From Dyella sp. 2HG41-7 (lineage in GTDB: Bacteria > Pseudomonadota > Gammaproteobacteria > Xanthomonadales > Rhodanobacteraceae): a stretch of 64,000 nt of DNA. A program made the translations under genes and the position numbers. Under the pieces are notes generated by a model that was not told where the DNA came from, ran no database searches, and was given only the letters and a program-made list of their open reading frames with translations. Of this stretch, positions 1 to 64,000 are shown piece by piece (position 1 is the first letter of the stretch; every line of letters begins with the position of its first letter). The stretch is from assembly GCF_021390675.1 (NCBI RefSeq), contig NZ_JAJEJV010000004.1:434001-498000 (forward strand), read 5' to 3'.

Positions 1-483
1 CGTCAAAAACACGTCCGTGGTGGCGGCCAAATACTGGACGGTGCTGCGATCCAGATGATCGTAGTGATCGTGCGAAAGAATCACGCCGCGAATCGGCGGC
101 AGATCGTGCAAGGCGATCGGCGGTTGATGAAAGCGCTTGGGTCCCATCCACTGAAACGGCGACGCGCGTTCGGCGAACACCGGATCGGTGAGCCAATAGC
201 CGCCGCGCAATTTCATCAGCATGGTGGAATGGCCCAGGCGATAAAGGCTGCGATCGGGCGCGGCGTCCAATTCGATGCGCGTGAGCGGTCGCACGGGCAG
301 CGGCGCGTCCGGCTGCGTTCCGGTGGGCTTGTTGAAGAGCGCGTTCCAGATGATGCGCAAGGTTGCGCCCGCCGCCTGCGACGGGCGCGGAACCGGATTA
401 TGGAAATGGCTATCGCGACGCTGCGGCGACGCCGCGTATTTATCGGCCTTGGGACGGAACGATTGGGCGAGGCGGGAAAGCAT
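1..483 (-). CDS. Metallo-beta-lactamase-fold hydrolase, partial (C-terminus off the left edge)
   Basis: Reads leftward from ATG at 483 and stays open for 161 codons to the window edge, so only the N-terminal half is present. Near residue 138 it has the metal-binding signature SHDHYDHLD (HxHxDH), preceded by RLGHSTMLMKLRGG and WLTDPVF. This is the layout of UlaG/NAPE-PLD-like metal-dependent hydrolases, which cleave phosphodiester or lactone bonds; the substrate is not inferable. It is divergent from a TetR gene with an inverted repeat in the shared 95-bp gap, so it is probably that regulator's target. No signal peptide is evident. The family is well supported; the exact function is unknown. 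Confidence 0.85.
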   Translation of the reverse strand, partial: MLSRLAQSFRPKADKYAASPQRRDSHFHNPVPRPSQAAGATLRIIWNALFNKPTGTQPDAPLPVRPLTRIELDAAPDRSLYRLGHSTMLMKLRGGYWLTDPVFAERASPFQWMGPKRFHQPPIALHDLPPIRGVILSHDHYDHLDRSTVQYLAATTDVFLT

Positions 484-530
484 GGTGGATTCCTGCGAAA
501 GGGGTATGTCGCGAATATGTACTGCACAGT

Positions 531-560
531 GTAGTTTACGGTCGAGAAAAAGTAAACTAC
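531..560. promoter_or_regulatory. Inverted repeat, probable TetR operator
   Basis: GTAGTTTAC (531-539) and GTAAACTAC (552-560) form a perfect 9-bp inverted repeat with a 12-bp spacer between the divergent hydrolase and TetR starts. Its position fits an autoregulatory operator; this is inference from placement and symmetry. Confidence 0.6.
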
Positions 561-578
561 TTGGTGTAAAATGTCCCC

Positions 579-1199
579 ATGCCCAGCTCCACCAACACTT
601 CCCAGCGCCTGACCGATCGCAAGCGCAAGGCGATCATCGAGGCGGCCATCGACGAATTCCGCACGGCCGGTTTCGAAACCACCAGCATGGATCGCATCGC
701 CGCGCGCGCCGAAGTGTCCAAGCGCACGGTCTACAACCACTTCCCCAGCAAGGAAGTGCTGTTCGCCGAAATCCTGCATCACTTGTGGGAAGCGATTGCG
801 GGTGGCGAAGCGTTGGCGTATCGCGCCGATCGTTCGTTGCGCGATCAATTGCTGGAATTGATCGCGCAAAAATTTCGTCTGCTCAACGACGAGGCATTCG
901 TATCGCTCGCACGTGTCGCCATCGCCGCCGGCATCCATTCGCCGGAGCGCGCGCGCGACATGGTGACGCGCATGAGCGAGCGCGAAGAAGGTTTGACCGT
1001 GTGGATACGCGCCGCTGCAAAAGACGGCCGCTTAAAGATCGACGATCCGGTTTTTGCGTCACATCAACTGCAGGGACTGATCAAAAATTTCGCGTTCTGG
1101 CCGCAAATCACACTGGCGCAGCCGCCGTTGAATGCAGCGATGCAGAAACTCGTGGCCGAAACTGCCGTGGACATGTTTCTCGGTTACTACGCGTCCTGA
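579..1199 (+). CDS. TetR/AcrR family transcriptional regulator
   Basis: A 206-residue protein with a canonical N-terminal TetR helix-turn-helix: AIIEAAIDEFRTAGFETTSM, then RIAARAEVSKRTVYNHFPSKEVLF (residues about 14-60). The remaining all-helical part would be the ligand-binding and dimerisation domain; it resembles the AefR-like C-terminal type, but the ligand cannot be predicted. It starts 18 bp after an inverted repeat and diverges from a metallo-hydrolase gene, the usual arrangement for local repression. Length is normal for the family and there are no signs of damage. Confidence 0.9.
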   Translation: MPSSTNTSQRLTDRKRKAIIEAAIDEFRTAGFETTSMDRIAARAEVSKRTVYNHFPSKEVLFAEILHHLWEAIAGGEALAYRADRSLRDQLLELIAQKFRLLNDEAFVSLARVAIAAGIHSPERARDMVTRMSEREEGLTVWIRAAAKDGRLKIDDPVFASHQLQGLIKNFAFWPQITLAQPPLNAAMQKLVAETAVDMFLGYYAS

Positions 1200-1357
1200 T
1201 CGATCTGCGCGATCGACAAAAAAAGTAATCCCTTCGACGACGTTCGCCACTTCGCGGCGATGAAGACTTTGTGAAATTACATCAATGCGTTGCAGTGTTT
1301 TTGCGCCGCAGCGTGACAGCTCGCACCGTCAGGGTGTTAATTCCGTCTTAGGGGACT

Positions 1358-1382
1358 TAGATCGATTCAAATTATCGGACTT
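1358..1382. promoter_or_regulatory. Operator-like ATCGAT site joined to a TCGGAC element
   Basis: TTAGATCGATTCAAATT is followed directly by TTATCGGACTT. The first half matches the recurrent ATCGAT sites near 12.2 and 17.5 kb; the second resembles the TTGTCSGACAA sites at 7549, 12220 and 28059, but is degenerate. Confidence 0.4.
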
Positions 1383-1740
1383 TTACGCCCTGCAGCGGCT
1401 AAGAATGATCCGAATGGTTTGAACTGGGGTGGGGAGAACGACGGACGCGCGCCATGCGCCGGCCGCTGGGTATTGCTTCCCGTCGAAACGGTTGAGGCGA
1501 GAGGGACGCCAACACATGCAATCAGAAATCGTCAGCATTCCCGGCATGACAGGCGCGCGAATCGCGTGCGCGTCTGCGTTCGTATGTTGCGCGCCATCCA
1601 TTGATCGGCCATCGCAACGATGGCTGTTTCTGACTAGGACGCGTCTGAGCGCCATCGGCGCCGGAGCCTTCGTCGTAACGCATCCCGTTCGTTGAAGCAT
1701 CGCGCGCCGAGGCGCCGAGCGCCCGTTCGCGGCCGAAATT

Positions 1741-1756
1741 TTGGATCGATCTAAAT
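1741..1756. promoter_or_regulatory. LacI-type operator candidate
   Basis: TTGGATCGATCTAAAT is near-palindromic around a central CG, as in LacI-family operators. It lies 130 bp before the TBDR start and matches the sites at 12181, 12363, 17441 and 17621. Confidence 0.5.
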
Positions 1757-1872
1757 CGAGGAGGAGGGAGTACGTCTTAACGATTCATCGCGTTTTTGCT
1801 GCACGTGATCAAACAGGGGGATCACCGCGCCAACTCAAGAAAAGGCGCTAATCAGAAAGGGAATCTAGAGAA

Positions 1873-4800
1873 ATGACTAACCTGCCACACGTGTCTACAC
1901 GCAAGCCGCTGTACGCCGCGCTCGCGCTGGCGATCTTGTCATTCGGCGGTTGCATGGGAATGCCCGCGATTGCCTTTGCCGCGCAAACCGCGCCGGCTCC
2001 CGCAAGCTCATCGACGCCGCCGCCCACGGTCCAAGCGTTCGATAGCAAAAAGCCCAAGAAGACCGATGGAAAAAAAGTAGCCGGGGACACCAATAATCCC
2101 ACCACGCTGCAGACCATCGTCGTGACGAGCTTTCGCCAGTCGATCGACCAGAACATGCAGGAGAAGCGCGACGCCAATTCGATCGTCGAGATCATCAACG
2201 CGCAAAACATCTCGCAGTTTCCGGCCAAAAATATCGCCGACGCGCTGGCGCACGTGCCCGGCGTGGTGATCAGCCGCGACGCCGGCGAGGGAAAAACGGT
2301 GAGCATTCGCGGCCTCGCGCCCGAACTTACGCTCACCGAATTGAACGGCAACTACGTCGCGTCGGCCGATACGTCGGACTCGCTCTCGCGCTCGTTCAAC
2401 TACACCTTGATGCCGGCCAATATGTTTTCCGACATCAAGCTCTACAAAAGTCTTGAAGCGCGATTGGACGAAGGCGGCATCGGCGGCGTGGTCGATCTGC
2501 ATACACGCCGCCCGCTGGAAATGCCCGCCAACGACGGCTTTATTTCGGTGAATGGCGCGGGCTCCGACAACAGCAGCAAGGTCAAGCCGCAGGTGTCGGC
2601 GTTGTGGTCCTGGCGTAACAAAGCGCAGACGTTCGGCGTGCTGGTCGCCGGTTCGTATCAGGAGCGCCAATCGACCGATGAACTTACCAATGCGTCGAAC
2701 TGGCACTGGTGGTCCAACAATTGCACCGACTTCACCACGTGCACGCAGCCGCCGGTGAATGTTCACGGTCAGCAGTTCGGCAGTTCGGTGGAGCCCAATA
2801 TCAACTTGTGGCCCGGCGGCGGCGTGACCGACCAGGCCAACAACAGTTATTCGGGTTATTGGATGCCGCAGCAGTTCAGCACCAGCCGCAACAATCTGGA
2901 CCTGAAAACCAAAGGTGCGCAGGTCACGCTGCAATTCAAACCGACCTCGAATTTTCTGCTGACGGGCAACTACTTTCGTTTCCAACGACAGCAAGATCAG
3001 ATCGAAAACACGGTGGAGATTCCCGAATGGGGTTTGCCCACCGGCAGCTATGCGGATCAGCAAGGCAATTTGCTTGCGCCGAACGGGCTGACCTTCGATC
3101 CGTCGCACACCATCGTGACGGGCGCGAGCTATCTCCTTCCCAATCCGGGCCAGGGCTGCAATTCGCTGACCAATCCCGTTACGGGCGCGCAACGCCAAGC
3201 GGTGGATGTGTGTTCGTCGCAGACGCCGTGGATCACGGGTAATTACTCCATCGAAAAAGCGCTCTCGCAAACCATCAACCTGGAAGGCGAATGGGACGGT
3301 GGCGGCAACCTCAGCGCTACGTTCAACGTCGGTCGCACGTGGGCGACCGGCGGTCCGTCGGTGGAACTGGGCATGGCGGCGAAGCCGCGCAACTTCGTCA
3401 ACGGACAGTGGGTGGACGGCAGCCAGGTCAGCCAGTGGACGTTGAACGGTACGCCGACGCTCACCGCGTCGCCGAACCAGTTGCAGAACATGCTGGCGGG
3501 CGAAGGTCAGGTGGATCTCGGCTCGACGGGCTCCAACTACATCGATACGCAGACGTCGCAGAATTTCGCGCAAGTCGACTTCACGTACGCGTTCGACTCC
3601 AGCTGGATGCAATCGCTGCAGTTCGGCCTGAAATACCGCGACAACCACGCGGAGCAGGAGAACTACGAGATTCGCTGGTATTGCCCAGGCACCACGGAGC
3701 AATTCCAAACCTGCGATCCGAATGCGGGAAATCTGCCGGCCAATTTCCTGTTGCCCACCATGCTCAACGGACACACGTTGGCGTTCAACGACAACATTTT
3801 TCCGGCGATCAATTTCCCGGCGTACTACAACTATCTCAACGCGACGTACGACCGCACGGTTTATCCGCATCCCGAAGACCGTTCCTACATCGGCGAACAG
3901 ATCGGGGCCGCGTATGTTCAGGCGAACATCGACACGGGGCCGGTACGCGGCAATGTCGGCTTGCGCTTTGTAAGCACGCTGCAAAATCTCACCGTCGCCG
4001 ACCAGATCACCACCAACAACGCGGTGTACTACCACTCGCCGCAGGGGGCCATTCTGATCTGCCCGACCACCGGCGTGAACATCGCTGGCGGGCCGTGCGC
4101 GCCAGGCGATTTCGAATATCTGCCGCAGGAACAGGCCGTCGTGGAGACGTTTACGAACGCCTCGCTGCGCAAGCGGTACAACAAACTGCTTCCGAGCTTC
4201 AATTTTTCATGGACGCTTCCGAATGACATCGTGCTGCGCGCCGCCGGCTCGCAAGCCTTGGCGCGCGCCAACTACACCGATCTGGCGCAGTTGGGCAGCC
4301 TGACCGATAACACGCAGGCGTATTACAACGACCGCAAGCAGTTCGGCGCGCCCTTGCCGGGCTGGTACGGCAGTGGCGCCAACATCAACCTCAAGCCTTT
4401 CACCGCGACGCAGTTCGATGTGGCGGGCGAGTGGTACTACGCGCCCGAATCGGTGGTCGGCGTGGACGTGTTCCAGAAAACGGTGAAGAACTTCGTGGTG
4501 CCGGTGACGGTCAACAACACGAATGTCGACGTCAACGGCACGCCGACGCCCTTTATGTCGTACAGCACCAACGCCAACGGTCGCTCGGGTACGTCGCGCG
4601 GCGTGGAAATCTACACGCAGCACACCTTCCCGTTCGGCATCGGCTACATCGCTAACTACACGCTCAACAAAACCAACGAAACCGCGGTGACGCTGGGCGA
4701 TACGGCAGTGGGCAAATCCGAACTGATCGGCAGCGCCAAATACGCGGCGAACATTTCGTTGTTCTACGAGAAGAACGGACTTCTGCTGCGCGCCACCAGC

Positions 4801-5055
4801 AATTGGACCGGCCGCACCATGGAAGGGCTGTCGTCCGGTTTGCCGTTGTACATGCAGCCGTACAACCAGATCGATCTGAACGGCGACTACGAGTTCACCA
4901 AACACTTTATGGTGACGGCGTCGATCATCAATCTCACGCGCTCCACTTCGCGCGAGTATTTGGGCAGCGATACCACGGACCGCCTCTACCAGCTCGAATA
5001 CGCGGGACGTCAGTACTATCTGGGCGTGACGTACAAGTTCGGAGATGGCGGTTGA
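1873..5055 (+). CDS. TonB-dependent receptor (glycan-locus type)
   Basis: A 1060-residue outer-membrane receptor. A signal sequence (to about residue 38, ending AIAFAAQ) is followed by a Pro-rich linker, a TonB-box-like TIVVTSF near residue 77, and a plug domain with IADALAHVPGVVISRD and VSIRGLAPELTLTELNG (about 95-200). A large 22-strand-type barrel follows, with aromatic strands and a C-terminal strand YYLGVTYKF. It should import a large oligosaccharide or chelate using TonB energy. The glycosidases immediately downstream (GH92, GH2) point to a mannose- or galactose-containing glycan. The start has a weak ribosome site (AGAAAGGGAATC). Family assignment is firm; substrate is inferred from context. 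Confidence 0.93.
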   Translation: MTNLPHVSTRKPLYAALALAILSFGGCMGMPAIAFAAQTAPAPASSSTPPPTVQAFDSKKPKKTDGKKVAGDTNNPTTLQTIVVTSFRQSIDQNMQEKRDANSIVEIINAQNISQFPAKNIADALAHVPGVVISRDAGEGKTVSIRGLAPELTLTELNGNYVASADTSDSLSRSFNYTLMPANMFSDIKLYKSLEARLDEGGIGGVVDLHTRRPLEMPANDGFISVNGAGSDNSSKVKPQVSALWSWRNKAQTFGVLVAGSYQERQSTDELTNASNWHWWSNNCTDFTTCTQPPVNVHGQQFGSSVEPNINLWPGGGVTDQANNSYSGYWMPQQFSTSRNNLDLKTKGAQVTLQFKPTSNFLLTGNYFRFQRQQDQIENTVEIPEWGLPTGSYADQQGNLLAPNGLTFDPSHTIVTGASYLLPNPGQGCNSLTNPVTGAQRQAVDVCSSQTPWITGNYSIEKALSQTINLEGEWDGGGNLSATFNVGRTWATGGPSVELGMAAKPRNFVNGQWVDGSQVSQWTLNGTPTLTASPNQLQNMLAGEGQVDLGSTGSNYIDTQTSQNFAQVDFTYAFDSSWMQSLQFGLKYRDNHAEQENYEIRWYCPGTTEQFQTCDPNAGNLPANFLLPTMLNGHTLAFNDNIFPAINFPAYYNYLNATYDRTVYPHPEDRSYIGEQIGAAYVQANIDTGPVRGNVGLRFVSTLQNLTVADQITTNNAVYYHSPQGAILICPTTGVNIAGGPCAPGDFEYLPQEQAVVETFTNASLRKRYNKLLPSFNFSWTLPNDIVLRAAGSQALARANYTDLAQLGSLTDNTQAYYNDRKQFGAPLPGWYGSGANINLKPFTATQFDVAGEWYYAPESVVGVDVFQKTVKNFVVPVTVNNTNVDVNGTPTPFMSYSTNANGRSGTSRGVEIYTQHTFPFGIGYIANYTLNKTNETAVTLGDTAVGKSELIGSAKYAANISLFYEKNGLLLRATSNWTGRTMEGLSSGLPLYMQPYNQIDLNGDYEFTKHFMVTASIINLTRSTSREYLGSDTTDRLYQLEYAGRQYYLGVTYKFGDGG

Positions 5056-5066
5056 AAAACGACGCG

Positions 5067-5093
5067 CGAGGTCAGGCACGCAGCCTGACCTCG
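5067..5093 (+). other. Intercistronic hairpin
   Basis: CGAGGTCAGG (5067-5076) pairs with CCTGACCTCG (5084-5093) around a 7-nt loop, just after the TBDR stop. There is no U-tract, so it more likely sets relative expression or mRNA stability than terminates fully before the GH92 gene. Confidence 0.6.
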
Positions 5094-5130
5094 CCGCGGT
5101 CTCGCACGGATGTTTGATGTGGAGCAGGTT

Positions 5131-7518
5131 ATGAATTCAATTCGCGCGCGTCTTCGTCGTCGCGCTCTCACAGTCCGTCAACGACACGCGATGCTGATCG
5201 TCGCGTTAGCGGTCTTTGCATTCGGAAGCATCGGCAACAGTCGTGCGCAGAATCACGCTGCATCGCAGACAGCGGTCGATGAAGCCAACCCGTTGGTGGG
5301 CACCGCACCGCTGGATCAGCAGGATCTGATCGGCAACGCGCCGCCGCCCGGTGAGATGTTGTATTCCGGCATGACGTCGCCCGGCGCGAGCTTGCCGCAA
5401 AGCACGACCGAAGCGGCGCCCGTCAACGTCAACGCCGATCTCAGCTATCCCACCGGCGTCGCCACGTCCTACAACTACGGCCGTCCGACGATGATCGGTT
5501 TCACCGGCGGCGGCTCGACGTATGGCGCGCGCGCCGCGCCGATGATCATGCCGGTGGTGGGCGACTGGACGATGCCGCCCGATTACACGCCATCGTATTA
5601 CGACAAGGCGAGCGAGAAAGCGTCGCCCGGCTATTACGCTGTCGATCTCGCCACCTTCCGCACGCGCGTCGAACTGACGGCGGCGCAGTGGACCAGCCTG
5701 ATGCGCTTCACCTTTCCGGCAAGCCATCGCGCCAATGTCGTCGTCAATTTGCGTCACGCCGGTGGTGACGTGGAAGTGGTCGGCGATCGCATCATTCGCG
5801 GCGTCGCCGAAGGGACGCGCAAAGAACGCGATACGGACGGTGCCTATTTCGTCGCCGAGTTCTCGCGCCCCTTCGCCAGCTTCGGCACGTTCCGCGCAGA
5901 CCACAACGACAATGACCACGGATTCGGCAGCGAAGACGTGCAGGCCGGACGGCGCACGGTATCCGGCAATTACGCGGGCGCATACGTCACCTTCGACACG
6001 AAGGATGGCGAACAGGTATTGGTGCGCGTCGCGCACGGTCACAGCGCCGAGGAAGCCGAACAACGGCTGCACGCCGACGATTCAAACTGGGACTTCGACC
6101 GCGTGCATGCGCAAGCGCGCGCCGCGTGGGCAAAGCTGTTCGACCGCGTCGAAGTCGAAGGCGGCACGCCCAAGCAACGCATGCTGTTTTATTCGACGTT
6201 GTATCACTCGTTCGCCAGTCCGCGTTTGATCGCGCGCAAAGGTGCGCGCTTTACCGATGCAAGCGGCCGCGTTCAAGTCGCCGACTACGATCACTACAGT
6301 CCGGTGCCTTTCTGGGACACCGGACGCAATCAAATCGCGTTGTTGATGCTGATCGAGCCGGACGTGGTGCAAAACATCATGCGTTCCGAATTGGATCGCG
6401 CGCGCGAACGCGGTTACATGGACACCTCATTCCACGGCGATCACGCCGTGTTTATGTACGACGGCGCTTGGCAGCGCGGCATTCCGTTCGACTATGCGAG
6501 CGTTTACGCGTATCTGCGCAAGAACGCGACCGATCCCAACGGTCCGCGCGGGTATCTCGCCGAATACATGAAGAACGGCTGGATTTCCGACATCGTTCCA
6601 GCGGGAAATCCCAGCCCGCCCTACGCGGGCGGCAAAGCGGGCGTCGCCACCACGCTCGAATACGCCTGGGACGATCACGCGCTGGCGGATGTCGCGCGCC
6701 GACTCGGAAAAACCGACGACGCCGAGATGTTTCAGCGTCGCGCGGCGAACTACCGCAACATGTTCGATCCGACCGTCGGCTTCTTTCGCGGTCGCACCGA
6801 AGACGGCAAATGGATCTCGCCGTTCGATCCCGGCGAGCCGTACTACAACTTTATGATGAAGGAAGCGTCGGGCTGGTCCACGTTGTGGCTGGTGCCGCAC
6901 GACATGCAGGGGTTGATCGACTTGCTCGGCGGACGCGATGCCTTCAACGCAAAGCTCGACGCGTTTTTCTCCACGCCGTATCGGGCGAAAGGCATTTGTC
7001 GCGACTGCACCGGCATGATCGGCGAATACGTGCAGGGCAATCAGCCGGATCAGCAAGCGGCCTATCTGTACGCATGGAGCGGCGAACCGTGGAAGACGCA
7101 AGCGCTGACGCGCCGCATTCTCGCCGATCTCTACGGCAGCGACGCCAGTGGCTACGCGTATCCCGGCATGGACGATCAAGGTTCGACGTCCTCGTGGTAT
7201 GTGCTGAGCGCGATGGGTTTTTATCCGGTCGATCCTTCGAGCCCCGATTACATTCTGGGCAGTCCCATTTTTGATCGCGTGCGCTTGCATTTGGGCAATG
7301 GAAAAATTTTCGAGATCGTTGCGCGCAACAACTCGGCGCAAAACAAATACATCCAATCCGCCACGCTCGACGGAAAGCCGTGGACCAAACCGTGGTTCCG
7401 TCAGGGCGACATCGCGAACGGCGCGACCTTGGTGCTCACGATGGGGCCGGAGCCCAACAAAACCTGGGGCGCCAATCCTCAGGATGCGCCGCCTTCGATG
7501 ACGGCTAGCAGGCCGTGA
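5131..7518 (+). CDS. Glycoside hydrolase family 92 (alpha-mannosidase-like), secreted
   Basis: The ATG at 5131 follows GGAG; an earlier in-frame ATG at 5110 lacks a ribosome site. A signal peptide (AMLIVALAVFAFGSIGNSRAQ) precedes an N-terminal beta-sandwich and an (alpha/alpha)6 barrel. GH92 hallmarks are NPLVGTA near the mature N-terminus, FWDTGRNQIALL, and the C-terminal block GMDDQGSTSSWYVLSAMGFY (residues about 679-698), which holds the conserved acidic residues. GH92 enzymes are Ca2+-dependent exo-alpha-mannosidases acting on N-glycan-type mannosides in the periplasm. It lies 75 bp downstream of a TBDR and upstream of a GH2 gene, so it probably trims imported glycan. Linkage specificity cannot be read. 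Confidence 0.88.
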   Translation: MNSIRARLRRRALTVRQRHAMLIVALAVFAFGSIGNSRAQNHAASQTAVDEANPLVGTAPLDQQDLIGNAPPPGEMLYSGMTSPGASLPQSTTEAAPVNVNADLSYPTGVATSYNYGRPTMIGFTGGGSTYGARAAPMIMPVVGDWTMPPDYTPSYYDKASEKASPGYYAVDLATFRTRVELTAAQWTSLMRFTFPASHRANVVVNLRHAGGDVEVVGDRIIRGVAEGTRKERDTDGAYFVAEFSRPFASFGTFRADHNDNDHGFGSEDVQAGRRTVSGNYAGAYVTFDTKDGEQVLVRVAHGHSAEEAEQRLHADDSNWDFDRVHAQARAAWAKLFDRVEVEGGTPKQRMLFYSTLYHSFASPRLIARKGARFTDASGRVQVADYDHYSPVPFWDTGRNQIALLMLIEPDVVQNIMRSELDRARERGYMDTSFHGDHAVFMYDGAWQRGIPFDYASVYAYLRKNATDPNGPRGYLAEYMKNGWISDIVPAGNPSPPYAGGKAGVATTLEYAWDDHALADVARRLGKTDDAEMFQRRAANYRNMFDPTVGFFRGRTEDGKWISPFDPGEPYYNFMMKEASGWSTLWLVPHDMQGLIDLLGGRDAFNAKLDAFFSTPYRAKGICRDCTGMIGEYVQGNQPDQQAAYLYAWSGEPWKTQALTRRILADLYGSDASGYAYPGMDDQGSTSSWYVLSAMGFYPVDPSSPDYILGSPIFDRVRLHLGNGKIFEIVARNNSAQNKYIQSATLDGKPWTKPWFRQGDIANGATLVLTMGPEPNKTWGANPQDAPPSMTASRP

Positions 7519-7546
7519 TTTGTGCGGGAAACTCCTGACTTTGGAC

Positions 7547-7563
7547 ATTTGTCCGACAATTGG
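7547..7563. promoter_or_regulatory. GntR/FadR-type operator candidate
   Basis: TTGTCCGACAA (7549-7559) matches the FadR-subfamily consensus TNGTNNNACNA and continues into ATTGG. It sits between the GH92 stop and the GH2 start; closely similar sites occur at 12220 and 28059. Confidence 0.5.
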
Positions 7564-7622
7564 TCATGCTTAGGTGCGCGGTGCGCGACACCGCTTCGAG
7601 CGACGTCGATGAGGGAAAGCGA

Positions 7623-9479
7623 ATGATGGGCAAGTTCTACGTTCGGTGCGCGTGCATCAGCATGGCGCTGGGGTTCGCGTTGGTCGCGATGGCGGCGACG
7701 GATCAGGCCACGGTGTGGAGCGGCAAGATGGCGCCCTTGGCGACGCCGTGGACCGCCGACGTATCGCCGAGCAACGCGTTGCCCGATTATCCGCGACCGC
7801 AATTGGCGCGCCCGTCGTTGGAACATCCGCAATGGATCAGTTTGAACGGACTATGGCAGTTCGCGCCGAGCGACGGACAAAGCGCGCCGCCGTTCGGTCA
7901 GACGTTGAAGGAAAAAGTGCTGGTGCCGTATCCGATCGAGTCGGTGCTCTCGGGTGTGCAAAAACATTCGGACTTTATGTTCTACCGCCGACTGGTGGAT
8001 ATTCCTGCAGCCTTCACCGCCCACGGTCAGCACGTGCAATTGAACTTCGGCGCGGTGGATAACGACGCCACCGTGTACGTCAACGGCAAGCAGGTGGCGC
8101 AACATACTGGCGGCTACACGTCGTTCAGCGCAGACATCACGTCGGCGCTACGCACGCACGCTCCGCAGGAAATCGTCGTGGCCGTGCACGCGCCGGTCGA
8201 TGGCGCGAACGTGATGATCGGCAAGCAGCGATTGAAACCCGACGGCATCTTCTACACCGCCGCGTCGGGCATTTGGCAGTCGGTATGGCTGGAACCGGTG
8301 CCGGCGACCAGCTTGTCGCAACTGACGTTCACGTCGGCGCGCAGTTTGGATGCTTTCGACGTCACCGCAAAACTGCAAGGTCGCAGCGACGGCGCAACCT
8401 TGCATGTCGTCGCGTATGCAGACGGAAAGAAAGTGGGCGAAGCAAGCGGATCAGCCAGTGAACCGCTGCACGTGGCAATTGCGCATCCGCATCTGTGGAG
8501 CCCGCAGGATCCGTTCTTGTACACCTTCAAAGCCACGCTGACGCAAGGCGAGCAGCACGACGAGGTGACCAGTTATGCAGGCTTGCGCACCATCGCCATC
8601 GAGAAAGTGGGCGGACGCAATCGCATCGTGTTGAACGGCAAGCCGACATTTCTGCTCGCGACCTTGGATCAAGGCTACTGGCCCGACGGCATCTACACCG
8701 CACCCACCGACGCCGCGCTCAAGTTCGACATCCAAAAAACCAAAGACCTCGGTTTCAACACCATCCGCAAACACATCAAGGTCGAGCCGGCGCGCTGGTA
8801 TTACTGGACCGACCGCATCGGTTTGATGGTGTGGCAGGACATGCCGGCACTGCCGACCGGCAGCAACGACAAACTCAGCGACGCCGATAAAGCCAATTTC
8901 CGCGCGGACGTGACCGCTATCGTCAATCAACTCAAAGGCGAAACGTCGATCATCGGCTGGATTCCGTTCAACGAAGGCTGGGGCCAGTGGAGTATTCCCG
9001 CCGCCGCCGAACTCGCCGCGCAGATCAAGCAACTCGATCCCTCGCGCCTGGTCGATGCGCGCAGCGGCGCCAACTGCTGCGACACCAAGGGCGATCCGCA
9101 CGCGGGCGATGTGTACGACGTGCACGAATACCAAGGCCCCGGATTGCCCAGTCCGGATGCAGCGCGCGCCGCCATCGACGGCGAGCACGGCGGTTTGACG
9201 CTCGGCATTCCCGGCCACGTGTGGCCCAACACGCCGATCAATCCGTATGGCGCGGTGAAAGATCGCGACGCGTTGAACGCAGGTTATGTCGCCAACACCG
9301 CCGTGCTGCGCGACAAAGGCGTTCCAAAGGGCATGTCGGGCAGCGTCTACACGCAGATCACCGATGTCGAAGGCGAGCACAATGGCCTGTACACCTACGA
9401 CCGCAAGATCGAAAAAGTGGACGAAGCCAAAGTGCGCGCAATCAATGAAGCGACGATCCGTGCAGGCGCGCAGCCGTAA
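7623..9479 (+). CDS. Glycoside hydrolase family 2 (beta-galactosidase/beta-glycosidase-like), secreted
   Basis: Started at ATG 7623 behind GAGGGA; the next codon but one is also ATG. A signal peptide (to about residue 25, ALVAMAAT) is followed by a sugar-binding jelly-roll (WISLNGLWQF, FMFYRRLVDIP, GGYTSFSADI), an immunoglobulin-like domain and a TIM barrel. The acid/base Glu is in PFNEGWGQW (about residue 451); the nucleophile is probably the Glu in GEHGGL (about 520). Retaining exo-beta-glycosidase is the expected activity; galactoside, mannoside or glucuronide cannot be distinguished. It lies 104 bp after GH92, with its own operator-like site in the gap, so it may have separate control. 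Confidence 0.88.
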   Translation: MMGKFYVRCACISMALGFALVAMAATDQATVWSGKMAPLATPWTADVSPSNALPDYPRPQLARPSLEHPQWISLNGLWQFAPSDGQSAPPFGQTLKEKVLVPYPIESVLSGVQKHSDFMFYRRLVDIPAAFTAHGQHVQLNFGAVDNDATVYVNGKQVAQHTGGYTSFSADITSALRTHAPQEIVVAVHAPVDGANVMIGKQRLKPDGIFYTAASGIWQSVWLEPVPATSLSQLTFTSARSLDAFDVTAKLQGRSDGATLHVVAYADGKKVGEASGSASEPLHVAIAHPHLWSPQDPFLYTFKATLTQGEQHDEVTSYAGLRTIAIEKVGGRNRIVLNGKPTFLLATLDQGYWPDGIYTAPTDAALKFDIQKTKDLGFNTIRKHIKVEPARWYYWTDRIGLMVWQDMPALPTGSNDKLSDADKANFRADVTAIVNQLKGETSIIGWIPFNEGWGQWSIPAAAELAAQIKQLDPSRLVDARSGANCCDTKGDPHAGDVYDVHEYQGPGLPSPDAARAAIDGEHGGLTLGIPGHVWPNTPINPYGAVKDRDALNAGYVANTAVLRDKGVPKGMSGSVYTQITDVEGEHNGLYTYDRKIEKVDEAKVRAINEATIRAGAQP

Positions 9480-9488
9480 CGGCTGCGC
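9468..9488. terminator. Convergent hairpin, bidirectional terminator candidate
   Basis: GCGCAGCCG and CGGCTGCGC form a 9-bp stem with the GH2 stop codon TAA as its loop. It separates the convergent GH2 and SDR genes. No U-tract is present. Confidence 0.5.
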
Positions 9489-9503
9489 GTTCGCGTCGGT
9501 GAG

Positions 9504-10481
9504 TTAGAAACTTTCGCTAACCATTATTTCGCTCTTCGCCCAAAGCGCCTTGGCGCGATCCGCATCGAGCGCATAAGGACGAACGCCTTCGCTCACCGCG
9601 TCGAGGTTCGAATCGGTGACGACGGCGCCGACATGGCAGTCTTCGCAGTACCTGCCGCCAACATCGTTCGCATCGGCGACGACCGCTGCCCACACCGACG
9701 TCGCCGCGCCTTGCGGCACCGACTTCATGCGGAACGGCGGTTTCCCTGCGGCTTTGTGCAGTTCGTTGATCTCGTCGATACGCTGTTGAAGCATCGCCTC
9801 GTCGGGATAGATATGGCGTCCCAGTTCTGTGCGAATGCCGCCCGGATGCACGGCCGTCGCGCGCACGCCGCGATGCTTGTGGCGACGGTCGAACTCCACC
9901 GCAAATAAAATGTTGGCGGTTTTCGAGCGGCCATAGGCGATAAATTCCGCGTACTCGGTGCGTTCGAAATTGGGATCGTCCAGGTCCACATCCGCATAGC
10001 GATGGCCGGTCGAGGACAAGTTCACCAAGCGACCGCCGTCCTTGATCAGCGATGCGATGCGATTGATCAGCACGAAATGGCCCAGATGATTGGTGCCGAA
10101 TTGCGTTTCGAATCCGTCTTCGGTCAGGCCGTACGGGCACGCCATCACGCCGGCATTGGCGATGATCGCGTCGAAACGTTCGTCGCGCTCCAGCAAGCGT
10201 TCGGCGCAACGGCGCACGCTGGCGAGCGAGGCCAGATCCAGTTCGATCAGTTCCAAACCGCCTTGTCCGCGTGCGTCCGCGCGCACGCCTTTCGTTGCGT
10301 TTTCTGCTTTGGCGAGATCGCGCGCTGTGCCGACCACCAAGGTGCCGCGGGCCGCCAGCGCGCGCGCCGTTTCCACGCCCAGGCCGGCCGAAACGCCGGT
10401 GACCAGGATGCGTTTGCCGTTGAGATCGATGCCGTCCAGCACCTCGTCCGTCGTCGATGTTGCGCCGAATGATTTGTTCAT
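9504..10481 (-). CDS. Short-chain dehydrogenase/reductase (SDR)
   Basis: ATG at 10481 with GAGGCG upstream. Rossmann motif TGVSAGLGVETARAL (about residues 29-43), NAGVM, the catalytic serine in LSSTGH, and the catalytic pair YGRSKTAN (YxxxK). It resembles the long-chain retinol-dehydrogenase-like or WW-domain-oxidoreductase-like branch of bacterial SDRs, which reduce or oxidise alcohols and ketones with NAD(P)H. It is divergent from a TetR regulator, with a palindrome between, so it is probably controlled by that regulator together with the NAD(P)-binding protein beyond it. Substrate unknown. Confidence 0.88.
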   Translation of the reverse strand: MNKSFGATSTTDEVLDGIDLNGKRILVTGVSAGLGVETARALAARGTLVVGTARDLAKAENATKGVRADARGQGGLELIELDLASLASVRRCAERLLERDERFDAIIANAGVMACPYGLTEDGFETQFGTNHLGHFVLINRIASLIKDGGRLVNLSSTGHRYADVDLDDPNFERTEYAEFIAYGRSKTANILFAVEFDRRHKHRGVRATAVHPGGIRTELGRHIYPDEAMLQQRIDEINELHKAAGKPPFRMKSVPQGAATSVWAAVVADANDVGGRYCEDCHVGAVVTDSNLDAVSEGVRPYALDADRAKALWAKSEIMVSESF

Positions 10482-10567
10482 GATCGCCTCGTTCTGCCGT
10501 AAAAATCGTGGGGAAAAGGCCGTCGCCGATGCCCTTTGGGGCAAGGGTTCGCTATGATGGCGACAAA

Positions 10568-10584
10568 CCGGAGGTTAGCTCCGG
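10568..10584. promoter_or_regulatory. Palindromic operator candidate between SDR and TetR
   Basis: CCGGAG-GTTAG-CTCCGG is a perfect 6-bp inverted repeat; a second one, GGAGG-CAT-CCTCC, follows at 10596-10608. Both lie in the divergent promoter region, consistent with TetR autoregulation. Confidence 0.5.
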
Positions 10585-10626
10585 ATATTTTATATGGAGG
10601 CATCCTCCGCTTTTCAAGGGGTACCC

Positions 10627-11256
10627 GTGGCCACCGCCAAAAAGAAGTCCGCCACCTCGCGCAAACCGCGTGCCGACGCCGAACGCAACCGGCTGCATCT
10701 CACCGATGTGGCGAAAAAAGCGTTCGCGGAACGCGGCGGCGACGTCACGCTGGATGAAATCGCCAAACGCGCCGGCGTGGGTATCGGCACCTTGTACCGG
10801 CACTTCCCCACGCGCGACGCCATGCTTCAGGCGGTTTATCGGCACGAAGTGGAACAGCTCGCCGGCGCGGTCGACGCGCTGCTGAAAACCAAGCCGCCAC
10901 TCGATGCGTTGCGCGCGTGGCTTCGCTTGTTCGTCGATTATCTCGGCACGAAAAAAATCATTCTTCCCGCGCTCAATGCGGCGACCAGCGACAACTCCGC
11001 GTTGTTTGCCTACTCGTCCACGCAGATACGAGAAGCTGCCGATCGCCTGATCGCACGCGCCATCGAGCATGGCGACGTGCGCAAAGACGTTCGACCGATG
11101 GATCTTCTCTATGCGGTGTTCGGTTTTTCCAATAGCAACGATCCCGATGATTGGGCGCCACGCGCGTATCGGCTGATCGACATTTTGATCGCGGGTCTTG
11201 CAAGCGATTCGCCAGCGGTTGCAAATAAGAAAACAACATCGAGCGGTAAGGCCTGA
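10627..11256 (+). CDS. TetR/AcrR family transcriptional regulator
   Basis: GTG at 10627 is chosen because AAGGGG precedes it; an upstream ATG at 10594 lies inside a palindrome and has no ribosome site. A basic tail (TAKKKSATSRKPRADAERNR) leads into a TetR helix-turn-helix: LTDVAKKAFAERGGDVTLDEI, then AKRAGVGIGTLYRHFPTRDA. The C-terminal domain resembles the common SbtR-like type of TetR proteins. It diverges from the SDR gene and is followed 20 bp later by an NAD(P)-binding protein, so the three genes probably form one regulated redox unit. Confidence 0.88.
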   Translation: MATAKKKSATSRKPRADAERNRLHLTDVAKKAFAERGGDVTLDEIAKRAGVGIGTLYRHFPTRDAMLQAVYRHEVEQLAGAVDALLKTKPPLDALRAWLRLFVDYLGTKKIILPALNAATSDNSALFAYSSTQIREAADRLIARAIEHGDVRKDVRPMDLLYAVFGFSNSNDPDDWAPRAYRLIDILIAGLASDSPAVANKKTTSSGKA

Positions 11257-11276
11257 AACTTCAGGAGAGTGCGTGT

Positions 11277-11942
11277 ATGAAAGTGATTCTCTTCGGCGCA
11301 ACCGGCATGGTGGGAAAGGGCGTTCTGCGTCAGTGTCTGCTCGATCCCAAGATCGAGGCGGTGCTTTCGATCGGCCGCAAGCCTTCCGGTGTTTCGGATC
11401 CGAAATTGCGCGATCTCGTGTGTCCCGACATGTTCGATGCCGACGCGCATGCCGGCCAATTTCACGACTACGATGCGTGTTTCTTTTGCTTGGGCGTGTC
11501 GTCGGTAGGCATGAGCGAAGCGGACTATACGCATCTCACCTACGATCTCACGCTCGGTTGGGCGCGCGTACTTGCGCGCGATAATCCTGCGATGCGATTT
11601 CTCTACGTGTCCGGCATGGGCACGGGCGGCAAATCGATGTGGGCGCAAGTCAAAGGCCGCACGGAGAACGATCTGCTCGCGCTGTTGCCCGGCGCGATCA
11701 TGATTCGTCTGGCCGCATTGCGCCCGATGCACGGCGAACGTTCGAAGGCGCCGGGTGGCGGCGTGTTACTGACGTTGTTGTCGCCGCTGTGGCCGCTGTT
11801 CCAAAAACTGTGGCCGAACGCCGTTATCACCACCGAAGAATTGGGACGCGCGATGATCCTGGCCGCACGCAACGACAACACGAAGCGTGTATTAGAGAGC
11901 GCCGATCTCGTGGCGCTGGGGCGGCGCGGCGCGGCGCCCTGA
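11277..11942 (+). CDS. NAD(P)-binding Rossmann-fold protein (epimerase/NmrA-like)
   Basis: A 221-residue atypical SDR: N-terminal FGATGMVGKGV dinucleotide-binding motif, CFFCLGVSSVGMSE, YVSGMGTG, then a C-terminal half with IRLAALRPMHG. There is no clear YxxxK catalytic pair, as in NmrA/HTATIP2-like members, which may sense redox state rather than catalyse. AGGAGAG lies 5-11 bp before the ATG. It is cotranscribed with the preceding TetR gene (20-bp gap). Substrate unknown. Confidence 0.85.
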   Translation: MKVILFGATGMVGKGVLRQCLLDPKIEAVLSIGRKPSGVSDPKLRDLVCPDMFDADAHAGQFHDYDACFFCLGVSSVGMSEADYTHLTYDLTLGWARVLARDNPAMRFLYVSGMGTGGKSMWAQVKGRTENDLLALLPGAIMIRLAALRPMHGERSKAPGGGVLLTLLSPLWPLFQKLWPNAVITTEELGRAMILAARNDNTKRVLESADLVALGRRGAAP

Positions 11943-12180
11943 AGCGCGATGCGTTGATTTGTCCAACGATGTCGCGCGCGGCCGACAATCACGGCAACGC
12001 CGCCTTCAACTGATTTCGTTTCGCCGATCGAACCCATGTGAAAGGGGGTTCGGCGACGGGCGCGATACCGTGCACGTTTCAACGCGATTCATGCGCCAAA
12101 CCGGCTCGCAGCGGACCGTGGATGCCGGAATTTTGAGATTTCTCTTTGCGGGTGCAGCAAGCGATAACTTGCGGAAAAAC

Positions 12181-12195
12181 TTGGATCGATCTAAT
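12181..12195. promoter_or_regulatory. LacI-type operator candidate
   Basis: TTGGATCGATCTAAT, with the same core as the sites at 1741 and 17440, and similarly placed (about 100 bp) upstream of the promoter. Confidence 0.5.
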
Positions 12196-12219
12196 TGTCG
12201 TGTTGCCATGCAATATCAA

Positions 12220-12230
12220 TTGTCCGACTA
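12220..12230. promoter_or_regulatory. GntR/FadR-type operator candidate
   Basis: TTGTCCGACTA fits TNGTNNNACNA and is flanked by CAA and ATTA, like the sites at 7549 and 28059. Confidence 0.45.
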
Positions 12231-12270
12231 ATTACTTGTGCATCAATAAGATATCTTTAGAAATTCTAAA

Positions 12271-12288
12271 TTTGAATCGATACAAATT
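12271..12288. promoter_or_regulatory. ATCGAT operator overlapping the promoter
   Basis: TTTGAATCGATACAAATT is an imperfect palindrome ending 5 bp before the -35 box. An almost identical site occupies the same place in the GH18 promoter (17529-17546). Confidence 0.55.
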
Positions 12289-12292
12289 CTTG

Positions 12293-12321
12293 TTGACATC
12301 GTACTTTTCCTATCCTAATGA
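12293..12321 (+). promoter_or_regulatory. Sigma-70 promoter of the locus 2 TBDR
   Basis: A consensus -35 TTGACA (12293-12298), a 17-bp spacer and -10-like TAATGA (12316-12321). The homologous promoter at 17551 has the same -35 and spacing. Confidence 0.65.
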
Positions 12322-12362
12322 TTAGCTCGCTCGTGACACTGGGTACAACGTTGTCACAGCAT

Positions 12363-12377
12363 TTGGATCGATTGAAA
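12363..12377. promoter_or_regulatory. Downstream ATCGAT operator in the leader
   Basis: TTGGATCGATTGAAA lies about 40 bp after the -10 box, so a bound repressor could block elongation. The same element is at 17621 in the GH18 leader. Confidence 0.5.
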
Positions 12378-12380
12378 CAA

Positions 12381-12520
12381 TCAGTATCCGGAGGACTCAG
12401 GGGACGGCGCGGTTAGGCGGTTATCTCGCCTCGGCAGGCGCCAGTAGTTGGGTCGGTTACGCATCACTGAACACGTATGACGGAAGGCCACGGCGACCGC
12501 CATGGCCCAGGGGTCGGTTT
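12381..12520 (+). ncRNA. Candidate structured leader RNA, copy A
   Basis: Homologous to copy B at 17639-17775. A shared 5' segment (CAGTATCCGGAGGACTC) precedes three predicted hairpins. P1 is GGCGC (12406-12410)/GCGCC (12438-12442) with inner AGGCG (12415-12419)/CGCCT (12427-12431). P2 is ACG (12459-12461)/CGT (12474-12476), following the conserved GGGTCGGTT. P3 is GGCCACGGC-GACC-GCCATGGCC (12486-12507). Relative to copy B, P1 swaps C-G for U-A, P2 swaps ACG/CGU for UGC/GCA, and P3 shows wobble and pairing changes, which supports RNA structure. It ends about 65 nt before the TBDR start. No known riboswitch class was recognised. Confidence 0.6.
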
Positions 12521-12586
12521 GTGCCCAAAAAAAGCATCGCGAATGCGGGCACCACAGCAATCAATTCGAAAGGTGAGGGGAGGCAA

Positions 12587-15500
12587 ATGAGCAAGAATCA
12601 ATTTCGTTTGGGGACCAGCTTGCAGGCCAGCATTCGCATTGGCCTATGGGCTGCCGCATTAGTCAGCGCTCCGGTATTCGCGCAGAGCATTACCGGCGGC
12701 GTGTACGGCAATTCGCCGGCAGGCGCGGACGTAGAAGTCACCAGCCCGTCGACGGGCTACGACGCCACCGTGCATGCCGACGCCAACGGGCACTACAACG
12801 TGACCGGCTTGATGCCCGGCAACTACGTCGTGAAATTGTTGCGCGGCGGCCAGGTGGTCGATCAGCGCAACGTGGTGGTGCAAGCCGGTTCCAACAGCGC
12901 TGCGATTTTCACCGCAGCGGCGGCGCCGGGTAACGTGAAAGAGTTGAACTCGGTCACCGTGACCGCCTCGCAGCCGACGGTCAATGCGATCGACGTGACG
13001 ACGAGCCAGCAGATCCAGACCTGGGATTCGAAAGACATCAACCGTCTGCCGGTGATCAATCCCGACCTGCTTACCGTCGCCTCGATGCAGGCGAATGTCG
13101 CCGCCGTCACCAGCTCGCACGGCAACGCGCCGCAGTTCAACGGCGCATCGGGCACCGAGAACCGTTACTTCCTCAACGAGTTCAACGTCACCGACATGCA
13201 GCAGGGTTCGGTGCCGGACAAAATTCCGAACGAAGCGCTCGCGACCGTTTCCACCATCGATGGCGGCATGGACGCGAAATACGGCAGCGCCATGGGCGGC
13301 GTGATCGCCGGCACGATCAAGCAAGGTTCGAACGACTTCAAAGCCGGCGTGGATCTGGCGTTTACGCCCGCCACCGGCACGCTCAACGAAAACCCGCGCA
13401 ACACGTATAACTACAACGGCCAGCTGACCAACGCCAACCAGTTGAACCATTGGTCGCCGAGCCTGTTGCAGGATTACTGGGCGTCGGGTTCGATCATCAA
13501 GGACAAGTTGTTCTACTACGTGCTCGCCGAAATCGAGCCGAACAACTACGGCCAGGGCGTGCAGGGCGTCAATCCGACCGAAACCTACAACTCCAACACC
13601 AAGACGCTCAACGAAAACCGCAACAAGCAGTTCCTCGGCAACTTCACTTGGAACATCGCCGCCGGTCATACGTTGAATCTCTTTATCGATCGTCAAAGCA
13701 ACCTGCAGACGCAATCGCAGTATGCGCTGTCGACGCCGTACGATCCTTCCAGTGCGGCCCCCGGACTGGACAACTGGAGCGGCAACGCGTGGCACGACAC
13801 CATGGCGGTGGCCAACTACCACGGCCAGATCACCGACACGTTGTCCGTCTCGGCGATGGCGGGTACGTCGCAGCAGTACTTCTCTTCGTATAACCAGTAC
13901 GGCATCGACATTCCGTATCTGCAATACACCAACCCGGACACGAAGCAGACGACGCAGCCGGCCGGCAACGGCGCCAGCAGTCTGTACTACATGAAGTACC
14001 GCATGATGGGCGCGCGCGTCGACTTCACCTGGAACGTGACCGACAACCACGAAGTCACCTTCGGCGGCGAGCGTTACAGCCCGACCATGGCGCAGGCGAA
14101 CATCCCGAACGCGAATTCGTGGACGTACAGCTACTGCAGCACGTCCTTGGGACCGACCGAGCCTTGCAACATCAACGGCGTGTCGGTGGCGCCGGGCACG
14201 AAGTTCGTAAGTTTGAACTACGCGCCCCGCATCTACTACAACAGCTCGCCCACCTACGGTTTCTACCTGGGCGACAGCTGGCATTTCGCGCCGAACTGGA
14301 CGGCGTATGTCGGCGGGCGTTACGACAATTACGCCATGACCGACAACATCAACACCAAGATGTACAGCAAGGGCAACTTCTTGCCGCGCGTCGGCGTGGC
14401 ATGGGACGTCCATGGCGATTCGACGCTGAAGATCGGCGCCACCGCGGGTGAATACTCCGAAGGCATTCCGCTTTACTTCAACGCGTACGGCGGCACGCCG
14501 GGCCAGGGTTACATCCACACCAACACCACGTACACCTACACCGGCGTCAACGCCGACGGTACGCCGAGCGGTTTGACGCAAGTTGGTCCCGTGCAAGGCA
14601 GCTCCGGCAGCGGTCTGCATTACCTGACGCCCGGCCAGTTCATTTCGAGCACCACGCAAAACGCCAAGCTGAAGCAGTTCTCGATCTACGCGCAGCAGAA
14701 GATCGGTGACAGCTGGACCGCAGGCGCAACGTTCTTCACCAGCGAACTGACCGGCCTGCCGAACATCTACAACAATATCGATCAGCTGAAGGCGTACCTC
14801 ACCAACAAGGGTTACCCGAACGCGGTGTTCCTCGGCCAGTACCTGATCACGCCGGGCAAGGACATCAATATTCCGGTGCAGTTGAACGGTCCGAACAGTC
14901 CGTTGACGCAAGTCAACTTCCCGAACAGCTACATCGGTTTCTCCTCGCTGCGACGCAAGATCTATCAGCTCAGTCTGACCATGGATCACGCGTACTCCGA
15001 GGAAGAGCCGTACTACCTCAGCGCGTCGTACACGTGGCGTCATGAGTTCGGCAATACCGACGGCACCACCAGCTACGCGGGCGGTGGTAACAACACCGGT
15101 GCGACCGGCTACGACGGCGGCTTGAACGCACCGGGCTTCCTGCAAGGCGCAGCCGGCAATCTCGGCGATGATATTCCGTCCACCTTCAAGGCGTTCGGTT
15201 ACTACAAGTTCGCTCATCAGGACAATTTCCTGAAGGGTCTGCGTGTGGGCGGCGCACTGACGTATTACGCGGGCGGTCCGGTCGATTGCTTGTCCCAATA
15301 TCCGCAAAACGGCACCTTGGCGATCGGCAGCAACCAGCTCGGCAACAACAACGCGTATTACTGCAACACGTTGTCCAACGTGCTGGCCGGTCAATCGCCG
15401 ATTTCCAACACCATCAACTACACGCGTGGCAGCTACGGTCGTCTGCCGTCGTACAAGCAGGTGGATCTGGATATCGGCTACGACTGGGAGATCCCCAACA

Positions 15501-15673
15501 ACACCTTCTCGCTGGATTTGAAGGTGCTCAACCTGTTCAACTCCAACACCGTTACCTCGTACGTCACCAACATGAGCAACGGCAACGGGCAGTTCAATCC
15601 GAACTTTATGCAGCCCAATACGTTCCAGCAGCCGCGCACCGGCGAATTGGTGTTCCGCTGGCAGTTCCATTGA
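12587..15673 (+). CDS. TonB-dependent receptor, Oar/OmpA-type with carboxypeptidase-like N-domain
   Basis: Started at ATG 12587 behind GAGGGGAGG; the open frame reaches back to 12521 without a ribosome site. A signal peptide ending VSAPVFAQ is followed by a CarboxypepD_reg-like beta-sandwich (about residues 30-105: GADVEVTSPSTGYDAT, GHYNVTGLMPGNYVVKL). Next come the TonB-box region NSVTVTAS and a plug with VPDKIPNEALATVSTIDGG. A barrel of about 850 residues, rich in Asn and Tyr, ends GELVFRWQF. Oar-type receptors are abundant in Xanthomonadales; the cargo is unknown. A terminator follows, then a sulfotransferase and a GH18-like gene; the GH18 gene shares this promoter and leader, suggesting a common glycan substrate. 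Confidence 0.92.
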   Translation: MSKNQFRLGTSLQASIRIGLWAAALVSAPVFAQSITGGVYGNSPAGADVEVTSPSTGYDATVHADANGHYNVTGLMPGNYVVKLLRGGQVVDQRNVVVQAGSNSAAIFTAAAAPGNVKELNSVTVTASQPTVNAIDVTTSQQIQTWDSKDINRLPVINPDLLTVASMQANVAAVTSSHGNAPQFNGASGTENRYFLNEFNVTDMQQGSVPDKIPNEALATVSTIDGGMDAKYGSAMGGVIAGTIKQGSNDFKAGVDLAFTPATGTLNENPRNTYNYNGQLTNANQLNHWSPSLLQDYWASGSIIKDKLFYYVLAEIEPNNYGQGVQGVNPTETYNSNTKTLNENRNKQFLGNFTWNIAAGHTLNLFIDRQSNLQTQSQYALSTPYDPSSAAPGLDNWSGNAWHDTMAVANYHGQITDTLSVSAMAGTSQQYFSSYNQYGIDIPYLQYTNPDTKQTTQPAGNGASSLYYMKYRMMGARVDFTWNVTDNHEVTFGGERYSPTMAQANIPNANSWTYSYCSTSLGPTEPCNINGVSVAPGTKFVSLNYAPRIYYNSSPTYGFYLGDSWHFAPNWTAYVGGRYDNYAMTDNINTKMYSKGNFLPRVGVAWDVHGDSTLKIGATAGEYSEGIPLYFNAYGGTPGQGYIHTNTTYTYTGVNADGTPSGLTQVGPVQGSSGSGLHYLTPGQFISSTTQNAKLKQFSIYAQQKIGDSWTAGATFFTSELTGLPNIYNNIDQLKAYLTNKGYPNAVFLGQYLITPGKDINIPVQLNGPNSPLTQVNFPNSYIGFSSLRRKIYQLSLTMDHAYSEEEPYYLSASYTWRHEFGNTDGTTSYAGGGNNTGATGYDGGLNAPGFLQGAAGNLGDDIPSTFKAFGYYKFAHQDNFLKGLRVGGALTYYAGGPVDCLSQYPQNGTLAIGSNQLGNNNAYYCNTLSNVLAGQSPISNTINYTRGSYGRLPSYKQVDLDIGYDWEIPNNTFSLDLKVLNLFNSNTVTSYVTNMSNGNGQFNPNFMQPNTFQQPRTGELVFRWQFH

Positions 15674-15702
15674 TCGTTTGACGCTGTACTCGCTGTAACA
15701 TC

Positions 15703-15743
15703 GATGCCTCCATGTCCCTATTGCATGGAGGCATCTTTGTTTT
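15703..15743 (+). terminator. Rho-independent terminator after the TBDR
   Basis: GATGCCTCCATG (15703-15714) pairs perfectly with CATGGAGGCATC (15724-15735), followed by TTTGTTTT. The 12-bp stem contains the ATG at 15712, which therefore should not be a real start codon. Confidence 0.85.
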
Positions 15744-15777
15744 GCGCTCACGCCACGTCTGGCGTCCGGAGACGGAT

Positions 15778-17340
15778 TTGAATTCGCTACTGCAAAGTCT
15801 GGATTCCGAAGCGGCGAATCGCGTGATGGCTGCGGCGCAAGCGTTGGAATCGAATCGTCCCGATCAGGCGGCCGCACACTTGGCGCCGGTGCTGGGTAGT
15901 CATCCGGACCATCCGGAAGTGCTGCGACTGCATGCGAGTTTGCTCAGCATGCGCGGCGAACGCGGCGCTGCTTTGCGCGCGATGCAACGCGCGCTGGAAC
16001 AATGCCCGCACGACGCGATGTATCGCAACGCATACGCCATCCTGCTGGCGGACGTGGGCGATATCGATCAAGCCATCGACGAACTGCGTCGCGCCTGCGA
16101 ACTTCAACCGGGCTTTGTCATGGCCTGGTACAACCTCGGCCTGTTTTTGACGCGCAGCGCGCGCTTCGACGAAGCACGCGACGCGCTGCGACGCGCCGTC
16201 GACGTGGCGCCGAACTACGCTGCGGCACGCGCGCAACTCGCCGACCTGCTGCGCATGGACAACTTCCGTGACGAAGCGATCGCCGAATACCGCAAGCTGA
16301 TCGCCGAGCAACCGTGGGCCGGGATGGCGTGGTGGGGTTTGGCGGAAATCAAAACGCTGCGCTTGGATCGCAGCGACAGCGACGCCATGCAGCGCGCGCT
16401 CGCGCATCCGCGTGCGAACGACGGTGATCGCATCGCCCTAGGTTTCGCTTTGGCCAAGGCGATGGACGATCAAGGCCGCTATGGCGAATCGCTGCAAGCA
16501 CTGGTTTCGGCGAACGATATCGCGCGACAGCATCGAACATGGAACGCTGCGGCCGTCGCTGCAACGATCGATTCAATTCGCGCCACGGCCTGCACAACTC
16601 ACGCAGGACAAGATCTCGGTGCGGAAGTGATCTTTATCGTCGGCATGCCGCGCTCGGGCTCGACGCTGATCGAACAAATTCTCGCATCGCACTCCAGCGT
16701 CGAAGGCGCCGCCGAATTGACGGACTTGCCGATGCTGATTGCGGAGGAGTCGAACAAACGGAAAAAAGCCTACCCGCACTGGCTGCCGGATATGGGCTCG
16801 GAGGATTGGTTCGCGCTAGGACAGCGGTATCTGGAGCGCACCGCACGTTGGCGCAAACAGCGTCCGATCTTCACCGACAAGTTGCCGAACAACTGGATGC
16901 ATATCGGCATGATTCGCGCGATGTTGCCGGGCGCGCGCATCGTCATCAGTCGCCGCGACGCACTCGAAACGTGTTTCTCGTGTTACCGGCAGTATTTTCC
17001 CGGAAACGACTACACGCGTTCGTTTGCGGATCTCGCATCGTATTGGCGCAGCCTCGATGCCGTGGCACGTTATTGGACGCAGAAAGAACGCGCGCATGTG
17101 CGTGAACACGTGTACGAAGACTTGCTCAAAGATCCCGAGCATTCCATTCGCGCATTGTTGGCATTTTGCGGTTTGCCATTCGAAGAAGCGTGCTTGCGCT
17201 TCAACGAAACGGAGCGCTCAGTCGGTACGCCGAGCGCCATGCAAGTGCGGCAACCGTTGCGCACCGACACGGCGCGCGCGCCGCGCTACGGCGCGCTATT
17301 GAATCCATTGCGCGAAGCGCTCGGTCTTCCGCCTTTATAG
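15778..17340 (+). CDS. TPR-containing sulfotransferase
   Basis: The open frame begins at ATG 15712, but that codon lies inside a terminator stem. TTG 15778 has GGAG six bases upstream and begins LNSLLQSLDSE, so it is preferred with moderate certainty. Residues about 1-230 are tetratricopeptide repeats (for example AYAILLADVGDIDQAIDEL, AWYNLGLFLTRSARFDEAR). The C-terminal half is a PAPS-dependent sulfotransferase with the 5'-phosphosulfate loop IFIVGMPRSGSTLIEQ (about 285-300) and the 3'-phosphate motif ARIVISRRDALETCFS. This architecture is common next to Oar-type receptors. The acceptor (glycan or protein) is unknown. Confidence 0.87.
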   Translation: MNSLLQSLDSEAANRVMAAAQALESNRPDQAAAHLAPVLGSHPDHPEVLRLHASLLSMRGERGAALRAMQRALEQCPHDAMYRNAYAILLADVGDIDQAIDELRRACELQPGFVMAWYNLGLFLTRSARFDEARDALRRAVDVAPNYAAARAQLADLLRMDNFRDEAIAEYRKLIAEQPWAGMAWWGLAEIKTLRLDRSDSDAMQRALAHPRANDGDRIALGFALAKAMDDQGRYGESLQALVSANDIARQHRTWNAAAVAATIDSIRATACTTHAGQDLGAEVIFIVGMPRSGSTLIEQILASHSSVEGAAELTDLPMLIAEESNKRKKAYPHWLPDMGSEDWFALGQRYLERTARWRKQRPIFTDKLPNNWMHIGMIRAMLPGARIVISRRDALETCFSCYRQYFPGNDYTRSFADLASYWRSLDAVARYWTQKERAHVREHVYEDLLKDPEHSIRALLAFCGLPFEEACLRFNETERSVGTPSAMQVRQPLRTDTARAPRYGALLNPLREALGLPPL

Positions 17341-17362
17341 GCTGGAATTTTCATTCCAGCCT
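17339..17362 (+). other. Hairpin overlapping the sulfotransferase stop
   Basis: AGGCTGGAAT-TTTC-ATTCCAGCCT is a perfect 10-bp stem with a 4-nt loop that includes the end of the stop codon. There is no U-run, but it may act as a terminator or 3' stabiliser. Confidence 0.55.
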
Positions 17363-17439
17363 ACTTGGCTGTCGTCGCATTTAAACGGATTTATTCACCG
17401 ATTATGCGGACGCAGCATCCAGTAAATCCATGAATTGCT

Positions 17440-17453
17440 TAGATCGATCTAAT
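17440..17453. promoter_or_regulatory. LacI-type operator candidate
   Basis: TAGATCGATCTAAT is nearly palindromic and equivalent to the site at 12181 in locus 2 TBDR control. Confidence 0.5.
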
Positions 17454-17528
17454 TGACCGTGCTGTTGTGCAGCAGCGTTTTGACAAAACTTTCATATCTT
17501 TCAACAAGATGCATTTAGAAAATCTAAA

Positions 17529-17546
17529 TTTGAATCGATATAAATT
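17529..17546. promoter_or_regulatory. ATCGAT operator overlapping the promoter
   Basis: TTTGAATCGATATAAATT lies immediately upstream of the -35 box, differing by one base from the site at 12271. Confidence 0.55.
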
Positions 17547-17550
17547 CTTG

Positions 17551-17579
17551 TTGACATTGCCTTTTTACTGCCTTATTCA
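17551..17579 (+). promoter_or_regulatory. Sigma-70 promoter of the GH18-like gene
   Basis: TTGACA (17551-17556), a 17-bp spacer, then TATTCA (17574-17579). It is homologous to the promoter at 12293, including the downstream TTAGCTCGCTCGTGA stretch. Confidence 0.65.
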
Positions 17580-17620
17580 TTAGCTCGCTCGTGATTTTAG
17601 TCCAACGTTGTCACGGGCAT

Positions 17621-17635
17621 TTGGATCGATTGAAA
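17621..17635. promoter_or_regulatory. Downstream ATCGAT operator in the leader
   Basis: TTGGATCGATTGAAA is identical to the element at 12363 and at a similar distance from the promoter. Confidence 0.5.
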
Positions 17636-17638
17636 AAT

Positions 17639-17775
17639 CAGTATCCGGAGGACTCTGGGGAAAGGCGTGACAAGGCGGCGTCGCCTGCAGCACACGCCGG
17701 TGATTGGGTCGGTTTGCGTATCTCTGAAAGCAGTGCCGAAAGGTCATGGCGACAGCCATGGCTCAGGGAGGTTTT
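17639..17775 (+). ncRNA. Candidate structured leader RNA, copy B
   Basis: Counterpart of copy A (12381-12520). P1 is GGCGT (17664-17668)/ACGCC (17694-17698) with inner AGGCG (17673-17677)/CGCCT (17682-17686). P2 is TGC (17715-17717)/GCA (17730-17732). P3 is GGTCATGGC-GACA-GCCATGGCT (17742-17763). Unpaired GTATCCGGAGGACTC and GGGTCGGTT are shared. It is about 245 nt from the GH18 start, much farther than copy A from its gene, which argues against simple masking of the ribosome site. Confidence 0.6.
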
Positions 17776-18018
17776 GCGTCTTTCAAACCGTGTCGCCAAA
17801 GAGGGAGGCGACATGCGATGCAAGCGCGATGTCGATGTTCGACGGTTTGCGTTTCGATTCCTAAGTCGGATGGTGTTGCGGCAAACCCCTCGTGTCGCAG
17901 CACCGTTCGCAATGTGATTTCTCAGCAGCGCCGAATGCCTTTGGCCGCGCATCTGATGTATCGGGCTTGTTTGGCAATCCGCGCGTTTTCGTCCAATCCA
18001 TGTTTGGGGAGCGTGTCC

Positions 18019-20001
18019 ATGAAGCATACGAAGAGTCGTCGTTCGCGGTTGCGTCGCACGTCGTTAGCGCTGCTTTCTGTTACGGCGCTGGCGTTCGCGT
18101 GCGGTAGCGCGAATGCGCAGACAACGGGTTATACCGGCATCTATGGCGGCGGCCCGTTGTACAAGCACGTAGCGGCCAATATTTCGGAGATCGAAAACTC
18201 CGGTTTCACCGAAGTGATCGTGTGGAGCGTCGAAGTGAGCTCCGCGGGCGATCTGAATCTCAACGGCGAATTTCCGCTTACGTCCGGCGGCACTTATGTC
18301 GGCAATAACACGTATCCATCGTTCGCCGCAGATCTGGTGACGATGAAGCAGGGCACGCCCAAACGCATCACGCTCAGCATCGGTTCGTCGAACGTCGGCG
18401 ATTTCCAGGACATCAAGGCCCTGGTCAATTCGCAGGGCACGGGACCGAGCAGCATTCTCTACAAAGATTTCCAAGCGCTGAAAGCCGCGCTGCCGTCGGT
18501 CGATGCGATCGATTTCGACGACGAAAACAGTTACGACTCCGCCTCAACCGTCGCGTTTGCGGTAATGCTGGGCAATCTCGGTTATCACGTGACGGTTTCG
18601 CCGTACACCAACGCGTCGTATTGGACATCGGTGGTGTCGCAGATCAACACCCAGCTCGCCGGCACGGTCGACGGCGTGCATCTGCAAGCGTATTCCGGTG
18701 GTGCGGGCAACAGTCCGTGCTCGGGTTGGAGTTTCGGCAGTGTGCCGGTCTATCCCGGGTTGTGGGACAGCAACGACACGCCGCCGCAGATGCAAAGCCA
18801 GATGAGCAGCTGGCATTCGCAATGCTCGATCACCGGTGGCTTCCTATGGTTGTACGACGACATCGTCGGCAAAACGTATAACGGCGGCAACGAAACGGCC
18901 GCGTACGCCAGCGCCATCAATACCGGTGTTGGCGGCAACACCGCGACCACCGGCATCTATGGCATCTACAGCGACGGAACGGCGTTCAGCACCGGTGGAC
19001 TCGACGGCAACGGTTACGCGTATTCCTCCAACCTGCTCGGCACATCGCAGACGTGGAACGGCGCTACCTTCACCATCGGCGCGGCCAACACGGTCAATGT
19101 CGAAAGCGGTGGCACCCTCAATCTGACGCAAGGCCAGTACAGCGAGTTGAGCGTGCTGGCGACCGGCATCAATGGCGGTCAGACGGCGCAAACCTTCCAA
19201 GTCAACTACACCGACGGCACCAGCACGGTGATCAGTCAGAGCATCAGCGATTGGTTTACGCCGTCGAGTTATCCGGATGAGGCGAAGGCCGTCACGATGG
19301 CGTATCGCAACACCAGCACCGGTACCAAGGACAACCGCACGTTCTATCTGTACGGCTATGCGTTCCCGATCGACAGCACCAAGACGGTCAAGAGCGTCAC
19401 TTTGCCGAACAATCGCAACGTGGTCGTCGTGTCGTATGCGCTGAGCAATCCGTCGATCAACGCGACGCCGGTCAGTCTTGCATCGGCGTTCAACAAAACC
19501 GGCATCTACAACGACGGGGCAACGTTCTCGTCAACCGGCGGCGTCGACAATGTCGGCGATGCGTATTCGGCGCAGCTGTTCGGTTCGTCGCTGGAATTCA
19601 ACGACGTGCTGTATCGCTTCGGCGCCGCCAACGCCGCCAACGACGTCAGTGCGACGGGTCAGACGATCACGTTGCCGGCTGGTCAGTTCTCCAGCCTGCA
19701 ACTGCTCGCGGCTGCGGTGAACGGAAGCCAGACGTCGCAAACCTTCAAGGTGACTTACACCGACGGCACCAGCTCGACCTTTACGCAAAGCATCAGCGAT
19801 TGGTTCACGCCGCAAAGTTATGCCGGCGAATTGCAGGCGGCGAAATTGCCGTACCGCGATACGTATAGCGGCGGTCGCGACAGCCGCACGTTCTATCTCT
19901 ACAACTACAAACTCAGCCTCAACAACGCCAAGACCGTTCAGAGCATCACGCTACCGAACAACGCCAACGTGCAGATCGCGGCGATGACGCTGGTGCAATA
20001 G
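18019..20001 (+). CDS. GH18-like secreted glycosidase with two C-terminal repeat modules
   Basis: ATG 18019 gives a classic signal peptide (basic MKHTKSRRSRLRR, then LALLSVTALAFACGSANAQ); upstream in-frame sequence is not used. Residues about 35-310 resemble a GH18 TIM barrel: SIGSSNVGDF matches the SxGG-type strand and VDAIDFDDENSYD matches DGxDxDxE, putting the likely acid Glu near residue 166. GH18 members are chitinases or endo-beta-N-acetylglucosaminidases. The C-terminus holds two homologous modules of about 165 residues (about 315-480 and 488-660). Each has TGIY, a QTFxVxYTDGTS strand, SISDWFTP, RTFYLYxY and LPNNxNV, likely carbohydrate-binding beta-sandwiches. It shares promoter and leader with the TBDR at 12587. 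Confidence 0.75.
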   Translation: MKHTKSRRSRLRRTSLALLSVTALAFACGSANAQTTGYTGIYGGGPLYKHVAANISEIENSGFTEVIVWSVEVSSAGDLNLNGEFPLTSGGTYVGNNTYPSFAADLVTMKQGTPKRITLSIGSSNVGDFQDIKALVNSQGTGPSSILYKDFQALKAALPSVDAIDFDDENSYDSASTVAFAVMLGNLGYHVTVSPYTNASYWTSVVSQINTQLAGTVDGVHLQAYSGGAGNSPCSGWSFGSVPVYPGLWDSNDTPPQMQSQMSSWHSQCSITGGFLWLYDDIVGKTYNGGNETAAYASAINTGVGGNTATTGIYGIYSDGTAFSTGGLDGNGYAYSSNLLGTSQTWNGATFTIGAANTVNVESGGTLNLTQGQYSELSVLATGINGGQTAQTFQVNYTDGTSTVISQSISDWFTPSSYPDEAKAVTMAYRNTSTGTKDNRTFYLYGYAFPIDSTKTVKSVTLPNNRNVVVVSYALSNPSINATPVSLASAFNKTGIYNDGATFSSTGGVDNVGDAYSAQLFGSSLEFNDVLYRFGAANAANDVSATGQTITLPAGQFSSLQLLAAAVNGSQTSQTFKVTYTDGTSSTFTQSISDWFTPQSYAGELQAAKLPYRDTYSGGRDSRTFYLYNYKLSLNNAKTVQSITLPNNANVQIAAMTLVQ

Positions 20002-20012
20002 TCAAACATCGG

Positions 20013-20063
20013 TGCACGGGAAGTGAAAAGCATGTCGACGCATGCTGCTGAATTTCCCGTGCG
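20013..20063 (+). other. Stem-loop after the GH18-like gene
   Basis: GCACGGGAA and TTCCCGTGC enclose an inner AGCATG/CATGCT stem. It is probably a 3' stabilising structure before the terminator that follows. Confidence 0.5.
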
Positions 20064-20111
20064 CCGTCGTTGCGAAGTTCATGAAAAGTCCCGGTAATCA
20101 CCCATTGGTGA

Positions 20112-20142
20112 ACCAGCGAAGACTTCTTCGCTGGTCTTTTTT
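20112..20142 (+). terminator. Rho-independent terminator
   Basis: ACCAGCGAAG-ACTT-CTTCGCTGGT is a perfect 10-bp stem followed by CTTTTTTT. It ends the GH18 transcript before the FkbM gene. Confidence 0.9.
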
Positions 20143-20222
20143 TAGGTGCGCTTCGAAAGCATGTGAGCTAACGTACCGCGGCAACGTTCGACACAGGGTC
20201 CGGTTATTTAAGGATGTCGACC

Positions 20223-21131
20223 ATGACGCAACACGATGCGGCGACGCTCGTTTTCGAGAAAAGGCACAGCCGACTGGCATTTGCGAAAGAATGTTATCGA
20301 TGGGGCATGATTCAGCTGCTTCGGCAGCAATCGAACAAACACATTGCTGAGCACCGAAAGCAACTGGTGGTGTTTTCGTTCGACTTTATTGCGCACAACA
20401 TCAATCTCAACGGCGTTTACGAGAAAGACGACCTCGATACCTTTTTCGAATGGCTTGAGTCGAGCGGCGTCGATTTAAAAGACGCCACGGCGATCGATAT
20501 CGGCGCCAATATCGGCAATCACAGCCTGTATTTCTCCAGTCACTTCAAACGCGTGGTGAGCTTCGAGCCCCATCCGCGTATCTTCAAAGTGCTGTCGCTC
20601 AACGCCGAACTTGTCGACAACCTGACGTGCCACAACGTTGGCCTGTCCGATCAAGAGGGCAGCGCGATCTTGTCGGGTCCGGCGAACAATTTCGGCCGCT
20701 CGACCATCGGCGAGCTGCGAGATGCGCGATCGGTCGATATCATGCTGACGACGCTCGATACATTTCGCGAGTTCGACAACGTCAAGCTGATCAAGATTGA
20801 TGTCGAAGGCCACGAATACAAAGTGCTGCAAGGCGCCAAAAACGTGATTCAGCAACACAAGCCGATCATTTTGTTCGAGCAGCACGTCGAAGACTTCAAG
20901 AACGGCGAATCGCAGATCCTGTCGTTGCTGAAGGAGTTCGGCTATAGAAGCTTCGCCACCGTCAGGCGATATCCGCTGCCGTTGCCGTCGGCGCTGAAAT
21001 TCCTCGTCACGCCGTTGCAGCGCATCGTGCAGGGCGAGCAAACCAGAATCGTCCAGACCAGCCGCATCGCGCCGGATTTTTACAGCTTCATCATTGCGCT
21101 GCCCGACTGGATGCAGACGACAGCGCAATAG
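20223..21131 (+). CDS. FkbM-family SAM-dependent methyltransferase
   Basis: TAAGG at 20209-20213 is 9 bp before ATG 20223 and directly abuts the earlier in-frame ATG 20214, so 20223 is preferred. SAM motif I is AIDIGANIGNHSLYFS (about residues 90-105), followed by VVSFEPHPRIFKVL and KLIKIDVEGHEYKVLQGA. These are FkbM hallmarks: O-methylation of sugars or other small molecules. It lies after the terminator of the GH18 gene and convergent to a two-component system, so it is probably monocistronic. It might modify a surface glycan, but context alone does not show this. Confidence 0.85.
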   Translation: MTQHDAATLVFEKRHSRLAFAKECYRWGMIQLLRQQSNKHIAEHRKQLVVFSFDFIAHNINLNGVYEKDDLDTFFEWLESSGVDLKDATAIDIGANIGNHSLYFSSHFKRVVSFEPHPRIFKVLSLNAELVDNLTCHNVGLSDQEGSAILSGPANNFGRSTIGELRDARSVDIMLTTLDTFREFDNVKLIKIDVEGHEYKVLQGAKNVIQQHKPIILFEQHVEDFKNGESQILSLLKEFGYRSFATVRRYPLPLPSALKFLVTPLQRIVQGEQTRIVQTSRIAPDFYSFIIALPDWMQTTAQ

Positions 21132-21251
21132 CCCTTTTTAGAGGGATGCTTACCGCGCCATGCCCGTTTCGGGGTGTCCAACCGAATGTCCATATCTGCT
21201 GATGCCGCACGCGCACGACCAAGGTATCCAGGTCGGGCTGCATAAACAGTT

Positions 21252-23096
21252 CTAAGCGATCGGGGATAAGGGCGCTGCGAAACTCAGATAGGCCCCCGTT
21301 CCCGGCGACGAAGTAACGCTTAACGTTGCGCCGAGCCGTGTCGCGCGAGCACGCAGGCTGGGCAAGCCTGCGCCATGCGTTTTCGTATAGCTCGCGTCGA
21401 AACCTTGCCCATCGTCGCGCACTTCCACGCTCAGCGTGTCGCCGTCGCGGCGAATACGCACCAGCACCTGCGATGCGCGGCTGTGCTTGAACACATTGGT
21501 CAGCGCTTCCTGCAGAAAGCGCAGCAACTCCAACGCGCGCGCGGTGCCGAGATTCAAGCCGTCGACACCTTCCATCGCCCAACGGTCTTCAATATCGATG
21601 GCTTCGAAACGTTGACTCCAGCGATGCCGAAGCGGCGCGATCAGCGCGGCCAGATCGTTATCTTGCTCGTGCGTGGTGGTGTCGATGATCAGGCGTAAAT
21701 CGTCGCGCAGTTCCTTCAACGTGGCGACGACTTGTCCGGCTTCCGGCGGACGGCGCGGATCTTCGAGCGTACTGATGGCGGATAGCAGACTGCCGCCGAA
21801 GCCGTCGTGCAAATCGCGCACCAGATTGAGTCGCTCGCCGATGCGCACATTGTTGATGGCCAGATCGTGCTCACGCTTCAGCGTTTCGGACAGCGTCTGT
21901 GTGGCGGCGTCGACTTCGTGCTGCAGTTCCACGGTGTAATTTTCAGCGCGACGCATGGCTGCCGCAAAACGATACGCCAGTGCGACACCCATGCCGATGA
22001 TGGTCAACGAGGACGTATCCGACAATAAATAGATATCGCTGTGAAAGATGTTGAAAAGCAACAGCAAGTCATGCACAGAAACAATGATAGGAATCAACAG
22101 ACTTGCCGCGAGCGCGACGTTGTCCGCGCGCCGATGTCGCAAGGCGTAGCCGATAAAGCCGAGAATCGACACGTAATACGTGCACGCCCCGATAAGAAAA
22201 TCGATATTGCGGTAAGGGCCGGCTTGATGCGGAAACAGCAGCGCGACACCCAAAAGCGCGACACATAAAAGAAGCATGCACCGCTCGATGCGTTTCCACC
22301 GCTTGCCGGCATAGCGCAGCAGAAAAATCGAAAATGTCACCGCCGACACGGCCCATGTTGCGGCGATGATCGCCTGCCACGCATCGGTGCTATCGAAGGG
22401 CCACGGGCTGGAAACGACATCATTGATGCCGTACAGCGCGGAAAACAGATTGCTCAGCGCATACCACCCGTAGTAGCTGTCCTGCCGGCGCATCAGCCAA
22501 AGTATGAAAAACAATCCGCCGAACACCAGGCCAACCGATTGATCGAACCATTTCGTGTCGTAGCGATGGAATTCGCCGCGACGCTGGCGCTCCTGGATCA
22601 GTACCGGGTTTCCGACCGAAACCACGCCGAGTCCGGGCTGATAGGAGGAAAAGCCCGACACACGCACCAGCAATTCGTTCTGACCTGCGCGCAGCAGCGG
22701 TCGATCCGCCAGAAAATAATGCGGACGACTCCAGCTGCGCGAAAGCGGCTCGGTGAGATGCGTATCGCTATAGACCAGACTGCCGTTGAGGTACAGCGCG
22801 TAGGCGCTATTGATGTAGTCGATCAGCAATCCCACCGGCTTGTCGGCGCTGGCCTGATTCCAGCGCAAGCGATACCACACCACGCCGTTGTGATGCGGCC
22901 ACCGCGTATCCCAGAAATCGATCAGTGTTACCGGCGTCCAGCCGTCCACAGGAGGCGTCTGCGATGGCCAATCGGCTGGCGCGGCATCGGCAGTTTGAAT
23001 GTCGATGGTTGCGGTGTTCGACGCCAACGTCTGTTGCGCCGACGCGGGACACGCGAACCACGCGCAAACGAGCCACAGGGCAAACCATTTGCGCAT
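21252..23096 (-). CDS. Sensor histidine kinase with 7TM-DISM-like input
   Basis: ATG 23096 begins a signal peptide (KWFALWLVCAWFACPASAQ). Residues about 30-180 form an extracytoplasmic beta-domain (VVWYRLRW, YALYLNGSLVYSD, GQNELLVRVSGF) like 7TMR-DISM input domains. Several membrane helices follow (about 190-385), then a short coiled coil. The HisKA_3 phosphoacceptor is in VRDLHDGFGGSLLSAI (His near 428), and the HATPase has N-box LQEALTNVFKHS, then DDGQGFD and GAGLPSLRARA. This is the NarX/DegS-type kinase class that partners LuxR-type regulators. It starts 2 bp after the response-regulator stop. The signal is unknown, possibly a carbohydrate. Confidence 0.9.
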   Translation of the reverse strand: MRKWFALWLVCAWFACPASAQQTLASNTATIDIQTADAAPADWPSQTPPVDGWTPVTLIDFWDTRWPHHNGVVWYRLRWNQASADKPVGLLIDYINSAYALYLNGSLVYSDTHLTEPLSRSWSRPHYFLADRPLLRAGQNELLVRVSGFSSYQPGLGVVSVGNPVLIQERQRRGEFHRYDTKWFDQSVGLVFGGLFFILWLMRRQDSYYGWYALSNLFSALYGINDVVSSPWPFDSTDAWQAIIAATWAVSAVTFSIFLLRYAGKRWKRIERCMLLLCVALLGVALLFPHQAGPYRNIDFLIGACTYYVSILGFIGYALRHRRADNVALAASLLIPIIVSVHDLLLLFNIFHSDIYLLSDTSSLTIIGMGVALAYRFAAAMRRAENYTVELQHEVDAATQTLSETLKREHDLAINNVRIGERLNLVRDLHDGFGGSLLSAISTLEDPRRPPEAGQVVATLKELRDDLRLIIDTTTHEQDNDLAALIAPLRHRWSQRFEAIDIEDRWAMEGVDGLNLGTARALELLRFLQEALTNVFKHSRASQVLVRIRRDGDTLSVEVRDDGQGFDASYTKTHGAGLPSLRARATRLGATLSVTSSPGTGAYLSFAAPLSPIA

Positions 23097-23098
23097 GC

Positions 23099-23764
23099 TT
23101 AGAGCAATCCCATCGATTTGGCTTCGAACACCGCCGCCGTGCGCGAGCTGACCGCCAGCTTGCGATAGATGCTCTTCGTATAGCCTTCGATGGTGAAGCG
23201 CGAAAGCCCTGTGAGTTCGGCGATTTCGCGATTGCTGAATCCGCGCGCCACGAACTGCAAAATTTCCGATTCGCGATCGGATAGCGACCGACTCTCGCTC
23301 CTTTCCGCGGGCGCAGCGGAAGGCGATGCGGCGGGCGCGAGCGAAACAAACGCGAGAATGCGGCGCGCGATCAGCGGATCGATCAAGGCGCCGCCGCGAC
23401 GGATAGCCTGCAGCGAGGCCCGCAGCTCCGTGTCGTCGCGTTCTTTCATCAAATAACCGACCGCGCCACTGCGTAGCGCCGTCAACACCACTTCCTCGTG
23501 ACCCCACGCGGAGATCGCAACCGTCATGGTGTCGGCATGATGTTGCGCGATCCAGGCGATCAGTTCGAGCCCGCTGCCATCGGGCAGCCCGATATCGATC
23601 AGCGCAAGCTGCGGTGCGAATTGCGCGGCGACAATTTTCGCATCGGCGACGCCGCCTGCCATGGCGATGTTGTCAACGGACCCAACCAGTTCAAGCAGCA
23701 ATTGAACAAGACGTTGCTGCGTGTGTGGATCGTCCTCGACGATCAACACGCGCTCGAATCCCAT
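23099..23764 (-). CDS. LuxR/NarL-type response regulator
   Basis: ATG 23764 is chosen for its AGGGGA ribosome site; the frame runs back to 23836. The receiver domain has the acidic pair (Asp11-12, VEDDP), the phosphoacceptor in LALIDIGLPDG (Asp57), SAWG and YLMKE. After a linker comes the LuxR helix-turn-helix (LSDRESEILQFVARGFSNRE, then IAELTGLSRFTIEGYTKSIY). It forms one operon with the kinase that follows, so the kinase is the obvious partner. Targets are not shown; nearby esterase and glycosidase genes are possibilities. Confidence 0.92.
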   Translation of the reverse strand: MGFERVLIVEDDPHTQQRLVQLLLELVGSVDNIAMAGGVADAKIVAAQFAPQLALIDIGLPDGSGLELIAWIAQHHADTMTVAISAWGHEEVVLTALRSGAVGYLMKERDDTELRASLQAIRRGGALIDPLIARRILAFVSLAPAASPSAAPAERSESRSLSDRESEILQFVARGFSNREIAELTGLSRFTIEGYTKSIYRKLAVSSRTAAVFEAKSMGLL

Positions 23765-24014
23765 CGTTTCCCCTGCAACGACCACGCCTGCCACCCCTGA
23801 CTGCTTGGGGCTAATGGTACCCAACTCGAACGACAAACGAAGCGGGTACGCGCGCGAACGCTACAACCGCAAGGCCAACGCAAGCGTAGCTAACGTGTTG
23901 CTGGGCTTCGAGAAAGCTTGCGTGGCCGCAAATTTAGATATTTAGACGCGAAAAAAAAGATGGTCTCGTGGCACCGCGCAAAGACCATCGTTCTGCGGTG
24001 TCACCGCGATGTCA

Positions 24015-25607
24015 TCACAGATGCACGTTGGCCTCGACGCGATCCAGAAATTCGTAACGCGCCGCATGGTGGTCGACAATCGTGTGCGTGTCCGCGCCGA
24101 TCACCTGGCGTAAAAGGCCGCCGTCCTTGCTTGTCGCGGCAGGCCAGTTCGGCAAGCCTGCGCCGTTGGGATTGCCGGTCTTGATGAAGTTGGCCCAGTA
24201 GCCTTGCATGATCTGCGACACCTGCTCATCGACCGGGCGCCATGCATAAACATGGTTGCCGGACAGATTGCCCAGCGCGTATTCGATTTCGCCGCTATGC
24301 ACCGCACCTTCGTCCGCACCCGCGCTGCCATCGCGCTTGGCCGGGCGCGCCTGCGTGAAATAGTAGTAATACACCGGCGCTTGTCCGGTTTTACGATGCA
24401 GATTCATCCATTGCCAGGTCGATAAGGCGATGAAATCATCGCCCTCGAAATCCGTGCCCGAGGTTTTGACCTCCGCTTCGGTCTTACCGGGATAGAACTT
24501 CAACGCTTCGGGAGCGTTCACGCCCAGCTTCTTTTCCAACGCGGCGCGATAGTTCGCAGGCGTCGGCGCTTTATCGTTGAGTAAGTTGGTGTATTTGCCT
24601 TCTTGCGAATTGGAGCCCACCAGCAACGGAATATGCGCCTGCTCGCCGGCTTGATAGATCACCTTGGGCGGCTTGGGAAAAAAGTAGCCGTCGATGGTCG
24701 GCATAAACTCCGGCACATCTTTTTCGCCGGCCACTTCGAGCAGTGCTTGAGCATCCATCGCGCGAAGCTGTTCGAGCGACTGCGCACCCGCGCGTTTCTC
24801 GAACGCCTCGCCCTGCTGTTTGGAAAGCGCCAAGGGTCGCGGTTTCAAATTGCTGATGATCGAGCCGCTCTCGCCGATCGCGCGCTGCATCAAGCCCTTC
24901 GACAACGGCGACGCCATGAGTGCGGATACCGACATGGAACCCGCCGATTCTCCGCCGATGGTCACTTGCGTGGGATCGCCGCCAAACGCGGCGATATTGC
25001 GTTGAACCCAGCGCAAGGCGGCAGCCTGATCGAGCAGACCGTAGTTGCCAGTCGCATGTTCGGGCGACTCCTTGGCGAGCGCGGGCAGCGCGAGAAAGCC
25101 GAGCACGTCCAATCGATAATTGACGGTCACGGTCACGATGCCGCGCTGCGCGAGCGCGGCGCCGTCATAACGCGGCTCCGAGCCGTCGCCGCCGTTGAAA
25201 CCGCCACCGTAGAAATACACCAGCACCGGCAGCTTTTCGTTCAAGCTTTTCGCTGGCGTCCACACGTTGAGATACAAACAATCCTCGCTCATGCCATTCG
25301 AGCGAAACACCATGTCGTCGTAAAGACCGCGCTCCATGCAGCGCGGTCCGAAACGATCCGCCTGCCGCGTGCCCGTCCATCCCTTGACGGGTTGCGGCGG
25401 CTTCCATCGCAGCGGCCCAACCGGCGGCGCGGCGTACGGGATGCCCATGAATTCGTTCAAGCCGGTTGCGGCGTCATGCGTGCCCGACAAACTGCCTGTG
25501 GCGGTGACGACGGTGGGCGCGGAATCGGCAGCCGCAACCGAAGCCGCCGCGAATGCGAAAACAGCAGCGGGAAGAATGCAACGCATACGCATGGACACGG
25601 GGGACAT
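24015..25607 (-). CDS. Carboxylesterase type B, secreted
   Basis: 530 residues with signal peptide (CILPAAVFAFAAASVAAADS). Alpha/beta-hydrolase of the carboxylesterase-B family: NEFMGIPYAAPPVGPLRW, SEDCLYLNVWTP, oxyanion-hole FYGGGFNGG and nucleophile GGESAGS. The acid is probably in the TSQEG-equivalent SNSQEGKY, and the His in VHSGEIEYALG. Cleaves ester substrates in the periplasm or outside, perhaps acetyl or feruloyl groups on polysaccharides given the glycosidases nearby, but that is inference. Transcribed alone. Internal Met codons at residues 6 and 8 are alternative starts. Confidence 0.9.
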   Translation of the reverse strand: MSPVSMRMRCILPAAVFAFAAASVAAADSAPTVVTATGSLSGTHDAATGLNEFMGIPYAAPPVGPLRWKPPQPVKGWTGTRQADRFGPRCMERGLYDDMVFRSNGMSEDCLYLNVWTPAKSLNEKLPVLVYFYGGGFNGGDGSEPRYDGAALAQRGIVTVTVNYRLDVLGFLALPALAKESPEHATGNYGLLDQAAALRWVQRNIAAFGGDPTQVTIGGESAGSMSVSALMASPLSKGLMQRAIGESGSIISNLKPRPLALSKQQGEAFEKRAGAQSLEQLRAMDAQALLEVAGEKDVPEFMPTIDGYFFPKPPKVIYQAGEQAHIPLLVGSNSQEGKYTNLLNDKAPTPANYRAALEKKLGVNAPEALKFYPGKTEAEVKTSGTDFEGDDFIALSTWQWMNLHRKTGQAPVYYYYFTQARPAKRDGSAGADEGAVHSGEIEYALGNLSGNHVYAWRPVDEQVSQIMQGYWANFIKTGNPNGAGLPNWPAATSKDGGLLRQVIGADTHTIVDHHAARYEFLDRVEANVHL

Positions 25608-25830
25608 GAGCTGGCTCTCTCTATGAGCGATGCAGGGAGTTATCTCGGGACTTTATTCGCTTCCGCTCGCTTGACGCCAGCGGCGTGTTGCCGCGAATGC
25701 CACGGCTGGGATAGACCTGCGCCATGGCGTCGCCACAAATCTCACGCTAACTAGAGCATTCGAGGCGCGAGAAAATCGTGCAAAGCGCACGCCGCACTGC
25801 ACGGCCGCCAGTCCGCAAAACGGGGAACTC

Positions 25831-26967
25831 ATGGAACGAAAACCCGGACTCGATCTGCTGCGAGCGATCGCCATCTTGTGGGTGATGCCCTTTCACAGCT
25901 ACATCGCCGGATATATGGGCGGCGGTGTGATGCGCTGGAGCGGGTGGATGGGCGTGGACCTGTTCTTTGCGCTGTCCGGCTTCCTGATCGGCTCGCAGGT
26001 TTTCAACGCATTGATCTCCCGCGGCGGCGTGGATTTTGTCGACTTCTATTTGCGGCGCGGCTTTCGAACCTTGCCCGCCTACTTCGTGGTGCTCGGCATC
26101 TACGTCACATGGCCTTCGATGCGCGAAGTGCAGGGCATGATGCCGTTGTGGCAGTTCCTCACCTATACGCTCAACGTGTTTATCGATCCTAGCCGTGTCG
26201 CGTTTTCGCACGCGTGGTCGTTATGCGTGGAAGAGCAGTTCTATCTCCTGTTCCCGCTGCTTGCGTTATTCCTTGTGGGAGGCGGTCGCGTAAGGCGCGG
26301 CGCCATAGCCATCGCTGCTTTGGTGCTCGGCGGCGTCGTGCTTCGCGCCTGGCTCTGGATACACTTCGTGCAACCCGTGCAGTCGAATGGCGACGAAGCG
26401 GGCGACGCCTATCTGCGCTTCCTGTACTACCCCACTTATGCACGTCTGGACGATCTGCTCGGCGGCGTTGCCCTGGCCGCCGCCTGCTGCTATCGAACGC
26501 GGGGCTGGGCGTGGATCGAGCGCCATGCAAATGTGGTTTCGCTGACGGGCGTCGCACTCACCGGCTCGTGCATGTGGGGTTTCAACGGGCAGCAACGGTT
26601 TGATCTGACCGCGAATGTATTCGGTTACCCGTTGCTAGCCGTAGCGATGACGGCGCTGGTGGCAGGAGCGGCGAGCGGACGCGGTGTGCTGGCTCACCTT
26701 CGCGTTCCCGGCGCCGCATGGTTTGCGGCAGCGTCGTACAGCCTCTACCTCACGCATAAAATGGTTTACGGACAGCTGCATGGTCGTTTCGCGCCCTGGG
26801 TGGAAGGGCATGGTGTGTGGACCGTATTGATTTACGCGGTCACCGTGCTTGCCGTCGGAGCGACACTTCACTACGTAGTCGAACAACCGTTCCTGCAATG
26901 GCGCGAACCCGTGCGCAAAATGTGGGCGCAGCGGCAACAGCGATACACGGTCGAGCCGACATCTTGA
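25831..26967 (+). CDS. Membrane acyltransferase (acyltransferase 3 / OatA-like)
   Basis: 378 residues with about ten hydrophobic helices. Family signatures: GLDLLRAIAILWVMPFHSY with the conserved His near residue 22, GVDLFFALSGFLIGS, FYLRRGFRTLPAY, HAWSLCVEEQFYLLFPL, and a C-terminal YSLYLTHKMVY then VVEQPFL. These enzymes transfer acyl groups to sugars of cell-envelope polysaccharide, peptidoglycan or lipids at the inner membrane. Only 8 bp separate it from a class A beta-lactamase-like gene, so they are cotranscribed, hinting at a peptidoglycan-related role. Confidence 0.9.
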   Translation: MERKPGLDLLRAIAILWVMPFHSYIAGYMGGGVMRWSGWMGVDLFFALSGFLIGSQVFNALISRGGVDFVDFYLRRGFRTLPAYFVVLGIYVTWPSMREVQGMMPLWQFLTYTLNVFIDPSRVAFSHAWSLCVEEQFYLLFPLLALFLVGGGRVRRGAIAIAALVLGGVVLRAWLWIHFVQPVQSNGDEAGDAYLRFLYYPTYARLDDLLGGVALAAACCYRTRGWAWIERHANVVSLTGVALTGSCMWGFNGQQRFDLTANVFGYPLLAVAMTALVAGAASGRGVLAHLRVPGAAWFAAASYSLYLTHKMVYGQLHGRFAPWVEGHGVWTVLIYAVTVLAVGATLHYVVEQPFLQWREPVRKMWAQRQQRYTVEPTS

Positions 26968-26975
26968 GGGAAAGC

Positions 26976-27995
26976 ATGTTCAGCAAATACGCGACATTTG
27001 CTTGCAGAGCGCTGATATTCGCCGGAGCCACATGGCTCCCGGTCTCCGCATTCGCGGCCAATCAAGGTCACGCGAGTCAACCGGATGCGCATCTCCAGCA
27101 CGCATTGCAGCAGCTCGCAACACAAGCTCGTCCTGGTCTGCTCGGCATAACCGTGTTGGATTTGAAAACGGGAGCGGCGATCCGCGTCAATGCCGATCGC
27201 GCCTATCCCATGATGAGCGTGTTCAAGGCGCCCGTCGCGGCGACGGTGCTTGCGCAGATCGATGCAGGGCGCCTTTCGCTGGATCAAACCGTAACGATCA
27301 ATCGCCAGGATGTCGAAGGCGGTTCGGCCATTCCTTCCATCGGCGCTCATTTCAACGGCGAGCACATGACGTTTTCGGTGCGTCGACTGCTCGTGGCGAT
27401 GGTGAGCGAAAGCGACAACACCGCTGCCGACGCATTGGTCAGGTTGGTCGGCGGGCCGGAGGTCGTCACTGCGTTTTTGCGAGCGCATGGCGTCGACGGC
27501 ATGCGCATCGATCTCGACGAAGCGGGTGTCTCCCGGATATTCGAGCAGACCGAAAACGGAGCATCCATCTCTCCGCAAGAAACCGATCAGCAGGCATTGA
27601 TGAGGGAAAGGCGCGGCTACGAGGCCTATCTTCGCGATCCACGCAATCGCACCACGCCCGACGCTGCCGCGGACTTCCTCAAGAAGCTTTGGAAGGGCCA
27701 AATGCTGTCGTCCGGCTCGACCAAGCGTCTACTGGACTTGATGTATGGACAGACCGTGCCGGTGCGCTTGAGAAGAGGGCTGCCGGCGACGGTTCGATTT
27801 GCGGACAAATGCGGCACGTCTCTTTCGCTGGATGGCATAACGGCCGCCTTCAACGATATCGGGATCATCACATGGCCCGATGGACACACGGTCGTCGTGG
27901 CCGCGTTCTTGACCGCTTCCCACGCCGATAGACAACAAAGGGACGCGCTTTTTGCCGAAATCGCCAGCGACGTGTCGCAGGCATTCGCGAAGTAA
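26976..27995 (+). CDS. Class A beta-lactamase-like serine hydrolase
   Basis: ATG 26976 with GAGGGA upstream; signal peptide ends PVSAFAAN. Catalytic SVFK (Ser81/Lys84) and SDN (146-148) are intact. The usual KTG triad reads KCGTS (near residue 278), and the omega-loop Glu is not in a standard ExxLN context: the best positional match is ERRGY upstream of RTTPDAA. So it belongs to the class A fold, but hydrolysis of beta-lactams is not certain; a divergent subclass A2-like enzyme or a peptidoglycan-active serine hydrolase are alternatives. It is cotranscribed with the acyltransferase; there is no AmpR-like regulator beside it. Confidence 0.8.
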   Translation: MFSKYATFACRALIFAGATWLPVSAFAANQGHASQPDAHLQHALQQLATQARPGLLGITVLDLKTGAAIRVNADRAYPMMSVFKAPVAATVLAQIDAGRLSLDQTVTINRQDVEGGSAIPSIGAHFNGEHMTFSVRRLLVAMVSESDNTAADALVRLVGGPEVVTAFLRAHGVDGMRIDLDEAGVSRIFEQTENGASISPQETDQQALMRERRGYEAYLRDPRNRTTPDAAADFLKKLWKGQMLSSGSTKRLLDLMYGQTVPVRLRRGLPATVRFADKCGTSLSLDGITAAFNDIGIITWPDGHTVVVAAFLTASHADRQQRDALFAEIASDVSQAFAK

Positions 27996-28056
27996 GTTCG
28001 CGCGAAGGTGATGCCGTGTTTCCCATATTTTGGCACGTTTTACTGCGGCTATTTGA

Positions 28057-28071
28057 ATTTGTCGGATAATT
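28057..28071. promoter_or_regulatory. GntR/FadR-type operator candidate
   Basis: TTGTCGGATAATTGG closely matches TTGTCCGACAATTGG at 7549. It lies about 45 bp before the GH127 start. Confidence 0.45.
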
Positions 28072-28112
28072 GGACGACACTCGGCGGGTTGCACTAAACC
28101 GAGAGTCAGAGC

Positions 28113-30128
28113 ATGCCCCCGCTTTCCTCGATGAGCCGTCGCTCGTTTCTGCAAGGCATGGCCGTGGCGGGCGCCATGAGTGCGATGACCTTCCGTCCGC
28201 TGGCGGCCGCGATGTTGGCAACGGGTGCCGTGCGGCAAGCGCCGCTGTTTCCGCAAGCGCCATTGATGCAGCAACCGTTTGCGTTGTTGCCAGCGGGTTC
28301 GATCAAGCCGAGTGGTTGGTTGTTGCGGCAGCTGGAAATTCAGGCGGGCGGTTTGGGCGGTCATCTCGATGAGTTCTGGCCCATCGTGGGGCCGGACAGC
28401 GGATGGTCGGGCGGCAAGGGCGAGTCGTGGGAAGACGGTCCGTATTTTCTCGATGGCTTGGTGCCGCTCGCGTGGCAGTTGGATTCGCCGCAGCTGAAAG
28501 CGAAGGCGATGCGCTTTATCGATTGGACGCTGGATCATCCGTGGGACAACGGTATGTTCGGTCCGCGCAGCAACGACGATTGGTGGCCGCGCATGGTCAT
28601 GCTCAAGGTGCTGACGCAGTATCACGAACTCACCGGCGATCCGCGGGTGATGCCGTTGATGACGCGCTATTTTCACTATCAGTTGCAAGCGTTGCCCACG
28701 CGCCCATTGCGCGATTGGGGGCGCATGCGCTGGCAGGACGAGCTGGTGTCGGTGTTGTGGCTTTATCAGCGCACGCAGGACGCCAAGCTGCTTGAACTGG
28801 CGCACCTGCTGAAGCAGCAAGGTTACGACTGGCAAAGCATGTTCGCGCATTTTCCGTTCACGCAGAAAACCGATGCGGAAGCACTGCGCAAGCAAGCCGG
28901 CGGCGACGATGTCTTTATGCAAGACCTCGGCCTGCAGGTGCACGGCGTCAACAACGCGCAGGCGGTGAAGGCATCGCCGGTATGGTCGGTGGTGTCCGGC
29001 AGCGCTGCCGACCGCGATGCCGTGCATCATCAGTTGCAGATGCTGGATACGTATCACGGCTTGCCCAACGGCATGTTTTCCGCGGACGAACATCTTGCCG
29101 GTCGCAGCCCCTCGCAAGGGACGGAACTGTGCACGGTCGTCGAGACGATGTATTCGCTGGAGGTTGCGCTCGCGATAACGGGCGACTCCGCATTGGGCGA
29201 CCGCTTGGAACGCATCGCCTTCAACGCGCTGCCCGGCGCGTTGACCGACGACATGTGGGCGCATCAATACAATCAGCAACCGAACCAGGTCGAGTGCAGC
29301 CTGCACCGCACGCCGTGGACCACCGACGGACCGGAATCGAATCTGTTTGGACTCGAACCCAACTTCCGTTGCTGTACGGCGAATTTTCATCAGGGCTGGC
29401 CGAAATTCACTAACAGCGTATGGATGGCGACGGCGGATCGCGGTTTGGCGGCGATGAGTTACGCGCCGTGTACGGTGACGACGGTGGTGCGCGACGTGCC
29501 CGTGATCGTGGAGCAAGTCAGCGAGTATCCGTTCCGTCAAACCGTCAGCATCACTGTCAAACCGCAACGCGCGCTGGCGTTTCCGCTGCGTTTGCGCATA
29601 CCGGCGTGGTCGCAAGGCACGCGTATCGCGGTGAACGGCAAACCCGTGAAAGCGAACGACGGATTTACGACGATCGAACGCACGTGGAAGCCGGGCGATA
29701 CGGTGGAAGTGAGTTTTAACGCCGAGGTAAAAACCGAACACGGCTACAACGGCGCGCTGAGTTTCACGCGCGGCGCGTTGGTGTATGCCTTGCCGATCAA
29801 AGAGAACTGGGTCGTGTGGCGCAAACGCGGACCGACCAACGACTGGCAGGTGTATCCGGGCTCGCGCTGGAATCTGGGCGTCGCACCCGATGCATCCATC
29901 GCAGTGAGCGAGCATCCCATCGGCGACAAACCGTTTGCAGGCGCCGCGCCCGCCGTGCAACTGGCGTTGCAAGCGCGCTACGTACCGGCATGGAAAGCAT
30001 CGGAAGGCAGCGCCGAGCCGGTGCCGGCCAAGGCCGAAGCATCCACCGATGAAACGGCGCAGTCCATCACGCTGGTGCCGTACGCGGGCGCCAAATTACG
30101 CATCACTGCCTTTCCGCCGCTCAGCTGA
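28113..30128 (+). CDS. Glycoside hydrolase family 127-like (beta-L-arabinofuranosidase, DUF1680)
   Basis: 671 residues with a twin-arginine signal (SRRSFLQG followed by a hydrophobic AVAGAMSAM stretch), implying export after folding. An (alpha/alpha)6 barrel with GH127 features: GSIKPSGWLLRQLEIQ, and metal/catalytic cysteines in GTELCT (Glu338, Cys340) and RCCTAN (Cys420-421). These correspond to the Glu/Cys3 zinc site and Cys nucleophile of HypBA1. A C-terminal beta-sandwich follows. Removes beta-L-arabinofuranose or a related sugar. It is 34 bp upstream of a GH5-like gene (operon), with a GntR-type site in its promoter region. Sugar specificity is inferred from the family. Confidence 0.85.
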   Translation: MPPLSSMSRRSFLQGMAVAGAMSAMTFRPLAAAMLATGAVRQAPLFPQAPLMQQPFALLPAGSIKPSGWLLRQLEIQAGGLGGHLDEFWPIVGPDSGWSGGKGESWEDGPYFLDGLVPLAWQLDSPQLKAKAMRFIDWTLDHPWDNGMFGPRSNDDWWPRMVMLKVLTQYHELTGDPRVMPLMTRYFHYQLQALPTRPLRDWGRMRWQDELVSVLWLYQRTQDAKLLELAHLLKQQGYDWQSMFAHFPFTQKTDAEALRKQAGGDDVFMQDLGLQVHGVNNAQAVKASPVWSVVSGSAADRDAVHHQLQMLDTYHGLPNGMFSADEHLAGRSPSQGTELCTVVETMYSLEVALAITGDSALGDRLERIAFNALPGALTDDMWAHQYNQQPNQVECSLHRTPWTTDGPESNLFGLEPNFRCCTANFHQGWPKFTNSVWMATADRGLAAMSYAPCTVTTVVRDVPVIVEQVSEYPFRQTVSITVKPQRALAFPLRLRIPAWSQGTRIAVNGKPVKANDGFTTIERTWKPGDTVEVSFNAEVKTEHGYNGALSFTRGALVYALPIKENWVVWRKRGPTNDWQVYPGSRWNLGVAPDASIAVSEHPIGDKPFAGAAPAVQLALQARYVPAWKASEGSAEPVPAKAEASTDETAQSITLVPYAGAKLRITAFPPLS

Positions 30129-30162
30129 CAGCTTGAACCGACAACACACGCGAGACCGAACG

Positions 30163-31323
30163 ATGCTTTATAAGCACTGGACGAAATGGGTGATCATCAT
30201 CCTGGCGCTGGTCGCCGCCATGGCGCACGCCGCCGACGTACCGCGATGGACCGCCGAAAAAGCGAATGCCTGGTACGCCAAGCAGGCTTGGCCGGCGGGC
30301 AGCAATTACATTCCGTCCAACGCCATCAACGAACTGGAGATGTGGCAAGCCTCTAGCTTTGATCCCGCGCGTATCGATCAGGAACTCGGCTGGGCGCAAG
30401 CGATGGGCATGAACACCATGCGCGTGTTTCTGCATAACCTGGTGTGGGAACAGGATCGCGACGGTTTCAAGCAACGTATCGATACGTTTTTAAAGATCGC
30501 CGCGCGGCATCACATCAAACCCATCTTTGTATTGTTCGATTCGTGCTGGGACCCCGATCCCGTTTTGGGTCCGCAGCATCCGCCGATTCCCGGCGTGCAT
30601 AACTCGGGCTGGGTGCAGGCGCCGGGCGCCAAGGTGTTGGACGATCCCTCGCATTACCCGCAACTCGAAGCGTATGTGAAAGATATCGTCGGCAGCTTTG
30701 GACATGACGACCGTATTCTTGCGTGGGATGTGTGGAACGAGCCCGACGGCGACGTGAGCAGCGATTACCCGGGGAAAGAACCGAAAGACAAACTGCAGCG
30801 CGTCGCGCAATTGCTGCCGCAGGTGTTTGCGTGGGCGCGCAGCCAATCGCCGCAACAACCGCTGACCAGCGGCATTTCCAACGAAGGGGATTGGGCCAAG
30901 CTTTCATCGCTCAGCGATATCCAGCGCGCGCAGCTTTCCGAGTCGGATGTCATCACGTTTCACAATTACGATTTCCCGGAAGCGTTCTATCGGCGCGTGC
31001 GACAACTGCGCGTTTACGGTCGTCCGATCATTTGCACCGAATATATGGCGCGCAGCGCCGGGTCGACCATCGACGGCGTCATGCCACTTGGAAAGAAACT
31101 CGATGTCGGCATGATCAACTGGGGTTTTGTATCCGGCAAGACGCAAACCATTTTTCCGTGGGACTCGTGGTTGCACCCGTATACCCTGCAGCCGCCCACC
31201 ATCTGGTTTCACGATTTGTTGCATGCCGATGGCACGCCGTATCGCCAGCGCGAAGTGGACATTATTCACGCGCTGAGCACGTCGCCGCGGCATGTCGTGC
31301 CGGCGGCTGCGACGACGCTGTGA
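30163..31323 (+). CDS. GH5-like (clan A) secreted glycosidase
   Basis: ATG 30163, with a signal peptide VIIILALVAAMAHAAD. A TIM-barrel protein of 386 residues: the acid/base is in AWDVWNEPDG (Glu193), the nucleophile in IICTEYMAR (Glu293), plus TFHNYD and a Trp-rich end (MINWGFVSGKTQTIFPWDSW). This fits clan GH-A families (GH5 or a related cellulase-like group), which are retaining beta-glycanases or mannanases. The 34-bp gap after GH127 indicates one operon. Exact family and linkage are uncertain. Confidence 0.85.
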   Translation: MLYKHWTKWVIIILALVAAMAHAADVPRWTAEKANAWYAKQAWPAGSNYIPSNAINELEMWQASSFDPARIDQELGWAQAMGMNTMRVFLHNLVWEQDRDGFKQRIDTFLKIAARHHIKPIFVLFDSCWDPDPVLGPQHPPIPGVHNSGWVQAPGAKVLDDPSHYPQLEAYVKDIVGSFGHDDRILAWDVWNEPDGDVSSDYPGKEPKDKLQRVAQLLPQVFAWARSQSPQQPLTSGISNEGDWAKLSSLSDIQRAQLSESDVITFHNYDFPEAFYRRVRQLRVYGRPIICTEYMARSAGSTIDGVMPLGKKLDVGMINWGFVSGKTQTIFPWDSWLHPYTLQPPTIWFHDLLHADGTPYRQREVDIIHALSTSPRHVVPAAATTL

Positions 31324-31369
31324 GTAAATAGTCACTCCGACGCTTGCAATGGGCCGAATTGCATTTGTG

Positions 31370-31388
31370 CCGCGGAAAATATCCGCGG
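31370..31388. promoter_or_regulatory. Inverted repeat upstream of the alpha/beta hydrolase
   Basis: CCGCGGA-AAATA-TCCGCGG, 44 bp before the GTG start. Either an operator or a weak terminator of the preceding operon. Both arms contain CCGCGG. Confidence 0.4.
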
Positions 31389-31431
31389 TACATTCCGCGC
31401 TCCAGGAAGTTCGGCCAAATCAGGGGGCGAT

Positions 31432-32334
31432 GTGAAGTTCTCCGCGAAATCCGCAGCGTTGGCAGTTTGTTTGTCGGCAAGCCTCGTGCTTTTTCCTGTG
31501 CATGCCTTCGCGCAAACGCCGGCGAGCCATAACGCAAGCGAACCACGCGCTTCCATGGACGTGATGCAGATCCCCACGCACGGTGTGCGCGTGAATGCCA
31601 TGGTGTATGTGGCCGCCGGTTCAGAGCCACACCCGCTTGTGCTGCTGCTGCACGGGTTTCCGGGCTACGAGCGCAATCTGGATTTGGCGCAGGACATGCG
31701 ACGCGCGGGTTGGGACGTCGTCTATTTCGACTATCGCGGGTCGTGGGGTTCGCCCGGCGACTTTTCGATCACGCATAGCATCGAAGACGCGGAAGCGGCA
31801 CTTACGTATCTGCGGAAACCGGAAAACGTGAAACGACTGCGTTTCGATCCGGCGCGCATGGTGGTTGTCGGCCACAGCATGGGCGGTTTTATGGCCGTGC
31901 AAACCGTGGCGGCGGATCCCAACGTCAAGGCGCTTGCAATCATCTCGGGTTCGGATTGGGGCGAGCGCTACGTGCAACTTCGAAAGAAGGAGCCGCTGGA
32001 TACATCACTGCACATGGTCAGCGTCGGCCTCGCCGCGCAAAACATGGCGCCGTTAAGCGGATGCACGCCGGAGGGTTTGGCGCGCGAGCTAGCCGATCAT
32101 GCGTCCTCGTGGACGTTTGCCTCGAAAGTCGGTGCGCTCAAAAATCGACCGGTGCTGGTCGTGACATCGGATGACGGTCTGGCGGGCGAGGGTGGGGCGC
32201 TGGCCGATGCCTTGCGTCACGCAGGCGATACGCAAGTCACGACCGCGCACTTTCCGACCGACCATTCGTATTCCGATCAGCGCAGAGAACTTTCCGACGC
32301 GGTTCTCAAATGGCTTACGCCGCTCGCCAAGTGA
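31432..32334 (+). CDS. Alpha/beta hydrolase, secreted
   Basis: GTG start at 31432 with a GGGGG ribosome site. Signal peptide (ALAVCLSASLVLFPVHAFAQ), then an alpha/beta-hydrolase core: LVLLLHGFPGYERN (oxyanion region), YFDYRGSWGSPG, nucleophile VVGHSMGGF (Ser149), a DDG acid candidate near 245 and HSYSD His near 279. It resembles serine aminopeptidase S33 or dienelactone-hydrolase-like enzymes. It acts on ester or amide bonds in the periplasm; substrate unknown. It precedes a GNAT gene by 44 bp, so may be cotranscribed. Confidence 0.87.
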   Translation: MKFSAKSAALAVCLSASLVLFPVHAFAQTPASHNASEPRASMDVMQIPTHGVRVNAMVYVAAGSEPHPLVLLLHGFPGYERNLDLAQDMRRAGWDVVYFDYRGSWGSPGDFSITHSIEDAEAALTYLRKPENVKRLRFDPARMVVVGHSMGGFMAVQTVAADPNVKALAIISGSDWGERYVQLRKKEPLDTSLHMVSVGLAAQNMAPLSGCTPEGLARELADHASSWTFASKVGALKNRPVLVVTSDDGLAGEGGALADALRHAGDTQVTTAHFPTDHSYSDQRRELSDAVLKWLTPLAK

Positions 32335-32378
32335 CACCACAGACGGAATCGACAGCGCACCGTTGAAGGGATAAATGC

Positions 32379-32843
32379 ATGATCAAGATCGAGCGCGCCG
32401 TGCAGGCCGATCTGCGCGACGTTCATGCGCTGCTGGACACGTGCGGCTTGTCGACGCATGACATCTTTTCATCCGGTGCGCTTTATTGGACGGCGCGAAG
32501 CAATACGGCGTTAGTCGGCTTCTGTGGATTGGAACTTGGCGAAGGCGCCGCGTTGCTGCGCAGCGTGTCGGTGCATCACGAGCATCGCCGCCTTGGCTTG
32601 GCGAGACTGCTTTTGGAAGCGGTCATCGCCGAAGCGCAAACACGCGCGATCCATCGCATTTATCTATTTAGTAAAGACACGGGCGGCTTTTTCGAAACGC
32701 TTGGATGGCGCGAAGTGCCGGTCGACGAAGTGGCGACGACGATGCGCGCCGCGCCGCAAGTCCGTCGTTACGATGAATATGGTTGGTATCCCAACGAGCG
32801 CGCCTTCCGGCGCGACATGCAAGGCAGCGCCGACGGGGCGTGA
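32379..32843 (+). CDS. GNAT family N-acetyltransferase
   Basis: 154 residues. Acetyl-CoA motif A is RSVSVHHEHRRLGLARLLLE (about 66-85, with the R/QxxGxG/A-like RRLGLA), then IYLFSKDTGGFFETLGWREV, typical of small GNATs. The layout, with LDTCGLSTHDI near the start, is reminiscent of ArsN2-type arsenic-resistance acetyltransferases, but there are no arsenic genes nearby, so this is only a possibility. Convergent with the XRE gene; the stops are 8 bp apart. Confidence 0.82.
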   Translation: MIKIERAVQADLRDVHALLDTCGLSTHDIFSSGALYWTARSNTALVGFCGLELGEGAALLRSVSVHHEHRRLGLARLLLEAVIAEAQTRAIHRIYLFSKDTGGFFETLGWREVPVDEVATTMRAAPQVRRYDEYGWYPNERAFRRDMQGSADGA

Positions 32844-32851
32844 TTCGCCTT

Positions 32852-33697
32852 TCAAGCAGGCAAATCACCGCCCGACATCCACGTCGCATGAAACGCCTCG
32901 GTCTCTTCGTCTGCAGGAAACATCGATTCGATGCGTAATTCCTGTGCAGCGATGCTTTGCGGTGCGCCGACGGTGGTGATCATCGAAAAATAATTCAGCA
33001 CCTTGCCGTCCTTGTTAAATCCCATCGGGATCATCGGCAGGTTTGCCGCAGAGCCGGCCGATCCTTGCAATCGCCACGATGGATCGACGCCCGGATACGC
33101 GAACAGCTCATCGAGCAAGACTTGCGTTTGCGCGTCCAGCACGCGCCCGATTGTTTCGCGATAGATACGTTGAATGAGACTTCTAGCCACATTTTCCCAA
33201 TCCGAAACGAAGGGACGCATACCGTTCGGATCGAACATCAGATGCAGCATGTTGCGCGGTCGCGCACGCGCCGCCAAGTCGATAAACGAGCCGAAAAATC
33301 GCGGCGACGAATCATTGGTGGTCAACACGTTCCAATAGCGATCCAGCACCAGCGCGGGAAACGGGTCGTGCTGGCGCAACATGCGATCCAGCGCGCGCGT
33401 GATGCTCTGCATCTCCTTGGCGTTCCACGGCACCTCCGAATAAACCGGCGCATAGCCCGCCGCCAGATAGATGACGTTGCGTTCCCGCAAAGGCACATCC
33501 AGCGACTGCACAATGCTGGTCAACGCCTGACGGCTGGGCGCGCTGCGACCGCTTTCGATAAAGCTCAAATGTCGCTGCGACATGCCGGCATCGAGCGCCA
33601 AATCCAATTGGCTGGCGCCGCGCAAGTCGCGCCAATGCCGCAGCAGCGCGCCCAGATCATTGGAAGCAGGCGTCCGTTCACTACGAATGGTGCCCAT
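32852..33697 (-). CDS. XRE-family regulator with MmyB-like ligand domain
   Basis: ATG 33697 preceded by GGGAGA; an earlier in-frame start at 33727 lacks one. N-terminal Cro/CI helix-turn-helix (LRHWRDLRGASQLDLALDAG, then MSQRHLSFIESGRSAPSRQ), followed by the MmyB-like PAS-fold domain (ALVLDRYWNVLTTN, NMLHLMFDPNGMRP, ELRIESMFPADEETEAF). A paralog lies at 41215. The adjacent same-strand AhpD-like gene ends 77 bp upstream of this start, so that gene may be its target or operon partner. Ligand unknown; some relatives bind small fatty-acid-like molecules. Confidence 0.9.
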   Translation of the reverse strand: MGTIRSERTPASNDLGALLRHWRDLRGASQLDLALDAGMSQRHLSFIESGRSAPSRQALTSIVQSLDVPLRERNVIYLAAGYAPVYSEVPWNAKEMQSITRALDRMLRQHDPFPALVLDRYWNVLTTNDSSPRFFGSFIDLAARARPRNMLHLMFDPNGMRPFVSDWENVARSLIQRIYRETIGRVLDAQTQVLLDELFAYPGVDPSWRLQGSAGSAANLPMIPMGFNKDGKVLNYFSMITTVGAPQSIAAQELRIESMFPADEETEAFHATWMSGGDLPA

Positions 33698-33774
33698 GCG
33701 ATTCTCCCGAACACGCCGAGCCAACATGGTTCGCCACGTTGGCTCGGTCGTGCTGCGTGTCGTGACTCGAACAA

Positions 33775-34332
33775 TCAGGCGTTGCGCGCCTGCCAGCCGT
33801 ACGCCTGAAACGCTTTTTCCAGCGCCGGATGGGTGACATTGCCAGTGTAGTTAGTGATCGTGGACGCGGCGACAATGCCGACGACTTCCAGCAGATGATC
33901 CTGGCCGAAACCGGCATCTAGAAACGCCGCCGCATCGTGGTCGTTCAGATGCCCGCGCTTTTCGATCAGCGTGCGCGCCAAGGTGGAAAGCGCGCGGTTC
34001 TTTGCGTCCTGTGGCGCGCGATATTCGCGAATGGCGTTGACGTCCGCCTCGTCGACGCCCGCTTGCACCGCCAAGTAGGAGTGAAATGCCACCGCCCATG
34101 TACACGCATTGGTCACGGCATTGGTCAGCAAAACGACTTGGACTTGCTCTTCCGTAAAGCTGCCGCCATGAACCTTGCCGAACAGCCCGACCAGGCTGTC
34201 GATCAGTACCGGAGACGTCGCCATGGTGCCGGCAATATTCGGAATGATGCCGAACGCGCTATGCAGCGCTTCCAGCGATGCTTTGGATCGCACGGGGGCG
34301 GTTTCGATTGTATGGATAGGGAACGTATGCAT
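33775..34332 (-). CDS. Carboxymuconolactone decarboxylase / AhpD-like protein
   Basis: ATG 34332 with GAGGAAAA upstream; the frame extends to 34359. All-helical AhpD-like fold: SKASLEALHSAFGIIPNIAG, LVGLFGKVHGGSFT, and NACTWAVAFHS where AhpD has CxxCxxxH. The second Cys is Ala, so thiol peroxidase-reductase chemistry is unlikely although the His is kept. Common as an XRE- or LysR-controlled stress gene in Proteobacteria. It precedes the XRE regulator on the same strand. Function is unproven; it could be a decarboxylase-like or oxidative-stress protein. Confidence 0.85.
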   Translation of the reverse strand: MHTFPIHTIETAPVRSKASLEALHSAFGIIPNIAGTMATSPVLIDSLVGLFGKVHGGSFTEEQVQVVLLTNAVTNACTWAVAFHSYLAVQAGVDEADVNAIREYRAPQDAKNRALSTLARTLIEKRGHLNDHDAAAFLDAGFGQDHLLEVVGIVAASTITNYTGNVTHPALEKAFQAYGWQARNA

Positions 34333-34496
34333 GGTGTTTTCCTCGATGAAGGTGGCCATAAAGGGTGTTTCCGTGGAGACACCTTAGGCGCGCACGATCA
34401 ACGAGCCAATTACCTGCGAGGTAATCAAGCGATAGGCGGGAAAGGTCGTGGGCGGCCATGCTACGCCCACATAACTATCGCGTTGCGACAGCAACG

Positions 34497-34934
34497 TCAG
34501 GTGTTTTTGATGGTCGGGTTCGGATTCGACAAGCCGCAACTGAAGGTTAGCGGGACACCGTAAATCTTGTCGCCAAAGCGTGCGAACAGCTGGTAGTGCC
34601 AGACGCCTTCGCTGTCTTTGTCATGGTGATGGTTTTGCATCGTGATCGATTTGCCGTGATGACGAATCTGGCGGAAGATTTTTTCCACCGGCCGCCGAAT
34701 CAGCCAGGTGAAGCCGGGACTTTTTGCGTCGTCGAGCGAGCAAAACTCGCCGCCGCTCGCATTTCCCGTCAACGTCCACGTGATGGTGTGCGGTTCGCCG
34801 CTGCTCGGAATTTTTTCGAACGCCTGATGATGATTGCCTTGACTAATTACCAGCAGGTTGTCCTCCCAACCGCCGCCGGGATCGCGGTAAAGCTCCACAC
34901 TCATCTCGATGTTTTTCGGATCGCCGTGTTTCAT
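34497..34934 (-). CDS. Conserved hypothetical protein, probably cytoplasmic
   Basis: 145 residues; not recognised with confidence. No signal peptide or membrane helix. The predicted character is beta-rich (SVELYRDPGGGWEDNLLVIS, HTITWTLTGNASGGEF, WHYQLFARFGDKIYGVPLTF), with a His cluster MQNHHHDKDSEG that could bind metal. The ATG is preceded by AAGGAG within AGAAAGGAGTTATCC, a strong ribosome site, so it is very likely a real gene. It stands alone, downstream of a long regulatory-looking region that it is transcribed away from. Confidence 0.75.
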   Translation of the reverse strand: MKHGDPKNIEMSVELYRDPGGGWEDNLLVISQGNHHQAFEKIPSSGEPHTITWTLTGNASGGEFCSLDDAKSPGFTWLIRRPVEKIFRQIRHHGKSITMQNHHHDKDSEGVWHYQLFARFGDKIYGVPLTFSCGLSNPNPTIKNT

Positions 34935-35386
34935 GGATAACTCCTTTCTCTGACAGAAATGGGTTCCGTACCGGGTCGTCCTTTTAAGTCATCGACTAAA
35001 GCGCCCCGCTTCAAGCGCGAGCACGCAACGCATTCCGAGCCGCGGTGCGCGCACGCGGCCAAGGGCGCATTCGATGGTGAAAGCGGAGAAGTGCGTGATA
35101 CCGGACATCCGGCATCGCTCGAGGTTGTGTCATGACGCCTTCACTCCAGGAAAAGGCCGAGCCTTCCTGGCGGTGAAACTCATAAACCCCTCGGGGGCTC
35201 GGGCTGGCCGAGCGCCGCGACCGCCTGAGCCTAGCACCAAAATGTGAACCACATCACATTTTGGTGCTAGGCTCAGCGCCAATCCCGCCAGAGGAGCGGG
35301 GCGAGGGCAGGCATTCGCGGGATGCCGGGCGCAACCTAGGCGCGGGAAGGCGCTGCGCCTCCAAGGCGTTTCGATCAGAGGTCGTC
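34935..35386. other. Intergenic region upstream of the SLOG-TM gene
   Basis: Over 450 bp without a convincing gene. It carries GC-rich inverted segments around 35150-35225 and the long perfect palindrome at 35225. Promoters for the divergent genes must lie here but were not resolved. Confidence 0.55.
35225..35276. promoter_or_regulatory. 23-bp perfect palindrome with consensus CRP/Clp site
   Basis: The arms 35225-35247 and 35254-35276 pair perfectly around ACCACA. The centre reads AAAATGTGA-ACCACA-TCACATTTT, the ideal CRP operator (TGTGA-N6-TCACA with AT flanks). In Xanthomonads this is bound by Clp, a c-di-GMP-sensitive CRP homolog. The centre is about 137 bp before the SLOG-TM start. Confidence 0.75.
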
Positions 35387-37066
35387 ATGACACCTTTGGT
35401 TATCGGCGTTACGAGTCATCGCAATATCGCCGCATCGGAAATCGAGCCGATCCGCCAACGCGTCCGCGCGTTTTTTGCGCAATTGCATGCTGATTTCCCA
35501 TCCTTGCCAATCGTCGTGCTGTCTTCGTTGGCGGAAGGCGGCGATCAGCTGTTCGCATCCGAAGCCGTCGCGGCGGGCGCGCGCCTGGTGGTGCCGTTGC
35601 CGTTGCCACGCGACATGTATGTCGAAGATTTCGCCGACACCGCCGTGCGCGCGCAGTTCGAGGCGTTGATCGAGCAAGCCGAAGTGATTCGCCTGCCACT
35701 GCTGAAAAGCCAGCCGCGCGAAGAGCTGCAAGCGCACGGCGAAGCGCGCAATCGCCAATACGCGAAAGCGGGCGTGTTTATCGCCAGTCATGCGCACATT
35801 CTGGTCACCATCTGGGACGGCAAAGACTCCGGTCGACTCGGCGGCACCGGGCAAATCGTCAAGTACTACTTGCACGGCTCGTTGCCCGGCATCAGCGAAT
35901 ATGCACGCCAGGCGCGACATATCCTTAGCGGCGGCGACGAACATCTGCTCTATCACATCGTCTGCTCGCGCGAAGGCGAAAACGGTCAGGTCGCACCCGG
36001 CTTGTCGCCCTTGCAAACGCATTGGCGCACCGGTGACGACATCTCGCCCGACGCCAACATGCCCGAAGAATTCGAGCTGATGATCCAGCATATGGTCGAA
36101 TTCAACGAGGACTGCGCCAAATACGAAACGGACATCGACGCAACTGCGCCATCGACCAAGTTGGACATGATCACCATGGACAACATCGATCGACTGTTTC
36201 GATCCGCCGACTGGCTGGCGCTGCACTTTCAAAAGCGCGTGCTCCTCGCGCTGCGCATCACCTTTACGCTGGCGGCGCTGATGGGCATCGCGTTTACGTT
36301 CTACGCGCACCTTACGCAGCAGGACAATATGATCTATTTCTTCCTGCTGCTGTTTGCCGGCGGCGGCGTGGTCGCGGCGTTGGCGCGTCGGCGCGAATGG
36401 CATCGCAAATACCTGGATTACCGCGCGCTGGCCGAAGGATTGCGCATCCAGCTTTATTGGCGACGCGCCGGCATTTCCAAAGACACCGATCACGAATTCG
36501 CGCACGACAACTTTCTGCAAAAGCAGAACATCGAGCTGGGCTGGATTCGCAATGTGATGCGCGCTGTGGGTCTGCAGCCGCACAAAAAGCTGGAGCCCGA
36601 TGCGCTCAATCGCGTTATCAGCGAATGGGTGGGTGAATCGGGTCGGTCAGGGCAATTGCACTATTTCGAGCGCAAGACCGAAGAGAAGGCAGGCGTGCAT
36701 CATCTGACGGAAATCATCGGCTCCGTCAGTTTATGGGTGGGCATCGCCATTAGCGTGTTCTTGGCGATCTTCGCGCTGAAGCTGCCGGAACTCACTAAGA
36801 CGACCTTGGTGATGATCATGGCCGTTTTCTCCATCGTCGCCGCCGTGCGCGAGGCGTATGCGTATCGCAAAGCCGATAAAGAGTTGATTCGGCAATACCG
36901 GTTTATGCAGCGCATTTTCAGTGGCGCGCGCGCCGCGCTCGACCGCACCAACGATCCGTCGGAAAAGCGCAGTATTCTGCGTGCGCTGGGCGACGCGGCG
37001 CTGACCGAGCATGCGGAGTGGACGCTGATGCGTCGCGAGCGGCAGGTGGAGCACAGCAAGTTTTAA
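35387..37066 (+). CDS. SLOG-domain protein with four C-terminal membrane helices (SLATT-like)
   Basis: ATG 35387 with AGAGG upstream; the frame is open from 35261 but without a site. Residues 1-200 look like a SLOG nucleotide-binding Rossmann domain: VIGVTSHRNIAASE, VVLSSLAEGGDQLFASEAV, GARLVVPLPLP, ILVTIWDGKDSGRLGGTGQI. The C-terminal half has four hydrophobic helices (about 283-305, 315-335, 440-465, 474-495) separated by a cytoplasmic helical domain, like the SLATT/4TM regions paired with SLOG sensors. Family knowledge: SLOG binds NAD- or nucleotide-derived signals and the partner helices are proposed to form pores, as in immune effectors. A standalone gene; no cyclase was found nearby. 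Confidence 0.75.
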   Translation: MTPLVIGVTSHRNIAASEIEPIRQRVRAFFAQLHADFPSLPIVVLSSLAEGGDQLFASEAVAAGARLVVPLPLPRDMYVEDFADTAVRAQFEALIEQAEVIRLPLLKSQPREELQAHGEARNRQYAKAGVFIASHAHILVTIWDGKDSGRLGGTGQIVKYYLHGSLPGISEYARQARHILSGGDEHLLYHIVCSREGENGQVAPGLSPLQTHWRTGDDISPDANMPEEFELMIQHMVEFNEDCAKYETDIDATAPSTKLDMITMDNIDRLFRSADWLALHFQKRVLLALRITFTLAALMGIAFTFYAHLTQQDNMIYFFLLLFAGGGVVAALARRREWHRKYLDYRALAEGLRIQLYWRRAGISKDTDHEFAHDNFLQKQNIELGWIRNVMRAVGLQPHKKLEPDALNRVISEWVGESGRSGQLHYFERKTEEKAGVHHLTEIIGSVSLWVGIAISVFLAIFALKLPELTKTTLVMIMAVFSIVAAVREAYAYRKADKELIRQYRFMQRIFSGARAALDRTNDPSEKRSILRALGDAALTEHAEWTLMRRERQVEHSKF

Positions 37067-37120
37067 GTCAGAATCAAAGCAAGCAAACCCTCACACTTTC
37101 TCCAAACACCAACCGCGCCT

Positions 37121-37207
37121 CACCGTCGCCCCAGCGAACGCTGGGGCCCAGCGACTTTAGCCCGCAAAGATCAAAGACACTGGGCCCCGGCCTTCGCCGG
37201 GGCGACG
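37121..37207 (+). repeat. Dispersed palindromic repeat R1
   Basis: CGTCGCCCC..GGGGCCCAG at one end and CTGGGCCCCGG..GGGGCGACG at the other flank a core with AAAGATCAAAGACA. The whole can fold into a long hairpin. Inverted relative to R2. Confidence 0.8.
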
Positions 37208-37308
37208 AAATACTTCTTGGCAGGCGGCGAAACATTTTTAGTGCGCTTCGATGTTGCGCCAGGTAGGTTCCAGAAGTTGCATTGATTAGAGCAAGCCTAC
37301 TCACACCT

Positions 37309-37397
37309 CACCGTCGCCCCGGCGCAAGCCGGGGCCCAGTGTCTTTGATCTTTGCGAGCGTAAAGTCGCTGGGCCCCGGCCTTCGCCGGGGCGACGG
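37309..37397 (-). repeat. Dispersed palindromic repeat R2
   Basis: Same family as R1, in opposite orientation: the core reads TGTCTTTGATCTTTGCG. Ends CCGTCGCCCCGGCG and CGCCGGGGCGACGG are complementary. Confidence 0.8.
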
Positions 37398-37513
37398 AAA
37401 ATTGGCAAGTGAAGGAGCATTTTTGAGATCGCCGTGGATGCTGCGCAAACGACCATGTTGGCTAAGATAAGCAAATCCTTCGCCAGGTTGATGCGCTTGC
37501 CCGCCGGAACGCC

Positions 37514-38629
37514 ATGACATTCTGGATCTTCATCTACTTCGCCGGCGCCCTGCAGGCCGCGCTTTTAGCGTTGACGCTGTGGCGACAACTGGCGAACCGC
37601 GCCGCCAATCACTTGCTCGCCGTATGGGTGGGTTTGTCGGGGCTGGATCTGGCCGTAAAGGCAATGTACTGGCACGAGCTGTCACCGGAATGGTTCCGCG
37701 CCTACCGCTTCGTCGCGCTGTTTCCGTTTCTCTACGGCAGCCTGTTCTATCTATATGTGCGCGCACTGGTAGAAGAACGTAAGTTCCGCGTGCGCGACAC
37801 GATGCACCTGCTCGGCTTTATCGTCATGCTGGTGCTCAACGGTTACGTTTTCGTCGGCAGCCACGCGCTGTTGCAATCGCTGTCGCAACGCTGGATCGCC
37901 GGCGAGCGCGCCGTCGGCGCATGGTTCGATGTGCCGTTGTTTCTCTATAGCTTGTCGTATGTGGTGGCGGCGTTGCTGCTGGTACGCGGCTATCGACAAC
38001 GATTGCGCGAGCGTCGCTCCGATGCGGATCGTTTGTCGTTGCGCTGGATCGACGCCATGGCAGGTTTCCAGATCGTGATCTGGACGCTCGCTGTCGTGCA
38101 GGCGTTGGTGTATCTGCCGATCTTCAACTACGGCTTGTTGTTCGGTTTGGTGGCTGCGTGGGTGTGCATGGTGGGCTGGTTCAGTCTCGGCCAACCGCCG
38201 GTGTCGGCCGAACCGCCTATTGTTCCCGCGCAGAACGAACGCGATGCGGAGTCGACTGCCGATACCGCGCGCTACGCCGACGTCGAGACGCGCCTTACGC
38301 AACTGATGAGTGGCGATGCACCGCTCTACTTCGAACCGGCGCTCACCATCGGCCAAGTCGCCAAGCGCAGCGGCTACCCGGAATATCTCGTCTCTGCCGT
38401 GATCAATCGACGCCTCGGCGGCAGCTTCTGCGATTACGTCAATCGCTTGCGCGTGGAGGCCGTGCGCGAGCGGCTGGCGAATCCCGCCGAGCCGCGCACG
38501 ATTCTCGATCTTGCGTATGCCTGCGGCTTTACGTCGAAGTCCACCTTCAACGCCGCTTTCAAACGCCAAGTCGGCGATACGCCCAGCAACTACCGCCGAC
38601 AACGCACTGCCAGCGAACCCGTTACCTGA
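37514..38629 (+). CDS. Membrane-anchored AraC-family transcriptional regulator
   Basis: 371 residues. About seven hydrophobic helices in residues 1-225 (IFIYFAGALQAALLALTLW, LLGFIVMLVLNGYVFVGSHA, YSLSYVVAALLLV and others), then a linker and a C-terminal AraC helix-turn-helix pair (LTIGQVAKRSGYPEYLVSAV; ILDLAYACGFTSKSTFNAAF; PSNYRR). This is the membrane-tethered AraC type that senses envelope or extracellular cues. Its last 8 bp overlap the convergent serine-hydrolase gene. Target unknown. Confidence 0.9.
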   Translation: MTFWIFIYFAGALQAALLALTLWRQLANRAANHLLAVWVGLSGLDLAVKAMYWHELSPEWFRAYRFVALFPFLYGSLFYLYVRALVEERKFRVRDTMHLLGFIVMLVLNGYVFVGSHALLQSLSQRWIAGERAVGAWFDVPLFLYSLSYVVAALLLVRGYRQRLRERRSDADRLSLRWIDAMAGFQIVIWTLAVVQALVYLPIFNYGLLFGLVAAWVCMVGWFSLGQPPVSAEPPIVPAQNERDAESTADTARYADVETRLTQLMSGDAPLYFEPALTIGQVAKRSGYPEYLVSAVINRRLGGSFCDYVNRLRVEAVRERLANPAEPRTILDLAYACGFTSKSTFNAAFKRQVGDTPSNYRRQRTASEPVT

Positions 38630-40019
38630 TCGCAACCGCGCTCGACGCTTCGCGATGCAGCGCGGCGATGATTGCCGCCGTCACATCGCCGATACCGGTG
38701 CCGCCGCCTTGCACGCTCAAGCCCATCCGCACGACCACCAAATGCTCGGACGGCACGATGATCACGTACTGGCCGAACGCGCCGCGCGCGTAATACATGT
38801 CTTTCGGCAACTGCGGTATGCCCCACGGCGCATCCCACACCGGCACGCTGCCGGTATTCACCAGATTGGTCCAAAAGCCCGCGCCATAACCGGTGTCCAG
38901 CGTTTGCGAGTGCGCGTAATCCGCCCAACCCTCAGGCAGGATGCGTTTGCCGTCGACCACGCCATCATCCAGATACAGCTGACCGAAGCGCGCCAGATCG
39001 CGCGCCGATGCATACATAAAACCGGAACCGAGCAGCGTGCCGCTGGCGTCGGTTTCGATTACCGAATGATGCATGCCGAGCGGCGCAAACAACTCGTTGC
39101 GCACAAACGACTCCGCGCCAACCGCCGTGTTGCCGCTCGCGTCGCCGATCAATTTCGACAGCACCGCATAGCTGAGATTGCCGTACGCCCAGTGCGTGCC
39201 CGGCGCATGATCGAGCGGCATATGCGTGGCGTAAGCCGCCGTATCCGATTCGGCAAACCACATATGCGTGGCGAGGCTCACCGGCCCGTTGGTTTCGTCA
39301 AACGGCAGTCCGCTATCCATGCGCAGCAATTGATCCACCGTTACCGGGTGATGCGTATCGCTGGACGATGACCAATCCGCAATCGGCGCCGGCTGATTCG
39401 CCTGCAACTTGCCTTGACGAACCAGAATGCCGATCAACGCCTGCGTCACCGACTTGGTCACCGAATGCGCCCAGATCGGGGTTTCCGGTCCGTAACCCGG
39501 AGCGTAACGCTCCGCGATCAACTTCCCGTCGTGCATCACCACAATCGCCTTCGTCTGGCGGAGATGCTTCGGGTCCGGCTCGGCGAACGCCCGCGCCAGC
39601 GCCGCATCGATCGCCGGATCGGTCGGCGCGATCACCTGCGAACCGAAGCCATCCGGCACGTTTTGCTCGCCGAGCGATGTCGTCTCCGGCAGCGGATCAT
39701 CACCAAGCTCAAGCACGCAACCCAGTCCCTGTCGGTACTGCGACCGCGCGTGAAAGGTGTCCAGCACGCTCGTCAGCACCTCGCCGTGCGAACGATCCAC
39801 CGAATAGCGCACCGCCCAGGCGATACCGCCCATCAACGGCCGCTGCTCCTGCGCAAACACCATGTCCGGGTCCACCCGCGACACAAACGCCGCCGCGCAC
39901 ACCGACTGGCTGACCGAACTCGCCGCCACATGCAGCGCCTCTCGATTGCACCACACAAACACGCAGCCGGCGACCACCACCACCACCAGGCTCGACAACA
40001 GGACTCGGACGACTTTCAC
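38622..40019 (-). CDS. Serine hydrolase of the class C beta-lactamase family
   Basis: GTG 40019 with GGAG eight bases upstream is preferred to 40082. An N-terminal membrane anchor (VVRVLLSSLVVVVVAGCVF, possibly a lipobox VVAGC) precedes a PBP/class C-like domain: HSVTKSVTQALIG (SxxK, Ser near 184), YGNLSY (YxN, near 278), MYASARDLARFGQLYLDDG. The third motif is not an obvious KTG. Typically an esterase or D-amino-acid peptidase; true lactamase activity is not implied. Convergent with the AraC gene. Confidence 0.87.
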   Translation of the reverse strand: MKVVRVLLSSLVVVVVAGCVFVWCNREALHVAASSVSQSVCAAAFVSRVDPDMVFAQEQRPLMGGIAWAVRYSVDRSHGEVLTSVLDTFHARSQYRQGLGCVLELGDDPLPETTSLGEQNVPDGFGSQVIAPTDPAIDAALARAFAEPDPKHLRQTKAIVVMHDGKLIAERYAPGYGPETPIWAHSVTKSVTQALIGILVRQGKLQANQPAPIADWSSSSDTHHPVTVDQLLRMDSGLPFDETNGPVSLATHMWFAESDTAAYATHMPLDHAPGTHWAYGNLSYAVLSKLIGDASGNTAVGAESFVRNELFAPLGMHHSVIETDASGTLLGSGFMYASARDLARFGQLYLDDGVVDGKRILPEGWADYAHSQTLDTGYGAGFWTNLVNTGSVPVWDAPWGIPQLPKDMYYARGAFGQYVIIVPSEHLVVVRMGLSVQGGGTGIGDVTAAIIAALHREASSAVAIR

Positions 40020-40160
40020 GGCGCACACTCCAGTACGGGGAAGGCCGCAGAATGAAGGTCCAGCGCCATCCGGTCGTCCCATCCGGCCGATCCGTACGCC
40101 TGGACGGCGAATTCGGAGCTTGTACGGGCTTTTCGGACGTGGCGACTGGCTAAAGATTGA

Positions 40161-40469
40161 TCAGGTCGCAGGAATGCGCCGTGCATAGGCGATAAAGAAC
40201 GCCGTGGCCGCAAAGTACGCAAACCGGATCGGCATCTCGCCCCCGGCCGCCGTCAACACCGCCGCAATCGCGTACACGATGATCAAGACGATGGCGGCGG
40301 GGCGTTCCGACTTTTCGAACAGCAGGGCGGCGATGGCCACCAACTCGACGCTCGCCAACACCAGCATATGAACGTCATGCCCCGCGTACCCCGACACCAG
40401 GGTCTTCACGGTCACCCACGCGATAAACGCACAGTAGGACCAACGCAACAACTGAAGATGCCAATTCAT
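40161..40469 (-). CDS. Small integral membrane protein
   Basis: 102 residues beginning ATG 40469 behind GGAGG. Three to four hydrophobic helices (YCAFIAWVTVKTLVSGYAG, MLVLASVELVAIAALLF, AAIVLIIVYAIAAVLTAA, FAYFAATAFFIAYA), DoxX-like in size but not firmly assignable. Its start overlaps the previous stop (ATGA), so translation is coupled within a three-gene operon (41096 to 40161). Confidence 0.75.
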   Translation of the reverse strand: MNWHLQLLRWSYCAFIAWVTVKTLVSGYAGHDVHMLVLASVELVAIAALLFEKSERPAAIVLIIVYAIAAVLTAAGGEMPIRFAYFAATAFFIAYARRIPAT

Positions 40470-40852
40470 GTACGTGCCTCCGGCAACACAAAGGTTTGGC
40501 GCGCGGCGTCGGAGCGAAGCCGCTCGTCGGAGTACCACCGCTTAAGCACCGACTTATCCAGCAAGTCGGCGTTGCGCTCCTGGAACTGCGCGAAATCCGC
40601 GTCAGAGTCCCGCTGCATGCGTTCGGCGATCAGCGACAGAAACGCCACGCTGATGGTCTCGTGATACACGCGGCCGAGCCCGGCGCTGGCCGTCATCGTC
40701 TTCAGCGCGTTGCAGAACAGAGACGCGGCGGTGAGAAAGTCGTGGCGCTTCAGCAGTTCGAAGCCAACGCGCAGATGATCCACGTGCCGGAAATGCGCAA
40801 GCTCAAGCTTGTGCTTGAGAAACGCATCCAGCAGCGGCGTGGAATCAGTCAC
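40466..40852 (-). CDS. Conserved hypothetical protein in a coupled operon
   Basis: Started at GTG 40852, which overlaps the end of the preceding gene, giving 128 residues: DSTPLLDAFLKHKLELAHFR, HVDHLRVGFELLKRHDFLTA, an Ala-rich helix and YHETISVAFLSLIAERM. All-helical, cytoplasmic, with His and Glu residues spaced as if on helices. Family not recognised. The overlaps on both sides (8 bp upstream, ATGA downstream) show tight coupling, supporting a real gene. Confidence 0.7.
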   Translation of the reverse strand: MTDSTPLLDAFLKHKLELAHFRHVDHLRVGFELLKRHDFLTAASLFCNALKTMTASAGLGRVYHETISVAFLSLIAERMQRDSDADFAQFQERNADLLDKSVLKRWYSDERLRSDAARQTFVLPEART

Positions 40853-41096
40853 GGGGCGGCTCGCGCAGGTGATGCGCGTCCTCGGACGTAAGGTCCAAGC
40901 CATAAACCACCTTCAGCCGCTCGATTTGCTCCCGCGTCTCCTTGGAGAACGGCGACTTGCCTTCGAAAGCGTGCAGCACGATGCCCTCGATCACGTCGCC
41001 CAGCGAGAGATCGAGATACTCCGCCAGCCCCTTTAAGACTTTCAGCGTGCGTTTTTCCAGCCGTACGCCGGTCTGAATGCGTTCGATGTCTTTCAT
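40845..41096 (-). CDS. Small putative ribbon-helix-helix DNA-binding protein
   Basis: 83 residues: IQTGVRLEKRTLKVLKGLAEYLDLSLGDVIEGIVLHAFEG resembles a CopG/Arc ribbon-helix-helix (a short strand TGVRLEK, then two helices). The C-terminal tail is charged. First gene of a three-gene operon, divergent from an XRE regulator, with a 14-bp palindrome between. It may autoregulate; the DNA-binding role is inferred from the fold pattern only. Confidence 0.65.
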   Translation of the reverse strand: MKDIERIQTGVRLEKRTLKVLKGLAEYLDLSLGDVIEGIVLHAFEGKSPFSKETREQIERLKVVYGLDLTSEDAHHLREPPRD

Positions 41097-41112
41097 GCCA
41101 AAATGCTACCAC

Positions 41113-41126
41113 GGTACATATGTACC
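41113..41126. promoter_or_regulatory. Perfect 14-bp palindromic operator
   Basis: GGTACATATGTACC lies 17 bp from the small-gene operon start and about 90 bp from the divergent XRE start, so it could control either. Confidence 0.55.
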
Positions 41127-41214
41127 AAACAAGGTGGCCCGCCACAGGTAAGGGTTCTGATCGCGCCGGTCACGCGGTACTGTCGGCAGCTCGCCGAACA
41201 GGAGATCGAGCAAG

Positions 41215-42042
41215 GTGACGTCCCCTTCGAAAGACATGCCTTCCCCCATCGGCCGGCTGCTGCGCGAGTGGCGGGCAGCGCGGCGCATGAGTCAGCTGGA
41301 TCTGGCGTTGGAAGCGGAGGTGTCCGCGCGACATTTGAGCTGCATCGAAACCGGCAAATCGAAGGCGAGCAAGGACGTGATCGGGCGACTCGCCGACGCA
41401 CTGGGTATGCCGCTGCGCGAACGCAACGTGCTGATCCGCGCCGGTGGATTCGCCACCGAATTCTCCGAAACCCCGCTAATCACACCCACGCTCGACCGGA
41501 TGCGCGACGCCATCGCGCTGATCCTTCGCCATCAAGAACCGTATCCCGCCTTTGTCGTCAGCCGCCATTGGGAAGTGCTGCACGCCAACGACGCGGCAAT
41601 GCGCATCAACCATTTTCTGATGCAAGGCCGACCGTTGCGGCATACCAACTTGCTGCATCAAGTATTCGATCCCGAAGACTTCCGCCCCGTGATCGTCAAC
41701 TGGCAGGAAGTGGCGGGACGCTTTATCCGTCATCTGCACGATGTGGTGACCAGCGTGCCCACCGACGACCACTCGCGCCGTTTGTTGGAAGAATTGCTCG
41801 TCTATCCCGACGTGCCATCGCATTGGCGTTCCATGGACGCAAGCGAGGGCATAACGCCCGTGCTCAATCTCGTGTTCCGCAGCTCGGTCGGCGAATTGCG
41901 CTTCTTCGAAACGATGACCACCTTTATCGATCCGCGCGATGTGACGTTGGAAGAGTTGCGCATCGAATGCTGCTTCCCCGCCGACGAAAAAACCGCCGCC
42001 TTCTGCCAACACCTGCGCGAGACATCGCAAGCCGCCGCCTAA
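41215..42042 (+). CDS. XRE-family regulator with MmyB-like ligand domain
   Basis: GTG 41215 is taken as the start (GGAG 12 bases upstream); ATG 41236 is a possible alternative. Helix-turn-helix LREWRAARRMSQLDLALEAE then VSARHLSCIETGKSKASKD, followed by an MmyB-like domain (AFVVSRHWEVLHAND, NLLHQVFDPEDFRPVI, ELRIECCFPADEKTAAF). Clear paralog of the regulator at 32852. Divergent from the three-gene operon, which is its likely target, and followed 84 bp later by an NTF2-like gene. Confidence 0.9.
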   Translation: MTSPSKDMPSPIGRLLREWRAARRMSQLDLALEAEVSARHLSCIETGKSKASKDVIGRLADALGMPLRERNVLIRAGGFATEFSETPLITPTLDRMRDAIALILRHQEPYPAFVVSRHWEVLHANDAAMRINHFLMQGRPLRHTNLLHQVFDPEDFRPVIVNWQEVAGRFIRHLHDVVTSVPTDDHSRRLLEELLVYPDVPSHWRSMDASEGITPVLNLVFRSSVGELRFFETMTTFIDPRDVTLEELRIECCFPADEKTAAFCQHLRETSQAAA

Positions 42043-42125
42043 CGCGCCGATATGACCTCCCAGGTCATTGCGCCGCCACGCTGCCGAATTACCTTTGCAT
42101 CAACACATCCAGCAAAGGAAAGGCC

Positions 42126-42578
42126 ATGCGGTTATCACGATGGAGTGGGGCGATTTGCGCGGCGTTGATCGCGACGCAGGTTCACGCGGGGCAGGAAGTT
42201 GGCGACTATCGCGGGTTGCCTCAAGATCTCGCTGCGGCGGCGACGGCCTACGATCTCGCGCAATTCAAATCCGATCGCGCGGAACTCGAACGGTTGCTCG
42301 CCGACGATTATGTGTTGGCAAATGCGAATGGGGAGAATCAAACCAAGGCGCAAGACATTGCCGATGCCGTAGCGCCGGGAAGCAAGACGACGTATGTCGC
42401 GATTACCCAACAAGTGCGCAAGGTGTGGCCGAATGGCGCCGTATTAGGTGGGATGGTGGATGCGAAAGGGTTTAATCGCGGGAAGGCGTTTACGATGCGG
42501 GCGCGGTTTGTGGATGTTTGGGCGAAGCGTGATGGGAGGTGGCAGGTGATTTTTACGCAAGTGAATAGCGCACCATAA
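42126..42578 (+). CDS. Secreted NTF2-like (DUF4440/SnoaL-type) protein
   Basis: ATG 42126 after AGGAAAGG; signal peptide WSGAICAALIATQVHAGQ. The mature 130 residues form a cystatin/NTF2-like alpha+beta barrel: AAATAYDLAQFKSDRAELERLLADDYVLANANGE has the usual DxxAL-DDY pattern, and ends RFVDVWAKRDGRWQVIFTQ. Such proteins bind small hydrophobic ligands or act as isomerases; none is indicated. It follows an XRE regulator and precedes a palindromic repeat. Confidence 0.82.
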   Translation: MRLSRWSGAICAALIATQVHAGQEVGDYRGLPQDLAAAATAYDLAQFKSDRAELERLLADDYVLANANGENQTKAQDIADAVAPGSKTTYVAITQQVRKVWPNGAVLGGMVDAKGFNRGKAFTMRARFVDVWAKRDGRWQVIFTQVNSAP

Positions 42579-42605
42579 ATCGCCGCAGTCTTTGTCCCTA
42601 CCTCA

Positions 42606-42722
42606 CGTCATTCCGGCGAAGGCCGGAATCCAGTGAAGTACGCTGTGCGAAGCACACAAAATCGATTTTGAGTGCTGCGCACTACGTACTAGTACTGGAT
42701 TCCGGCCTTCGCCGGAATGACG
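42606..42722. repeat. Dispersed palindromic repeat R3
   Basis: CGTCATTCCGGCGAAGGCCGG (first arm) and its complement at the end enclose ATCCAGTG and a variable centre. This is the CATTCCGG variant of the R1/R2 family, located between convergent genes. Confidence 0.8.
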
Positions 42723-42760
42723 AGAGGAGGACAGGGGAATCCCAAGCGCAGGTGTTGTCC

Positions 42761-43165
42761 TCAAAAATCCGACTTCCCAAACCGCGCCACACCTTGGTTG
42801 AAACCCGGCGGATCAAGCGTCGTCAGATCAAGATCAACCGGCGTCCCAATCCAATGCGCCAACGTCGTGTGATCCGCTAAATCATCATCCGTCAACGGAT
42901 GCACCAACGCACGAAACCCCGACGCCTCGATAAAACTACACACCGCAGGTAACGCTTCTTTCGTGAAATGAATTTCAAACTGCGGAATCGGATGCGGCCC
43001 CGCTTTCCCTTCCGTCGGTCGCCCCACAAACAACAACTGCGGAATCTTCCCCGACGTCATGCATTCGCGCAGCAACGCGCGCGCGGTGTCAGCCAGTTCG
43101 CGCTGCGAATGCTCGAAATAAATATGCGCGTGATACGGCGCGTCATGGTCGTTTACTGCGTTCAT
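42761..43165 (-). CDS. DOPA 4,5-dioxygenase family protein
   Basis: ATG 43165 with GGAG seven bases upstream gives 134 residues; the frame extends to 43237. Family motifs: APYHAHIYFEH near the start, IPQLLFVGRPTEGKAGPHPIPQFEIHF in the middle (split here by function: metal-binding His in YHAHIYF and HPIPQFEIHF), and a C-terminal DHTTLAHWIG. These small enzymes are Fe-dependent extradiol ring-cleavers or uncharacterised relatives. Divergent from a LysR gene, the likely regulator. Confidence 0.82.
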   Translation of the reverse strand: MNAVNDHDAPYHAHIYFEHSQRELADTARALLRECMTSGKIPQLLFVGRPTEGKAGPHPIPQFEIHFTKEALPAVCSFIEASGFRALVHPLTDDDLADHTTLAHWIGTPVDLDLTTLDPPGFNQGVARFGKSDF

Positions 43166-43322
43166 TCCAGCTCCGTTCGGTCGCTTGTAGAACACCCTGC
43201 GATCCACGCAGGGTAGATCGAGCTGAAAGTTTGGCACGTCGCCCTCCCGGGAAATGCGCGCCGGAGCCGGCGGCGCGTCATAGTGCGCGTCTTGCCGAGG
43301 TTGATAAATATGGGATGATTTG

Positions 43323-43343
43323 ACCCATTCGAAACCTATGGGT
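43323..43343. promoter_or_regulatory. LysR-box candidate
   Basis: ACCCAT-TCGAAACCT-ATGGGT lies 9 bp upstream of the LysR start in the divergent promoter. Symmetric with a 9-bp spacer, fitting LysR autoregulation. Confidence 0.5.
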
Positions 43344-43351
43344 TTTTAATC

Positions 43352-44239
43352 GTGAACAAGCTGGCCAATATGGAAATGTTCGTGCGCGTGGTGGAAAGTG
43401 GCAGTTTCGCCGCCGCCGCCGAGGCCAGCCGGGTATCGGCCACCATGGTCGCCAAGCACATCCACGACATCGAACAACGACTCGGCGCGCGCCTGCTCCA
43501 TCGCACCACGCGTCGCCAGCAACTGTCGGATGTGGGGCGGCTCTACTACGAGCGCTGCAAACACGCGCTGGCGGAAGTGGAACTGGCCGAAGCCAGCGCC
43601 TTGGAATTGCACGCCACGCCGCGCGGCCAACTGCGCGTCATCGCGCCGGTCAGCTTCGGCAGCCATATCCTGGCGCCCGCGTTAAGCGAATACATGGCGC
43701 AATATCCCGATATCAGCATCGAACTCACATTGGACAATCGCCCGTCCAATCTTGTCGACGGCGGCTTCGAGCTCGGCATCCATATCGGCGAGATCGACGA
43801 ACCCGGCATCGTCGCGCGTTCTTTGCGTCCGTATCGGCGAATACTCGCCGCATCGAAAAGCTATCTTGATCGCCACAGCCGCCCCGAGCATCCCGAACAA
43901 CTCAGCACACACAATTGTCTGGGCCCCTCGTATTGGCGCCGACACGATCGATGGCTGCTCGTAAACGCCAACGGCGAACAATGCCAAGTTACCGTGCGCA
44001 GTCGCTTCACCGCCAATCAAGGCAACGCGCTGCGCATCGCCGCGCTGAACGGCGCCGGCATCGTGCTGCAACCCGAAGCCGTACTCACCGACGATCTCGC
44101 CGCCGGTTGCTTGTTGCCCGTGCTGCCCGATTGGTCGCTGCAACCCTCGCCGATGTATCTGATCTACGCGCAAGACGCGCGCCCCACCGCCAAGCTCCGC
44201 AGCGCCATCGATTTTTTGCTGGCGCGCTTGAACACGTAA
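43352..44239 (+). CDS. LysR-family transcriptional regulator
   Basis: GTG 43352 begins NKLANMEMFVRVVESGSF, the usual LysR N-terminus; winged helix-turn-helix ASRVSATMVAKHIHDIEQRL, then the periplasmic-binding-protein-like effector domain (RVIAPVSFGSHILAPALSEY, NALRIAALNGAGIVLQPE). CrgA-like subgroup features (MEMFVRVVESGSFAAAAE). Divergent from the dioxygenase gene, so it probably controls it. Length 295 is normal. Confidence 0.92.
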   Translation: MNKLANMEMFVRVVESGSFAAAAEASRVSATMVAKHIHDIEQRLGARLLHRTTRRQQLSDVGRLYYERCKHALAEVELAEASALELHATPRGQLRVIAPVSFGSHILAPALSEYMAQYPDISIELTLDNRPSNLVDGGFELGIHIGEIDEPGIVARSLRPYRRILAASKSYLDRHSRPEHPEQLSTHNCLGPSYWRRHDRWLLVNANGEQCQVTVRSRFTANQGNALRIAALNGAGIVLQPEAVLTDDLAAGCLLPVLPDWSLQPSPMYLIYAQDARPTAKLRSAIDFLLARLNT

Positions 44240-44295
44240 GACAGTCACGTACGTATGCGACGCTGTCGTCGCATAAAAACACCAGGAGTCACCCG

Positions 44296-44940
44296 ATGAA
44301 CGACAACACCGTGCAAGCCGATCTGCTTCGTCTCTTCGAACGCCACGACGTGGAACTGGAATTGGACGAAGAATCGTGGCTCGTCACCGACGGCGATTTC
44401 CCCGCCGTTCGCGGCAGCTGGCACGACGGCGCGGAAGGCGAGCCCGGTCGCTTGGATATCGACGTCGTCATCAGCGAAGAACGCCATATCGAAGAAAGCT
44501 TCGCAGGCCAAGGTCGCGGCGATGCCGGCGCGCGCGATGCGTTGAAGGCGTTCGAGCGCAATGTGTTGTATGTGGTGCTAGCGGCGTGTTGGTACGTCAC
44601 CGACGATCGACGCATTCAAATTCAAAGTTGGGAATTGGGCATACGCACGTGGGATGTCTTTGTCGGCCCGCTTACCTTCAATCGCGATGATGTCGCCGCG
44701 CCCGAAGGTTTGGTATCCGGTTTGCACGACGCGCTGCGCAACGAAGCGTTGAGCGGCGAATTGCATTGGATTCGTTTGTTCTATCGCCGCGCGGATGATG
44801 GATCAGTGGTGGCCGAGGCGTTGTTGGATAACCAGCCGTGGGCGGGTGGCGATCGTCTGCTTCATCAATTGGCGTGGCCGGCGACGGAGAAGGGATATAG
44901 CGCGCGGTGTTTTATTGCGTTGGATATTCGGGATTATTGA
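44296..44940 (+). CDS. Conserved cytoplasmic protein, DUF6348-like
   Basis: ATG 44296 behind AGGAG. 214 residues without signal or membrane segments: LLRLFERHDVELELDEESWL, DIDVVISEERHIEESFAG, NVLYVVLAACWY, WELGIRTWDVFVGPL, LHWIRLFYRRADDG. The pattern resembles DUF6348-type proteins of unknown function, sometimes linked to polymorphic-toxin immunity. 56 bp after the LysR gene, so possibly cotranscribed. Family call is moderate. Confidence 0.7.
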   Translation: MNDNTVQADLLRLFERHDVELELDEESWLVTDGDFPAVRGSWHDGAEGEPGRLDIDVVISEERHIEESFAGQGRGDAGARDALKAFERNVLYVVLAACWYVTDDRRIQIQSWELGIRTWDVFVGPLTFNRDDVAAPEGLVSGLHDALRNEALSGELHWIRLFYRRADDGSVVAEALLDNQPWAGGDRLLHQLAWPATEKGYSARCFIALDIRDY

Positions 44941-45042
44941 CGTCGCACGGCTTCGCTATCCACGCGCGCGTACATACACCTCGCTCTGATACACAAAACG
45001 CCGTACCGTCACCAATCGCCGTACGGTCTCCAATCTCCTCAC

Positions 45043-45181
45043 CGTCATTCCAACGAAAGCTGGAATCCAGTGGCTTTTCCACATCGAAGTCGCTGGATGA
45101 TTCGCTTCGCTCACCCCTTCGGGGCCGTCCTTCGGATGTTCTCCGCGCTGCGCGCTACGCCCAGCTTTCGCTGGAATGACG
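45043..45181. repeat. Palindromic repeat R4 with inserted 63-bp module
   Basis: CGTCATTCCAACGAAAGCTGG to CCAGCTTTCGCTGGAATGACG. Between the arms lies a module (45097-45159: GATTCGCTTCGCTCACC ... GCGCGCTACG) that recurs inverted in R7. Confidence 0.75.
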
Positions 45182-45282
45182 AGCAAAAAAACCTAACGTC
45201 GCACGTCTTTGCTGTCAGCTCTCGCTTTGATACCCGCAATCGCCGTGCGGTCACCACTCGCCACACCGCTTCCAATTTCCCC

Positions 45283-45362
45283 ACCGTCGTCCCGGCGAAA
45301 GCCGGGACCCAGCGACTTTCGACGTAACAAAGACACTGGGCCCCGGCTTTCGCCGGGGCGAC
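45283..45362. repeat. Palindromic repeat R5
   Basis: CGTCGTCCCGGCGAAAGCCGG through a CGACTTTCGACGTAACAAAG core to GGCTTTCGCCGGGGCGACG. Same family as R6 and R7. Confidence 0.8.
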
Positions 45363-45463
45363 GAGCAAAAAAAATGACGTCGCACGTCTTTGCTGTCAGC
45401 GCTCGCTCTGATATCCGCAGTCGCCGCGCGGTCACCACCTACCTCACCGCCTCCAATCACCCC

Positions 45464-45543
45464 ACCGTCGTCCCGGCGAAAGTCGAGACCCAGCGACTTT
45501 CGACGCAACAAAGACACTGGGCCCCGGCTTTCGCCGGGGCGAC
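45464..45543. repeat. Palindromic repeat R6
   Basis: Nearly identical to R5, 181 bp downstream, with the same spacer before it; differs at GTCGAGACC and GACGCAAC. Confidence 0.8.
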
Positions 45544-45644
45544 GAGCAAAAAAACTGACGTCGCACGTCTTTGCTGTCAGCTCTCGCTTTGATACCCGCA
45601 ATCGCCGCGCAGTCACCACTCACCATACCGTCTCCAATTTCCCC

Positions 45645-45784
45645 ACCGTCGTCCCGGCGAAAGCCGGACGTAGCGCGAAGCGCGGAGAACGTCCGAAGGA
45701 CGGCCCCGAAGGGGTGAGCGAAGCGAATCACCCAGCGACTTTCGACGCAACAAAGACACTGGGCCCCGGCTTTCGCCGGGGCGA
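45645..45784. repeat. Palindromic repeat R7 with inverted 65-bp module
   Basis: R5/R6-type arms and core, but the module at 45668-45732 (CGTAGCGCGAAGCGCGGAG ... GCGAATCACC) is the reverse complement of the module in R4. Confidence 0.75.
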
Positions 45785-45952
45785 CGAGCAAAAAAACCAA
45801 CGTCGCACATCTTCGCTATCAATGACGAGCAAAGAGCGTGAGGGCCTCACGAACAGAGTGCACCGCAGCGCGAACTTCCAATTCGAAAAGTGCGCACAAG
45901 TCACCTCCAGTACGCACCGACCAGCAAACTTGCATCAACCTGACTCACTTCG

Positions 45953-46008
45953 CACCACCCACCATCACCAAGCCTCACACACCCCACACCACCCACCATC
46001 ACCAAGCC
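45953..46008 (+). repeat. Short tandem repeat, 34-bp period
   Basis: CACCACCCACCATCACCAAG plus CC occurs at 45953-45974 and again at 45987-46008, inside a C/A-rich stretch. Confidence 0.6.
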
Positions 46009-46184
46009 CACTCACCCCGCCACGCATCCCATCTCCTTCACACCAATCGATCCAAATTCGCATCACAGCGAACCGATATCGATACCAAAACAAACACCCG
46101 CAACTTATTGCGCACACACATCACACAACCATCACGCCTACACCCGAAATAGCATTGGCTTTATATCGTCCACCCTTTCACAAA

Positions 46185-46227
46185 TTCCTACACAAAAGTG
46201 TAAGAAACACCTTTCCATCTGTAGGAA
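46185..46227. promoter_or_regulatory. Inverted repeat upstream of the secreted-protein leader
   Basis: TTCCTACA (46185-46192) and TGTAGGAA (46220-46227) are perfect complements; a nested TTCCTACAC-AAAA-GTGTAAGAA hairpin overlaps the left arm. Placed where a promoter for the 46493 gene is expected. Confidence 0.4.
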
Positions 46228-46257
46228 ATACCCGCTAGGCTAAAAGCGTCTGCAAAC

Positions 46258-46455
46258 GAAAAACGATCTCGGGGGAGATGCTTTACGTTTTTCGGTTGTG
46301 GTCAGGGGGACAAGTTCAGAGCAAGGCACGCACGGGTTATCACAGTTCGACACCTTCGCATGCAGAGCGACGCCAAACCGTCATCTGCACGGGAAAGTCA
46401 TAGCTGTGTTTAGCCTCCCTGGTTGAGCAAGCGTTGAGAGGCGCTTGTTTTTTGT
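46258..46455 (+). ncRNA. Candidate attenuator leader of the 46493 gene
   Basis: Begins with CGAAAAACG ... CGTTTTTCG enclosing ATCTC-GGGG-GAGAT, and ends in an intrinsic terminator (CAAGCG-loop-CGCTTG then TTTTTT, 46428-46453) located 39 nt before the coding start. A terminator between promoter and gene implies conditional read-through. The ligand, if any, is unknown and no known riboswitch class was matched. Confidence 0.4.
46428..46453 (+). terminator. Intrinsic terminator inside the 5' leader
   Basis: CAAGCG (46428-46433), loop TTGAGAGG, CGCTTG (46442-46447), then TTTTTT. The stem can extend by A-U and G-U pairs below. Confidence 0.6.
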
Positions 46456-46492
46456 GGCTCTTAAATCCTGAATTTCTCTTGGGGAGAATGTA

Positions 46493-47521
46493 ATGCAGTC
46501 TAAGAACACCTTCGGCATTCGTCGCATTGCAAAAATCGCTTCGGTAGCAGCACTTGTTGGCGCGGGATCGTTCCTCGCCGCTACCGCTTCTGCATCCGAC
46601 ATCGCCGCCGATGCGCAAAACCAAGCGTTGAAGTCGTGGCACGAAACCATGAAGCAAATGGCACCGCCCACCACGGGTTGCTTCCATGCGCAATATCCCA
46701 GCGTTATCTGGGAACAAATGGCATGCAGCACCACCAACTACCGTTCCGAACCGCATGTAAAATTCAGCACGGCCGAAACCGTAGGCAACGGCAATGACTA
46801 CGCCGCGGCGACCTCGGGTATCACCAAGTCCGCCACCGGCAGCTTCCCGGTCGTGACCGGCGTCACCAGCGAAAACGATGGCGGCACCGCCAACAGCTAC
46901 ACGCTGCAGCTCAACACCAACCTTGGCAACGGCACGTCGGCCGAATGCGCAAGCTACGGTTATTCGAGCTGCCAGGTGTGGGAGCAGTACATCTACTCGT
47001 CGAGCTATGTCGGCGGCGTAGCGCAGGTGTTTATCCAGAACTGGATGTTTATTCCGTCGCGTTCGCGTTGCCCGCGTACGGGTGGTTGGTCGTCGTACAA
47101 GACCAGCTCGTACAACGGTTGCTACAAGAACAGCGCCGCGGTGAACTCCGTGCTGGTGCCGGCTTCGCAGTTGGGTAGCCTCAAGCTTGCTGGCGTCGCC
47201 AACGCTGGCGGCAACGACACCGTTACCTTTACCGATGGCACCACCGCTTACGCGGTGAGCGAACCCGACACCACGCTGGGCATTTCCGGTGTGTGGAACC
47301 AGTCGGAATTCAACATCGTCGGCAACGGCGGCGGTTCGGCAGCTACCTTCAACACCGGCAGCTCCGTGACCGTCAACCTGCAAGTGAACGACGGCAGCAC
47401 CAATGCACCGAGCTGCCTCGCCAACGACGGCACCACCGGCGAAACCAATAACTTGAACCTGGGTTCGTGCAGCACCGCTGGCGGCTCCGCGCCGTACATT
47501 CAGTTCACCGAATCGAACTGA
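46493..47521 (+). CDS. Secreted protein of unknown function
   Basis: 342 residues with a signal peptide (RRIAKIASVAALVGAGSFLAATASAS) and GGGGAG before the ATG. The mature part is Thr/Ser/Asn-rich with paired cysteines (GCFHAQYPSVIWEQMAC; ECASYGYSSCQVWEQYIYSS; RCPRTGGW; GCYKNS). The LQLNTNLGN ... CQVWEQYIYSSS ... FIQNWMF pattern resembles a family of exported beta-rich proteins seen in Xanthomonadales and myxobacteria, without known function. Followed by a strong terminator and preceded by an attenuator-like leader, so monocistronic. Confidence 0.8.
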   Translation: MQSKNTFGIRRIAKIASVAALVGAGSFLAATASASDIAADAQNQALKSWHETMKQMAPPTTGCFHAQYPSVIWEQMACSTTNYRSEPHVKFSTAETVGNGNDYAAATSGITKSATGSFPVVTGVTSENDGGTANSYTLQLNTNLGNGTSAECASYGYSSCQVWEQYIYSSSYVGGVAQVFIQNWMFIPSRSRCPRTGGWSSYKTSSYNGCYKNSAAVNSVLVPASQLGSLKLAGVANAGGNDTVTFTDGTTAYAVSEPDTTLGISGVWNQSEFNIVGNGGGSAATFNTGSSVTVNLQVNDGSTNAPSCLANDGTTGETNNLNLGSCSTAGGSAPYIQFTESN

Positions 47522-47550
47522 TCGCTTCAAGCAATTCGTAGAAACAACCA

Positions 47551-47585
47551 AACGCCGAGGGGTTTGCGCCCCTCGGCGTTTTTAT
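47551..47585 (+). terminator. Strong rho-independent terminator
   Basis: AACGCCGAGGGG-TTTGC-CCCCTCGGCGTT (one bulged base) followed by TTTATT. Ends the 46493 transcript. Confidence 0.9.
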
Positions 47586-47881
47586 TTGCGATGCATTTAC
47601 CTTTTACAGATCGAATCACCGAATCGCCGTTATAAATTTCAATTTACAAAACAAATAGATGCGCGCATGGCAGGATTAACCGGCCCGGACAATATATCGG
47701 GGCCTTGCAATCCGCGGTCCAAGTAGGATTAATGGCGTTTGGAGGGGGGCTCAGAACGCATCGCCGCGCGGTCCAAAAATCGCCCGGCCATTTTCTTTTA
47801 GTGAGCAAGCCAAACGGACAGTTTGGCAGCGTCGTTGCGTTTCAGTAAGCCATTGGGGATTACACAAAAGGGGAAAGGGAA
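47586..47881. other. Intergenic region upstream of the secreted paralog pair
   Basis: About 300 bp, AT-rich at first (ATAAATTTCAATTTACAAAACA), then GC-rich with two CGCGGTCCAA motifs (near 47696 and 47767). Probably holds the promoter of the 47882 gene; no boxes are certain. Confidence 0.45.
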
Positions 47882-48790
47882 GTGTCCACATTCAACACCA
47901 AGGGCGCGCTGATCGCCGGCAGTTTTCTGTTCGCCGCAATCACCGCGCCGAATACCTTTGCGCAGGGATTGAAAACAAACACGGGCGCAATCGCGCCGAC
48001 CAGCCCCTTGGGAATATTTCCGCCAACACCAACACCGATTCCGGTCCCTGCAACACCACCGTTGGATAGTGAGCTCTACACCCAATACTCCATTTCGGGT
48101 TCATACACGACGCTCAATTGGTCTGTATGCGGATCGACCCAAACAACGTCAGGTTGCTATGCCTCTGGAACCATGGGGCCATTCGGAAAGATCGGCGCAG
48201 TAATCGCAGGCGCTGAGTCCGACGACTACGCCAGTGGAATCGCAACTCAGAATATTTATGTCGTGGATGAAGCTGTCAACGGCGGAACGGGCGTCATGCT
48301 TTTCGTTTACCAAAAAAAGGATGTCGTAACATCCAGCTCCGATAGCACCACGACAACACCCATCAATGCCGTAAGTCTGAGCCTCACCGGTGGCGTCGGC
48401 GCCCACACGTATATGGTGGGCAACGACAATTGCCTCGTTGTCGCTACCGATCAAGGCCCCCATACGTTGATCATCCGAAAATCTGACCTCAGCATCAGAT
48501 TAATAGGTGGCGACTCGCCACCGGAGGCTATGTCATCCATCACAACCGACCGGAACGGCTTTGTGGTGATGACATCTGGATACAGCCCCAGTACTTCCGG
48601 ATTTTTAACCCTCATGCCTTCGTGCTATGGCGACGGAGACGGTGGCGGCGGCGAATTTATGATCAACGCCACGAATGGCGTTTCAACGGGTGGTGTCGGA
48701 AATATCGTTTCATCCGCCATCCCTTCCAGTTTGGCGACACGTGTGCAGATCCATCCAAAGCTTCAGGCAACGCCGCAAGCGATTCACTAA
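47882..48790 (+). CDS. Secreted protein of unknown function, paralog 1
   Basis: GTG 47882 behind GGGGAAAGGGA. Signal peptide GALIAGSFLFAAITAPNTFAQ, then a Pro-rich linker (PPTPTPIPVPATPPLD) and a beta-rich domain of about 230 residues with few cysteines (VCGSTQTTSGCYASG; GNDNCLVV; SCYGDG). Repeated VVDEAV..VMLFVYQKKD and SLSLTGGVGAHTYMVGNDNC motifs suggest a beta-propeller-like or lectin-like fold, but the family is not recognised. The gene at 48910 is a tandem paralog, with the same N-terminus and C-terminal HPKLQATPQAIH-type ending. Confidence 0.75.
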   Translation: MSTFNTKGALIAGSFLFAAITAPNTFAQGLKTNTGAIAPTSPLGIFPPTPTPIPVPATPPLDSELYTQYSISGSYTTLNWSVCGSTQTTSGCYASGTMGPFGKIGAVIAGAESDDYASGIATQNIYVVDEAVNGGTGVMLFVYQKKDVVTSSSDSTTTTPINAVSLSLTGGVGAHTYMVGNDNCLVVATDQGPHTLIIRKSDLSIRLIGGDSPPEAMSSITTDRNGFVVMTSGYSPSTSGFLTLMPSCYGDGDGGGGEFMINATNGVSTGGVGNIVSSAIPSSLATRVQIHPKLQATPQAIH

Positions 48791-48909
48791 AAGCGAATCA
48801 CTCCCGCACCTCTTGCGCAAATCGAAAGGGGGCGGAGACGATTCACTGCATGCCTGGCGCTTATGCGCCGCAAGGAAACAACCAGGGATCACATCGAAGG
48901 GGAACGGAA

Positions 48910-49824
48910 GTGTCCACATTGAATATCAAGGGCGCGCTGATCGCCAGCAGTTTTCTGCTCGCCGCCATCGCTGCGCCGAATACGTTTGCGCAGGCATTCA
49001 AGACCAACACCGGCCTAAGCATGCTGGCCAATCCCATCGGCATTCTTCCGCCACCTCCACTTCCGATTACTGTCCCAATTCCTGCGCCGACCCCTTTGGA
49101 AAACCACCTCGCTCTCTACACCCAATACGAGATGTCAGGCTCGTACTCTAATTTGAGTTGGTTCGTATGCGGAACCAACGGGTGCTACGCCCTCGGACAG
49201 ATTGGGCCGTTCGCAAAGATTGGCGCCGTAATGGAAGGCCCCGAATCGACCGATTACAACACCGGAACCGTCACCCGAGATGTCTATGTGGTGGATCAAG
49301 CAGCCACAGACGGGACCTATGTGGTGCTTGACGTTTATCGCAGAACAGATGTCATAACACTCAGCTCAGACACCGTCACGATAGGACCCGGGTTTTATGG
49401 CATTTGGCTCATGAACCTCACTGGCAGTATTGGCGCCCAAACCTATATGGCGGCCAACGATAATTGCCTCTTTATCGGAACCAATCAGAGCTCAAATGTC
49501 TACGTGATTCAAAAATCCAACTTTACTTACAGGTACGTGAGCGGCGCTTCACCGATCGCGAATATGTCTGCCATCACTAACGACAGATTCGGCAATGTAT
49601 TCGTCACCTTCGGCAACGGCGATAGCAACAGCAACTATGTCAGCTTTGGACCCACTTGCCTTGAGACGGGAGCGGGTAGCGGCGCCATGTTCACCCTCAA
49701 CGGCACCAGCGGCGTTTCAACAGGTGGCAGCGGCAACCTTATTACGTCCGCAGTGCAGTCCAATAACATGATGCGCTTGCGAGTCCATCCAAGCGTGCAG
49801 ACAACGTCTCAAGCGATGCACTAA
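48910..49824 (+). CDS. Secreted protein of unknown function, paralog 2
   Basis: GTG 48910 with AGGGGAACGGA upstream; the leader just before it (GGGATCACA..AAGGGGAA) is duplicated from paralog 1. Signal peptide GALIASSFLLAAIAAPNTFAQ, Pro-rich linker PPPPLPITVPIPAPTPLE, then the same fold: GSYSNLSWFVCGTNGCYALG, DVYVVDQAATDGTYVVLDVY, NLTGSIGAQTYMAANDNCLF, RVHPSVQTTSQAMH. Clearly a tandem duplication with considerable divergence in the centre. No function can be assigned. Confidence 0.75.
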   Translation: MSTLNIKGALIASSFLLAAIAAPNTFAQAFKTNTGLSMLANPIGILPPPPLPITVPIPAPTPLENHLALYTQYEMSGSYSNLSWFVCGTNGCYALGQIGPFAKIGAVMEGPESTDYNTGTVTRDVYVVDQAATDGTYVVLDVYRRTDVITLSSDTVTIGPGFYGIWLMNLTGSIGAQTYMAANDNCLFIGTNQSSNVYVIQKSNFTYRYVSGASPIANMSAITNDRFGNVFVTFGNGDSNSNYVSFGPTCLETGAGSGAMFTLNGTSGVSTGGSGNLITSAVQSNNMMRLRVHPSVQTTSQAMH

Positions 49825-50316
49825 AAACAAATCATCGCCGCTCCTCTTCTGCAAGCCATAAGCTGTGGGGAGGCAGAGCCCGACGTGCGTTCTCGAAAAA
49901 AGAAACGCACGTTGGCCCATATGTTTTTCTAAGCACCTTTCGTCTCGGCCGCATATTCGTGCGCAGTGATAGCGGCTCCGCCGCTTATCTTGCAAATCAT
50001 TGCGACGACATCGCCATTGGGCCGGCTGAAGCCGATATCACCCCATTTGTGAAACTCAGATGAAATCCGTCACGACATGACCCCCCGATTATTGGGATTG
50101 TGATTTCGCCCCAGCGGACGAAGATGGCGACTTTCCAAGGAAGGAAAAGCAAGCATGAACGTCGCGCTGCCAACTAACGATGTGCCTTTGTCGTTGGATC
50201 ACCCGTCTTAAGCGATTGTCTGGAGCACCACGTTCCGGATGGACGGTGCGCACGCGCGGCACGCTTTACGCGAAGGACGACGCCATTCCGCCCAACTTTG
50301 CCCAAAGGGGATCAAC
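49825..50316. other. Intergenic region before the Cry-like gene
   Basis: About 490 bp. Contains a hairpin ACGTGCGTT/AACGCACGT (49883-49912) after paralog 2 and otherwise no gene that could be supported. The Cry-like promoter is presumably after 50000. Confidence 0.5.
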
Positions 50317-52062
50317 ATGCACACCGCAACGGAACTCGATCATGAATCCAATGGACTGCCATCCGCGGCGTCTCAAACCGCGCGTGACGACACGCAGCCG
50401 CTTCAGAATCTGGAAGAAGACATCAAAGTTATTCTCTGCACGGGGTTATCCAAAATCCCTTACGCAGGCGCTTGGATTTCGGCGTTGATCGGCTTGCTTT
50501 GGCCGCTCCATCAACCCTCGCTGTGGGATCAGATCAAAGATCAAGTCGCCAAATTGATCGACGACAAGATCGAATCGTTTTACGAAAATGAGTTGCGGCA
50601 AACGATCGCCGGTTTGCGCGACATCATCGGCAATTACCTGATCACCGTTAAAAAAATCAGGGATTGCCTCGATGGCAAGGCGCCGCGTGCCGACCTACCG
50701 GGATTGCAGGCCGTGCTTACCGGCCAAGCTGCAGGCGTCCATGACCAATTCACGCTGCTGATTCACCGCTTTACCGGCGCAAGCGAAGATACGGGCTGGA
50801 AAGTGTTGCCGCTTTATGTGCACGCGGCGAATCTGCATTTGGCCTTTCTTGCGGATTTTATCAATCGCAAAAATGCGGCTGACGTTTATGGCCTCAACAG
50901 CAGCGTGATCGCCGTGTTCCACGATTATTGGAAAAACGCCCTCAAGAATTACGAGGACTACGTGGATAAAACGATGCCGAAAGCGTCGGCGGCATTCGAG
51001 AGCGAGCGCGCAAAACGCGCCAGCGAGTACGAAGATCTTCGCCCGAATGTATTTTTCCCTGTCTATGACGCCGGCATCGCCACCGGTGCGTGGTACGGAC
51101 AGCGCGAATTCAATGCCAAAAACAATCAGTACACCTTGCAGGTGCGTGATTATCGCGAACTGTGGAAAAGCCAACAGGATCCGACGCAACCGCCTGCGGG
51201 TGGTCCGCGTACGGCCCTAACGCGCGAACTGTGGTACGGCCCCTATGGCGCACCGTTCCTGGGTGATTTTGGCAACAGTCGAATCGGCTTGCGTGGCGGG
51301 CTAAGCCCCGTGCCCTTCGTGCCTCCGCCGCCCGCGACACCCGTGGGACAAACGTTGACGTTCATTTCCTGTCGCACCATGAATTACTACCGCGATGGGC
51401 AAAAGCGCAATCATTGGGACTTTCCGTCCCACATCGAGTTGGAAGTCGCTGGCGGTCCAGCCAATAGGATTCCCAATGTCTTTGGTATCAACGTAAACGC
51501 CCCGATGTACGGCGGACCTGTCGTCGAAATCAACGTGCATGTCGGACATTACTTTGGCACTGGCGTCACGATCGGCGACTGGACGGGTGGCTATCTGATC
51601 AGCGCAATGAATTTTGTGCAGGAAAACGATCGGAAACGCGCGCACCTCTTTGGCGACAACGATTCCTACGGCTACGAAATGCGCGATTACAAAACCGAAA
51701 CCTGGACCGCGCCAGCCGGGCACATGTTGGTGAATATGAGCTTCCCGTCGCGCGTCAAAAAGCTGTGGAGCAATCGCGGCCACGGCGATTGGTCGAGCAT
51801 CGGCAGCGTGATGTTCTCCTGCCGTTTCAAAGACCCCACGCTGACACCGACGCACCGGCAGGTCGCCATGCTCTACGTCACCAGCCCGTCCGAACTAACC
51901 GCCGAAGAACTCGCGCATATCGAAGCCGATTTGACCGGCGTCACGCGTTCCGACACCGATAAAAAGCGCGCCGTCGCCTCGATCGACGATCACAAAGACC
52001 GCCACTTGTTGCAGGACTATCGCAAGCACTACTGGGCGTCTTTGGAAAAACGCGATGCGTAA
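50317..52062 (+). CDS. Insecticidal delta-endotoxin (Cry)-like protein
   Basis: ATG 50317 with AAAGGGG upstream; the open frame from 50239 has no ribosome site. 581 residues, no signal peptide. Residues about 30-240 resemble Cry domain I, a pore-forming helical bundle: GLSKIPYAGAWISALIGLLWP then WDQIKDQVAKLIDDKIESFY, LRQTIAGLRDIIGNYL and repeated amphipathic helices to SSVIAVFHDYWKNALKNYED. After RPNVFFPVYDAG the rest is beta-rich with Trp/Gly strands (IELEVAGGPANRIPN, NVHVGHYFGTGVTIGDW, WSNRGHGDWSSIGSVMFSC), like a carbohydrate-binding or Cry domain II/III region. Family call is by pattern; host and activity are unknown. Flanked by its own terminator. Confidence 0.7.
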   Translation: MHTATELDHESNGLPSAASQTARDDTQPLQNLEEDIKVILCTGLSKIPYAGAWISALIGLLWPLHQPSLWDQIKDQVAKLIDDKIESFYENELRQTIAGLRDIIGNYLITVKKIRDCLDGKAPRADLPGLQAVLTGQAAGVHDQFTLLIHRFTGASEDTGWKVLPLYVHAANLHLAFLADFINRKNAADVYGLNSSVIAVFHDYWKNALKNYEDYVDKTMPKASAAFESERAKRASEYEDLRPNVFFPVYDAGIATGAWYGQREFNAKNNQYTLQVRDYRELWKSQQDPTQPPAGGPRTALTRELWYGPYGAPFLGDFGNSRIGLRGGLSPVPFVPPPPATPVGQTLTFISCRTMNYYRDGQKRNHWDFPSHIELEVAGGPANRIPNVFGINVNAPMYGGPVVEINVHVGHYFGTGVTIGDWTGGYLISAMNFVQENDRKRAHLFGDNDSYGYEMRDYKTETWTAPAGHMLVNMSFPSRVKKLWSNRGHGDWSSIGSVMFSCRFKDPTLTPTHRQVAMLYVTSPSELTAEELAHIEADLTGVTRSDTDKKRAVASIDDHKDRHLLQDYRKHYWASLEKRDA

Positions 52063-52113
52063 TCGCATAAGCGACGCATAACGTCTCAGCAATTTCAAAG
52101 TCACATGCAAACC

Positions 52114-52164
52114 ATGGATCAGAGCGCTCTTCATGTCATCGAAAAGCACTCTGATCCATTTTTT
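52114..52164 (+). terminator. Rho-independent terminator of the Cry-like gene
   Basis: ATGGATCAGAG (52114-52124) and CTCTGATCCAT (52149-52159) are perfectly complementary around a 24-nt loop, followed by TTTTT. Confidence 0.75.
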
Positions 52165-52382
52165 ATGCGCGTTCGGATACGTCGCGTAGGAATTACCGAC
52201 ACATCCAATCAATCGCCGCCGACAGATCGCAGCACGCACTTTATGCGAAGGTTCGATAGTCGGGCGTGCCCATCCGGTTAGATGTAAGCGACACGCCCGA
52301 CATGAGAGAAGTAGCGCGGATCGTCGGAGTTGCGACCTCAAACGATCCGCTGGCCACCACCAACTTACACGAGAAGTCAACG
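52165..52382. other. Intergenic region
   Basis: No supported gene. It presumably contains a promoter for the small genes downstream; nothing distinctive was seen. Confidence 0.4.
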
Positions 52383-52517
52383 ATGGTTACGCTCGATCAT
52401 AAAGCACCCGCGCACACACGCGCCCCCGCAGCGGTGCAAAGCCCCAACTACTTCTCCTCCGTGCCATCGGCACGGTGTCGAGCCATAGTGGGTTTCCGAC
52501 GAAATGGAAGCAGCTGA
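52383..52517 (+). CDS. Possible small peptide (44 residues)
   Basis: ATG 52383 has GAGAAG upstream at suitable distance. The peptide (VTLDHKAPAHTRAPAAVQSP to FRRNGSS) has no signal sequence, no recognised family and one Cys. It is followed by a GC-rich hairpin and then by another small gene. It may be real but could be chance; the evidence is the ribosome site and placement only. Confidence 0.25.
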   Translation: MVTLDHKAPAHTRAPAAVQSPNYFSSVPSARCRAIVGFRRNGSS

Positions 52518-52552
52518 TTCCTACAAGCCGGACAGGTCCTACCTGTAACCCG

Positions 52553-52579
52553 TCACGCCGCGCGCAATACGCGGCGTGA
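52553..52579 (+). other. GC-rich hairpin
   Basis: TCACGCCGCG and CGCGGCGTGA form a perfect 10-bp stem with a 7-nt loop, 58 bp before the 52637 gene. No U-tract. Confidence 0.55.
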
Positions 52580-52636
52580 TCCAAGCGTGCGCGGCATTCG
52601 CCCCGCGCCACCGCTCCCCTGCGCAAAGGATTCCCC

Positions 52637-52942
52637 ATGAAAGAAAAAGCCCCCGGCGCCTGGCTAACCCTAAACGCCAGCTACTTCGCCGCCCCCGTCT
52701 TAAATCCACTCAGCCTGCTCGACGACGCACAAACTTTGATTGAAAACGCCCACGGCGTCGTTCAAGTTATGCGCGACGCCGTGCAACTTTCCCCCTACGT
52801 CGACAACCGCGCACTAGCACATGCGCTAAAAGCCGTCGAAACACTCATGGAAATGAGCGCCGGCTGCGCCGAAGTCGCGCATGTGCGCTTTGTGTCAATC
52901 GGCGATGGTTGGATCGACATGTATCAAACCATCAATAAATAG
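52637..52942 (+). CDS. Small conserved hypothetical protein (DUF3077/DUF6124-like)
   Basis: 101 residues with AAAGGA before the ATG. After a short strand-forming N-terminus (WLTLNASYFAAPVLNPLS) come two amphipathic helices (LLDDAQTLIENAHGVVQVMRDAV; NRALAHALKAVETLMEMSAGCAEV). The helix pair resembles DUF3077/DUF6124 proteins common in Pseudomonas, of unknown function. No membrane segment. It stands alone between the Cry-like gene and an NTF2-like gene. Confidence 0.6.
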   Translation: MKEKAPGAWLTLNASYFAAPVLNPLSLLDDAQTLIENAHGVVQVMRDAVQLSPYVDNRALAHALKAVETLMEMSAGCAEVAHVRFVSIGDGWIDMYQTINK

Positions 52943-53133
52943 TTTTGAGTGCGAACAGTAAAAGCCGGCGCACTCATGCCATCGCACGAGCGCGCCACTT
53001 TGAATAATCCAAATCGCAGCCAATCGGTATATGCGTGAAATATTCAAAGCGAATAACCCAATCCACTTCCCCTTTCAAAACCACCGGCCTATCCTCCGCC
53101 CCCAGACGTCCATGTATGGGGAGATACACGCCG

Positions 53134-53577
53134 ATGTCGAACCTCCACGCACCCCTAATTGCGGCGGCCGCACTCGCCACCACCGCAACCCCCGCGCGCG
53201 CAACAGACCAACACATAACCCCACAAGAAGCCGTCACCACCTACTGCGCAGCCTGGAGCACCACCGACCGCACCACCCGCGATCAAATGCTGGAACGCGT
53301 ATGGGCAAAAGACGGCATCTACACCGACGCCGAACCCACCTACGCCGTCGGCCGCACCGCCCTCAGCGACACCATCGCCAAATTCCAGCAAGACTACCCA
53401 GGCAATACCTTCCGCTGCAGCACTCCGCAAATGCACCACAACTTCATGCGAGTAACCTGGTTCCGCCTGAGTAGCGACGGCAAACAACTAGGCGAAGGCG
53501 TCGACATTTACGACATGGCTCCCGACGGGCGCATCAGCCGCATCGTAGGCTTCTTCGGTCCGGCGCCGGCGCCGTGA
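53134..53577 (+). CDS. Secreted NTF2-like protein
   Basis: ATG 53134 with GGGGAG 10 bases upstream; ATG 53113 is an in-frame alternative. Signal peptide (APLIAAAALATTATPARAT), then an NTF2/SnoaL-type fold: QEAVTTYCAAWSTTDRTTRDQMLERVWAKDG matches the AWsxxD..l..lwa.D pattern, followed by YTDAEPTYAVGRTALSDTIAKF and strands to GRISRIVGFFGPAP. Ligand-binding or isomerase-like; function unknown. Last gene before the AT-richer defence island. Confidence 0.82.
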   Translation: MSNLHAPLIAAAALATTATPARATDQHITPQEAVTTYCAAWSTTDRTTRDQMLERVWAKDGIYTDAEPTYAVGRTALSDTIAKFQQDYPGNTFRCSTPQMHHNFMRVTWFRLSSDGKQLGEGVDIYDMAPDGRISRIVGFFGPAPAP

Positions 53578-53632
53578 TTTGCGCCTTTGTAAAAGCAGTC
53601 GGCTGACAATGGATTCAGTAGCAACTTGCAGA

Positions 53633-54202
53633 TCATTTGATAGTAGACACATGTCTGCGCTGTTCAACTCGCTTCATTTTTCCTTCTCTCATCAGAAGGC
53701 CGAGAACGCTCCATGTTAGGTAGTCTTTCGATCCACCCAAATAATCACTCTGAAGTCCCAACCCCTTCGCCGCATCCGAATTGAGGATTCCATCAGGATT
53801 CGCCTGTGCGAGCTCAAAGATTGCATCCTTAAGTAGTTCGAGGCCAACCTGAGCTTTCTCTACGACACCAGACGGTATTACTAGGCCTTTGCGAGTCTTG
53901 CTAACGGAACCTGATGGAATTACAGAGTTAGTGAGTATGCCACCGGAAGTTTCTGTGCCAAATGCCGAAATAAGCTCAGCTTCGAGCTTCAGCGCCTGAG
54001 CCTCCGTCAAATCCTCTGCAAGTACCGTTGTTATGACCTCAAATCCGTCAGAAATGATTTGAGCGATGCGTTCGCCTTTGCGGGTTCGATCAACATTGAT
54101 CGTATGTTCCCAGGCACGAACCCCCGTACCCTTTCCGATGTAGAACGGAGTAGCGGGCGTACGTCGAGGGTCCTTAAGCGCGTAAATATAGTAAGGATTC
54201 AT
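53633..54202 (-). CDS. GIY-YIG domain protein (LEM3-like)
   Basis: 189 residues. N-terminal GIY-YIG-type nuclease core: PYYIYALKDPRRTP and PFYIGKGTGVRAWEH, then the helical region with EAQALKLEAELISAFGTE (catalytic-Glu region). A C-terminal extension of about 80 residues (ELLKDAIFELAQANPDGIL ... DYLGGSKDYLTWSVLGLLM) looks like a winged helix. Base composition is AT-richer than the genes to its left, marking entry into the island. Could cleave DNA or RNA; biological role unknown. Confidence 0.8.
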   Translation of the reverse strand: MNPYYIYALKDPRRTPATPFYIGKGTGVRAWEHTINVDRTRKGERIAQIISDGFEVITTVLAEDLTEAQALKLEAELISAFGTETSGGILTNSVIPSGSVSKTRKGLVIPSGVVEKAQVGLELLKDAIFELAQANPDGILNSDAAKGLGLQSDYLGGSKDYLTWSVLGLLMREGKMKRVEQRRHVSTIK

Positions 54203-54290
54203 GGCACGTCCCCCACGGCACGTTCCACTGCGCGATGGCCGATGTAAACCCGATTGAATTCGTGGCGACTAACAGTGAGCGTGCGCATCT

Positions 54291-54596
54291 TCAATTCAGC
54301 CACTTCGCGACGCCGCCATGATGCGAACACGTGCCGCGATGATGAAGGCTGAAGCTATAACTGCCATCTCGGCATTGCGCAGAAGCGCCCGCTGGCGCGG
54401 CACCGGATTCGGTATGCGCTGGGCGGTGAACAACTACACCGTCCTTATTTACATAACTGCCTCGCTCAATTAACCGAGTTGAGCTATTTGTGACGCTTTG
54501 CGTCGACTGCTGCGGCTGAGTTGGCTGCGCTTCTTGAGCAAATGCAGAATTGCTAAGTCCAAGTGCAAGCGCTAAAAACAAATAAATCCATGCCAT
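54291..54596 (-). CDS. Secreted DUF3761 domain protein
   Basis: 101 residues. Signal peptide IYLFLALALGLSNSAFAQ, a Gln/Thr/Ser-rich linker, then NKDGVVVHRPAH and the C-terminal DUF3761 signature CRDGSYSFSLHHRGTCSHHGG with two Cys and four His. The function of DUF3761 is unknown; it is often found on short exported proteins and in mobile regions. Just upstream lies the inverted repeat AGTCCCCTGAT/TATCAAAGGGGACT. Confidence 0.75.
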   Translation of the reverse strand: MAWIYLFLALALGLSNSAFAQEAQPTQPQQSTQSVTNSSTRLIERGSYVNKDGVVVHRPAHTESGAAPAGASAQCRDGSYSFSLHHRGTCSHHGGVAKWLN

Positions 54597-54918
54597 AGAA
54601 GTCCCCTGATGCGTTCCGTATCAAAGGGGACTAAGCAAAGGATTTGCCAAACTTATTGTTGCGAATGCGATCGGATTACTTCGCTCGTAAAAAAAGACCA
54701 TTGTGACTGTTTTGACGCGACACTTTGTCTACTTTAGCTAAGCCCTGGAATCTAACTTCTCGCTCATATTGAGCTTTGAGAACTCGATAGACAAGAACGA
54801 AAAATGAGGTTGAATGAGCTTTCAGGAAAGTGAGCTTTGTCCAGTGTTTTTCCGTGTTTTCCTTCTATCTTTAAAGCACTCTGACTTTTTCCTTAGGTTG
54901 CGCCGCTAATAAATTACT
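54597..54918. other. AT-rich intergenic region within the island
   Basis: About 320 bp with no gene. An imperfect inverted repeat AGTCCCCT...AGGGGACT (54600-54632) sits in the DUF3761 promoter; the rest is low in GC. Confidence 0.5.
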
Positions 54919-55329
54919 TTAGTCGGCAAGGAACGACCGCAGTCTTCGCGCAACCTTGGTTGGATTCTTTAGCTCGCATTCCCAGACCACTCTGTACTTC
55001 CATCCCAAGCGGTTGATCTCTCGTTGATTGCGATGGTCCCTTCGCACGTTGCTGATCAATTTCGGCACCCAGAACTCGGGCCTAGTCTTCGGCTGCTTAT
55101 AGCGACCACAACTGTGTTGATGCCAGAAGCAGCCATGAACAAAAATCACTTTCTGGCGGCCTGGGAACACGATATCGGGGCGGCCTGGAAGTTTGGTGTG
55201 ATGAAGTCGATAACGAAAGCCCATGCCAGACAGCAGCTTGCGAACGATGAGCTCTGGCTTGGTATGCCGCCCTCGTATTCGCGACATGCGTTCGCTACGT
55301 TCTTCCGGTGTGAGTCGATCTGGGTTCAA
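54919..55329 (-). CDS. vsr: Very short patch repair endonuclease (Vsr)
   Basis: 136 residues, full length for Vsr. MSRIRGRHTKPELIVRKLL, GFRYRLHHTKLPGRPDIVFP (catalytic Asp52), FVHGCFWHQHSC (Zn/His region, about 63-74) and the C-terminal RDHRNQREINRLGWKYRVVWECEL. Vsr nicks T:G mismatches that arise when 5-methylcytosine deaminates, so it accompanies C5 methyltransferases. Its ATG overlaps the stop of the restriction gene (ATGA), and the methyltransferase lies just beyond: one operon. AT-rich relative to chromosome. Confidence 0.93.
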   Translation of the reverse strand: MNPDRLTPEERSERMSRIRGRHTKPELIVRKLLSGMGFRYRLHHTKLPGRPDIVFPGRQKVIFVHGCFWHQHSCGRYKQPKTRPEFWVPKLISNVRRDHRNQREINRLGWKYRVVWECELKNPTKVARRLRSFLAD

Positions 55330-56099
55330 GACTTAGTGAGCTGTTCTACTTGATGACGGTAGGTGGTCGGTTCCTTATAGAGAATAACGCGACCTGGAAG
55401 TACAGTAGCTACCCAACCGTCTGGCAGCGCATTGATCAAGAGCTGAAGAAGTTCTCGCACAGTAAAGCTACGTTGGGGAACGTCAATCATCGTCAGGCGC
55501 TGGTCTATATGACCTTTGGTGAAATGTACGTTCTTCCTGCTTGACGCCACGTCGGTTTCAAAGCGTAGGTCATATGGCAGATAGTGCTTAAGATTTAAAA
55601 GCACGTCGAGAACCGGTCGTGTTCCGGGTTGCACGAAGTCGATGGGAATTTGCAGATTAATCGGGTAGTCGATGTCAAACTTAGAGGGCTGCTGAAACTC
55701 GCGGTTGTGCCCTGGATCATTTGAACCGAATCCTGAGTTTTGCCAAGCCATTGGATTGGCGCCGATGTACTGTTCAATAAGGATGCTTTCCACATTGACA
55801 GTGGTAAACACCATTACACGCACCGCCTTGAACCAAACGTTCGCAAGATCGATGTTGTGGCGTGCTGAAAGGGTGTACCAATGGCGTCGAATACGGTCTT
55901 GGAACCCGTGGGCGGCGTCTGTCTTGCCGATGTACATTGGGATACCACGCTCGAGCAGCATATATACGCCCTGCGTCTGAGGCACCTTCACAACGTTTTC
56001 TAAGGTTAAAGGAGCACCTTGCAGGCGATCGAACTCGGTGGGCAGGCGCTCGCGGAGTGCTTCTGTTAGGTCCAGCTCGAACTCAAAATATGAGCCCAT
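55326..56099 (-). CDS. Eco29kI-family restriction endonuclease (GIY-YIG)
   Basis: 257 residues. GIY-YIG core: GVYMLLERGIPMYIGKT (GVY 44-46, YIG 56-58), catalytic DRIRRHWYTLS, and NVESILIEQYIGAN with the metal-binding Glu. It then has HNREFQQP and a C-terminal extension like Eco29kI and NgoMIII. Known members cut CCGCGG; the same site is likely but untested here. Between the methyltransferase (73 bp) and vsr (overlapping), so a complete type II module. Confidence 0.88.
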   Translation of the reverse strand: MGSYFEFELDLTEALRERLPTEFDRLQGAPLTLENVVKVPQTQGVYMLLERGIPMYIGKTDAAHGFQDRIRRHWYTLSARHNIDLANVWFKAVRVMVFTTVNVESILIEQYIGANPMAWQNSGFGSNDPGHNREFQQPSKFDIDYPINLQIPIDFVQPGTRPVLDVLLNLKHYLPYDLRFETDVASSRKNVHFTKGHIDQRLTMIDVPQRSFTVRELLQLLINALPDGWVATVLPGRVILYKEPTTYRHQVEQLTKS

Positions 56100-56172
56100 G
56101 GCTCATCCAGGTGGCAAAAGAGCATATTAACGAACGTACGCGAAAATTTCCCTAGGCCACGTTCTGAATTCC

Positions 56173-57429
56173 CTACGCCACGCGCTGAATTCTCTTGCGA
56201 TTCTCCATGGTCTTCGATAGCCATGTGCCAACGGCGCTCGCCAGTTGCACCGGGACGGCGTTCCCCAGCTGTCGCATGGATTCGGTCCACGAGCCAGGAA
56301 ATTGATATTTATCGTCAAATCCCTGCAATCGCGCGGCTTCGCGGATACTAAAATATCGAACCGAATCATCTTCCCGTGCAAGCATGTTTTCCCCGCCAGG
56401 GACGCCATGGACACCAGCCTTCAAAGCCTTGGCTGGCTCATCAATGGGGCTTCCCGTATGCCCGGGGTAGACGCGGGCACCTGGCTGAAATTTATGGTTA
56501 GGAATGTCGTGTCTTAAGCTTGGCTCACCAAGGCCCACGAAGGCGTCACGGCAAGTTACCCACGCATTCTCACTTGGTGGGCGATTGTGCTTATTTAGTT
56601 TAGTCGCGATGCGAGCCTCATGAGGAGGAATGCAATCCTCACTTGGCCTTGGAAGTCCATGACGTTCCCAGTACACCCCGCTGATCCATTTGTCCCAGAC
56701 GAGTCGGTCTTGGCTGTGGGTTGGCTTTGGAAGTTCAGGCAGCGATTCGCGGTCCTTGCGAACCCCTATGATTAAGACGCGATGACGCTTTTGCGGAGCG
56801 CCGTAGTCTGCTGCGTTCACTGGAAGGATGCGCACGACGTACGGAGCTTTATTTGCTTGGCGCTGTAGACGTCCAAGGTGAACTAAGTGCTCTTCACCTG
56901 GTTTTCGTAAGATCGAAGGGTTTGCTAAATAAGCCGTAATCCAAGTCACGTAATCTGCAAATGCAGGCCGCAACAATCCGCGAACATTTTCAAATACAAA
57001 GAACTCGGGTTCAATCTCACGGACTGCTCGAATAGCTTCCGGCCACATATCACGTGCATCTTTGTCGCCATTAGCTTTGCCGCCAACGGAGAATGGCTGG
57101 CAAGGCGGGCCTCCCGCTACAACATGGACCTTATCTTTGTACTGAGTCCAATCAACCGCCCGTACATCTTGCTTTATGTATGGCCAGTCTCTTACGTGTT
57201 TCGCACGTCGCTGTCGATTGTGAGCCACAGTATTCGCAGCATGCTCGTCCCACTCCACCAGCAACTCATGACGGAATCCAGCAATTGATAGCCCCATCGC
57301 CAAGCCGCCGCAGCCCGAAAATAGCTCGACACTATTTGTTGCCGCGTCGCGGCGGAGCGAGATGACGTTTGAGTTGTAGTTGGGCTTGGCCATATGAGCC
57401 GAATGCAGCTTCGTAAGTGCTGCTAGCAT
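56173..57429 (-). CDS. DNA (cytosine-5) methyltransferase of a type II system
   Basis: 418 residues. Motif I VELFSGCGGLAMG, motif IV GGPPCQPFS (catalytic Cys110), motif VI FVFENVRGL, motif VIII QKRHRVLIIG, then the target-recognition region, and motif X QLGNAVPVQLA. All are intact. The usual start is ATG 57429; ATG 57393 would give a shorter N-terminus, and neither has a strong ribosome site, perhaps because translation is kept low. Protects host DNA from the Eco29kI-like enzyme; probably modifies CCGCGG (inferred from the partner). Divergent from a small ParC-like gene across an AT-rich, palindrome-bearing 61-bp gap. Confidence 0.92.
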   Translation of the reverse strand: MLAALTKLHSAHMAKPNYNSNVISLRRDAATNSVELFSGCGGLAMGLSIAGFRHELLVEWDEHAANTVAHNRQRRAKHVRDWPYIKQDVRAVDWTQYKDKVHVVAGGPPCQPFSVGGKANGDKDARDMWPEAIRAVREIEPEFFVFENVRGLLRPAFADYVTWITAYLANPSILRKPGEEHLVHLGRLQRQANKAPYVVRILPVNAADYGAPQKRHRVLIIGVRKDRESLPELPKPTHSQDRLVWDKWISGVYWERHGLPRPSEDCIPPHEARIATKLNKHNRPPSENAWVTCRDAFVGLGEPSLRHDIPNHKFQPGARVYPGHTGSPIDEPAKALKAGVHGVPGGENMLAREDDSVRYFSIREAARLQGFDDKYQFPGSWTESMRQLGNAVPVQLASAVGTWLSKTMENRKRIQRVA

Positions 57430-57451
57430 ACATCAATCAACTTAAAAGAAA

Positions 57452-57480
57452 ATATCAAAAATAGAATTTTGATATATCAA
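57452..57480. promoter_or_regulatory. Overlapping palindromes between methyltransferase and small gene
   Basis: ATATCAAAA/TTTTGATAT (57452-57475) and the perfect TTGATATATCAA (57469-57480) fill the divergent promoter. Likely operator(s) for balancing modification against restriction. Confidence 0.5.
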
Positions 57481-57490
57481 ATAGGCGGAA

Positions 57491-57739
57491 ATGAACACTC
57501 CAGTACTTCGCCAATTGATTGCTGCAGGGGCGGTCACCCGTGTGGCCTTTCGGGCGACTTCGGGCGGGTACATTTTGTGTGCGCGGGTCGGCTTGGGAGA
57601 GGAGGTTCTTGAGGCTCAGCGCGGCGGGGCTCGGCTATTCAGGACCTTGGATGCTGCGGCAAGTTTCAGCTATGACTTAGGGCTTGGCTTGTTCGAGGTG
57701 GATCTAGCTAAGTTTTCTAACGCACGAGGCCTCATGTAA
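57491..57739 (+). CDS. Small ParC-like (partition-associated) protein
   Basis: 82 residues, with AGGCGGAA before the ATG: TPVLRQLIAAGAVTRVAFRA, GGYILCARVGLGEEVLEAQR, RLFRTLDAAASFSYDLGLGL. The pattern matches short ParC-like proteins carried by plasmids and integrative elements; the biochemical role is unclear. Here it is divergent from the methyltransferase, sharing palindromes, so a control role for the restriction-modification unit is conceivable. Other possibility: remnant of the mobile element that brought in the island. Confidence 0.5.
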   Translation: MNTPVLRQLIAAGAVTRVAFRATSGGYILCARVGLGEEVLEAQRGGARLFRTLDAAASFSYDLGLGLFEVDLAKFSNARGLM

Positions 57740-58042
57740 GCAAGGAAGCGCATAGCAATCAGAGCAAGACTTATAACGTCAGGCTCCAATGCTTTTAACC
57801 CTCGAGTCTAGTCGGCGAGGGGTGTTGAGACGCATGTTCTGCAAGCACCGTATCGTCTGATGACGGCGCTCTCAATTGATTGGAGTCGCGTAGTCGCAAT
57901 AGTGCCTCTATTGCGAAATCAGGTGTGGAACAGCAAATGATGATTGCTCAATTGGTGTCATAAGTTTCAAGACCACCGTATAGGATCATGAACGACTCGA
58001 CATACATCATGGAACAAGAAGTTCGTCTGACAAGGAGACAAC
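57740..58042. other. Intergenic region before the Z1 gene
   Basis: About 300 bp without a gene. AT-moderate; a promoter for the Z1 gene is expected near its 3' end, with AAGGAGA as ribosome site. Confidence 0.45.
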
Positions 58043-60175
58043 ATGGGTTTCTATTCACGACTTCGGGAGCGTCGTCAAGATGACGAGGATATCCAGAATT
58101 GCATTGAGAACATTGTCGATCAGCTCGACCATGCCGATGATCCGAAAAAGCCAGGCATGCTTCTCGGAAAGATCCAATCCGGCAAAACGCGGGCGTTTTT
58201 AGGAGTGATTGCACGTGCGTTTGATCGTGATTTCGATATCGCGATCGTTTTAACCAAGGGAACGAAAACGCTCGCGAGTCAAACTGTCAAACGAATTGGA
58301 AGGGACTTTAAGGAATTTATTGACAACGACGAACTCGTGCTCTTTGACATCATGTCAGCCCCGGAGCCTCTTACCAAGGCGGAGCTTCGTCGAAAAATAG
58401 TCATTGTTGCCAAAAAACAGGCACAGAATATGACGCGTATCCAAGCTCTCTTTGATGATAAGTACCCCAGTCTCAAAGAACGGCGCGTGTTGCTAGTTGA
58501 CGATGAAGCCGATATGGCCAGTGTTCGATTTTCGAAGAAGAAGGGTGAACAGGACTTCGATCAAGGGACAATCGCCAATCAAATGGACAACCTGCGTCGA
58601 ACCTTAGGTCGAATCTCGTTTCTTCAGGTGACCGCAACCCCTTATGCACTCTACCTTCAGCCAGAGGATTACGAGCGCGCTCCACACGCGAAGGGAATCT
58701 TCTATCCAAAGCGACCAGCATTCACTGAACTTCTTCCAATTCATGATGCTTATGTGGGAGGCGATGCCTACTTTGGCGGGCATGGTGTAGATGATCCCCG
58801 ACACTATCTCTATGTTCCAGTCGATGATCGTGAGCACGATGCACTTCGCTCGAACGACGGTCGGGCTATCAGGGACGATCGGCTTTGGACAAGCGACAAC
58901 ATAAAGGTACTGCGCCGAAGCTTGGTGACGTTCCTTTTGGCAGTGGCCATTCGGCGGCGACAACAAAAGGAACTTGAGCAATCCTTGCAAAAGTACGCAA
59001 TGATCATTCACAACGACACTCAACGTGCGGCGCATACCTGGCAATGGGAAACGGTTCAGAAGCTTATTTTGGCATTTGAGGAGGCGGCCGAAAAAGGTGA
59101 TCAAAGGCTGCGACAAGTCTTTGATGAAGCCTATGCAGACCTTCAAAGGTCAGTCTTAGCCGATCGCGGTCATTTACCTCGTGCAAATGAATGCTATCAA
59201 GATGTCTGCGCATTGATCGCTGATGGTGAGCTCAACGTTCAGCGCGTGAACTCGGACGTCCAATTGGAACCACTGCTCGACTCCGAAACTGCCGAACTTA
59301 AGTTGAGGACAAAGGCAAACCTATTTATAGGTGGGAGTATTCTCGACAGAGGTATTACAGTGCCCAACCTCTTGTCTTTCTACTACGGACGCAATCCCAA
59401 GCGAATGCAGGCTGATACCGTTCTTCAGCACTCACGCATGTATGGGGCTCGCCCAAAGGCTGATTTAGCCGTGACTAGGTTCTATACATCTCGCGGGGTG
59501 TTCGCACGGCTTAGTCAAATACACGCACTGGAGACAGCCCTTCGAGAGGCATTCGAGACTGGCGCGCATGACAGTGGCGTTGTGTTCATTCAAAGCGATG
59601 CGAGAGGTGGCGTCATACCGTGCGCCCCAAGCAAAATATCGCTCAGCGATGTCGTGGCGGTTCGCCCGAACGATATGTACCTTCCGACCGATTTCGACAC
59701 CATCGCAAGTGGGGGCCTCCGAAGGGTAATGAAGGTCATTGACGCTTCAATTCCAGATGATTGCGTTGGAACAAAAAAATTTGTTCAGATCACTTTGAAC
59801 CAAGCACTTGATTTGTTGGATCTCATTGCCAAGTCCCTTGTCTCAGACAGCGAGCCCGAATTCGATTGGGGCGCTATGAAAGGGTTGCTCAAGTACTACG
59901 CTGACTCGGCTGGAGGGCATGTATTGCTTCTTGCGGAAACTGGTCGCCGGTTGTCCAAATCTGCATCCGGTGATCGATCTGGCCTCTCAATTTTAGGTAC
60001 AGCTGAACTCCGTTCAATCGTTCGCGAGCCTACACGCACCGCTCCTGCAATTGTGCTTTTGAAACAGGATGGTGGTCCGGACCTAGAGTGGAAAGCGGGT
60101 CCATTTTGGTGGCCAATGCTTGCTAGCCCACCTCAATCCAATTCGTGCATATTCGCTACGAAGGTGGCAACTTGA
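58043..60175 (+). CDS. Z1-domain ATPase/helicase-like defence protein
   Basis: 710 residues, ATG 58043 behind AAGGAGA. Walker A GKIQSGKT (about 41-48), motif Ia VLTKGTKTLASQ, Walker B VLLVDDEAD (about 148-156), VTATPYALYLQP (SAT-like motif), then the Z1 domain with GGSILDRGITVPNL, YYGRNPKRMQADTVLQHSRMYG and R-rich motif VI. Z1 proteins sit in restriction and MutL/MORC-linked defence operons. Here no HATPase or PD-(D/E)XK partner is adjacent, and the N-terminus is shorter than many Z1 proteins (often about 900 residues). Likely works with, or alongside, the restriction module. Confidence 0.87.
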   Translation: MGFYSRLRERRQDDEDIQNCIENIVDQLDHADDPKKPGMLLGKIQSGKTRAFLGVIARAFDRDFDIAIVLTKGTKTLASQTVKRIGRDFKEFIDNDELVLFDIMSAPEPLTKAELRRKIVIVAKKQAQNMTRIQALFDDKYPSLKERRVLLVDDEADMASVRFSKKKGEQDFDQGTIANQMDNLRRTLGRISFLQVTATPYALYLQPEDYERAPHAKGIFYPKRPAFTELLPIHDAYVGGDAYFGGHGVDDPRHYLYVPVDDREHDALRSNDGRAIRDDRLWTSDNIKVLRRSLVTFLLAVAIRRRQQKELEQSLQKYAMIIHNDTQRAAHTWQWETVQKLILAFEEAAEKGDQRLRQVFDEAYADLQRSVLADRGHLPRANECYQDVCALIADGELNVQRVNSDVQLEPLLDSETAELKLRTKANLFIGGSILDRGITVPNLLSFYYGRNPKRMQADTVLQHSRMYGARPKADLAVTRFYTSRGVFARLSQIHALETALREAFETGAHDSGVVFIQSDARGGVIPCAPSKISLSDVVAVRPNDMYLPTDFDTIASGGLRRVMKVIDASIPDDCVGTKKFVQITLNQALDLLDLIAKSLVSDSEPEFDWGAMKGLLKYYADSAGGHVLLLAETGRRLSKSASGDRSGLSILGTAELRSIVREPTRTAPAIVLLKQDGGPDLEWKAGPFWWPMLASPPQSNSCIFATKVAT

Positions 60176-60572
60176 AAAATAGTGCCGATGAACCGCTTTA
60201 ATTTTCACGTGTTGTTGATTCTAGTGAAATATGTGGGGGCAGGGGCGGTCGTAAGAATGATCCCGAAATTAAAGAATTAGGCGTTTTGCTCAGTACCCTA
60301 AATGAGTCCGCTTTTTAGCAACGGTAGCTCACCAGGGCTCGAATCTAGACCCAAGAGAAACGTGTTTCGATGGGTCCTTTCGGCTCGGACTATGTCCCGT
60401 CATTCGCTGCGGAAGGAGTGCGGAGTGCTTTCACAAATAAGAAATGCACTCCTATCCCTCTTTGCTTTGTAAAGCCGTTTTGCTGTCTGAAGATACCGTC
60501 GAATAATCGAATAGGATTGAACAACAGTTGGCTCGATGCTTGATCGTATCGCCCCTCATGTCTTTCGCGTTT
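60176..60572. other. Right-hand island junction region
   Basis: About 400 bp with no gene. Hairpins: GACCCA..GAAAC-GT-GTTTC..TGGGTC (60349-60378) and GGAGTGC/GCACTCC (60415-60458). Composition shifts back toward GC-rich after 60540. No integrase or clear attachment site. Confidence 0.5.
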
Positions 60573-61124
60573 TCAGTAACCACCCTCACGCCCCTGCTCC
60601 AGCAGCGGTGTCACCACTTGCGTCAACCGCTCAGCCGTCCAAACAGGCTGCTTATCATCCCATCCGTTATCAACAAGCTTCCCATCTCGATCCACTGTAA
60701 AACTCACCGGCAAATGCCAAATCCGCCCATAGCCAGGCACATGCGGATCGCCAAGCAATCCCACGGGAAAACTCAGGCCTTTCGCGATCTGCCGCACCTG
60801 ATCCAGTTGATCGCCGTCATCAAGGCTAAAGCCCAACACCACTAACCCATCTTTCGCGTGCTCTTGCGCGTAGCGCGAGAGCAGCGGCAATTCTTCTCGG
60901 CAGGGTCCGCACCATGTTGCCCAGAAGGTAACGATCACGACTTTGCCGTGCAGGTCGTGCAGGCTGATTTTTTTGCCGTCGAGGGTGGTGAGGGTGATGG
61001 GTGGGGCTGTGGCACCGACGACTAGGTCGTTGGCGTGTGCGGGGCGCAGGAGTGCGCTGCTGATGAGGATGGCGCAGGTGAGTTGCAGGCTGGTTTTTAG
61101 GAGTCGACGAAACTGGGTTGGCAT
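60573..61124 (-). CDS. TlpA-like periplasmic thioredoxin
   Basis: 183 residues. Signal peptide TSLQLTCAILISSALLRPAHAN, then an AhpC/TSA-thioredoxin fold: VVGATAPPITLTTLDGKKIS, WATWCGPCREELP (Cys72/Cys75), GFSLDDGD, GYGRIWHLPVSFTVDRDG with the cis-Pro. TlpA/ResA-type proteins reduce disulfides in cytochrome c maturation or cuproprotein assembly. Followed (62 bp) on the same strand by the genes of the probable metal cluster; it is the last gene of that set. Confidence 0.9.
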   Translation of the reverse strand: MPTQFRRLLKTSLQLTCAILISSALLRPAHANDLVVGATAPPITLTTLDGKKISLHDLHGKVVIVTFWATWCGPCREELPLLSRYAQEHAKDGLVVLGFSLDDGDQLDQVRQIAKGLSFPVGLLGDPHVPGYGRIWHLPVSFTVDRDGKLVDNGWDDKQPVWTAERLTQVVTPLLEQGREGGY

Positions 61125-61185
61125 TGCGGTGTTCTCTTGATGGGTTGTCGCGCGTGCACGACAACCTGTTTTCTGTCGATGTGGG

Positions 61186-62277
61186 TCAGAGTTTCATGCT
61201 GATGCCAACGGTCCCCGTCCAGCCGGGAAACAGTTGGTAGCCTTGTAGATGGCTGTAAATCGGCATTTGCACAAAGGCGTAGGCTTGCAAGTTTTTGCTT
61301 AGGCTTCCGCTGATGCCGGGGCTTAAATACGCGACGGTGCCTTCGGTATCGGGCCGGTCGGCGAGTGCGCCTTGGTCGGCGGATTTGTGCAGCCAGTTGA
61401 TCTGCAGTTGCGGCACCCAGTTGGCGTGCGCTTCGTAACGCAAGCCGACGCTGATGGTGCTTAAGTTTCCGGGTCGGAAATCGGCGCCGGGAGTGTTGAG
61501 GTTTTCGTGGATGGCGGCTTGGAATTGTCCGTTGACGAACGCATCGAAATTTTGGCTTACCGGTTGGTAGTAGTAAGCGCCGGCGATCAAATCGGTGCTG
61601 CCGGTGCCGGCTTGCAAACTGCTATCCAAGGATTGACCGAGATTCGGGCCGGTGCGGAATGTCACCGGATGTCCGACGAGGTTGCCGTCTTCGGATTGTC
61701 CGCCGTCATTGCCGGTCGGCAGCTTGACGCCGAATTGCACGCCGAGATTGTGCGTGGGCAGAAAACCTTGGTAACTCCCCAGAATTTTTGCATCGCCGAT
61801 GCCGGCGACGTGCGCGCTGCTGATTTGATCTGGCGCGGTTTCCGCTGCGGTGTACGGCTGCGTTTGCACGCCGTAGGTGGTGTGGTCGCGCAAGACGTAA
61901 GGCACGGCGAACGTGACGCCCCAATCCGCGTCGAAGCGGTACGTGGCGGCGACATTGATATAGCGATTGGTGGTGTTCTTTTCGATTTCGCCGCCGTTGA
62001 GCGACGGATCGGACGGTTGATTCACCACTTGTTGCGGCGACACTTTGCGGCTGCCGGAACGTAATTGGTTTTGGTCGATATAGGTGTAATCGATATTGAT
62101 GCGCCAACCCGATGCGGTGGAATAGCCGGTGGCGGCATCCGTGCTGAGCGTGCACCCGCACGTGGCGCACGCGAGCGCGGCTTGGGGAAGGGCGCTCAAC
62201 GCCAACAAGCCGGCAACGGCGGTGAACGGTTTGCCGAACGTGTTTCGAAAAAGCGCGTAACGATGTGTCGATGACAT
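61186..62277 (-). CDS. Outer-membrane beta-barrel (transporter-like) protein
   Basis: ATG 62277 gives a signal peptide (FTAVAGLLALSALPQAALA) whose mature start is CATCGCTLSTD, a conserved Cys-rich motif. The rest alternates aromatic strands (WRINIDYTYIDQNQL, NRYINVAATYRFDADW, VQFGVKLPTGND, YRQ-type turns), ending FPGWTGTVGISMKL, a barrel of about 330 residues. The CATCGC motif is typical of metal-responsive exported proteins linked to DUF2946 genes. Alternative starts are 62283 and 62292. Exact cargo unknown; a role in metal or copper handling is inferred. Confidence 0.8.
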   Translation of the reverse strand: MSSTHRYALFRNTFGKPFTAVAGLLALSALPQAALACATCGCTLSTDAATGYSTASGWRINIDYTYIDQNQLRSGSRKVSPQQVVNQPSDPSLNGGEIEKNTTNRYINVAATYRFDADWGVTFAVPYVLRDHTTYGVQTQPYTAAETAPDQISSAHVAGIGDAKILGSYQGFLPTHNLGVQFGVKLPTGNDGGQSEDGNLVGHPVTFRTGPNLGQSLDSSLQAGTGSTDLIAGAYYYQPVSQNFDAFVNGQFQAAIHENLNTPGADFRPGNLSTISVGLRYEAHANWVPQLQINWLHKSADQGALADRPDTEGTVAYLSPGISGSLSKNLQAYAFVQMPIYSHLQGYQLFPGWTGTVGISMKL

Positions 62278-62461
62278 AAGCATGCATTCCATGCGTGGCC
62301 GCGCCCGGGGTCGGCGCGCACACGAGGTGATCGATGACAGATCCTCACCAAGCAACACCGCCAAAACGCCGCGGCGCCTTGGTTGCGTCATGCTCGATGG
62401 GGATCATTCCTTGGCGACAGACACGCCTGGCGATGCGCCATGCGTGCTGCCGGGTCGCGGG

Positions 62462-62839
62462 TCAAACGATGCGCGGTGGTCCGCGTGGACGCGCGCTCAA
62501 CCACGGCGTGGTGGGTGCGCTTTGTGGTGTGGTGGTTTGCGGCGATAGCGCCGGAAGCAGCGCGGCTACCGTTACGACGGGTACATCGAACGCGGCGACG
62601 GGCGTGTGCGTGAGCAGCGTGCAATAGCCGCAATGCGCGGTGGGATCGTCCGGATCTTGCGGGCTGCACGGCATGTGGTGATGCGCGCCATGCATCATGC
62701 CCATATGGCAGCCCATCTCCATGTCCATGCCGACATGGTTGGGCATCGAGCGGGACACCAGCGGCATCACTACGACCAGCAGCATGGCGGCAATGCCCAG
62801 CCATGCGACTAATCGACGATGTGCGGCGCGTTTGAACAC
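62462..62839 (-). CDS. DUF2946 family protein, metal-binding-like
   Basis: GTG 62839 is preferred (GGGA upstream, after a palindrome at 62864-62881); an ATG at 62884 is an alternative. 125 residues: basic N-terminus FKRAAHRRLVAWLGIAAMLL with one membrane helix, then a Met/His-rich segment (DMEMGCHMGMMHGAHHHM) and the DUF2946 C-terminal AHCGYCTLLTH. The Met/His/Cys content strongly suggests copper or another soft metal. Upstream of the CATCGC barrel gene and TlpA on the same strand. Confidence 0.72.
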   Translation of the reverse strand: MFKRAAHRRLVAWLGIAAMLLVVVMPLVSRSMPNHVGMDMEMGCHMGMMHGAHHHMPCSPQDPDDPTAHCGYCTLLTHTPVAAFDVPVVTVAALLPALSPQTTTPQSAPTTPWLSARPRGPPRIV

Positions 62840-63470
62840 GCGAGTGATCCCAATTCGGACAAGCCTGGAGCAGGCTCCAGGCATTGTCGCACAGCAGCGG
62901 ATAAGGCTCACGCGACAGAGTGTCGCCTTGGTCGATGCCTGGGTGACGCGCGCGGTCATGCACCTGCGTTCCAGACGTGAGACGTCCAGACATGTCCCGG
63001 TCGATCCGGCGCGGCTAGCATTATCGAAGCCCAAATAACTGTTAACTGGATCACGTAACGAAAGCAATTTAACGCAGCCGCAGACCCAAAACGGCTGTGC
63101 ACAGGGGAACCATGAATCGTCCGTCTCACTTCACCCTAGGCCTGTTTGGGCCTGGGCTAAGCCCGTTTGTGCCTTGTGTAAGCGGAACCATCCGCTTTCG
63201 CGCCGTTGCGCGCGGCACCAACGCCCGTGCGCTTTGTCGCGCGCTGCACGCGCGCGACCGCGCAGGGCGGCGGCCGAATGTCTGCCGGCGATTTCGATGC
63301 CACGCCGCGCACAGCGTTCCCCTCGTTTCACGAATCCCGCTTCGTCTGCATTGAGCGCCGCGTTGATCGCGGCGTAACGCCTTTTCGATCGATGCATGCG
63401 CGGCATTAGCCCAGCGCGCGCGGCGATCGCCACTCGACATCCGCATTGACATTAAACAGGGAGTTTCACC
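62840..63470. other. Upstream region of the adhesin gene
   Basis: About 630 bp. Contains CCTGGAGC/GCTCCAGG (62864-62881), and near 63140 stacked hairpins AGGCC..GGCCT and GGGC-TAA-GCCC. An 80-residue open frame at 63112 is discussed under rejected items. Probably holds the promoter of the 63471 gene. Confidence 0.45.
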
Positions 63471-64000
63471 GTGAATCGTATTTACCGTTTGGTTTGGAAT
63501 TGCGCGCTGGGCGCTGTCCAGGTTGCGTCCGAGCTGGTGCGCGCTTCGAACGGGCACATGGCCAACAGCGGTCCTGCACGCCCCCATCGACTCAAGCCGT
63601 TGGCCATGGCGCTTGCGCTGGGTCTTTCGCTGCCGTTGATATCGATCGACGCGCATGCCGATGGCGGTCACGGCGGTAGTTCCGGCGGCGCCCCCTCGGT
63701 TCCGGGCGGTGCGGGCGGCAGCGCCACCGCGCCAACGGGCGCAACAGGCTTTGCCGGTATTGTGGGCGGATATCAGGCGGGCGGCGGTGGCGGCGGCGGA
63801 GCCAGCCCGTTCACGACGCCGGTTGGAGGAAGCGGAGGGCAGGGCGGCTTCGGGGCAGCTGGCGGAACCGGCAGCGCTGCGTTCTTGGAAATCTCGTCGG
63901 GGGCCGTCCCCACTTTTGCGTTCGGCGGCGGAACCGGAGGCGCGGGCGGCGCGGCCACAGGATATGGCGGCGGCGGCGGTGGTGCTGCTGGCTCGGCTGC
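63471..64000 (+). CDS. ESPR-type autotransporter adhesin, partial
   Basis: GTG 63471 with GGGAG eight bases upstream. The N-terminus NRIYRLVWNCALGAVQVASE is an extended signal peptide region (ESPR), followed by the true signal (LAMALALGLSLPLISIDAHAD). The visible passenger is Gly/Ala-rich (GGHGGSSGGAPSVPGG, AGGGGGGGASPF, FGGGTGGAGG). Open at the right edge. ESPRs slow translocation of very large type V secreted adhesins, so this is probably a large hemagglutinin-like protein. Type Va, Vb or Vc cannot be decided here. Confidence 0.87.
   Translation, partial: MNRIYRLVWNCALGAVQVASELVRASNGHMANSGPARPHRLKPLAMALALGLSLPLISIDAHADGGHGGSSGGAPSVPGGAGGSATAPTGATGFAGIVGGYQAGGGGGGGASPFTTPVGGSGGQGGFGAAGGTGSAAFLEISSGAVPTFAFGGGTGGAGGAATGYGGGGGGAAGSA

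What the first reader, a model, noticed from the sequence alone, without database searches (positions are those of the whole stretch)
12293..17775. A duplicated promoter-plus-leader with three covarying hairpins: candidate new regulatory RNA
The 5' regions of the TBDR (12587) and the GH18-like gene (18019) are homologous over about 230 bp: same operators, TTGACA promoter, and a leader with CAGTATCCGGAGGACTC, GGGTCGGTT and three hairpins. The pairs covary between copies (P1 GGCGC/GCGCC versus GGCGU/ACGCC; P2 ACG/CGU versus UGC/GCA; P3 keeps pairing through wobbles with GACC or GACA loops). Sequence conservation where no protein is encoded, plus compensatory change, points to RNA function. I could not match it to a known riboswitch. 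It may sense a sugar or second messenger for a glycan regulon.
Basis: partly seen in the sequence, partly recalled or inferred. Interest (0 to 1): 0.82.

Follow-up and report, generated by a model that had tools for sequence, protein, structure and literature searches.

The report
Duplicated LacI-controlled promoter with hairpin leader
Two neighbouring genes for taking up and cutting sugar chains share a duplicated control region whose clearest feature is a row of evenly spaced repressor-type binding sites; the message after it has hairpins, but evidence that they act as a sensor is weak.

Summary
The duplicated promoter-plus-leader is real. Each copy has TTGACA and three TTNRATCGATNNAA palindromes 91 bp apart, then a leader with hairpins. 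It occurs in 10 of 16 genus genomes (15 copies), the same ten that hold the TBDR orthologue. A covariance model finds two more copies in another genus, again before that receptor.

The RNA-regulator case is weak: no Rfam match; no significantly covarying pair in 15 or 17 copies; marginal helix signals; a decoy structure scores as well as the true one on one of two out-of-genus copies. CAGTATCCGGAGGACTC is in the least conserved leader block. P3 folds well in 11 of 15 copies, but not in the window's copy 1. Against this reading, a short block after P3 is kept in both genera.

Best reading: a LacI-family repressor on paired operators, perhaps looping DNA as in gal. The candidate heads a mannose-type operon (LacI, MFS, PfkB, GlcNAc-2-epimerase; divergent GH92) and has its own operator pair 90-92 bp apart in 15 of 16 genus genomes and 91 bp in both out-of-genus genomes (68, 92).

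The parts
12181..12194 (.). copy 1 operator O1 (TTGGATCGATCTAA), centre about -141 from the predicted start
   Evidence: in relatives O1-O2 is 67-91 bp, matched in 14 of 15 copies
12272..12285 (.). copy 1 operator O2 (TTGAATCGATACAA), 7 bp before the -35 box, centre about -50
12293..12321 (+). copy 1 promoter: TTGACA, 17 bp, TAATGA (the scan reports AATGAT with an 18-bp spacer); start site predicted near 12328
   Evidence: 1 found, 0.7 expected; TTGACA at this place in all 15 genus copies
12330..12361 (.). P0: inverted repeat at the predicted transcript start (six pairs in copy 1, nine in some relatives, counted by eye); pairing about as good on the antisense strand, so it may be a DNA site
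12363..12376 (.). copy 1 operator O3 (TTGGATCGATTGAA) inside the predicted transcribed leader, centre about +41
   Evidence: 95% mean identity among eight receptor-linked copies; O2-O3 91-93 bp in 13 of 15 copies, O3 not matched in two copy-2 leaders
12406..12442 (+). copy 1 hairpin P1 (outer GGCGC/GCGCC, inner AGGCG/CGCCT)
   Evidence: mean folding z -0.49 over 15 copies, hardly better than shuffles
12485..12508 (+). copy 1 hairpin P3 (one C.A mismatch)
   Evidence: mean folding z -3.58 over 15 copies, below -3 in 11 of 15, this copy -1.15; 134 of 149 cells canonical
12510..12526 (+). block after P3 (GGGYGGNUUUGUGCCC in most copies, kept in both second-genus copies); could pair within itself (P4alt) instead of P4
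12521..12552 (+). copy 1 hairpin P4 (GTGCCC/GGGCAC), upstream of the ribosome-binding site
   Evidence: 69 of 74 cells canonical
12587..15673 (+). TonB-dependent receptor (Oar-like barrel, CarboxypepD_reg, Plug; the last two just under Pfam's cut-off)
   Evidence: orthologue in 10 of 16 genus genomes, own included, the other nine 74-91% identical
15712..17340 (+). TPR-sulfotransferase-like protein behind the receptor
17439..17452 (.). copy 2 operator O1 (TTAGATCGATCTAA)
17530..17543 (.). copy 2 operator O2 (TTGAATCGATATAA)
17551..17579 (+). copy 2 promoter: TTGACA, 17 bp, TATTCA (not scored by the generic scan)
17588..17617 (.). copy 2 P0 inverted repeat
17621..17634 (.). copy 2 operator O3 (TTGGATCGATTGAA)
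17664..17698 (+). copy 2 hairpin P1 (GGCGTG/CACGCC, inner AGGCG/CGCCT)
17742..17764 (+). copy 2 hairpin P3
   Evidence: z -3.91
18019..20001 (+). GH18-like protein with a signal-peptide-like start (DAIDFDDE fits the recalled DxxDxDxE motif; no Pfam hit at E 0.001, no NCBIfam hit at 0.1)
   Evidence: homologues in 32 of 233 family genomes at E 1e-10
1357..1754 (.). two more palindromes of the same kind (1357-1370 and 1741-1754) before the TBDR (1873), GH92 and GH2 genes

Best explanation
The repeated unit is the control region of a mannose/mannoside-type glycan-uptake regulon. A LacI-family repressor binds palindromic operators. O2 (about -50) and O3 (about +41) flank the promoter 91 bp apart and O1 adds a third site upstream, so repressor bound at two sites probably closes a small DNA loop, and O3 may also block elongation, much as GalR works in gal. 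A sugar released inside the cell would lift repression. An old duplication of a receptor unit, older than the split of the genus's species, gave the second copy, which now drives the GH18-like gene after its own receptor decayed. The leader that follows (about 260 nt in copy 1, about 430 nt in copy 2) is a 5'UTR with hairpins: P3, stable in most copies, and weaker P1 and P4. They may tune mRNA stability or translation but are not shown to sense anything. Shown by sequence: palindromes, spacing, copies, linkage of a LacI gene in the second genus, hairpin-forming repeats. Inferred: which LacI binds, repression, looping, inducer, transcription start, the receptor decay, any role of the hairpins.
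For: Operators: 16 distinct sites in the 4.26-Mb genome (26 strand hits, 0 for the backwards control), 8 of them in this 64-kb window. Spacing 91+91 bp in both copies; O2-O3 91-93 bp in 13 of 15 genus copies, 79 and 78 bp in the second genus. Promoter plus O2 occurs in 10 of 233 family genomes, all one genus; O3 is the best conserved block (95%). Regulator: in both second-genus genomes a LacI gene lies about 4.2 kb upstream of the leader copy. Its orthologue in the window's genome is 74.6% identical, the other seven LacI proteins 25-31%. That orthologue heads a LacI-MFS-PfkB-GlcNAc-2-epimerase gene row divergent from GH92, is in 16 of 16 genus genomes, and has two operator-like sites upstream 90-92 bp apart in 15 of 16 of them and 91 bp apart in both second-genus genomes. 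Duplication: a split of copy-1 from copy-2 leaders with support 0.84, and a short MYRK-type frame behind copy-2-type leaders in L054 and L056 and in L057 that resembles the start of the second-genus receptors. Precedents: SuxR, a LacI-type repressor of a Xanthomonas TBDR locus (PMC1790865, passages); GalR loop 113 bp and a LacI loop of 95 bp (PMC4693257, passages).
Against: No binding, expression or start-site data. In this genome the regulator lies about 0.6 Mb away, and seven other LacI-type genes exist. The lacI operators (TTGGATCGTTCYAA) differ from those in the window. O3 is not matched in 2 of 15 genus copies and O1 in 1 of 15. In the second genus no O1 was found and the O2-like site TTAGATCAATACAA lacks the central CG. 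91 bp is not a whole number of turns at 10.5 bp (8.67). O1-O3 lie 211-406 bp before the start codon, while over 75% of LacI sites lie 30-140 bp before it (PMC4052901, passage). Six genus genomes have the LacI gene but no such leader. One receptor-linked copy (L056) groups with copy 2.
Confidence: 0.68

Rival explanations
1. The leader is a new cis-regulatory RNA (riboswitch-like, or a target of a protein or sRNA) that controls the receptor and GH18-like genes after transcription starts.
For: Model R1 finds full-length copies in a second genus at 64.9 and 57.5 bits, before the same receptor. P3 has folding z below -3 in 11 of 15 copies; the whole leader averages z -1.77 on the sense and -1.07 on the antisense strand. 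Tree-based tests with 17 copies give p 0.0045 (P1 inner), 0.021 (P3), 0.021 (P4alt, which excludes P4), 0.040 (P1 outer), 0.043 (P4). A block after P3, GGGYGGNUUUGUGCCC, is kept in both second-genus copies. True structure beats decoy by 8 bits on G202.
Against: No significantly covarying pair. Under the null that keeps column make-up no helix is below p 0.18, and P1 inner had p 0.21 with 15 copies. P3 is almost as stable on the antisense strand (mean z -3.07). The decoy structure beats the true one on G200, 65.6 against 64.9 bits. No Rfam match; no terminator found in copy 1 and one in copy 2 against 1.3 expected. The linker between P1 and P3 diverges in the second genus.
Confidence: 0.2
2. 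The leader hairpins have no special role: the leader resembles its copy and orthologues by shared descent, with strong constraint only on operators and promoter.
For: P1 (61%), the CAGTATCC block (48%) and the linker (68%) are not above the 68% at 4-fold sites. P1 folds hardly better than shuffles. Pair counts are like shuffles.
Against: P3 and P4 (75-76%) exceed 4-fold sites; the leader, P3 and the block after it are recognisable in a second genus.
Confidence: 0.4
3. A different LacI-family protein of this genome, not the mannose-operon one, binds O1-O3.
For: Eight LacI-family genes in the genome, none in the window; the sites differ between the two promoters.
Against: Closeness of this LacI orthologue to the leader copy in both second-genus genomes and the shared 90-92 bp spacing.
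Confidence: 0.15
4. The P0 dyad at the start site is a further DNA site for a second regulator rather than an RNA stem.
For: With antisense wobble rules p 0.002, with sense rules p 0.35; 113 and 111 of 133 cells pair.
Against: Half-sites are far apart; one position is often C.A or G.A; folding is better on the sense strand (mean z -1.75 against -1.13); no regulator identified.
Confidence: 0.2

Closest known systems
gal operon of E. coli (GalR, OE and OI)
   Same: Two LacI/GalR-family operators enclose the promoter region about 100 bp apart (113 bp in gal; PMC4693257, passages seen).
   Different: 91 bp here (78-79 bp in the second genus), a third site upstream, a different repressor; binding, HU and looping not tested.
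sux locus of Xanthomonas campestris (SuxR, LacI family, with TBDR SuxA)
   Same: A LacI-type repressor controls a TonB-dependent receptor and an MFS transporter (PMC1790865, passages seen).
   Different: Other gene content (PfkB, epimerase, GH92, sulfotransferase); operators and proteins were not compared.
Man pathway of Shewanella (manR, manP, manI, manK, omp-Man)
   Same: The same kinds of part are listed for mannosides: regulators, transporters, outer-membrane protein, manI and manK (PMC2996990, table passage seen).
   Different: Orthology of the proteins was not tested; operators not compared.
Rfam cis-regulatory leaders and riboswitches
   Same: Hairpins in a 5'UTR before uptake genes, with copies in two genera.
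   Different: No family match, no significant covariation, diverged linker, no terminator found in copy 1.

Membership tests
LacI/GalR-family operator regulon | Even palindromic site with central CG (1251 of 1303 LacI regulators have even palindromes, 1173 a central CG; PMC4052901, passage) | tested here: met
   TTNRATCGATNNAA in the window and genus copies; the second-genus O2-like site lacks the central CG
LacI/GalR-family operator regulon | A LacI-family gene linked to such sites | tested here: met
   About 4.2 kb from the leader copy in both second-genus genomes; own orthologue with its own operator pair
LacI/GalR-family operator regulon | Repressor binds the sites; inducer releases it | not testable with these tools
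   no binding data
gal-type DNA-loop repression | Operators on both sides of the promoter | tested here: met
   O2 about -50 and O3 about +41 from a predicted, unmapped start site
[quoted passage not shown]
   spacings 67, 78-80 and 88-93 bp occur; 91 bp is 8.67 turns at 10.5 bp per turn
Mannoside (ManR-type) regulon | LacI regulator with transporter, sugar isomerase/epimerase and kinase | tested here: met
   Pfam LacI, MFS_1, PfkB, GlcNAc_2-epim, divergent GH92
Mannoside (ManR-type) regulon | Orthology to a characterised ManR and mannose as inducer | not tested
   no characterised ManR sequence was compared
Known Rfam RNA family | Score above gathering threshold | tested here: not met
New structured cis-regulatory RNA | Significant covariation of paired columns | tested here: not met
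   low power with 15-17 copies
New structured cis-regulatory RNA | Hairpins kept in a distant genus | tested here: inconclusive
   by eye P3 kept in G200, kept with an extra pair position and a mismatch in G202; P1 outer broken in G200; decoy comparison mixed
Riboswitch | Conserved unpaired core | tested here: inconclusive
   P1-P3 linker diverges in the second genus, but a 16-nt block after P3 is kept
Riboswitch | Recognisable expression platform | tested here: inconclusive
   no intrinsic terminator found in copy 1, one in copy 2 against 1.3 expected; mutually exclusive P4/P4alt possible

The most novel reading that the evidence does not exclude
The leader is a new, lineage-specific structured 5'UTR that goes with one TonB-dependent receptor of a mannoside regulon in two genera and adds a second, RNA-level control on top of LacI repression, for example through the mutually exclusive helices GGGYG/UGCCC and GUGCCC/GGGCAC before the ribosome-binding site.
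Probability: 0.18. Interest if true: 0.55.

Novelty: new member of a known kind. Interest (0 to 1): 0.33.

Why it matters
If right, it ties a receptor, a GH18-like enzyme and probably GH92/GH2 enzymes to one LacI-type repressor through an operator array whose spacing recurs at three promoters: a concrete, testable regulon. It also shows that two copies in one genome are too few to read compensatory change: the apparent covariation is not significant when 15-17 copies are compared.

Tried and rejected
Rfam at gathering threshold over the window, and at E up to 5 over both leaders: three weak hits to eukaryotic or Pseudomonas families far below their cut-offs. Exact 17-mer scan of genome contigs: 19 stretches in various taxa; I looked at 3 of the 19: two Lysobacteraceae hits are the coding string QYPEDS and the third shows no leader by eye; the other 16 were not inspected, and the scan may leave out the window's nearest genomes. 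Blastn hits outside the genus (62 of the 72 matching genomes, E 4e-4 or worse) set aside as chance; most are 20-40 nt matches to the GC-rich P3 stretch. Weak model hits (12 of 24 genomes, at most 24.8 bits) set aside; the three whose alignments I saw lack the middle of the model. Model R1 on a sample of 398 genomes of the order found no strong copy outside the two genera. These negatives are limited: only 3, 12 or 7 first-look candidates were scored per genome. P5 (GCC/GGC before the ribosome-binding site): p 0.73. P4's inner pairs: p 0.52. Literature: seven searches; in the listings I saw no paper on this leader or on this LacI regulon; only open-licence papers are held. Passages of four papers were seen, none read whole.

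Rows dropped before counts: the third, promoter-only copy in L059 was left out of alignments A1-A3. One search used eight receptor-linked copies of nine (L056 left out). The range L163:4972-6168 was a wrong guess and gave nothing. In the second genus the MFS, PfkB and epimerase genes were recognised by eye from their sequence starts, not by a family search.

Full report
What is there. The stretches before the TBDR gene (12587) and the GH18-like gene (18019) are homologous (78% over about 270 bp). Each holds three palindromes TTNRATCGATNNAA, 91 and 91 bp apart in both copies, TTGACA between the second and third, and a leader with hairpins (about 260 nt from the predicted start to the start codon in copy 1, about 430 nt in copy 2). 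The blastn search of the own genome gives only these two places. No Rfam family matches.

Copies elsewhere. Among 233 genomes of the family, blastn finds the unit in 10 of 16 genomes of the same genus; a promoter-plus-O2 pattern finds the same ten, and these are the ten with the TBDR orthologue (own, and nine at 74-91% identity; other TBDR hits are at most 36% identical). I aligned 15 copies: nine before the receptor and six before the GH18-like gene (in L060 the receptor is divergent, in L056 a short broken frame lies between leader and receptor). Copy-1 and copy-2 leaders are separated by a split of support 0.84, with the receptor-linked L056 on the copy-2 side, so the duplication is probably older than the species. 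Short frames beginning MYRK behind the leader in L054 and L056 and before the GH18-like gene in L057 resemble the start of the second-genus receptors, MYRKxVLSTAIVAT: copy 2 was probably once a receptor unit. A covariance model of P1-P4 (R1) finds the 15 copies plus two new full-length ones in another genus, 64.9 and 57.5 bits. Both lie before the orthologous receptor (73-74% identity) and sulfotransferase (76%), with O2- and O3-like sites 79 and 78 bp apart; no O1 was found and the O2-like site lacks the central CG. A sample of 398 genomes of the order gave no other strong copy.

Is the RNA under selection as RNA? (1) G-test with a simulated tree null, my own script in the manner of R-scape and not R-scape itself: best pair E 2.6 with 15 copies and 2.2 with 17; with 17 no helix pair has E under 300, and by eye none of the 40 pairs listed is a helix pair. 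(2) Pair counts on A2: 87.8% of 402 cells canonical against 87.2% in column shuffles, 6 pairs with double changes against 4.6, covariation score 0.211 against 0.202; versions slid by 1-3 columns pair in only 36-43% of cells, as expected for a structure taken from the consensus. (3) Helix tests that keep column make-up: P3 p 0.18, the others 0.43-0.88. (4) Helix tests with a general substitution null: 15 copies P3 p 0.033, P1 outer 0.063, P4 0.11, P4alt 0.12, P1 inner 0.21, P2 0.22, P0 0.35; 17 copies P1 inner 0.0045, P3 0.021, P4alt 0.021, P1 outer 0.040, P4 0.043, P5 0.73. Six single helices were tried there, so only P1 inner would survive a correction, and it did not stand out with 15 copies. 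(5) Folding energy, mean z sense/antisense: P3 -3.58/-3.07, P0 -1.75/-1.13, P1 -0.49/-1.02, whole leader -1.77/-1.07; P3 is below -3 in 11 of 15 copies, and -1.15 in the window's copy 1. (6) Models on the two second-genus copies: true structure 64.9/57.5 bits, sequence only 58.4/43.0, decoy structure 65.6/49.3; effective sequence numbers differ (2.56, 2.42, 3.6), so this is rough. Together: P3 is a hairpin in most copies, P1 and P4 are plausible, RNA-level selection is not demonstrated and, with so few copies, not excluded. In favour of the RNA reading, a block after P3 (GGGYGGNUUUGUGCCC) is kept in both second-genus copies.

Conservation. Among eight receptor-linked copies, mean pairwise identity is 95% for O3, 79% for P0, 78% for O2 and promoter, 76% for P4, 75% for P3, 68% for the linker, 61% each for P1, the O1-O2 spacer and the tail, and 48% for the block with CAGTATCCGGAGGACTC, against 68% at 4-fold sites of the receptor gene. 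The strongest constraint is on an operator.

The regulator. The genome has 16 distinct sites of this palindrome, 8 in the window, two of them before the TBDR-GH92-GH2 genes at 1873-9479. None of the eight LacI-family genes lies in the window. In both second-genus genomes a LacI gene lies about 4.2 kb upstream of the leader copy. Its orthologue here (74.6% identity; the other seven 25-31%) heads a LacI-MFS-PfkB-GlcNAc-2-epimerase row divergent from a GH92 gene, and is in 16 of 16 genus genomes. Upstream of it lie two operator-like sites 90-92 bp apart in 15 of 16 genus genomes (one site in G080) and 91 bp apart in both second-genus genomes. The recurrence of this spacing at three promoters is the most telling new observation.

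Mechanism. O2 and O3 flank the promoter as OE and OI do in gal, where a 113-bp loop represses; a LacI loop of 95 bp has been seen by electron microscopy (PMC4693257, passages). LacI-type control of a Xanthomonas TBDR is known (SuxR; PMC1790865, passages), and a mannoside pathway with the same kinds of part is listed for Shewanella (PMC2996990, table passage). Operator spacings of 67, 78-80 and 88-93 bp differ by about one or two turns, which hints at a face-of-the-helix constraint, but the phase at 10.5 bp per turn is loose (0.38-0.86) and the independent changes are about three. The inducer (mannose or a derivative) is inferred from gene content.

Verdict.

Noticed in passing
L164:6099-13424 (G000:C4 about 1.076-1.083 Mb): LacI-MFS-PfkB-GlcNAc-2-epimerase gene row divergent from GH92, with its own operator pair 91 bp apart; a likely mannose operon of this genome.
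   Followed up: partly
window 18019-20001: 660-aa GH18-like protein without a Pfam or NCBIfam hit; its C-terminal part resembles Azi28/AziU2 weakly (E about 7e-4). Homologues in 32 of 233 family genomes, many matched only over about the first 300 residues.
   Followed up: partly
window 20214-21131: FkbM-family methyltransferase just after the GH18-like gene.
   Followed up: no
L059 (reverse complement) 9178-9792: A third promoter copy with an O2-like site stands before a 151-aa protein with a signal-peptide-like start instead of a receptor.
   Followed up: partly
window 17338-17363: Inverted repeat TAGGCTGGAAT...ATTCCAGCCTA at the end of the sulfotransferase gene, seen by eye; palindromic elements also sit between these genes in L055, L057 and L058.
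   Followed up: no
window 45289-45782, minus strand: Four weak 20-nt hits of the P3 part of model R1 (E 0.15-2), suggesting an internally repeated GC-rich stretch.
   Followed up: no
L068:4495-11825 (just upstream of the window): Hybrid histidine kinase, an EAL and a GGDEF protein in a row, all with GAF domains.
   Followed up: no
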